Source: a virus. Taken from it: a stretch of 21,402 bases of DNA. This document shows, piece after piece, positions 1 to 21,402 of this stretch. Below the pieces are notes generated by a model, which was not told the DNA's origin, did not search any database, and saw only the letters and a list, made by a program, of their open reading frames with translations. Every line of letters starts with the position of its first letter. Within the stretch, counting starts at the first letter, position 1. The stretch lies in the IMG/VR virus record IMGVR_UViG_3300036859_000410, positions 1 to 21,402 of that record, one strand, 5' to 3'. Position numbers and translations under genes: made by a program.

Positions 1-1
1 T

Positions 2-1627
2 GTCCTCGCTGACGTTGATGACCAATTAATCTCGTATCCATGGGTCTTCCCCCCTTCTGTACCTGTTGGGCTGATGCCATTCGTTGTCCTCGACACCAAT
101 CCACTCAATAATGCTGCATGGGACCGGGTTACATGCAATAACATTTGTCGAATGGTGAACGGTAGCCGCGCTCTCAAATATTACTGGAATGGTGCCATCG
201 AGGTTGTCCAGAATTGGGGGGTTGCGAGGCCCCCCGCTATTCCAACGTTCTCCACCGTCGCGGGTACTCTGAACCTTACCACTGGCCGTAAATATCGAGT
301 CAGTTATAAGAACGGGTTCACCGGCGAGACGAGTACGGCTACGTTCGATAGCGGCAGCACCGGACCCTTGGTGAACAAAAAGGTTCAAGTGGCAATTGTC
401 CCGCCTACCGACCCTCAGGTTGATGCCTACGTTTGGTGGGCGACTTTAGACGGAGGTAGTGACTTCTTCTTTCACTCCGAGACTTCCGTTCCAAACTTAA
501 GTGACCAAATGCCCGATACAGGGCTTACCAAATCCCGCCGAGCGCCTTACTATAACGACCCTCCCCCCTCCACTGGCCGTTATTTGACCGAGTGGGGTGG
601 TCGAATCTTCATCATCGACGGGCAGGAAGTCGCTTATAGTGGCTACGAGCGAATTTTGGAGGGGCCTCCGGAGTCCTGTTTCCCTCCCAACAATCGTATA
701 CGCCTCAGTGTCGGCGCCGATAAGTTACAGGGTATCGGGGCCGTCCCTGTTGGTATCGTTGTTTGGTCGCGAACCAATGAGATGTTCATGCTCCGGGGCG
801 TGGTCGAGGACATCATCTCAGGTGCTCCAGTAGCTTACTCCGCTTTCCTTGAGAAATTGCCTTGGGAGATTGGCCTCGCCTCCCACTGGTCGGTTCGGCG
901 CTCGCCATCCGGCTTGGTGTTTCTATCGTCCACGTTCAATGTTATGGTATTCGGCGGCAGTAGTAGGCCAAATTCGATTAGCGACTCTGTTGCGCCGATT
1001 CTTAAACGCATAACTGTAGGACAGAAAGACAACGTTCGATCGGAGGTTTGGACTTATCTGGAGAAAACTTGGTATATTCTGGCGGTGCCCCTCGACGGCA
1101 GCACGGTCCTGAACAAGCTGTTCGTGTTTGACCTCGACCCCGATGCCGAGACTAACGTGGGCGTCTTCCATTTCGATATTGAGTGTGAGTCTATTGCTGT
1201 GGTCGAGGACAGGGACGGCAACCCCCGTTGTCTTATTGGTAGCCAAGGCCGCGTCAAGGAACTCATCCTTATCTCTGATACAGAAGGCGGTATTACCGCT
1301 AACATTACTTCCACTTCCGGCATTTTACCCGCTTGGTGGCACAGTGGTTTGTTCGGTAACGAGGACGCCGATACTATCGCTTTCACTAAGTTGTACCGGT
1401 GGGCCAGAGTCGTCGCTGACCAAGGCGGGTTCACTCTCCGCGTCCTCGTTTACGGCGACGACCTTCGGAATCCGGAGTATATTGACAAACTAGTGGGGCC
1501 GGATGGTAAAATTCCTCTGAACATGAAAGGTCGCCGCTGTTCAATTGAGATCGGCTTCCCGGACCAAGACGTGTCAGCGAATGCGCTTGAGTTGTCGCTG
1601 GCCAGTTTTACATTGAGCAAGCGTTAA
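2..1627 (+). CDS. Probable tail nozzle/hub beta-propeller protein, 5' truncated by window edge
   Basis: The frame is open to the left edge, so this is the C-terminal 541 residues of a longer protein; the first ATG in frame (base 74) is probably internal. The chain is rich in aromatic, beta-strand-like segments and lacks transmembrane or coiled-coil regions. A stretch reading GRIFIIDGQEVAYSGYE, then a proline-rich loop and a hydrophobic segment ending SRTNEMFMLRG, resembles the repeating blades of podovirus tail nozzle/tubular-B type proteins: a value is read, compared with an offset, then a 'what the probe feels' strand follows. This resemblance was judged by eye. It is the first gene of the virion block and its stop lies one base before the next gene. 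It could instead be another tail-hub or receptor-facing protein. Structural role fairly sure, exact identity not. Confidence 0.6.
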   Translation, partial: VLADVDDQLISYPWVFPPSVPVGLMPFVVLDTNPLNNAAWDRVTCNNICRMVNGSRALKYYWNGAIEVVQNWGVARPPAIPTFSTVAGTLNLTTGRKYRVSYKNGFTGETSTATFDSGSTGPLVNKKVQVAIVPPTDPQVDAYVWWATLDGGSDFFFHSETSVPNLSDQMPDTGLTKSRRAPYYNDPPPSTGRYLTEWGGRIFIIDGQEVAYSGYERILEGPPESCFPPNNRIRLSVGADKLQGIGAVPVGIVVWSRTNEMFMLRGVVEDIISGAPVAYSAFLEKLPWEIGLASHWSVRRSPSGLVFLSSTFNVMVFGGSSRPNSISDSVAPILKRITVGQKDNVRSEVWTYLEKTWYILAVPLDGSTVLNKLFVFDLDPDAETNVGVFHFDIECESIAVVEDRDGNPRCLIGSQGRVKELILISDTEGGITANITSTSGILPAWWHSGLFGNEDADTIAFTKLYRWARVVADQGGFTLRVLVYGDDLRNPEYIDKLVGPDGKIPLNMKGRRCSIEIGFPDQDVSANALELSLASFTLSKR

Positions 1628-1628
1628 A

Positions 1629-2135
1629 ATGGCCCAGACTCCCATCCCGGAAGTGCCATTTGACCTACCCGAACCGGTACGCCGTTACTTGACTCATTTG
1701 CGCAACGCAGTTATATCGGTGAACGATTCCATTGCACCCCCAGAGGTTGTCACCAATTTCACCGTCACCCCTATGGCGGGGGGAAACCTCATCGAGTTCA
1801 CTCGCTCCAATGCGGACTTTTACAGTATTTATTGGTCTTCCGGGTTCGATTTTGACAAAGCTGAGGTTCTCGTCAGTCTTGGGCAAAATTCTCGGTATGA
1901 GGACCCCATCGGTGCCGGTGGCGTCACCCGCTATTATTGGGTTGCTGCTAATCGTCGGAATGGCCTGAGAGCTATAACCGATTTCGTTGCGAGTACGAGC
2001 TTGGCTTTGGGTACCCCAATCACCCCGCCCGCTCCTCCCCCTATCGGGGGTACTCCGTTTACTTCACCGGCAGCGGGAGGGCCGACCGATTATGGTCAGG
2101 GGAGTAAGGGCGGTTTTCCGGAAGAAATTCAATGA
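1629..2135 (+). CDS. Small virion protein with Fn3-like domain
   Basis: A 168-residue protein that starts one base after the preceding stop, so it is probably translated by re-initiation. Residues about 37-125 look like one fibronectin-III/Ig-like beta sandwich: a proline-initiated first strand (PPEVVTNFTVTP), a YSIYW strand and a terminal YYWVAANRRNG strand. The last 40 residues are a Pro/Gly/Ser-rich low-complexity tail with no obvious fold. Such small Fn3-like proteins commonly decorate phage tails or fibre bases and bind carbohydrate surfaces weakly. Position between the tail-nozzle gene and the ejection-type genes supports a tail accessory role. No enzyme motif was seen. The function is inferred from fold type and context only. 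Confidence 0.6.
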   Translation: MAQTPIPEVPFDLPEPVRRYLTHLRNAVISVNDSIAPPEVVTNFTVTPMAGGNLIEFTRSNADFYSIYWSSGFDFDKAEVLVSLGQNSRYEDPIGAGGVTRYYWVAANRRNGLRAITDFVASTSLALGTPITPPAPPPIGGTPFTSPAAGGPTDYGQGSKGGFPEEIQ

Positions 2136-2150
2136 CGTGAAGGAGGCGCA

Positions 2151-2687
2151 GTGGAGAGCCCTAGGAGCAAGCCAGGTAGCAAAGAGAAAACTTCCGAGGC
2201 AGCGTCGGCGGAGGACCGCGCAGCGCGTCAACGGGAATTGGGTGCGTCTGACCCGACTCTGCGTCAATTTGAGGGGAACATCGAATCCTCCCCCTATTAT
2301 AATAATTTGGTGCGCCTTGGTTTGGAGGACACGTCCCGCGAGTTCGACCAAATGCTCGGCGGCGTTCGCTCCAGAGCGCGTCAATCCGGCTTCGGTTACG
2401 AGCAACCAGCATCGCAAGCTGGTGAGGAGAGCGTTCGCATCGCGGAGGCCGGTGAATTGGCTCGCGTTCGGCCTGAGGCGTATGCCGCTGCTATCGAACC
2501 TTCGTTCCGTGCTGCTGGAATGCGCTCACAGCGTGCCGGTATTTTGGAGGGCGCTCAGGAACAGGAAATGGCAACAGCGGCTGACCTCGAAAATCAGCGC
2601 CGGAACCGTCGAGCGGCCCTGTGGGGTAGCTTGATGGGTGCTGGTGCCAAGGTCGCGAGCTCATTCGCGCCGCATCCGGGGGGGTAA
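2151..2687 (+). CDS. Probable internal virion / ejection-type protein (178 aa)
   Basis: Starts at GTG 2151, chosen because a full AAGGAGG ribosome-binding site lies four bases upstream (2140-2146); no ATG is near. The protein is Ala/Arg/Glu/Gln-rich and mostly helical, with a charged disordered N-terminus (about residues 1-35), a central helical part and a small Gly/Ala-rich hydrophobic patch near the C-terminus (LWGSLMGAGAKVASSF, about residues 156-171). Small proteins of this composition, placed between nozzle and large ejection genes, are typical of podovirus internal virion or DNA-ejection proteins. I do not recognise a specific family. The upstream gene ends 15 bases earlier and the next begins two bases after its stop. 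Confidence 0.55.
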   Translation: MESPRSKPGSKEKTSEAASAEDRAARQRELGASDPTLRQFEGNIESSPYYNNLVRLGLEDTSREFDQMLGGVRSRARQSGFGYEQPASQAGEESVRIAEAGELARVRPEAYAAAIEPSFRAAGMRSQRAGILEGAQEQEMATAADLENQRRNRRAALWGSLMGAGAKVASSFAPHPGG

Positions 2688-2689
2688 CA

Positions 2690-3928
2690 ATGCAGGTTAG
2701 TGGCAGCGCAGACCCTGATACAACTAGAAGACTGAGGCGAGCGGGGGTTATCCCTAACGTCGGGCCTCCCGATTTGGTTCCGGATATCAACGATTTTCCG
2801 GAAATTACAGGTCGGCGCTCCACTAATCTCAATCTCCCCCCTCCCGGCCCTTCGAGGCGTGAGCAGCTTGAGGCTCAACTCAATCCTCGCAGCAAGCATC
2901 CGACACGTGACAAAATTATTCAGGCCATCATCGACCTCGCCCCTATCGGTATCGGTGCGGCCTTCGGTGGCGAGGAAGGTGCTACCGGTGCGGCTCAGGC
3001 CACTGAACGTAACATCACGGTGCGCCAAGCTTTGGCCGAGCATCGACGTGACCAGCTTAAACAGTCCATTGAGGCAGAGCGCCAGCGTGAGGCGAGGGCA
3101 GAGGAGGAAGGTAACCAGCGCGTGTTCCAGATGCGTCAGCAACAGGAGCGCGAGGCAGGGGAGACAACGAGGGAACGTGAGCGTACTGCCGCTGCCGGTG
3201 AACTTCGTAAGTCAGTAATGGCACAACAGGCCGAATTCGAGCGCCAGCGCCAGATTGACCGCGCCGAGGATAATTCCCGGTTGGAGCGCTCCCTAAGAGA
3301 GAGCGTCCGTCACCACACGGCCATCGAGAATAAACCTCCCGCTCCGCGTGAACTCCCTCAAGGGAGCGAGTTTGAGCGCGCATTCAAACTTGAACATGGT
3401 CGAATGCCGACGACGCAGGATATTATTGACTATCAAACTGGTAAGGCCCACGCTTTGGCTCAGGAGAAAGAGCGCGGTACAGTCTCCTCTAAGCTGAGCG
3501 ACGCCGAATTCCGCGTCTCCCAAATGGAAGATGCATATAAACGGGCGGAGGCGGGTGAGACTCAAGCCGATGTTTCCCTCCTGTTTAACCACATCGGTAT
3601 GACCCTCTCCGCCCAAAAAGGCGCTCGAATCACGATGGCCGAAATTGAACGTGCCGCCAAGACCCGGACTTTACCTGAGGAGTTTCAAGTACAATACGAT
3701 TGGCTGGTGGGCAAAGGTTCCAGAAGGAGTTTGGCGCACGAGCAGCGCCAGCAGATGCTAAATTTGGCTCGCTCCCAGAGGGATATGTACCGGAAGCGCG
3801 CAGGCGAATTGGGTGAGGGCGGCGGACAAACCGAATCGGATATCGTTAAGATTGCCACTGACAAGGACGGCAATCGCAAGGGGTACAGTAGGAGTAAAAA
3901 AGCGTGGGTGGATTTACCGAAACAGTAA
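2690..3928 (+). CDS. Coiled-coil virion protein, ejection-type candidate (412 aa)
   Basis: The ATG at 2690 lies two bases after the preceding stop and follows a G-rich tract that can serve as ribosome-binding site. After a Pro-rich N-terminus (1-65) and a short Gly/Ala hydrophobic stretch (about 82-103, PIGIGAAFGGEEG), residues about 110-205 form a long, extremely charged helix of Glu/Arg/Gln heptads, a clear coiled coil. A helical C-terminal half (about 260-375) contains an AHEQRQQMLNLARSQRDMY helix. The last 30 residues contain a DKDGNRKGYSRSKKAWVDL segment, resembling short C-terminal beta motifs of phage ejection and tail proteins. No catalytic motif was seen. Its stop lies 25 bases inside the next gene. 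Virion location is inferred from neighbours and composition. Confidence 0.6.
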   Translation: MQVSGSADPDTTRRLRRAGVIPNVGPPDLVPDINDFPEITGRRSTNLNLPPPGPSRREQLEAQLNPRSKHPTRDKIIQAIIDLAPIGIGAAFGGEEGATGAAQATERNITVRQALAEHRRDQLKQSIEAERQREARAEEEGNQRVFQMRQQQEREAGETTRERERTAAAGELRKSVMAQQAEFERQRQIDRAEDNSRLERSLRESVRHHTAIENKPPAPRELPQGSEFERAFKLEHGRMPTTQDIIDYQTGKAHALAQEKERGTVSSKLSDAEFRVSQMEDAYKRAEAGETQADVSLLFNHIGMTLSAQKGARITMAEIERAAKTRTLPEEFQVQYDWLVGKGSRRSLAHEQRQQMLNLARSQRDMYRKRAGELGEGGGQTESDIVKIATDKDGNRKGYSRSKKAWVDLPKQ

Positions 3929-6879
3929 AGACGACTCCCCCCGGCAAAGCGCCGAAAAAGAAGCTTAGCGATGAGATGATTCCACCCCCTCCTCCCGGCT
4001 TTGAGGTACAGGAGTCTGCCCCGACTGATATCCCCCCTCCCCCTTCCGGCTTCTCCGTTGGGGATGAGGAGGCCCCTCTCCCCAAGAAGCAAGGGATGAT
4101 TAGTCGGGCGCTCCAAAGCTTCTCCGAGGCCATCGGTGCCCCCGGCGAGCTATCCGATATCGTAACTGGCCCCGCTACCATGATTCGCCATCCCCTACGG
4201 TCTATCAAAGACTTGGTTATGGGGATGGCCGAGCCGCAGCAGAAATTAATTGACCGCGCTTACCGGGAGCAGCAATCGCCTCGCTTACTGGACAAAATTG
4301 CCGGTTTGATTCATGGAACGGAAGCGGCTATCCCGTTCGTCGGCCCGGTATTGGAGAAGGCCGGAGAGGAGATGAAGGAGGGGAATATCGCCGGTGCTGT
4401 CGGCTCAACTGTCGGTGCCGCTGCTCCCTTCCTTGCTGGTGGTAAAGCTTCCCCAATGGAAGCGGCGCGAGGTATCCGAACCGGTATACGTGAACGCGTA
4501 CAGGCTGTCAGGCAGGGTCAAGGCGTTACCGGAAAGACCCTCGCTGCTGTGAAGCCGTTTCCGATGAAGAAGGAAATGTTATCCACTCCAGCGATTGGTG
4601 AAGTTGTCCCATCCGAAGGCATTCCCCGTATCGAGGTTAACGAGGCAGCTAAGGCTCGTGGTATCAACATGACTGCTGCTGAGGCCACTGGTTCTCGTCC
4701 TCTCCAGTCAATTCAAGGTGCTGGCGAACGTTCCATTGTCGGCGGCGGCAAACTCCAGTCCGCTAAGGAGCGTAACATTGCCAACGTTATCAAGTGGACT
4801 GAGGACGTTGGTGCCAAGATTGACCCGGAGAATCGCGGCCTGACTAACGAGCAGGTTGGCTCTCATCTTGGTGAAGCTGCCGAAGTTTCGATGGACAACA
4901 TGCGTAAGGGTGTCCGCGAGCAATTCGCTGCATTCAAGGACGCGTTTAGCCGCATCAAGGCCGATACGTCGGAGATTGCGAAGAAGTATAGCTCGCATCT
5001 TCAAGAGTTGCACAATGTCCTCAACAACCTCCCCGAAGCTTACGCTTCCCCGATCCGTAACCTGCTGAATAAAGCCTCGAAAATGGGCACGCCCGAATCG
5101 GAGAAGGTAACTGTCATGGGCGAACAGTGGACACCTGAGGAGTTGTGGGCCAAGCAACCGAAGATGGCGGAGGAACTTGGTTTACCGAAACCGGGTGAGG
5201 GGGGAGGACTCAATCTCCATGAATTGAGTATGCTCCGTTCCGCATTTTGGGATATCGGCCATAAATGGCGCAAGGGCAATATTCCCGACTATGCCGCTGG
5301 CCTTGCTCGTGAACTGACCCATGACACCGACCTTCTAATGATGGAAACGACCAAAGCTGCAGGTGCCGATGTCGAAGGCCCCTTCCGTCAAGCGAACGCT
5401 GCTTACGAGTTGATGAAGAACACTTTCGATGACCCGAAATCGCCAATGTACCAAGTCTTGGCCGAGCCTGACCCGTCGAAGATTCCTCAAAAGGTTCTCG
5501 CTGCCGGTAATTTCGGCGGCTCCCCTCAGAACATTCGCACTCTTAAGAATTTGGGTATCGACCTTGCTCCGATAAAACGTCAGATACTTGGCAAACTTCT
5601 TGAGCGTAATTTTGATACCAGCAAGCGCACACTGTCCGGCTATTCGCACGAGTTTTTGTCCGAGCTATACACGCCGGAGGAATTAAGAGAGATTTACATA
5701 TTGGCGAAAGTTGGGCGCACCATCGGGTTCGACGTCAACCCGCCTGAGCCGGGAAAGTCCTCCATCGGTGGCATCTTGTGGCAGCTTGGTGCCCTTGGCC
5801 GAGGCGCTCTTCATATTCCCGGTATTGAATGGGCGGCAGGGAAGTTCACGTCAAGCCCCTCAATTCGACGCTGGTTAACGGGTGTTCCTCCGGGGAAAGG
5901 GGGTGCTCCGAGCCTGAGAGAGGCGCTAGCTCCCAGAGGGGGAGGCGGTGAAGGCCCTGCTGGTGCGCGGATGGGTGGCCCTCCTCCTCCTCCTGAAACG
6001 CCACCGGCACCCGAAGCGCCGAAACCGCTAACGAGTGAGGCTCCGCCGAGCATGGGTCGTCGCGGTTTCCTGAAAACGGCGGTAGGCGCGGCAGTTACGG
6101 GGCCGGAAATAGCGAAACAAGGACTGAGGGAGGCAGTTGGGCTAGCGAAACCCATAGAGACGATAACTGCGACGATTCCTAGTGAATTTGTGCCGTCTTG
6201 GTACGATGCGGTTAACGGTCTTGCGACCAAGCTTAAAGGAAAAGTTTCAGGGGAGGCTATAGCTCAATTCGTCGACGATTACATGATGTCAATAGAAGAA
6301 AACTGGCAAGAATTGGCTAGATATTACACCTTGTCAGATGCTGCTCAATGGAATCATAATATCGTTAAGTCCATGTCTAAGATTAACTCTGCTTCTGATA
6401 TGGTTGACCTTTTGGTGGACGAACTTGGGGACTTGGAAGGAATAGGGGAGAACGTGCTGAGAGCGGCAGCTAAGGAAAACCCCGTAAAATACGGAGTGGA
6501 AGTGGCAAAGGAACTAGCTAGTCGAGCAGAAGCTGAACTTAACCCTCCCCCCCCGCCAAAGAGATTCGACATAGCCACAGGGAAAGAGTTGGCCCTGAGG
6601 GAACAGACTACTCTACAAAAGGAAATGACGAAGGCGAAGAAACCCACTCCTGAGGGCGATATCAAGTCATTCCGTAAGGATTTCCGCAAGTCGCTAGGGG
6701 AGAGGCTGGAGCCGTTGAAAGGGAAAATGGGGGAACTACCGCCTGAGTTGCCTGAGGTTAAACCAATTCCCAAGGCCAAGTCCCTCAAGTCCGAAATGTC
6801 GCGCAAGGCGGTCGGCGCTGAATTGAGTAAAGGGAAGAGCTTCAAGGAAGCGATAAAAGCGAGGGGGAAGAAAAAATGA
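3904..6879 (+). CDS. Large ejection-type virion protein with internal twin-arginine-like motif (991 aa)
   Basis: Starts at GTG 3904, 25 bases inside the preceding gene, with TAGGAG nine bases upstream; the next in-frame ATG is at 3976. The N-terminus carries two Pro-rich repeats (IPPPPPGFEV and IPPPPSGFSV, residues about 26-50). Residues about 110-185 include amphipathic Gly/Ala segments that may contact membrane. Residues about 255-650 are helical and resemble large podovirus DNA-ejection/internal virion proteins, by general character only. Pro/Gly-rich linkers (about 655-715) are followed by M717-GRRGFLKTAVGAAV, which looks like a Tat signal, and then a helical, lysine-rich C-terminal part (to 991). 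The bases coding for residues about 780-840 are markedly AT-rich. No lysozyme or transglycosylase motif was recognised. The stop overlaps the next start as ATGA. Confidence 0.6.
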   Translation: MGGFTETVKTTPPGKAPKKKLSDEMIPPPPPGFEVQESAPTDIPPPPSGFSVGDEEAPLPKKQGMISRALQSFSEAIGAPGELSDIVTGPATMIRHPLRSIKDLVMGMAEPQQKLIDRAYREQQSPRLLDKIAGLIHGTEAAIPFVGPVLEKAGEEMKEGNIAGAVGSTVGAAAPFLAGGKASPMEAARGIRTGIRERVQAVRQGQGVTGKTLAAVKPFPMKKEMLSTPAIGEVVPSEGIPRIEVNEAAKARGINMTAAEATGSRPLQSIQGAGERSIVGGGKLQSAKERNIANVIKWTEDVGAKIDPENRGLTNEQVGSHLGEAAEVSMDNMRKGVREQFAAFKDAFSRIKADTSEIAKKYSSHLQELHNVLNNLPEAYASPIRNLLNKASKMGTPESEKVTVMGEQWTPEELWAKQPKMAEELGLPKPGEGGGLNLHELSMLRSAFWDIGHKWRKGNIPDYAAGLARELTHDTDLLMMETTKAAGADVEGPFRQANAAYELMKNTFDDPKSPMYQVLAEPDPSKIPQKVLAAGNFGGSPQNIRTLKNLGIDLAPIKRQILGKLLERNFDTSKRTLSGYSHEFLSELYTPEELREIYILAKVGRTIGFDVNPPEPGKSSIGGILWQLGALGRGALHIPGIEWAAGKFTSSPSIRRWLTGVPPGKGGAPSLREALAPRGGGGEGPAGARMGGPPPPPETPPAPEAPKPLTSEAPPSMGRRGFLKTAVGAAVTGPEIAKQGLREAVGLAKPIETITATIPSEFVPSWYDAVNGLATKLKGKVSGEAIAQFVDDYMMSIEENWQELARYYTLSDAAQWNHNIVKSMSKINSASDMVDLLVDELGDLEGIGENVLRAAAKENPVKYGVEVAKELASRAEAELNPPPPPKRFDIATGKELALREQTTLQKEMTKAKKPTPEGDIKSFRKDFRKSLGERLEPLKGKMGELPPELPEVKPIPKAKSLKSEMSRKAVGAELSKGKSFKEAIKARGKKK

Positions 6880-9656
6880 AGAAGCTTGCCGCGATTCTAT
6901 TCTTGTTCGCCTCATCTACGTTTGCTCAGACGACCACACTCACTGGCACCTTCCGAGCGCCCAACGGCAATCTCATCTCCGGTAGCATGAAATTTGAGTT
7001 GCCTGTGCCCGGTACCTCCTCTGGCGTCGTCGTCATGCCTCAGCCGGTGACCTTCCGCATCTCAAACGGTGTCTTCCGGGGCACTCCAAAGGTGTACGGA
7101 AACGATGTTATCGTCCCCTCCGGCACCTTTTACCGCGTCACGTTCTCGGACGACTTTGGTCGTCCAGTCTTCTCTGCCAATTACGTCCTTACCGGCTCCC
7201 CGGTCGATATGTCAACGGCTGTCCCCACTTCCATTACTACGTCCAACATCACCTATTTTAATGTTCCTACTCTGGGCGGCAACAACGTCTTTACCGGTAA
7301 CAACACTTTCACCGGCACTAATACATTCACCAATCTTATCCTCCTATCCGCCAACATACCGCAGACGGGGGCTACTCCGGCGCAAATCGGGGGACTGTGG
7401 TGGCCCGGTACGGCTACTGGCTTTGTAACCCCACCCTCTGCCGCCCCGGTCGTACCGACCAGCGCTACTGGTGGGACGATTGCTGATGGCTCCTATAAGG
7501 TCTGTATCACCTATGTCAACCGCAACGGGGAAACTCCGTGCAGTCCGCCGACAACGGTGACTCTGAGCGGCGCAACCTCCTCGATTGTATTTGCCGCTGA
7601 AAATGACACCAACTGGCAGACCGGAGCCTTCGCGGAGCGTGTCTATGTGTCTAGCGATGGCGGTACAACCTACTGGCGGCAGACGCCCACCGTTGTAGCA
7701 ACCGATTTCATGTGGGACACGACCGCGCACTATATTAAGATGGGCAGCGGTGTGCAGAAAACAATCCAGTCACTCGTTACTTCTGGCACAAATCCCCCCA
7801 CTACGAACACCGCTGTGATTGACCCCCTACAGGTGGCGCTGAACGCTACGCGGCGAGTTTCAGACCGTGTGCCTTTCGGGACGCTGGTAGTTCCCGCGAT
7901 TCAGGATGCGGGTGTGGACACGCGCACATTGCTCACCACGCCACTGATTATGCGGCAGCAAGACCATATCATCGGCTCTAGCTCAATGGCGGGGCTGGTT
8001 GACCAACAGTCGCGCATTGTTGTTTTTCCGGCATGGGGCGGAGCCAACGACAACAAGCTGGCGGCAGTGATGAACTTTGGCGGGGATGCCTCTATCTCCA
8101 ACGTAGGTATTCAGGGCATCGGCACGAACGCGCTGATGGTGCTCTGTGGAGTTGGCAATCAGTGTTCGGGTGGGACGAGCGTTCAGAATGTGTCCCTGCG
8201 CGTGAGCGACACGACCAATACCTACTCGGCTTTTGTGGCCGTGGGTGTCCTCTACGACCTGCACTTCGACCATGTAGGCATGGTGGGAGGGAATGCGCTC
8301 ATTCAATACCGCAATGCAGCGGGTGGGCTGCACTACTACACAGGCGGCAGATGGGATGCCAGCGGCGACCACTTTATTAACATGGTTCCCGGCTGGACTG
8401 ACCCTGACAACGGCACGAATGACGGCGCATTCCCGAATGGGCTGGACAGGGTAGTGGTCAAGAACGTCCGCACCGAGGGCGGCAAGGGGATTTTGTGGGA
8501 CGTGATGGGTGTGAACCTGACGTTGGACACTGTAGAGGTAGCCGATGCGCTTGTACAAGCAGGTACGGCGGCAATTATCCGCATGGGCACTGATAGCACT
8601 ATCACACAGGTCAATGGCTCTCGGCTGACGCTCATCAACACCTCTGGAGGCTCTAGCTCGAACGCGGCAGCGGGAGTGAAGGTCAACGCTGGCCTGTCCA
8701 ACAATCAAACCTTCATCACCGTTGAAGGGGATTCTGGGTTTCCGGTTGGCGCGAGCGGCGTCGGCGTGGACGCCAGCAATATCGGCTTAGTCCTTACCAA
8801 CCTAACTTCCAGCACATTTACGGCTAATCCCAACGCCAGCGGCGCGGCAGTGAAGATGATTAACGTCCCGAATAGCTCGCGCATCGTCGGCGGGGGCGGC
8901 GGCTCCGGCCTCGCGGCTGACGGTGGACAGTGGTTTGAGCTTCCTGACCGATTGGTGCTCAACTATCACGCGGGCAACAATGCTTGGGACAGGTCGCAGC
9001 GCCGCTCTTGGCGTAACGTCTCCGGCACGCTCAATCTCTACGCCTCGGATGACACCACGGTCACACACTCGTGGAACGCGCTTGGAGACGCGACCATGAC
9101 GCGCTTCCTGAGCGTGGGGGCGAACTCGCCGACAGGTGCAGCAGTCGGTACGAGCGGCATCGGCCTTGGCAGCGGCAAGGCTATCTGGACTCGCAACAAC
9201 GCGAACTCCGCCAATATGTTCGTCCTGTTCACCAACGCCAGTGACCAACTGGAACTCGGAACGGATGCCGGGATTGCGAGCATAAAGCTGACCAAAAATA
9301 TCAGTTCTTCGGCTAACGGCGGCTTCGTGAACCTGTCAACTTCTGGCAACATTACGGACAGCGGTAGTCTCAACATCGGCGGTGGTCAAGCCATCTCCAA
9401 GCACATCTCGACCACCGCCGCGCTCGACTTTGCTAATCAGACCGCTATTGGCTGCAACGACCTCACGGTGACGGCGACCGACGCGGCCCTAGGAGATGTG
9501 GTTACTCTTGGGGTGCCGAACGCCTCAGTCCCGAACGGTACGGCGCTATTCTCTGCTTGGGTGAGTGCCCCAAACACGGTGACGGTCCGCTATTGCAACT
9601 TGATGAGTGGCGACCCCGCGAGCGGCACTTTCAGGGTAGATGTGTGGCAGCACTAG
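6876..9656 (+). CDS. Tail fibre/spike protein with N-terminal signal peptide (926 aa)
   Basis: ATG 6876 overlaps the preceding stop (ATGA). Residues 1-17 form a textbook Sec signal peptide (MKKLAAILFLFASSTFA, cleavage before Q18), unusual for a virion fibre. An N-terminal beta domain (about 18-115) is followed by asparagine-rich repeats of the FTGNNTFTG type (about 135-152), common in fibre shafts. An Fn3-like module (about 200-275, with ITYVNRNGETPCSPP) precedes a long Gly/Ser/Asn/Thr-rich, beta-helix-like region (about 320-700) starting with VPAIQDAGVDTRTLL, which suits a receptor-binding or depolymerase spike. The C-terminal 95 residues (from about 830) resemble a domain recurrent at fibre C-termini and ending in a GTFRVDVWQH strand. 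No catalytic residues were identified. It is the last large gene before the lysis module. Confidence 0.75.
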   Translation: MKKLAAILFLFASSTFAQTTTLTGTFRAPNGNLISGSMKFELPVPGTSSGVVVMPQPVTFRISNGVFRGTPKVYGNDVIVPSGTFYRVTFSDDFGRPVFSANYVLTGSPVDMSTAVPTSITTSNITYFNVPTLGGNNVFTGNNTFTGTNTFTNLILLSANIPQTGATPAQIGGLWWPGTATGFVTPPSAAPVVPTSATGGTIADGSYKVCITYVNRNGETPCSPPTTVTLSGATSSIVFAAENDTNWQTGAFAERVYVSSDGGTTYWRQTPTVVATDFMWDTTAHYIKMGSGVQKTIQSLVTSGTNPPTTNTAVIDPLQVALNATRRVSDRVPFGTLVVPAIQDAGVDTRTLLTTPLIMRQQDHIIGSSSMAGLVDQQSRIVVFPAWGGANDNKLAAVMNFGGDASISNVGIQGIGTNALMVLCGVGNQCSGGTSVQNVSLRVSDTTNTYSAFVAVGVLYDLHFDHVGMVGGNALIQYRNAAGGLHYYTGGRWDASGDHFINMVPGWTDPDNGTNDGAFPNGLDRVVVKNVRTEGGKGILWDVMGVNLTLDTVEVADALVQAGTAAIIRMGTDSTITQVNGSRLTLINTSGGSSSNAAAGVKVNAGLSNNQTFITVEGDSGFPVGASGVGVDASNIGLVLTNLTSSTFTANPNASGAAVKMINVPNSSRIVGGGGGSGLAADGGQWFELPDRLVLNYHAGNNAWDRSQRRSWRNVSGTLNLYASDDTTVTHSWNALGDATMTRFLSVGANSPTGAAVGTSGIGLGSGKAIWTRNNANSANMFVLFTNASDQLELGTDAGIASIKLTKNISSSANGGFVNLSTSGNITDSGSLNIGGGQAISKHISTTAALDFANQTAIGCNDLTVTATDAALGDVVTLGVPNASVPNGTALFSAWVSAPNTVTVRYCNLMSGDPASGTFRVDVWQH

Positions 9657-9663
9657 GAGCTTA

Positions 9664-9933
9664 ATGTCTACTCTAAGCGCAGTGGAGATTACAATTTTCC
9701 TCGGTGTCGCGTTCGCGCTGGGCATGACGCTTGGCATTGTCCTGTCACGCCATTCTACCACGCAGACTAAACTGGGGGGAGATATAGCTATATCTGAGTC
9801 TCGCGTCAACAGCACTATCTCCACTCTGGAGGCGAAGCTGGTTGGGCAAATCGGCGGACTGGATGAGCGAATGAGGCGAGTTGAGGGGCTGCTGGATAGG
9901 AACCTGTCCGCGCCGTTTACTAGGCAGGTATAA
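9664..9933 (+). CDS. Small single-span membrane protein with coiled coil
   Basis: The ATG at 9664 follows the ribosome-binding site TAGGAG, which contains the fibre stop codon; a longer start at 9640 lies within the fibre gene and lacks such a site. The 89-residue product has one hydrophobic segment (about residues 8-27, ITIFLGVAFALGMTLGIVL) and then a polar amphipathic helix (about 45-80, heptads of Leu/Val/Ile with Glu/Arg) that could form a coiled coil. Placement between the fibre and the M15 peptidase suggests a lysis function such as a pinholin-like or holin-accessory protein, but no family was recognised. Confidence 0.6.
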   Translation: MSTLSAVEITIFLGVAFALGMTLGIVLSRHSTTQTKLGGDIAISESRVNSTISTLEAKLVGQIGGLDERMRRVEGLLDRNLSAPFTRQV

Positions 9934-9969
9934 GGACAGGGGCTACAAATTGCCACAATAGGGGGTAGA

Positions 9970-10260
9970 ATGAAGGTCATCATAGGGCTTATGCACGAAT
10001 ATTACGATTTCATCGAGCGCCATTGGGGTGATTATGTCGGTCTCCTATTAATCTTCACCGGTGTCGGTATGGTTTCTACTGGCGGCTTCATCGAACTCTC
10101 CACTGGCAAAGAGCTACACGTTATCTATGCGCAGGGGGGCGGTCTTATCACTACTGGTGTCGGTCTATTGAAGCTTAGGGGTAACCCGAAAGCTGATACA
10201 GTCGAGAAGGTAGAGACAACGACAACAACGCAAACCGTTGTCCCGCCGAAAGGGGACTAG
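9970..10260 (+). CDS. Holin candidate (two hydrophobic segments)
   Basis: ATG 9970 with a G-rich site (AGGGGG) just upstream. The 96-residue protein has an amphipathic N-terminal helix, a hydrophobic segment at about 21-42 (YVGLLLIFTGVGMVSTGGFI) and a second, Gly-rich one at about 50-68 (VIYAQGGGLITTGVGLL), then a charged, Thr-rich cytoplasmic-type tail ending PPKGD. Two hydrophobic segments with a charged tail, under 100 residues and directly upstream of a peptidoglycan hydrolase gene is the usual profile of a phage holin. No sequence family was recognised, so this rests on topology and position. The stop is one base before the next small gene. Confidence 0.6.
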   Translation: MKVIIGLMHEYYDFIERHWGDYVGLLLIFTGVGMVSTGGFIELSTGKELHVIYAQGGGLITTGVGLLKLRGNPKADTVEKVETTTTTQTVVPPKGD

Positions 10261-10261
10261 A

Positions 10262-10372
10262 ATGTCATCGCCTGAAACTTTTCTAGGGTGCTTCTGGCTG
10301 ATTGTCACCGGGTTCTTGTTCGGAATCGGGTTTCATTTCGCCGATTGGCTGCTCAGTAAAATACTTAAGTAG
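10262..10372 (+). CDS. 36-residue single-span membrane protein
   Basis: An ATG one base after the preceding stop, preceded by AAGGGG nine bases upstream, opens a 36-codon frame ending TAG at 10370-10372. The product reads MSSPETFLGC FWLIVTGFLF then GIGFHFADWL LSKILK, i.e. one hydrophobic helix (about residues 7-24) and a basic C-terminus. The next gene's ribosome-binding site AGGAG overlaps its stop, so the spacing fits a real gene rather than a gap. Tiny one-helix proteins of this kind sit in many phage lysis cassettes; function here is unknown (holin partner or antiholin is possible). Confidence 0.55.
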   Translation: MSSPETFLGCFWLIVTGFLFGIGFHFADWLLSKILK

Positions 10373-10380
10373 GAGATTCG

Positions 10381-10899
10381 GTGCACTCGAATTTCGGGGA
10401 CATACAATTGTCCTCCCATTTCAAGATGCGTGAGTTTATCTATTCGCGTACTGCTTACTTGGCTGGTATCGACAATACCCCTCCCCCTGAATGCGTCGAT
10501 ATCCTAAAGGAGTTTTGTGCCAAGGTTCTCGAACCGGTAAGGGAATTCGCTGGCACTATCTTAATCGCTAGCGGCTACCGGTGTCCCGAACTGAACAGGT
10601 TGGTCCACGGTGTTCCTACCAGTGAGCACATCTGGACCCCGGACCGCGTTGCGGCGGACCTGCACTTCGCGATGTTGCTGGAGGAGGTATTCGACTGGAT
10701 ATGTAAAAAGAGCTTCCTCCCGTTCGACCAATGCATTCTGGAACGCGGCAAAGTCCCAGATGTCGAAACCGATGACTGTATCCACATCTCTTATACCCGC
10801 GCCCCTCGTCGGATGGCTTTATTGGGCGAGACGCATAATCGGTCCGGGTATCAACGAGTTCCTGTATTAAAACCAACATCGGAGGTCAAAGATGTATAA
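10381..10899 (+). CDS. M15-family D-Ala-D-Ala carboxypeptidase-like endolysin
   Basis: GTG 10381 with AGGAG six bases upstream. The 172-residue protein carries the zinc-peptidase M15 signature: SGYRCPELNRLVHG (64-77), a SEH motif with zinc ligand H83, AADLHF with ligand D93, and IHIS with ligand H135. Family members (Peptidase_M15_3 type) cleave peptide cross-links or the terminal D-Ala of peptidoglycan, and phages use them as endolysins. Residues about 10-60 match the usual N-terminal helix and NF-xxxEF-like entry of this family. No signal peptide or binding domain is present, so release probably needs the upstream holin candidate. The stop lies eight bases inside the next gene. Endolysin role is inferred from motif and position. 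Confidence 0.85.
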   Translation: MHSNFGDIQLSSHFKMREFIYSRTAYLAGIDNTPPPECVDILKEFCAKVLEPVREFAGTILIASGYRCPELNRLVHGVPTSEHIWTPDRVAADLHFAMLLEEVFDWICKKSFLPFDQCILERGKVPDVETDDCIHISYTRAPRRMALLGETHNRSGYQRVPVLKPTSEVKDV

Positions 10900-11314
10900 A
10901 GTTCGTAAGAGTTTCGCCTGTTTCGCCTTGGCAGTATCGGTGCTGATGGTGTCCGCCTGTCCGAGACATCAGGTCTTAGTCCTCCTTCGGGACGCGGCAG
11001 CAGCCAATCAGTCATTTCAGAAGGGAATCAAGATCGCCTACGATGCCGGTCATATCGCCCCGGACCGGTACATTTCTTTGCAGGAAGGTATCAAGAAGGT
11101 TGCTCAGCTTGACGATGCGGCTATATCGTTCGCTGAGGCTGGCGCGGACAAGAGCGCTCTGGGGCAGGTTGACTTGGCCATCGCTCAGATTGACGACCTT
11201 ATCAACAACGGCTTGCTTGGCGTCAAGGACAATGACTCCCGCCTCGCCCTTCACATTATTCTGACTGGATTCCGGACTACCTTGGTTACAGCCAAGGCAA
11301 TGTTAACCAAATGA
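10892..11314 (+). CDS. Lipoprotein of unknown function next to endolysin (140 aa)
   Basis: ATG 10892 has GGAGG six bases upstream and overlaps the preceding gene by eight bases. Residues 1-22 form a lipoprotein signal sequence with a lipobox (V20-S21-A22-C23), so the mature protein should be lipidated on C23 and membrane-anchored. The rest is helical, with no Cys and no obvious enzyme motif; a VAQLDDAAISFAEAG helix and a LAIAQIDDLINNG helix suggest a small helical bundle. Lipoproteins beside endolysin genes are usually outer-membrane spanin subunits, but spanins are shorter and Pro-rich, so a superinfection-exclusion or accessory role is equally possible. Confidence 0.65.
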   Translation: MYKVRKSFACFALAVSVLMVSACPRHQVLVLLRDAAAANQSFQKGIKIAYDAGHIAPDRYISLQEGIKKVAQLDDAAISFAEAGADKSALGQVDLAIAQIDDLINNGLLGVKDNDSRLALHIILTGFRTTLVTAKAMLTK

Positions 11315-11328
11315 AAGGACCACAACCA

Positions 11329-11544
11329 ATGCCACTCGACCCGAACCGTGCAGTGCAAATCCTCGCCCTAATTAAGGAGTTAGAGGATTTGGGGCTAGAG
11401 GGGTTCGCCCTTATTCGGACCCTGACCAACCGCCTTCGCGGTGCCTCAGACGCGGAGGTAGCCGCCATCGGTCACGCAATTAATGCATCGGTTGTTAAGG
11501 AAGCTGACGCTGAAATCGCGAGGGCGAAACAGGGCAAACAGTAG
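11329..11544 (+). CDS. Small helical protein of unknown function
   Basis: Two starts are possible. ATG 11311 overlaps the preceding stop (ATGA) but has no ribosome-binding site; ATG 11329 has AAAGGA nine bases upstream and is preferred. The 71-residue product is helical, with DPNRAVQILALIKELEDLG and an ALIRTLTNRL helix, and ends in a charged, Ala/Glu/Lys-rich tail. No family was recognised. It is the last gene of the + strand block and ends 147 bases before the stop of the convergent datZ-like gene. It could be an accessory to the preceding lipoprotein. Confidence 0.55.
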   Translation: MPLDPNRAVQILALIKELEDLGLEGFALIRTLTNRLRGASDAEVAAIGHAINASVVKEADAEIARAKQGKQ

Positions 11545-11691
11545 GGGTTTGTCCGCCTCCGCAAAAGATTATTTTACCACGCCGATTCGCAGGGTGTCAA
11601 TGGCCCCTGCGCGGCGGAGGCCCGATATAGCACCCCATATCCGCCGCGTTTCTCCCCGTTCCTCTCGTGAGGCCGTCCGGAGGCCCCGCGA
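11545..11691. other. Convergent intergenic region
   Basis: 147 bases between the last + strand gene and the end of the - strand block; no open frame of substance or RNA gene was recognised. It holds a GC-rich inverted repeat (described separately) and a second pairing, GCCTCCGC (11555-11562) with GCGGAGGC (11614-11621), that shares one arm with it. Confidence 0.6.
11610..11653 (+). terminator. Candidate intrinsic terminator at the convergent junction
   Basis: A perfect nine-base inverted repeat, CGCGGCGGA (11610-11618) with TCCGCCGCG (11640-11648), encloses a 21-base loop and is followed by TTTCT. The stem is strong but the T run is short, so termination of the + strand block here is possible rather than sure. 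Confidence 0.4.
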
Positions 11692-12153
11692 CTAACGCTC
11701 GATATCCACCTGCATCGCGGCCATCACATGGAGGACTGAGCGATAGACTGGTTGGTCCTCGCTTAGGTGCACCAACTTCCTGTCCAACTCATGTTTCATG
11801 TAATTCATCGCCTTCATCGTCCGACTCGATAGCCGGTTGCCGTGTCGAGTTACCCAGAACAGGGCCTCGATGTTGTCGGCCACCTTTACGATCTTCATCT
11901 CTCTTGATAAGGTGTGGAAGTCCGAGTGCCCTTTCGATGGAGAGGGAGCGTCGCCTGTATCGGCTTCGTCACCGTCGTGGGACAGGGCCAGAGACACGAC
12001 TGTGGCCGTGAACTCTGTATTGTCGTACACCAAAGCTATCTCTCGCGCTATCACGGCAACCCGATACGAATGCTCCGCTACACTCTGTTCTCGAAGCATG
12101 TCACATATGGTCCAACGTTTGACGTAGCTCAAGTGAAGAAGGTCGTTGAGCAT
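11692..12153 (-). CDS. datZ: HD-domain dATP triphosphohydrolase (DatZ-like)
   Basis: A 153-residue protein with GGGAGGAG a few bases upstream of ATG 12153. It matches the YfbR/DatZ branch of HD phosphohydrolases: R13-W14 near the N-terminus, SVAEHSYRVAVIA with metal ligand H28, SHDGDEADTGDAPSPSK with H59-D60, E63 and D68, and VKVADNIEA with D93. E. coli YfbR has the equivalent RTENVSEHS, HDASEVLTGDLPTPVK and VKQADA motifs. In 2-aminoadenine phages DatZ converts dATP to deoxyadenosine and triphosphate, removing the competitor of dZTP; the W14 position corresponds to a reported base-contact Trp. It is the last gene of the - strand operon, away from mazZ and purZ. A general 5'-deoxynucleotidase (YfbR-like) is the alternative; context favours DatZ. 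Confidence 0.8.
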   Translation of the reverse strand: MLNDLLHLSYVKRWTICDMLREQSVAEHSYRVAVIAREIALVYDNTEFTATVVSLALSHDGDEADTGDAPSPSKGHSDFHTLSREMKIVKVADNIEALFWVTRHGNRLSSRTMKAMNYMKHELDRKLVHLSEDQPVYRSVLHVMAAMQVDIER

Positions 12154-12170
12154 TGCTCCTCCCTCAATGC

Positions 12171-12599
12171 CTACTGAATAGCCACAGTAGGAATGGGCGG
12201 CGTTTGTTGAAGAATCACCACAGCCGATTGGCTAGTTACTTCGGCTCCGGTGGCGTCCTGAGCGACCGATTCTACGTAGTAGGTCACCTTATAATACTTA
12301 CTAGTAGGGGTGGGGACAGTTTTGGGGGCCGACCTGAATATCCCCGGCTGGCCCGAAACCGCCGTGAAGTCCGAAGGCATGAGCGTGTAGTCTACCACTT
12401 TCGTATTGGAACTTGAAAAGTGGTAGATGCGCACCATCGTTACACAGTCGGTTGACGCGCCCGCTGTACAGAAATTATGCGTTAATGGGTCCGTCAATGT
12501 GGGGCCAGTGCTGAAAGTAACGACAAAGCTCTTGGTCTGCGCAGTAGCGGGTAGCACAGCTACCGCGAGTAATGCTAGGACTGTGAGAATGCGTTTCAT
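12171..12599 (-). CDS. Small secreted protein of unknown function
   Basis: ATG 12599 overlaps the preceding stop (ATGA) and has AAAGGAGG eight bases upstream. A classical signal peptide (MKRILTVLALLAVAVLPATA, cleavage A20|Q21) precedes a roughly 120-residue Thr/Ser/Val-rich, beta-type mature domain with one Cys pair (C44 and C52) that could form a disulfide. The -A-Q cleavage site resembles that of the tail fibre. No family was recognised. An exported, likely periplasmic or cell-surface protein inside a replication operon, immediately before datZ, is unexpected; exclusion of competing phages or modification of the envelope are guesses only. Confidence 0.6.
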   Translation of the reverse strand: MKRILTVLALLAVAVLPATAQTKSFVVTFSTGPTLTDPLTHNFCTAGASTDCVTMVRIYHFSSSNTKVVDYTLMPSDFTAVSGQPGIFRSAPKTVPTPTSKYYKVTYYVESVAQDATGAEVTSQSAVVILQQTPPIPTVAIQ

Positions 12600-13033
12600 T
12601 TTCTTTCCTCCTTTGGTAAGTCACGGTCAGTACTCATAACAACGGGCCACTCTACTTCCTTACCCGTAACCTCACGTATAAGGTTACGGAGCTCAGTCGC
12701 TGAACAACGATTGGTTGATTCACCGGGAACTGTAGGATGCCAGTATTCACGGATAGTAGTATCACCAGCATCGGGAATGTTTACAGAAACAGGGTGTCCA
12801 TTCAGGCAGTCATGACACTTGGCGCGCAACAGAGCGGTAGAAAGGTCGGCGCGGCCCTGTTCGCGCTCATAGTCTATGGCTGCACGAATAGCGTCTGTAA
12901 CTTTATGGATGGAATTTGCAACATGGTCGAGGCGAAACATCCGTGTTATACCGTTGCCTTCTTCGCATACGAAGTAGAAAAATCCGCCTTCGGCATTCTC
13001 AAGTTTTTTGGGAACACGTTCGTCACTTCCCAT
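12596..13033 (-). CDS. Hypothetical protein, 145 aa
   Basis: ATG 13033 is preferred over an in-frame GTG at 13036 because AAGGAG lies seven bases upstream. The start region overlaps the preceding gene's end by eleven bases. The protein is hydrophilic and mixed alpha/beta, with a CHDC motif (LLRAKCHDCLNGHP), a FFYFVCEEG strand and one further Cys near the C-terminus (NRCSATELRNLI), so weak metal binding is possible but unproven. No signal or membrane segment was seen. No family was recognised; it belongs to the run of small early-type genes downstream of the polymerase. Confidence 0.55.
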   Translation of the reverse strand: MGSDERVPKKLENAEGGFFYFVCEEGNGITRMFRLDHVANSIHKVTDAIRAAIDYEREQGRADLSTALLRAKCHDCLNGHPVSVNIPDAGDTTIREYWHPTVPGESTNRCSATELRNLIREVTGKEVEWPVVMSTDRDLPKEERK

Positions 13034-13292
13034 CACTGTCTCCTTTCGCGTCGGGCGCGGCGAGGACTAAGGGCACTTGTGTTTTCTCTTGGACTGAATA
13101 CCAAACGGCAGTCGTGTCCATCTCTGCAACGCGCACCATTTCATATTTGTCAGGGAGAAACAACACTGGCTCAATTCTAATTCTTTTGTGCGGTTGTTGG
13201 AGGATAAGAGAAATGAAAAGCTCAAATAACGAATTGTGCCGCGCAACCAGTTCATAATATTCCTTAGCATCTACGGCAATCATCTCACTCAC
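13023..13292 (-). CDS. Hypothetical protein, 89 aa
   Basis: Starts at GTG 13292, overlapping the preceding TGA as GTGA, with a G-rich tract upstream; ATG 13283 is an alternative. The short protein begins with a helical stretch (AKEYYELVARHNSLFELFIS), followed by a basic LQQPHKRIRIEPVLF segment and strands around VRVAEMDTTAVWYSVQ. No Cys motif or transmembrane segment was found and no family recognised. It is translationally coupled to the membrane-protein gene before it. Confidence 0.5.
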   Translation of the reverse strand: MSEMIAVDAKEYYELVARHNSLFELFISLILQQPHKRIRIEPVLFLPDKYEMVRVAEMDTTAVWYSVQEKTQVPLVLAAPDAKGDSDGK

Positions 13293-13477
13293 TGTCCGCC
13301 CCCTTCCCCCTCGTCGGTGTGCGCGGCGCGTTTTTCTAAAAACTGCTGTCTGCTATGCGAAAGGGGTGTTTCACAATCGAAGAGTAATTGCTCCATGATG
13401 TCCATTCCAGCAATTACCATACCCACTGGAGAGAATATCAGTGCTACCACTGCATGCCACCATCTATGTTCTTTCAT
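13289..13477 (-). CDS. Small membrane protein, 62 aa
   Basis: ATG 13477 is chosen because it overlaps the preceding stop (ATGA) and is directly preceded by AAGGTGGAGG; a longer reading frame (to 13540) would lie in the preceding gene. The product has one hydrophobic segment (about residues 8-26, HAVVALIFSPVGMVIAGM) and a hydrophilic C-terminal tail with one Cys. A single-pass inner-membrane protein of unknown function. Confidence 0.55.
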   Translation of the reverse strand: MKEHRWWHAVVALIFSPVGMVIAGMDIMEQLLFDCETPLSHSRQQFLEKRAAHTDEGEGGGQ

Positions 13478-14406
13478 CCTCCACCTTCTTTCCAGTGCGC
13501 GGCGTAGCGGGCCAAGACTTCTTTTAGGCCGCAATCGCATGGGTCCCCATCATCTCGCGAACAATTAGGCCGATGCTCTCCGTACACGCGCAGCGCCTCC
13601 ACGAGCGGCTTGACCAGTTCCGCGTCGTGCGCCTTGAGCCGCTCAGTACAGAATTTCGCCACGTCCTCGATGTTTTCTTGGCAAAGGACTTCCATGCCGA
13701 ACACGCCGCAGAGAGCCTTCTGCCACTTAAAGGAAAGTTCGGTAAGCATCTCCGCGAGGGCGTCGCGTTGGGCGGGAGTGGCGATGGCGCGGATGTCGGA
13801 GAGCAACACGTCCAATCTATTGAGTCCGTTTTGTGCGACTACTTTACGCGACGTGTCTTCGGCTAACTCCGCAACCCTCAAGGCGTCACTCAAAGTTGCG
13901 CGAAATTGCTTGTCAACAAGTTGCGCCGCCTGCTCAAGTGCCGCCGCAACAGCCGCTTGCTTGTCGCGTGCGGCTTGCGCGAGTTTCAATGACATCTCTC
14001 GCAGCGGGTGTTTCTCGCAGTCAACAATATGCGCGGCCATGTTCTGTCGCGTCTCATCCCAATCCTTGCCTTTTGGTTGCTGAAAGCCACAGTACACGCA
14101 GAGAGTAAGATTATTGTTGGCTTCGGCCACCTTGAGCCGTGCTTCAAGCGGCGCGAGACGAGCGGAGAGGATACGTTCGATGCGCGGCGCGAGTTGCTTG
14201 GCGAAATCGGTACAGAGTGGATAGAATCCGCCGTTCTGTTCGTAGAGTTCATTCAGGTCGAACGACAGACAGAGAATTTCCTGCTCCGTCAGCTTCTCCA
14301 TGGGCGGCTGCTGCATGGCTGGCGCACAAACTCCAGGCTCAAACTCAGCTTGACAGGTCTTACAGTAGCCATCTTCGACATCATGCCATTTCGTCGCGTC
14401 GCTCAT
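13474..14406 (-). CDS. Cys-rich zinc-binding-type protein with helical core (310 aa)
   Basis: Two adjacent ATGs (14409, 14406) follow GGAGG; the second has the better spacing. The N-terminus has CKTC (about 15-18) and one further Cys. A central element reading LCVYCGFQQPKGKDWDE, followed by HIVDCEKHP, spaces two Cys, one His and one Cys (near 102-132) like the C2H2-type motif found in many small phage proteins. A long Ala/Glu/Leu-rich helical region (about 140-225) may form a coiled coil, and a C-terminal NCSRDDGDPCDCGL motif recurs in phage proteins too. The zinc role is inferred from Cys spacing. Modular make-up and use of recurrent phage motifs suggest an assembled accessory protein; no function can be assigned. 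Confidence 0.6.
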   Translation of the reverse strand: MSDATKWHDVEDGYCKTCQAEFEPGVCAPAMQQPPMEKLTEQEILCLSFDLNELYEQNGGFYPLCTDFAKQLAPRIERILSARLAPLEARLKVAEANNNLTLCVYCGFQQPKGKDWDETRQNMAAHIVDCEKHPLREMSLKLAQAARDKQAAVAAALEQAAQLVDKQFRATLSDALRVAELAEDTSRKVVAQNGLNRLDVLLSDIRAIATPAQRDALAEMLTELSFKWQKALCGVFGMEVLCQENIEDVAKFCTERLKAHDAELVKPLVEALRVYGEHRPNCSRDDGDPCDCGLKEVLARYAAHWKEGGG

Positions 14407-14422
14407 CATCCCCTCCGGTTCC

Positions 14423-14734
14423 TCACCCGACTCTGGGTACTGGTGTCGTCCTTTTTACCGCTACTCTATCGAACTTGTGCCATGCGACCTTCCCACATTT
14501 TCTACAGTTCAGCATGGCCCTTCTCGTCTCTGGCTCGTCCAGCTTTGTCCCCCTGTACACAGGCCCGTCGATGTTTATTTGCCCCCATATTCGGCGCTCC
14601 CCGCATACCTCGCACACGTAAATGAGGTGTCCTTTGTCGCAGGTGCCGACTGTTACCTCGCGGGACATACGCTTCGACCCATCGTACTTCTCCTCGGTGA
14701 GGCCATCGTACTTCGATAGGTTTTCACCCGGCAA
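14423..14734 (-). CDS. Zinc-ribbon-type small protein, start uncertain
   Basis: Two Cys pairs, CEVC and CRKC, about 30 residues apart, plus TCDKGH upstream, indicate a zinc-ribbon-like fold. The first ATG in frame (14668) lacks a ribosome-binding site and would leave a 55-base gap in an otherwise gapless operon. The TTG at 14734 overlaps the preceding gene slightly, has a GGGGGG tract upstream, and takes in an in-frame repeat (KYDG, twice, eight codons apart), so it is preferred here. A TTG at 14785 would overlap further. Function unknown; the ribbon may bind nucleic acid or protein. Confidence 0.5.
   Translation of the reverse strand: MPGENLSKYDGLTEEKYDGSKRMSREVTVGTCDKGHLIYVCEVCGERRIWGQINIDGPVYRGTKLDEPETRRAMLNCRKCGKVAWHKFDRVAVKRTTPVPRVG
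14679..14714. repeat. Short in-frame direct repeat
   Basis: CCATCGTACTTC occurs at 14679-14690 and 14703-14714 on the + strand, 24 bases apart, a multiple of three. On the - strand it encodes KYDG twice in the zinc-ribbon gene frame, which supports translation upstream of ATG 14668. Confidence 0.6.
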
Positions 14735-15080
14735 GAACACCCCCCAGAGGCTTGATTTGGACTGTTGTGTACGGCTTGCCCTCAACGGTACAAGCTACGA
14801 TGGTCTCAGCCGGTACACCGGCCTCCAACAGCTTTTCCTTGCTCAACTTCGAGGCGCTACGCGTGTCAACGAGGGTGACGCGCCATACATCATCGACGGA
14901 GACGCACTTGACGTTCTTCTCAGCTAAGGCTACGGAAATTCTCCCGTTCATCTCCTCGACTTCGGCTTTGAGGGCCTCCAGTTTGTCCTTCTTCACTTGT
15001 CGCTGCGAGATTAGCAGGGCGAAGTCTTCTCCCAACCCAACTTCGTTGAACTTCGGTACTGGCACTTCCATGTTTGCCAT
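14724..15080 (-). CDS. Conserved-type phage protein of unknown function, 118 aa
   Basis: ATG 15080 has GTAGGAGG five bases upstream; a second ATG three codons later is less likely. The protein has an N-terminal basic helical part (about 15-50, with KKDKLEALKAEVEEMNGRI), then a beta-rich core reading VDDVWRVTLVDTRSASKL and a KEKLLEAGVPAETIVACT helix. The pattern 'VTLVDxxRxxLxKxxLLExGVxAExI' is familiar from uncharacterised phage proteins near replication genes, recalled rather than searched. It is the first gene after the polymerase, following the candidate promoter, and its stop lies eleven bases inside the next reading frame if the TTG start there is right. Confidence 0.6.
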   Translation of the reverse strand: MANMEVPVPKFNEVGLGEDFALLISQRQVKKDKLEALKAEVEEMNGRISVALAEKNVKCVSVDDVWRVTLVDTRSASKLSKEKLLEAGVPAETIVACTVEGKPYTTVQIKPLGGVLAG

Positions 15081-15096
15081 CTTTGCCTCCTACACC

Positions 15097-15125
15097 ATTA
15101 TAACACGCGACTCACTCGGACGCAA
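15097..15125 (-). promoter_or_regulatory. Candidate sigma-70-type promoter with extended -10
   Basis: In the 76-base gap after the polymerase stop, the - strand reads TTGCGT (15125-15120), 17 bases, then TATAAT (15102-15097), preceded by TG one base earlier (an extended -10). The -10 is perfect; only three of six -35 bases match. It lies 17 bases before ATG 15080, so a transcript would begin almost at its ribosome-binding site. It would raise expression of the small genes and datZ independently of the polymerase. Confidence 0.5.
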
Positions 15126-15156
15126 TGCCGGTGCTCGATTCGGTTTGCGCTAGCCT

Positions 15157-17634
15157 TCACTTTTCGAGGTCCCCCCATGTTGGCCCCTCTGCGCGGCTCG
15201 CCTCTATCGGTACTTTCAGCCGCACCGTGTCGGTCATGAAATTCTCTATAGTTTGGAGTATGTCCGGGTCGATATTCTCGTCCACTTCGAAAAGTAGTTC
15301 ATCGTGTATCTGGAGCAACGGTTCGATATGAACTCCCTGTTCCCACATGCACTCTAAGAACGGCCAGATACACTCCCCCATCGACTTTTTGATTACCCCC
15401 TGTGCTCCGGCTTGAATATCGTGGCTATGCGATTGGCGCAGGGCCTCTTCTTTTATCCACCAAATGTCTGACCACACGCCGGGAAGGTATCGGATTCGAC
15501 CCCACATATCGCGAACGTACCCGTACCGGCGAGCCTCTGTCCGCTTTTCCTCCATGAAGGCCCGGACGCCGGGGTATACATCGTCTAGGTACAGGGAGAT
15601 GGCGTCGTCGCACTTTTTCTCCGTCCAGTCCATAGCCCTAGCGAGGAACATTTGCCACAAGAGGCCCTTCCCTGTAATGCCGGTGATAACTCCAAATCCT
15701 ACCCGCTTTGCGGCATACCTCTGGACTGTGGTCACCGCCTCTGGGGGGACCTTGTACATCATAGCCCCGGTTGCTTGATGGATATCCTCGCCCTTGAGGA
15801 ACAGGTCTATCATCGTCGGGTCCTCGGAGCGGTGAGCCATCAGTCTCATTTCAATTTGATTAAGGTCGAGTGTGACAAGCTTGCGTCCGGGCGGCGCGAT
15901 GAATCCTTTGCGTATTTTTTTACCCAACTCCGTACGCGTCGGTATTGCGAGGAGGTTAGGGCTTGAAGCAGCAAGTCGTCCAGATGAGACTCGCGTAATG
16001 CGTAGATTGCACCGGATTCGACCGTCACTAGAGACAAGCCTTGGCAGCACGATACTGAAAGAGTTCTTGAGTTTAGACAATTCTCGATAATCACAGACCA
16101 TCCCAACGGCGGGGTGCTGAAATCGGATACTCTCAAGCGATTTGTCATCGGTGGCCTCCTCCCTCTTTACCTTCGTCAGCTTCGGTGCCGTTATCCCAAG
16201 CTGACCATACAGGAGCATGACCGTCTCTGGCGGAGAGTTCGGGTTGATTCGGGTGCCAGTTAAGTCCTCGATATCTTGGACTATTTGCTCCATACCCTCA
16301 TCGAACTCCCTCGACAGTTGGTTGAAGTAGCCTATGTCCACCGCCATTCCGTTTGACTGCATCCGCTCGACCATGGGAACGATGGCGTGGTCAATCTCCG
16401 ATACCTGTTCGAGGCCCATATCCTCAATTTTCTTCTTGAGGATGGGGTAGATACGGAGGGTGGCATCCGCGTCTCGCGCCGCATATTGAACCGCCTCGTC
16501 CATTGGAACGTGGAATATGTTCAATTCCGGCATATCACCCATGACCGTTATCACCGGTTCTTTCAACTCATCGGGCCAGTCATTCCAGCGCTTCCACACC
16601 ATCTCCGGCGCTATTTTCCCCTCACCGATATCCTTGAGGAGACGGTTCATGCGCTTGAAGATGGAGTGCTTTAGACCATCAGCCGGGGGCCAAATATCCT
16701 GAGCGGTAGCGTCACAGAGGTACCGAATGGCTTCATCCACGCTGTAGGGGGCGACAATCTCCTCGAACGAGTGCATGTTCATCCCGCAGTACCGTTTGGC
16801 GAGAGGTTTGAGGCCCTGAGGCTCAAGGCATAGGAGATAAGCGAGAATCATGGTGTCGGTGAATTGGCCGGAGCGGACGTGGATGCCCATTTTACGCAGA
16901 ATGCCGATATCATGGAGGCTATTGTGGAGAATCAGGCGGCCATCGAACCCAATCTCGGTGCCATCTGCTGCCGTCTCTACTGTCGCCTGTCCGGGAACAG
17001 TTGACCAGCTTAAGCCCCAAGGGGTGCCTCGGTAGCTCTCGGTATCGACAGCGATCGTTTTGGCCACGACTCCGTACTTCCCCGTCACCGCCTCAAGTCC
17101 TTTAACATATCTCGGCTCCGGGTGTGCGTCCTCCAGCTTCCTCGGCTCCAGCTTTCCCTTCGCTAGCATCCCAAGTTGCTCGAAGTCATAATTGATTTGG
17201 CCTTGCATCTCCGTTGAGTGCATACCAGCGGCAGGGTGGTAAACGGGCATGACAATGATACCGTCACGCCATTTCACTGGTAGAGCGTGGACAACTTCCA
17301 TATCAACGTCGCCAAGAAAGTAACGAGTAGCGTACCGGCCAACACTGACAATAATCCGAGGATGACAATCGTGAATTTCCTTTTCCAAGGTGGGTGCATC
17401 TCGCTTCATCTCCCAATCTTCAGGGTCTTTATCGCCGACAGCGTAATATTTGCAGAGATTGGTTACGTAAACGTCTTCGCGGTTGATACCGTTGCGGAAT
17501 AGGTAGCGGTTAAGTTCCTTACCGGCCTTGCCGACAAATGGACGGCCCCATCTATCCTCATCTTTCCCCGGCCTCTCGCCTACGAACATTATGTCGCAAG
17601 GTTGAGGCCCCGACCCCTTGATGAATCGAGCCAT
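15157..17634 (-). CDS. UDG-like / 3'-5' exonuclease / family A DNA polymerase fusion (DpoZ candidate)
   Basis: 825 residues. Residues 1-160 resemble a family 4-type uracil-DNA glycosylase: GERPGKDED (19-27), RPFVGKAG (31-38), TNLCKY (58-63), HPAAG (133-137); the paired iron-sulfur Cys are absent. Residues about 185-400 are a DnaQ-type exonuclease with D197-T-E199, HNSLHD (D242) and Y384-xxx-D388, plus an extra ~80 residues (about 297-378) before the last motif. Residues 400-825 are a family A polymerase: TRVSSGRLAASSPN (R553), motif A D590-LNQIEMRLMAH, motif B R639-xxx-K643-xxx-F647, motif C QIHDEL (D778). Where E. coli PolI has Tyr766, it has T651. No 5' nuclease domain. In Z phages the family A enzyme DpoZ prefers dZTP to dATP; that role is inferred from purZ, mazZ and datZ here. 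Polymerase very sure; DpoZ likely. Confidence 0.93.
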   Translation of the reverse strand: MARFIKGSGPQPCDIMFVGERPGKDEDRWGRPFVGKAGKELNRYLFRNGINREDVYVTNLCKYYAVGDKDPEDWEMKRDAPTLEKEIHDCHPRIIVSVGRYATRYFLGDVDMEVVHALPVKWRDGIIVMPVYHPAAGMHSTEMQGQINYDFEQLGMLAKGKLEPRKLEDAHPEPRYVKGLEAVTGKYGVVAKTIAVDTESYRGTPWGLSWSTVPGQATVETAADGTEIGFDGRLILHNSLHDIGILRKMGIHVRSGQFTDTMILAYLLCLEPQGLKPLAKRYCGMNMHSFEEIVAPYSVDEAIRYLCDATAQDIWPPADGLKHSIFKRMNRLLKDIGEGKIAPEMVWKRWNDWPDELKEPVITVMGDMPELNIFHVPMDEAVQYAARDADATLRIYPILKKKIEDMGLEQVSEIDHAIVPMVERMQSNGMAVDIGYFNQLSREFDEGMEQIVQDIEDLTGTRINPNSPPETVMLLYGQLGITAPKLTKVKREEATDDKSLESIRFQHPAVGMVCDYRELSKLKNSFSIVLPRLVSSDGRIRCNLRITRVSSGRLAASSPNLLAIPTRTELGKKIRKGFIAPPGRKLVTLDLNQIEMRLMAHRSEDPTMIDLFLKGEDIHQATGAMMYKVPPEAVTTVQRYAAKRVGFGVITGITGKGLLWQMFLARAMDWTEKKCDDAISLYLDDVYPGVRAFMEEKRTEARRYGYVRDMWGRIRYLPGVWSDIWWIKEEALRQSHSHDIQAGAQGVIKKSMGECIWPFLECMWEQGVHIEPLLQIHDELLFEVDENIDPDILQTIENFMTDTVRLKVPIEASRAEGPTWGDLEK

Positions 17635-17635
17635 G

Positions 17636-17884
17636 TCAGTTCCACAGGTGACGCGCCATCCGGTGAGCCTGTTCCCGTTCTTCCTTCATTCCCTTATACC
17701 TCTCCATCGCCCAATCACCGATTACTTTTGCCCAACATTCCATATGCATCGGGCAAATGTGGTCGGTGTCGTCGTGGATAGCTAAGGCAATTGGAGTATC
17801 GGGGGGAATCTCTTTGTCACAATAGTGGCACCGCTCCGGCTGATTGAGTACCGCTACGGCGAATGATGGCGGGTTGATTCTCAC
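17636..17884 (-). CDS. Small zinc-finger-type protein, 82 aa
   Basis: GTG 17884 has AAGGGGA five bases upstream and starts one base after the preceding stop; its own stop is one base before the polymerase start. It carries CHYC (19-22) and, after about 25 residues, HICPMHMEC, a Cys2-His/Cys arrangement fit to bind one zinc ion, and ends in a helical basic tail (about 57-82, RYKGMKEEREQAHRMARHL). Close coupling to the polymerase suggests a replication accessory, but no family was recognised. Confidence 0.6.
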   Translation of the reverse strand: MRINPPSFAVAVLNQPERCHYCDKEIPPDTPIALAIHDDTDHICPMHMECWAKVIGDWAMERYKGMKEEREQAHRMARHLWN

Positions 17885-17885
17885 T

Positions 17886-18230
17886 CTATCCCCTTTGCTG
17901 ATGGCGGAACACTTTCCGGGTGATGCCGAAAAGCAAATGTGTCAACGTAGCCCCGAAGGAGGTAGCTTTTTCGGGTTTCCTCTTATTGCCGGGGTATGCG
18001 TTACCGGACGCTGGCTCCGAATAGGGTAGCCCGAAGAACTCCCCGGATGATACCCGGTCACGAAATCGGCGCATCGCCGCGAAGTTCATCTTTGGTGCAC
18101 TGGGTAACCGGCGAATCTTGTGCCTTCGCCGGAGGTAACTGGTGCATGCTTGGCACAAGACGACGTTATCAACCTTGTACTTCGGTCGTTGCTGGCTACA
18201 GTTGGGGGAATTTCGATTCGAGCACCGCAT
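17886..18230 (-). CDS. Small Cys-rich basic protein, 114 aa
   Basis: ATG 18230 is chosen over 18242 because GGAGGC lies five bases upstream of it and the earlier ATG has none. The N-terminus has C3, then NSPNC, and VLCQAC about 18 residues later, a four-Cys cluster typical of a zinc knuckle, followed by a very basic YLRRRHKIRR stretch that could contact nucleic acid. The C-terminal half (about 70-114) is less ordered, with a short hydrophobic SFGATLTHLLFGI stretch. No family recognised. Confidence 0.55.
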   Translation of the reverse strand: MRCSNRNSPNCSQQRPKYKVDNVVLCQACTSYLRRRHKIRRLPSAPKMNFAAMRRFRDRVSSGEFFGLPYSEPASGNAYPGNKRKPEKATSFGATLTHLLFGITRKVFRHQQRG

Positions 18231-18244
18231 GTCTGCCTCCATCC

Positions 18245-18445
18245 CTAGTGTACCACGGATGTGGTTTCCGATGCAATAGCACGGTTCTGCTCCATTGCCG
18301 CCCGTCTCCGTTTGGCGATATCGGCCATCGTTGCGTCATAAACTGTTACCGTCCCGACAGCGAACAAGAAAAAGCTACCCAACGCCACTAGAACGGTCAC
18401 GACCGCCGCGACAAACATTACGACTCCGCCGATCCAAATTTCCAT
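18245..18445 (-). CDS. Small membrane protein, 66 aa
   Basis: ATG 18445 has GGAGG six bases upstream, inside the end of the nuclease gene, with one base between stop and start. About 30 of the first 38 residues are hydrophobic (GGVVMFVAAVVTVLVALG, then SFFLFAVGTV), giving one long or two short membrane helices. A short polar C-terminal helix (ADIAKRRRAAMEQNR) follows. No function can be assigned. Confidence 0.6.
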   Translation of the reverse strand: MEIWIGGVVMFVAAVVTVLVALGSFFLFAVGTVTVYDATMADIAKRRRAAMEQNRAIASETTSVVH

Positions 18446-18446
18446 C

Positions 18447-19181
18447 TTATCCTCCGTGGATGGCTTTGTAGATTCGTTCAGCCATGACGCCGCCGATTCC
18501 CTCGATGGTAGCCCATTCTCTTTCGTCGGCCAGCACCATCTCCTCGATAGTCTTAAACTTTCGGGCTACCTCTTGCGACTTCCTCCAGCCGATTCCCGGC
18601 AATTCGGCGGCTACCCGGCGCACGATGGACGGGTGTACGAGCGCCGCCGCGTCCGCGCTCACCGTGCTTAGCGTCAGATGGCTATGATGCTCCTCCCAAT
18701 CTTTATGGTTGAACCACCCGTACAGATTGGCAATAATTCGGGCTGTCTCCGCTCGGCTCCCTGACCTCTTGACGTGAACGCCGCCCCTTAGCTCCATAGT
18801 CGTGAGCCAGCTATCGAAATCCCGGTACATGAAGCGGCGAGCGCCGATATGCGCTTCCTGTCGCTTTTTGCCCTTGGGAACCATCAGTATGCCAGTTTTA
18901 TAGTCGGCATTGTACACACCCTCCACCAGTAGCCAAGCGAACCGGCCATATTGCTCGCGCAGACCGGGGAGTTGGTGACCGGCGAACCTCCCGTCAACCA
19001 TACAGGCGAGGGCATCCTTAACCTTTTTGACCTCGATACCGACAAGAATTTGGCCCTCTGGCCCTGAGCCGCAGAAGGCAACGTCGCCATAGTCGAGGGT
19101 CACAACTTTGGTTTCGATGCGGAGTGAGGACAGATATCCGGCTAAGTCTACGCTGCCGGTTCTTCGGTCAACAAGTATCAC
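18447..19181 (-). CDS. ERCC4-type nuclease with C-terminal helix-hairpin-helix
   Basis: GTG 19181 overlaps the purZ stop as GTGA; the ORF can be extended to 19310 but then runs through purZ out of frame, and the ERCC4 fold starts at VILVDRR. The 244-residue protein has GDV (32-34), VGIEVKKVKDALACMVDGRF (a version of the ERKxxxD nuclease core: E50, K52, D56; the Arg is Val) and a DGRF/HQ element. The C-terminus has two helix-hairpin-helix motifs (ELPGIGWRKSQEVARKF and TIEGIGGVMAERIYKAI). XPF/Mus81-type nucleases cut branched DNA; phage homologues probably process recombination or replication forks. The central ~110 residues have no clear second domain. Structure-selective cleavage is a family inference. 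Confidence 0.8.
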   Translation of the reverse strand: MILVDRRTGSVDLAGYLSSLRIETKVVTLDYGDVAFCGSGPEGQILVGIEVKKVKDALACMVDGRFAGHQLPGLREQYGRFAWLLVEGVYNADYKTGILMVPKGKKRQEAHIGARRFMYRDFDSWLTTMELRGGVHVKRSGSRAETARIIANLYGWFNHKDWEEHHSHLTLSTVSADAAALVHPSIVRRVAAELPGIGWRKSQEVARKFKTIEEMVLADEREWATIEGIGGVMAERIYKAIHGG

Positions 19182-20455
19182 GGTATCAGGAAATTCTCGC
19201 GCTCTGGGCCAGTTGTAACCGCTGCAATCGGACAGCCGATTCGAGCAGCCACTCGCCCCAGTTTGTCCCTTTGCGCTTGCGAGAAGCCGTGCTTCATCAC
19301 CGACCCCCACGTCTCAGGATACCAGTGGTTGAAGAAGGTCAACACCGCATACGATGGTCGGTTTATCATTACTGCTCGCCTTGCCATTTCGCTGTCAAAC
19401 ATCGCCACGCGCCGCAGCTTACGCGTCACAGTGGTCAACTCGAATACTTTCTCCAACTCGGCCATACCCTCGTGGCTCATCAGTTTGATAGCCTCGGCAT
19501 TGAGTTCGCTTAGGGCCTCTTTATATGTCAATCTCTCTGTGATGCTCCAAGTGTGCATCTGGACGTTCGGGTTCCCATCGGCGTCACATGGTACGCTCCA
19601 ATTTTCCGACGCTATTTCAAGGCAACCCTCAAACTCCGTTATGGCCCAATCTTGAACTCGCGGTGGCATCCCGACCTCGGCCAGCTTCAAGTTTATCATC
19701 CGCGCCAATATTGGCCAGCTAATCTCTGAGGGCATCGGGCCGGAGTTACCGGCTACACGGATAGGGAACGTCCGGAGGCATAAGACGACCTCGTACCGGA
19801 GCGAGGGCGATAGACCAGCCTCAGCTATCCAAGTAGCGGCGTTACATTGTTTGTGTGTGGTGTAAGGGTAGGGGCCAAGATACAAATCGAGGGCGCTTCC
19901 CTGTGTCCCTTCGAGCAAAATCTGGCAACCGTTGTCGTACGCGTCGTTGAGGACACGAACGGTGTCGCAGATGTTCCAGTTATCGGTGTGGCTATAGTCC
20001 TTGAAATTGACGTAACCGCTCCCACGGTTGCGAATCTTGTCAACGATTGCCTCGCTGCACCCCTTCCCTGTCGCCCCTATTTTGTGGTGGCGACCCGATT
20101 CGGCAGACCGCATCGTGTGGGTTGGCAGGTGGAGGCCAGCACCCCGGTCAATGAACAACCGGTTACGGACCCTGAACCCGTCTGCCTCAATTTCATCACA
20201 TTCACGTTTGAGGATTTCGGGATGGATGAAAGCGCCGGGGCCAAGGACAAGGCGCGTGTCCGGATTCGTCCAGCCAACGGGGAGTTGCTGCATCTTGTAG
20301 ACCTTGCCGTCGTGGACAATGGTGTGCCCCGCATTGACCGCGCCGGTACGGACGGCAAAATCGACGCCGCGAATGTGGCCAAGGGCCTCGGCTACCATGC
20401 CCTTGCCCTCGCTCCCCCACTGACCGCCCTGTATCACGATTATAGGCTTGTGCAT
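19178..20455 (-). CDS. purZ: PurZ: dGMP-dependent adenylosuccinate synthetase homologue (Z-genome)
   Basis: 425 residues from ATG 20455, chosen over an upstream frame start because AAGGAGG lies just before it and the mazZ stop overlaps it (TAATG). PurA family throughout: GGQWGSEGKG (10-19, P-loop), NAGHT, IGATGKG, EGTQGSALDLYLGPYPYTT, a TTVTRKLRR aspartate-loop segment and TGPERENFLI near the end. The catalytic Asp of PurA (QWGDEGKG) is Ser15 here; that replacement is reported for PurZ, which joins dGMP and Asp with ATP to give 2-amino-2'-deoxyadenylosuccinate, processed by host PurB to dZMP. An inserted stretch of roughly 55 residues lies near the middle of the C-terminal half, before TTVT. 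Adjacent MazZ, polymerase and DatZ support this; an ordinary PurA or archaeal-like PurZ0 is the alternative. Confidence 0.9.
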   Translation of the reverse strand: MHKPIIVIQGGQWGSEGKGMVAEALGHIRGVDFAVRTGAVNAGHTIVHDGKVYKMQQLPVGWTNPDTRLVLGPGAFIHPEILKRECDEIEADGFRVRNRLFIDRGAGLHLPTHTMRSAESGRHHKIGATGKGCSEAIVDKIRNRGSGYVNFKDYSHTDNWNICDTVRVLNDAYDNGCQILLEGTQGSALDLYLGPYPYTTHKQCNAATWIAEAGLSPSLRYEVVLCLRTFPIRVAGNSGPMPSEISWPILARMINLKLAEVGMPPRVQDWAITEFEGCLEIASENWSVPCDADGNPNVQMHTWSITERLTYKEALSELNAEAIKLMSHEGMAELEKVFELTTVTRKLRRVAMFDSEMARRAVMINRPSYAVLTFFNHWYPETWGSVMKHGFSQAQRDKLGRVAARIGCPIAAVTTGPERENFLIP

Positions 20456-20763
20456 TACGTTTCCTCCTTGCCGTCTCGCAAAACTTGCAGCATGTGTAAG
20501 CACATAGCTGCGGTTTGCTCAAGCTCATGCACCAACATAGCGCTGTACGCTCGGTAATCAGGAGACTCCGGGTGCAAATTGTACTCGCCACCAGCAAATT
20601 TTCGGGCTCGCGTGAGGTCTACGGCAGCTTTCACCGCCTCGCCGCACTCCTCAGCTACCAGTAGCATCCCCCGCTGGACGCTCCGGGGGAACGGGCCGTG
20701 CTGCTGTTCGGCCCTTTCCATCTCCACCGCTACACGCCTTATTAGCTCTCCGCTTAGAACCAC
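20455..20763 (-). CDS. mazZ: MazG-like (d)NTP pyrophosphohydrolase (MazZ candidate)
   Basis: GTG 20763 is fixed by GGAGGAG (20768-20774) five bases upstream, although it lies 113 bases inside the preceding gene. The 102-residue protein has the MazG metal motif AEECGEAVKAAV (E38, E39, E42) and a second helix VHELEQTAAMCLHML, where the usual ExxD reads E80-LE-Q83; a Q-T/V-A-A-M pattern is what I recall from phage MazG-like proteins. HGPFPRS at about 22-28 matches the family's entry region. The family hydrolyses (d)NTP to (d)NMP and pyrophosphate. MazZ of Z phages converts dGTP to dGMP, supplying PurZ, whose start overlaps this stop (TAATG). General dNTP housekeeping is the alternative. Confidence 0.82.
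   Translation of the reverse strand: MVLSGELIRRVAVEMERAEQQHGPFPRSVQRGMLLVAEECGEAVKAAVDLTRARKFAGGEYNLHPESPDYRAYSAMLVHELEQTAAMCLHMLQVLRDGKEET
20461..20469 (-). promoter_or_regulatory. Strong ribosome-binding site of purZ
   Basis: The - strand reads AAGGAGGAA five bases before ATG 20455, lying within the last codons of mazZ. It settles the short purZ start and suggests efficient translation coupled to mazZ. Confidence 0.8.
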
Positions 20764-21052
20764 GATGCTCCTCCGTGTCCCGCCTCAGGCCCTCGTACAA
20801 ATTGGCGTAGTTCATTAGGTCGATGAGGTCGTCGTAAATCTTGTCGGTATCCGAAGTCCTGCCGGTCTTGGCGAACGTTCTCAGCCGACTGACTTTATCT
20901 TGCATCCGGGCGACGATACCTATCAAGCCATCGTCGCGCAAGTTAGTGAACGGGTCCTCGGCTGAGGCGCGGTCTTGGTTCTTAGTGGACAACAGGAACC
21001 GAGCCTCGCCGCACATTTTCCTGTGGAGTTCATATAGCTCTTTTCGTGTCAT
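20651..21052 (-). CDS. DUF1599/Nmad1-like protein
   Basis: ATG 21052 overlaps the preceding stop (ATGA); a longer frame to 21217 would run inside the preceding gene. The 133-residue protein begins MTRKELYELHRKMC and carries DPFTNLRDDG, GIVARMQDKVSRL and IYDDLIDLMNYANLYEGL, the pattern I recall for DUF1599/Nmad1 ('nucleotide modification associated domain 1'), a small helical domain linked by others to phage DNA-modification loci. The core ends near residue 90; the remaining basic, Gly/Pro-rich 40 residues overlap mazZ in another frame. No catalytic residues are known to me. Its place just before mazZ and purZ suggests a role in modified-nucleotide metabolism; that is inference. Confidence 0.7.
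   Translation of the reverse strand: MTRKELYELHRKMCGEARFLLSTKNQDRASAEDPFTNLRDDGLIGIVARMQDKVSRLRTFAKTGRTSDTDKIYDDLIDLMNYANLYEGLRRDTEEHRGSKRRANKACSGGDGKGRTAARPVPPERPAGDATGS
20768..20774 (-). promoter_or_regulatory. Strong ribosome-binding site of mazZ
   Basis: GGAGGAG, four bases before GTG 20763, inside the C-terminal part of the DUF1599 gene; it supports the long overlap between the two genes. Confidence 0.75.
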
Positions 21053-21402
21053 CGCCAGTCGTCCTCGCTTGTGTCTGGGAACACTGTCATGCCCAGATTT
21101 TGGAAATTGACGTCCGTTCCTGCAAATTCGAATCCGTGCGCCTCCGGGTTCTGACGGCAGTCGATAACAGTAGCCCGGAAGAAGTCCGGGAAGGAAGCAG
21201 TGAAATCGCGCCAGCACCGCACATTCGTGTGCATCATGTAGCTGATTTCATTGAACCCGGCCATGACCAGTTTGCCGGTCGGTTTGTCGCCCTTGTATTC
21301 CTCTTTTAGTCGGTGCAGGAGAATAAGGTTGACGTCCGACTCCTCGGCCATGTGGATGAAGCGGCGAAATTCGGCGTTCACCGGCCCGTAGTGGTGTGAC
21401 TT
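21049..21402 (-). CDS. C-terminal part of a probable RecA-like / Sak4-type ATPase, truncated by window edge
   Basis: The frame stays open to the right edge (a GTG at 21381 is probably internal), leaving about 117 residues of the C-terminus. YGPVNAEFRRFIHMAEES and VNLILLHRLKEEYKG look like the late part of phage P-loop ATPases of the AAA_24/Sak4 kind: a YGPLN-type motif, a strand giving 'LILIHR-K-EY' after the Walker B region, and a beta-hairpin domain ending FQNLGMTVFPDTSEDDW. Sak4 proteins are RecA-like and act with ssDNA-binding protein in recombination. Walker A and B lie outside the window, so the family call is tentative. It overlaps the next gene as ATGA and heads the visible operon. 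Confidence 0.5.
   Translation of the reverse strand, partial: KSHHYGPVNAEFRRFIHMAEESDVNLILLHRLKEEYKGDKPTGKLVMAGFNEISYMMHTNVRCWRDFTASFPDFFRATVIDCRQNPEAHGFEFAGTDVNFQNLGMTVFPDTSEDDWR

What the first reader, a model, noticed from the sequence alone, without database searches (positions are those of the whole stretch)
15157..17634. Uracil-DNA glycosylase-like domain fused to the candidate Z polymerase
The polymerase begins with a family 4-type UDG fold (GERPGKDED ... HPAAG) without the usual paired Fe-S Cys, followed by exonuclease and PolA domains. SPO1-type phage polymerases have a comparable fusion, but I know of none in a Z pathway. The domain may read ahead for uracil, act as a docking module, or protect a genome with unusual base pairs. 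The GERPG and HPAAG motifs are intact enough that activity is possible.
Basis: partly seen in the sequence, partly recalled or inferred. Interest (0 to 1): 0.8.

Follow-up and report, generated by a model that had tools for sequence, protein, structure and literature searches.

The report
Glycosylase-fused polymerase in aminoadenine phages
A virus that probably swaps the DNA letter A for a modified letter (2-aminoadenine) copies its genome with a DNA polymerase that carries a built-in DNA-repair-like (uracil glycosylase) front end, a combination that recurs in uncultivated viruses and that I found in no described phage.

Summary
The 825-residue polymerase (15157-17634, minus strand) has an N-terminal family-4-type UDG fold (Pfam UDG E 7e-26; model matches Sulfolobus family 4 UDG at Z 24.1, rmsd 1.6 A), then 3'-5' exonuclease and PolA domains. 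All four Fe-S cysteines are absent; the pocket residues (GERPG, N59, HPAAG) are kept. PurZ (Ser in place of PurA Asp13) and a DatZ-like HD protein are encoded nearby.

The fusion is not Z-specific. UDG-PolA polymerases form one clade, separate from both published DpoZ groups, and many members lack PurZ. But 18 IMG/VR contigs besides the window, plus three large ones, pair UDG-PolA with PurZ, in at least four PurZ lineages. None of ten isolate UDG-PolA records checked has PurZ, and none of four purZ isolates checked has a UDG.

In two UDG-PolA subclades PurZ coincides with loss of the helix-O tyrosine (E. coli Y766): Thr in the window's group, Asn in the other. Both known DpoZ groups changed the same residue to Phe. 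This supports a third, UDG-fused, candidate Z polymerase. Most likely mechanism: a Z-adapted replicative polymerase carrying a working or at least uracil-binding UDG. Z incorporation and glycosylase activity are untested.

The parts
15157..17634 (-). UDG-exonuclease-PolA fusion polymerase (825 aa), candidate Z polymerase
17149..17634 (-). Family-4-type UDG domain (residues 1-162); GERPG at 17566-17580, TNLCK (N59) at 17449-17463, HPAAG at 17224-17238; no Fe-S cysteines
16420..17067 (-). 3'-5' exonuclease domain (about residues 190-405); DTE 17035-17046, HNSLHD 16909-16926, YAARDAD 16465-16485
   Evidence: Pfam weak match plus structural match of residues 172-824 to the Klenow fragment (Z 42.3)
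15160..16404 (-). PolA polymerase domain (residues 411-825); motif A LDLNQIEMR, motif C QIHDE
15682..15684 (-). Thr651, at the position of E. coli Pol I Tyr766 in helix O (Phe in both known DpoZ groups)
   Evidence: PMC8599892
19178..20503 (-). PurZ (2-aminoadenylosuccinate synthetase); GGQWGSEGKG with Ser at PurA Asp13; extra segment of about 75 aa
18447..19310 (-). ERCC4/XPF-type nuclease with HhH, conserved neighbour of UDG-PolA with or without PurZ
11692..12153 (-). DatZ-like HD phosphohydrolase
20455..20763 (-). Small protein next to purZ, MazG-like by eye only (no Pfam or NCBIfam match)
   Evidence: homologues beside PurZ in L016, L025 and L098
20651..21217 (-). Possible nucleotide-modification-associated protein (weak DUF1599, phrog_1485)

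Best explanation
The protein is the replicative family A polymerase of a phage whose DNA probably contains 2-aminoadenine (Z) in place of adenine. It descends from ordinary phage UDG-PolA polymerases, not from either known DpoZ group, and was adapted to Z DNA after purZ and datZ joined the locus, with the helix-O tyrosine replaced by threonine as one visible mark (inferred). Its N-terminal domain keeps the uracil pocket and most likely still binds and probably excises uracil from DNA near the replication point. The resulting gap would be repaired by the same polymerase and perhaps the adjacent XPF-type nuclease (inferred). Shown: domain architecture, fold (by prediction), intact pocket residues, missing Fe-S cysteines, co-occurrence with PurZ and DatZ, and phylogeny. 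Inferred: Z incorporation, uracil excision, coupling to the nuclease.
For: Fold and domains: (pLDDT 92, pTM 0.90). In the window's subclade (10 sequences) the pocket residues P22, G23, E26 and N59 are invariant, E20 and H133 are kept in 9 of 10. The UDG domain is as conserved as the polymerase domain (48-56% against 49-53% in the nearest relatives). Synteny orf21049 - PurZ - ERCC4 - UDG-PolA - DatZ in relatives. UDG-PolA forms one clade apart from phiVC8/SH-Ab and Theresita/Ghobes polymerases (joining the window's group to either is rejected, p-AU 9e-5 and 3e-7). Thr or Asn at the Y766 position in 15 of 19 PurZ-bearing UDG-PolA against 0 of 17 without PurZ found. F459 at this position is the only mutation shared by both known DpoZ groups (PMC8599892).
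Against: The Thr/Asn association reflects only about two independent changes and cannot be significant by independent pairs. Three PurZ-bearing UDG-PolA keep Tyr (L027, L137, L139), and L111 has Phe with no PurZ found. One PurZ-bearing relative (L023) has a degenerate UDG pocket (GDYPG, FSPAAG), so catalysis is dispensable at least once. The protein misses the NCBIfam cut-offs for DpoZ_1 (130 of 500 bits), DpoZ_2 (38.8 of 350) and UDG_fam4 (114.6 of 125.3). The window is a 21.4 kb linear fragment, so the rest of the phage is unseen.
Confidence: 0.55

Rival explanations
1. The UDG domain is a non-catalytic docking or processivity module, like the vaccinia D4 UDG in its polymerase complex. It holds DNA or partner proteins and its pocket is a relic.
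For: pTM 0.90 for the whole chain suggests a defined placement of the UDG on the exonuclease-polymerase body. Several UDG-PolA have lost pocket residues while keeping the domain: EalM-132 (QDSPL), Serbin and Lebethron (GDAPN, GDNPN), L023, L111. In the split relatives the UDG stays joined to the first half of the exonuclease. The D4 comparison is from general knowledge.
Against: Pocket residues are invariant or 90% conserved in the window's subclade, and the UDG is no less conserved than the polymerase domain. Loss of pocket residues is the exception there (1 of 10).
Confidence: 0.3
2. The polymerase is an ordinary A-using UDG-PolA. Z enters the genome because DatZ removes dATP and PurZ supplies dZTP, as with the unselective PrimPol of cyanophage S-2L.
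For: DatZ is present. UDG-PolA is common without PurZ. Three PurZ-bearing UDG-PolA keep Tyr at the 766 position. The S-2L precedent is in PMC8065100 (abstract).
Against: Loss of that Tyr in both PurZ-bearing subclades, at the residue changed in both known DpoZ groups. No DatZ homologue was found within about 10 kb of UDG-PolA in the second PurZ-bearing subclade.
Confidence: 0.3
3. The UDG domain has a Z-specific job, such as removing U opposite Z or bases arising from Z damage.
For: UDG-PolA pairs with PurZ in at least four PurZ lineages.
Against: The same UDG-PolA type, with the same pocket, occurs without PurZ. Most PurZ contigs surveyed have a polymerase without UDG or no UDG match at all. 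No pocket residue separates PurZ-bearing from PurZ-lacking members.
Confidence: 0.1

Closest known systems
Phage UDG-PolA fusion polymerases (SPO1 gp31 type; Exiguobacterium phage EalM-132; Thermus phage phiLo, PDB 9qhs; jumbo phage PaBG, PMC7412058)
   Same: N-terminal UDG, then exonuclease and PolA; the members placed in the polymerase tree fall in the same clade
   Different: None of the ten isolate or named records checked has PurZ. The EalM-132 UDG lacks the GExPG motif, which the window keeps. The window lacks the Fe-S cysteines that many members keep.
DpoZ of phiVC8/SH-Ab 15497 and of Ghobes/Wayne-type phages
   Same: Family A polymerase in a purZ locus; helix-O tyrosine replaced
   Different: No UDG domain. 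Replacement is Phe there, Thr here. Separate branches of the tree; common grouping rejected. NCBIfam DpoZ cut-offs not met.
Family 4 uracil-DNA glycosylases (Thermus UDGa, Sulfolobus tokodaii UDG)
   Same: Fold (Z about 24), GExPG, Asn, HPAxx elements
   Different: No Fe-S cysteines; fused to a polymerase; just under the TIGR00758 cut-off
UdgX
   Same: Same fold, Z about 21-22
   Different: Weaker match than family 4 (77.5 bits against cut-off 189.95). The covalent-His loop motif was not tested.

Membership tests
Family 4 UDG | UDG superfamily alpha/beta fold | tested here: met
   Z 24.1 to 4zbx, rmsd 1.6 A over 161 residues; Pfam E 7e-26
Family 4 UDG | Motifs GE(G/A)PG...E, TN, HPA | tested here: met
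   GERPGKDED, TNLCK, HPAAG; Arg at the third residue of GExPG is unusual but shared by L018 and L022
Family 4 UDG | Four cysteines for the 4Fe-4S cluster | tested here: not met
   0 of 4 in the window
Family 4 UDG | Curated model TIGR00758 cut-off 125.3 bits | tested here: not met
   114.6 bits
Family 4 UDG | Excises uracil from DNA | not testable with these tools
   needs an assay
UDG-PolA fusion polymerases | UDG, exonuclease and PolA in one chain, in the same polymerase clade | tested here: met
DpoZ | Encoded with PurZ | tested here: met
   PurZ at 19178-20503
DpoZ | Membership of the DpoZ-1 or DpoZ-2 clade, or an NCBIfam DpoZ model | tested here: not met
   AU test rejects both groupings; 130.3 of 500 and 38.8 of 350 bits
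DpoZ | Phe at the helix-O Tyr position | tested here: not met
   Thr651: the tyrosine is lost, but not to Phe
DpoZ | Prefers dZTP over dATP | not testable with these tools
   needs an assay
PurZ | Ser in place of PurA Asp13 | tested here: met
   GGQWGSEGKG
PurZ | NCBIfam PurZ cut-off 300 bits | tested here: not met
   204.2 bits; extra segment of about 75 aa
UdgX | TIGR03914 cut-off 189.95 bits | tested here: not met
   77.5 bits

The most novel reading that the evidence does not exclude
A third class of 2-aminoadenine polymerase arose more than once from UDG-PolA polymerases by changing the helix-O tyrosine to Thr or Asn, and its UDG domain actively guards Z-containing DNA during replication.
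Probability: 0.2. Interest if true: 0.8.

Novelty: new variant of a known kind. Interest (0 to 1): 0.58.

Why it matters
How polymerases select Z over A is unresolved (PMC8599892). A separate lineage that changed the same helix-O residue in a different way gives a direct test of whether that residue matters. It also offers a natural polymerase-glycosylase fusion in a probable modified-DNA phage, with close relatives without PurZ as controls.

Tried and rejected
Single-sequence scan of viral contigs with the whole polymerase found nothing; an alignment was needed. Group I introns in the relatives with a gap between UDG and PolA ORFs: no Rfam match. A programmed -1 frameshift for the split relatives was considered, but each has an internal start codon with an upstream purine-rich site, so separate translation is simpler. 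A Z-specific UDG signature: no pocket residue separates PurZ-bearing from PurZ-lacking members. The UDG domain did not show in the whole-chain PDB fold comparison, whose list is filled by the polymerase domain, so residues 1-330 were folded separately.

Full report
What is there. The ORF at 15157-17634 (minus strand, 825 aa) is a fusion of a UDG domain (residues 1-162), a 3'-5' exonuclease (about 190-405) and a PolA polymerase (411-825). An AlphaFold2 model from 33 sequences has mean pLDDT 92.0 and pTM 0.90. Residues 172-824 match the Klenow fragment at Z 42.3. The UDG part, folded in a second job (residues 1-330, of which about 1-160 is confident), matches Sulfolobus tokodaii family 4 UDG at Z 24.1, rmsd 1.6 A over 161 residues, and Thermus UDG at 23.9. 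It also matches the phiLo phage polymerase 9qhs (Z 16.5).

UDG active site. The four Fe-S cysteines of family 4 are absent in the window and its subclade, but present in a second subclade and in L027. The pocket is kept: in ten sequences of the window's subclade P22, G23, E26 and N59 are invariant and E20 and H133 are kept in nine. The exception, L023, has GDYPG and FSPAAG. The UDG domain is as conserved as the polymerase domain. In other UDG-PolA the pocket is sometimes lost: SPO1-like EalM-132 has QDSPL, and Serbin and Lebethron have GDAPN and GDNPN.

Z pathway context. PurZ lies at 19178-20503 with the Ser that marks PurZ. A DatZ-like HD protein lies at 11692-12153. An ERCC4/XPF-type nuclease sits between PurZ and the polymerase. 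In relatives the order orf21049 - PurZ - ERCC4 - UDG-PolA - DatZ recurs. Contigs without PurZ keep orf21049 - ERCC4 - UDG-PolA. This suggests that PurZ and DatZ entered an older ERCC4/UDG-PolA block, although loss in the others is not excluded.

Survey. Most of the closest PurZ loci carried UDG with PolA next to purZ. A UDG-profile scan gave 37 loci. Checked over whole contigs, 18 virus contigs carry both UDG-PolA and PurZ, while several of 40-69 kb carry UDG-PolA without PurZ. Of 50 other PurZ records, three large ones have a UDG in an 826-902 aa ORF that is also a PolA. Ten isolate or named UDG-PolA records have no PurZ match, and four purZ isolates have no UDG match. SH-Ab 15497 was not in that UDG search; its polymerase is 625 aa with no UDG hit. 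Full-text searches found no paper that links the two.

Phylogeny. UDG-bearing polymerases form one side of one branch (98/97 support in the careful tree). Holding the window's group together with phiVC8/SH-Ab or with Theresita/Ghobes and their kin is rejected (p-AU 9.3e-5 and 3.4e-7). The PurZ tree puts the PurZ of the window's subclade, of the second subclade, of L056, of L057/L065 and of L027 in different places, so PurZ and UDG-PolA were probably joined at least four times; many inner branches of that tree are weakly supported.

A shared mark. [quoted passage not shown] In my alignment that position is Thr in all eight PurZ-bearing polymerases of the window's subclade that could be aligned, Asn in all seven PurZ-bearing ones of the second, and Tyr in the isolate UDG-PolA aligned and in several PurZ-lacking contigs. 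Thr or Asn: 15 of 19 with PurZ, 0 of 17 without (seven fragments of unknown PurZ status left out, three of which have Asn). Exceptions: L027, L137 and L139 have PurZ and Tyr; L131 has PurZ and Phe; L111 (Phe) and L105, L118, L119 (Met) have no PurZ found. The Thr/Asn association rests on about two independent changes, so it is suggestive and not significant. The position was examined because the paper named it, not found by scanning all columns.

How it likely works. Most likely a replicative polymerase adapted to Z, with an inherited UDG that still recognises and probably excises uracil. Glycosylase activity, Z preference and cooperation with the ERCC4 nuclease are inferred. A docking role for the UDG, or an unselective polymerase relying on DatZ, remain serious rivals.

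Limits. The window is a linear 21.4 kb fragment. Absence of PurZ in incomplete contigs proves little. No host was identified. Tree support is SH-aLRT alone. The Fe-S cysteine positions, the catalytic roles of the pocket residues and the D4 analogy rest on general knowledge of these families.

Noticed in passing
L016:5930-8424, L019:6088-7547, L021:8608-11069, L022:1918-4331, L025:11896-14390: In five close relatives the polymerase is split into two overlapping ORFs, UDG plus exonuclease motifs I/II and then exonuclease motif III plus polymerase, the second in the -1 frame, with a conserved internal start (ATG/GTG/TTG-GCT-AR) and an upstream purine-rich site. The exonuclease site would be shared by two chains.
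   Followed up: partly
L121:11543-14542: An insertion of roughly 300 aa in the polymerase near the T..GR motif reads like an intein; not tested.
   Followed up: no
window 19178-20503: PurZ has an extra segment of about 75 aa between the SGP..E.SW and TTVT elements compared with four phage PurZ; PurZ ORFs of close relatives are also long, 407-474 aa.
   Followed up: partly
window 18447-19310: An ERCC4/XPF-type nuclease gene is conserved beside UDG-PolA with or without PurZ.
   Followed up: partly
L105, L118, L119: Met at the helix-O Tyr766 position in UDG-PolA contigs of 41-57 kb with no PurZ found; perhaps another DNA modification.
   Followed up: no
G078 (contig of L065): 95490-95900: A second UDG, in a separate 177-aa ORF, about 4.4 kb from the UDG-PolA in a PurZ-bearing 105 kb contig.
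   Followed up: no
L002, L003, L005, L009: Several isolate or named UDG-PolA phages carry DNA-modification-type genes (HMase-like, 7-deazaguanine, thymidylate-synthase-like), hinting at a wider link between UDG-PolA and modified DNA.
   Followed up: no

Follow-up and report, generated by a model that had tools for sequence, protein, structure and literature searches.

Phage PurZ has been divided into two subgroups, matching two groups of polymerases, in a 2026 survey of NCBI viruses, and in that survey all 147 of its 147 phage PurZ sequences carry a serine in the P-loop (PMC12884076). For the enzyme of phage S-2L, the structural report describes this serine as adjoining the 2-amino group of dGMP, names F306 and Q308 among the residues that touch adenine, and presents a rigid dimer whose sole mobile part is the aspartate loop (PMC8342488). 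The same report describes a short insertion of S-2L's own, A242-W250, placed just after a conserved Val. A search of open-licence PMC for a third PurZ branch or an insertion in PurZ returned nothing.

The DNA analysed here, called the window, spans an IMG/VR virus record of 21402 bases from end to end. Its minus strand encodes a PurZ with a long insertion leading directly into the TTVT aspartate loop (Table 1). At a probability of about 0.68, the evidence favors a joint reading in which this PurZ belongs to a third branch, would turn dGMP into dSMP with ATP or dATP as donor, carries a helical module, and serves a phage with Z-DNA. The plus strand over the same span is interrupted by stops, and the stop of the upstream ORF overlaps the purZ start as TAATG. 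The gene lies where the preliminary description had placed it, as a real ORF of 425 aa, and its translation contains each motif reported there (the P-loop QWGSEGKG, the NAGHT His and the TTVTRKLRR stretch).

Table 1. Features of the window on and around the insert-bearing purZ gene
Feature	Position	Strand	Basis or remark
DatZ-like HD hydrolase	11692..12153	-	dATP triphosphohydrolase family phrog_7076
Small ORF	14724..15080	-	conserved in 5/18 clade loci searched
Family-4 UDG domain fused to DNA polymerase A	15157..17634	-	motif B AAKRVGFGVITGITG
ERCC4/XPF-type nuclease with HhH	18447..19310	-	homology from residue 44, right at the purZ stop
Insert-bearing PurZ, 425 aa	19178..20455	-	ATG at 20455, stop included in span
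Clade-specific insertion, about residues 248-336	19448..19714	-	alignment, predicted structure
Ser15 codon (position of PurA Asp13 and S-2L PurZ Ser23)	20411..20413	-	alignment
MazG-like small ORF, putative	20455..20763	-	EExxE-type pattern, weak; stop overlaps purZ start
Ribosome-binding site AAGGAGG	20463..20469	-	7 nt before purZ ATG
DUF1599 / nucleotide modification associated domain 1-like ORF	20651..21052	-	below Pfam cut-off
AAA_24-type ATPase, C-terminal part, cut by contig end	21049..21402	-	Pfam match on relative L096

Ser15 had been singled out as a peculiarity of this protein. It does fall within the active site, where it aligns with Ser23 of S-2L PurZ and with the catalytic Asp of PurA, but it is a hallmark of PurZ at large. 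In an alignment of 94 rows (16 insert-bearing, 58 other viral and 20 PurA), Ser occupies the position in 15 of the 16 insert rows and in all 58 other viral rows, while all 20 PurA rows have Asp; the lone row without Ser is L103, a gene cut by the contig end, and QWGSEGKG is read at L112, the opposite end of the same contig. With the survey's 147 of 147 beside these counts (PMC12884076), Ser15 is an ordinary family mark of PurZ and not a novelty. Every position of the S-2L dGMP pocket that was checked is kept as well (N41, T129, R144, Q185, R233, V234, T341-T344 and R348), the contacts being those given in PMC8342488. The protein combines the broad sequence features of phage PurZ: the Ser, a compact core, the dGMP pocket with the TTVT loop, and a branching among viral sequences. 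To judge from solved PurZ structures, the loss of PurA's catalytic Asp would leave room for the 2-amino group of guanine.

Could the gene instead encode a PurA serving normal AMP production, or a form halfway between PurA and PurZ, its bacterial-like length reflecting PurA ancestry? Its 425 aa are close to bacterial PurA, and the NCBIfam model for archaeal-type PurA scores 230 bits, more than the 204.4 bits, in two matched stretches, of the PurZ model NF038379 (amino_Aden_PurZ); both values lie under the respective cut-offs, and falling short of the PurZ cut-off of 300 counts against the assignment. Sequence searches of the PDB return the short archaeal PurA of P. horikoshii, then PurZ0 (7vf6), PurA and other phage PurZ structures, in that order. 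The idea of an intermediate, put forward in the preliminary description, fails on the origin of the length. Bacterial PurA has 76-77 and 49-50 residues where the window protein has about 36 and 8 (two PurA rows), and both of these long stretches are absent from the window protein, from archaeal PurA and from the described PurZ rows. The insert matches neither, so that the PurA-like size is coincidental, and an intermediate is rejected because bacterial PurA owes its length to these two other stretches. Without the insert the core measures about 337 aa, similar to P. horikoshii PurA or phiVC8 PurZ. The P. horikoshii enzyme (5K7X) shares this compact core without the bacterial stretches (Z 44.7, 332 residues aligned), but differs in its P-loop Asp and in having no insert. 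Since the catalytic position lacks the Asp by which bacterial PurA is recognized, neither bacterial stretch is present, and the clade is placed among viral PurZ (support for the viral group 100/99), a PurA or an intermediate is highly improbable here.

Relatives were reached only through alignments: a scan of viral contigs with the single window PurZ sequence found none, while an alignment-based scan kept 80 loci and a second one, with the insert clade, 19. Among INPHARED phages 217 records match the window PurZ, and 0 of the 217 reach a coverage of 80% of the query. The window and 17 further contigs show the insert, one of the latter having been reached via its polymerase; two more are N-terminal fragments. 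In these 18 IMG/VR contigs, window included, it sits at the same place, which is far beyond chance, and IMG/VR contigs are the only source from which the insert clade is known here. Two of the loci, L103 and L112, are the two ends of one contig of 42838 bases, each end cutting purZ, so that a circular or permuted genome of about 43 kb, represented almost in full, is probable.

The 80 of 94 relatives taken from a scan of genome contigs all bear archaeal titles, and those whose frame was read (up to 350 aa) include no protein of insert size. As an observation apart, 11 of these 80 archaeal PurA loci show a break in the gene: a short G+C-rich segment lies right at the P-loop, in many cases with a stop or a frame change, and the frame resumes after it (L143, for example at 8025-8100, and L147, L150, L159, L163, L164, L170, L179, L181, L190 and L191). 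All come from records titled as Methanomethylicota/Methanomethylicia-type or Nezhaarchaeota. From their sequence, the interruptions look like tiny bulge-helix-bulge introns in a protein gene; no literature joining PurA and such an intron was found.

In a tree of 74 rows, computed with the insert columns excluded, the 17 insert rows group together in a single clade (100/100). Separate clades unite the seven PurZ rows (100/98), the 18 PurZ0 rows (100/100) and 12 rows of the uncultured group G3 (99/96), and the viral sequences as a whole stand apart from PurA. The window protein thus falls outside the clade of the described PurZ subgroup (phiVC8, S-2L, SH-Ab) and outside that of PurZ0. A distinct PurZ branch, one of the options offered in the preliminary description, is borne out, and the insert-bearing PurZ apparently constitutes a separate, undescribed one. 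As to the order of the clades, the data are compatible both with a grouping of the insert rows with PurZ (p-AU 0.34) and with PurZ0 (p-AU 0.155). Three more groups, G3 (L025-L050), G4 (L051, L059, L060, L078, L089 and L094) and G5 (L039, L054, L065 and L066), comprise PurZ of the Ser type without an insert and likewise belong to neither the described PurZ clade nor the PurZ0 clade; uncultured phages contain a wider range of PurZ than the two named subgroups cover.

The adenine pocket points to the donor nucleotide. The window protein has F374 and N376 where S-2L PurZ has F306 and Q308, a resemblance to the S-2L and phiVC8 pockets which suggests that ATP or dATP is the likely donor. At the Q308 position N occurs in 14 of the 16 insert rows and N or Q in all 7 PurZ rows, as against D in 18/18 PurZ0 and 23/23 G3 rows; the two remaining insert rows carry D, which counts against an ATP-type donor. 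Taken literally, a sentence of PMC12884076 has PurZ0 preferring ATP and PurZ preferring GTP. This sentence conflicts with the S-2L and phiVC8 structures, and the donor prediction rests on the structures. That the ATP-type pocket arose independently of the phiVC8-like group is not claimed, given the p-AU of 0.34 for a clade of insert rows with PurZ.

The insertion is the feature that sets this branch apart. Between GNSG-SEISW and TTVT (E244-E339) there are 73-100 residues in the 16 insert rows and 10-22 in the other 78, and the nearest PDB sequence matches end near residue 247-250 to restart near 337. The alignment thereby confirms an insertion relative to known PurZ, and the preliminary description was right to put extra residues before TTVT; their span is about 248-337, not 265-320. 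An AlphaFold2 model built from 42 of our own sequences (pLDDT 94.2, pTM 0.92) predicts helices at 247-260, 269-285, 305-310, 312-325 and 328-334, with block means of 92-98, and the insert folded alone from 16 segments gives the same helices (pLDDT 89.2). Overlaid on solved folds, as had been proposed, the whole model matches PurZ0 7vf6 with Z 44.7 over 333 residues and 5k7x with Z 44.7 over 332, leaving about the length of the insert unaligned. Compared alone, the insert reaches Z of at least 5 with none of the 218 chains aligned; the best value, 3.9, does not demonstrate a new fold. Pfam has no family in the window's insert and only chance-level matches among the 16 members. An intein was rejected from the alignment, the length being 73-100 aa and the boundary residues not common.

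PurZ0 (7vf6) has the same fold over its 333 aligned residues at 33% identity, and likewise shows the P-loop Ser, the TTVT loop and a GNSG loop without the S-2L insertion, but it lacks the 73-100-residue insert, carries Asp at the donor-specificity position, and forms a separate clade; its phages have dutZ and dmtZ as reported partners (PMC12884076), whereas the window has a DatZ-like neighbor. PurZ of phiVC8 (6FM1) and S-2L (7ODX) shares the P-loop Ser, the Phe plus Asn/Gln adenine pocket and a DatZ-like neighbor, and differs in a gap of 10-18 residues as against 73-100 and in its separate clade. The insertion A242-W250 of S-2L (PMC8342488) is a different, adjacent one, the window insert being larger and placed further on.

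The insert evolves faster than the rest of the protein: over 105 pairs from 15 rows, mean pairwise identity is 25% in the insert and 49% in the core. Near-invariant residues are few, namely W247, N255, E339 and T341 at the edges and S316. Crude dN/dS for four pairs is 0.11, 0.46, 0.33 and 0.43 in the insert and 0.20, 0.25, 0.24 and 0.09 in the core; the insert values, 0.33-0.46 in three pairs and 0.11 in the fourth, indicate purifying selection. The insert's ends are conserved and its middle varies, which suggests a scaffolding role, not a catalytic one. The helical module sits between the Val loop, which touches the deoxyribose, and the mobile TTVT loop. With an anchor at each end of the connector to the aspartate loop, it would most likely brace or cap that loop, and may also offer a docking face to a partner encoded nearby; one or the other role is probable.

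A recurring cassette in the clade consists of the MazG-like ORF, PurZ, the XPF-type nuclease, the UDG-PolA and the DatZ-like protein. When the window ORFs were compared by blastp with those of 18 clade loci (17 contigs, G002 left out), the XPF-type nuclease and the AAA ATPase were each found in 11, PolA or UDG-PolA in 10, the DatZ-like protein in 8, the MazG-like one in 7 and the DUF1599-like one in 3. The window contains DatZ-like PF12917, and a whole-record search finds it in 9 of 19 records of the clade, of which several are short fragments; L104 has a dATP/dGTP diphosphohydrolase N-terminal domain. Counting against the cassette, several clade contigs have none of its partners in the available sequence. 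The matches of the MazG-like ORF are weak (ypjD, E 0.067; nucleotide pyrophosphohydrolase, E 0.094), and an identity with S-2L-type MazZ is not claimed, the profile comparison giving a probability of 7.9%. Elsewhere in the window, large plus-strand ORFs at 74-1627, 1629-2135, 2151-2687, 2690-3928, 3904-6879 and 6876-9656 have no PHROG match; this block (74-9656) probably holds virion genes and is followed by an endolysin-like ORF (phrog_894) at 10381-10899.

Such a neighborhood raises the question of whether the insert is chiefly a docking module, tying PurZ to the MazG-like protein, the XPF-type nuclease or the UDG-PolA for the channelling of dGMP or dZTP, with an active site independent of the insert. 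Its rapid divergence and few near-invariant residues are what a partner-facing surface would show, and the nuclease (11/18 loci) and PolA or UDG-PolA (10/18) are conserved neighbors. Set against this are four divergent insert members without that PolA: it is absent from L105, L107 and L108, and L109 matches it weakly (E 1.9e-4); the PolA that L107 does have is a different one, with Tyr in helix O. Docking as the main role is therefore a doubtful, if serious, alternative to the bracing of the aspartate loop.

The linked polymerase supplies a second line of evidence. Against AKAINFGLIYG of the Klenow fragment, the window PolA reads AKRVGFGVITG, with Asn changed to Gly and Tyr to Thr. This helix-O Tyr is the sole position changed in both known groups of Z polymerases, where it becomes Phe: among 8 sequences of the two DpoZ groups, 7 have Phe and one has Ser, and control PolAs have Tyr in 7 of 7. 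All 10 insert-linked PolAs in which the region is present have Thr, and so does L193. The window PolA is altered at the same position as the DpoZ proteins, with Thr in place of their Phe; it scores below both NCBIfam DpoZ cut-offs and belongs to a separate clade (100/100). The phiVC8-like and Wayne-like DpoZ are likewise PolAs linked to PurZ with the helix-O Tyr replaced, but they have Phe, whereas the window enzyme has Thr, an N-terminal UDG domain and its own clade. When the viral collection was searched with a DNA pattern for KR.GFG.ITG, 11 contigs matched, one of them by chance in a capsid-like ORF; 9 of the 10 real PolA contigs carry the insert PurZ, and the tenth is a 17.5-kb fragment without PurZ. 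The window, L097, L100, L101 and L104 have UDG fused to PolA, while in L096, L102, L103 and L106 the PolA ORF measures just 505-531 aa and its N-terminal part is missing.

Loss of the helix-O Tyr is not exclusive to Z phages, a notion that was tried and rejected. In a separate scan of 80 PolA relatives, Phe occurs in 7 and Met in L246, with no PurZ found in the available stretches; when the whole records of 19 PolA loci, including all those with Phe, were searched, an adenylosuccinate-synthetase family gene appeared in L220 only. This locus, on a contig of 7555 bases, has a UDG-PolA that shares 45% identity with that of the window and carries Asn in place of the helix-O Tyr; the PurZ beside it lies in a frame of 366 aa, which leaves no room for the insert. 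The polymerase lineage therefore occurs with another type of PurZ too. The PolAs that lose the Tyr without a detected PurZ are what one would expect if Z nucleotides were made without full replacement of A, in partial modification or manipulation of the pool, and if the Tyr-to-Thr change were unrelated. Sisters of the same lineage without a detected PurZ keep the Tyr (for example L223 and L225), and it is absent in 10/10 PolAs linked to insert PurZ and in L220 with its other PurZ, which makes partial use of Z unlikely.

Under the preferred reading of a full Z-DNA phage, PurZ (2-amino adenylosuccinate synthetase) would join dGMP and aspartate, at the expense of a nucleotide triphosphate, into dSMP, the committed step towards dZTP. 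The DatZ-like enzyme would remove dATP, the UDG-fused PolA with its helix-O Thr would be the cognate polymerase, and the phage would most likely replace A by 2-aminoadenine. It is somewhat more probable than otherwise that insert PurZ with its ATP-type pocket and its own Z polymerase, changed from Tyr to Thr and often fused to UDG, mark a third line of Z-DNA phages that arose independently, alongside those of phiVC8/S-2L and of Wayne/Archimedes. Such a third PurZ-polymerase pair would be an independent evolutionary replicate of the exclusion of A from DNA. It would draw attention to the helix-O Tyr as one position to probe for Z selectivity, where nature offers Phe, Thr and, in L220, Asn; and the insert, being removable, would offer a handle on how the aspartate loop is controlled.
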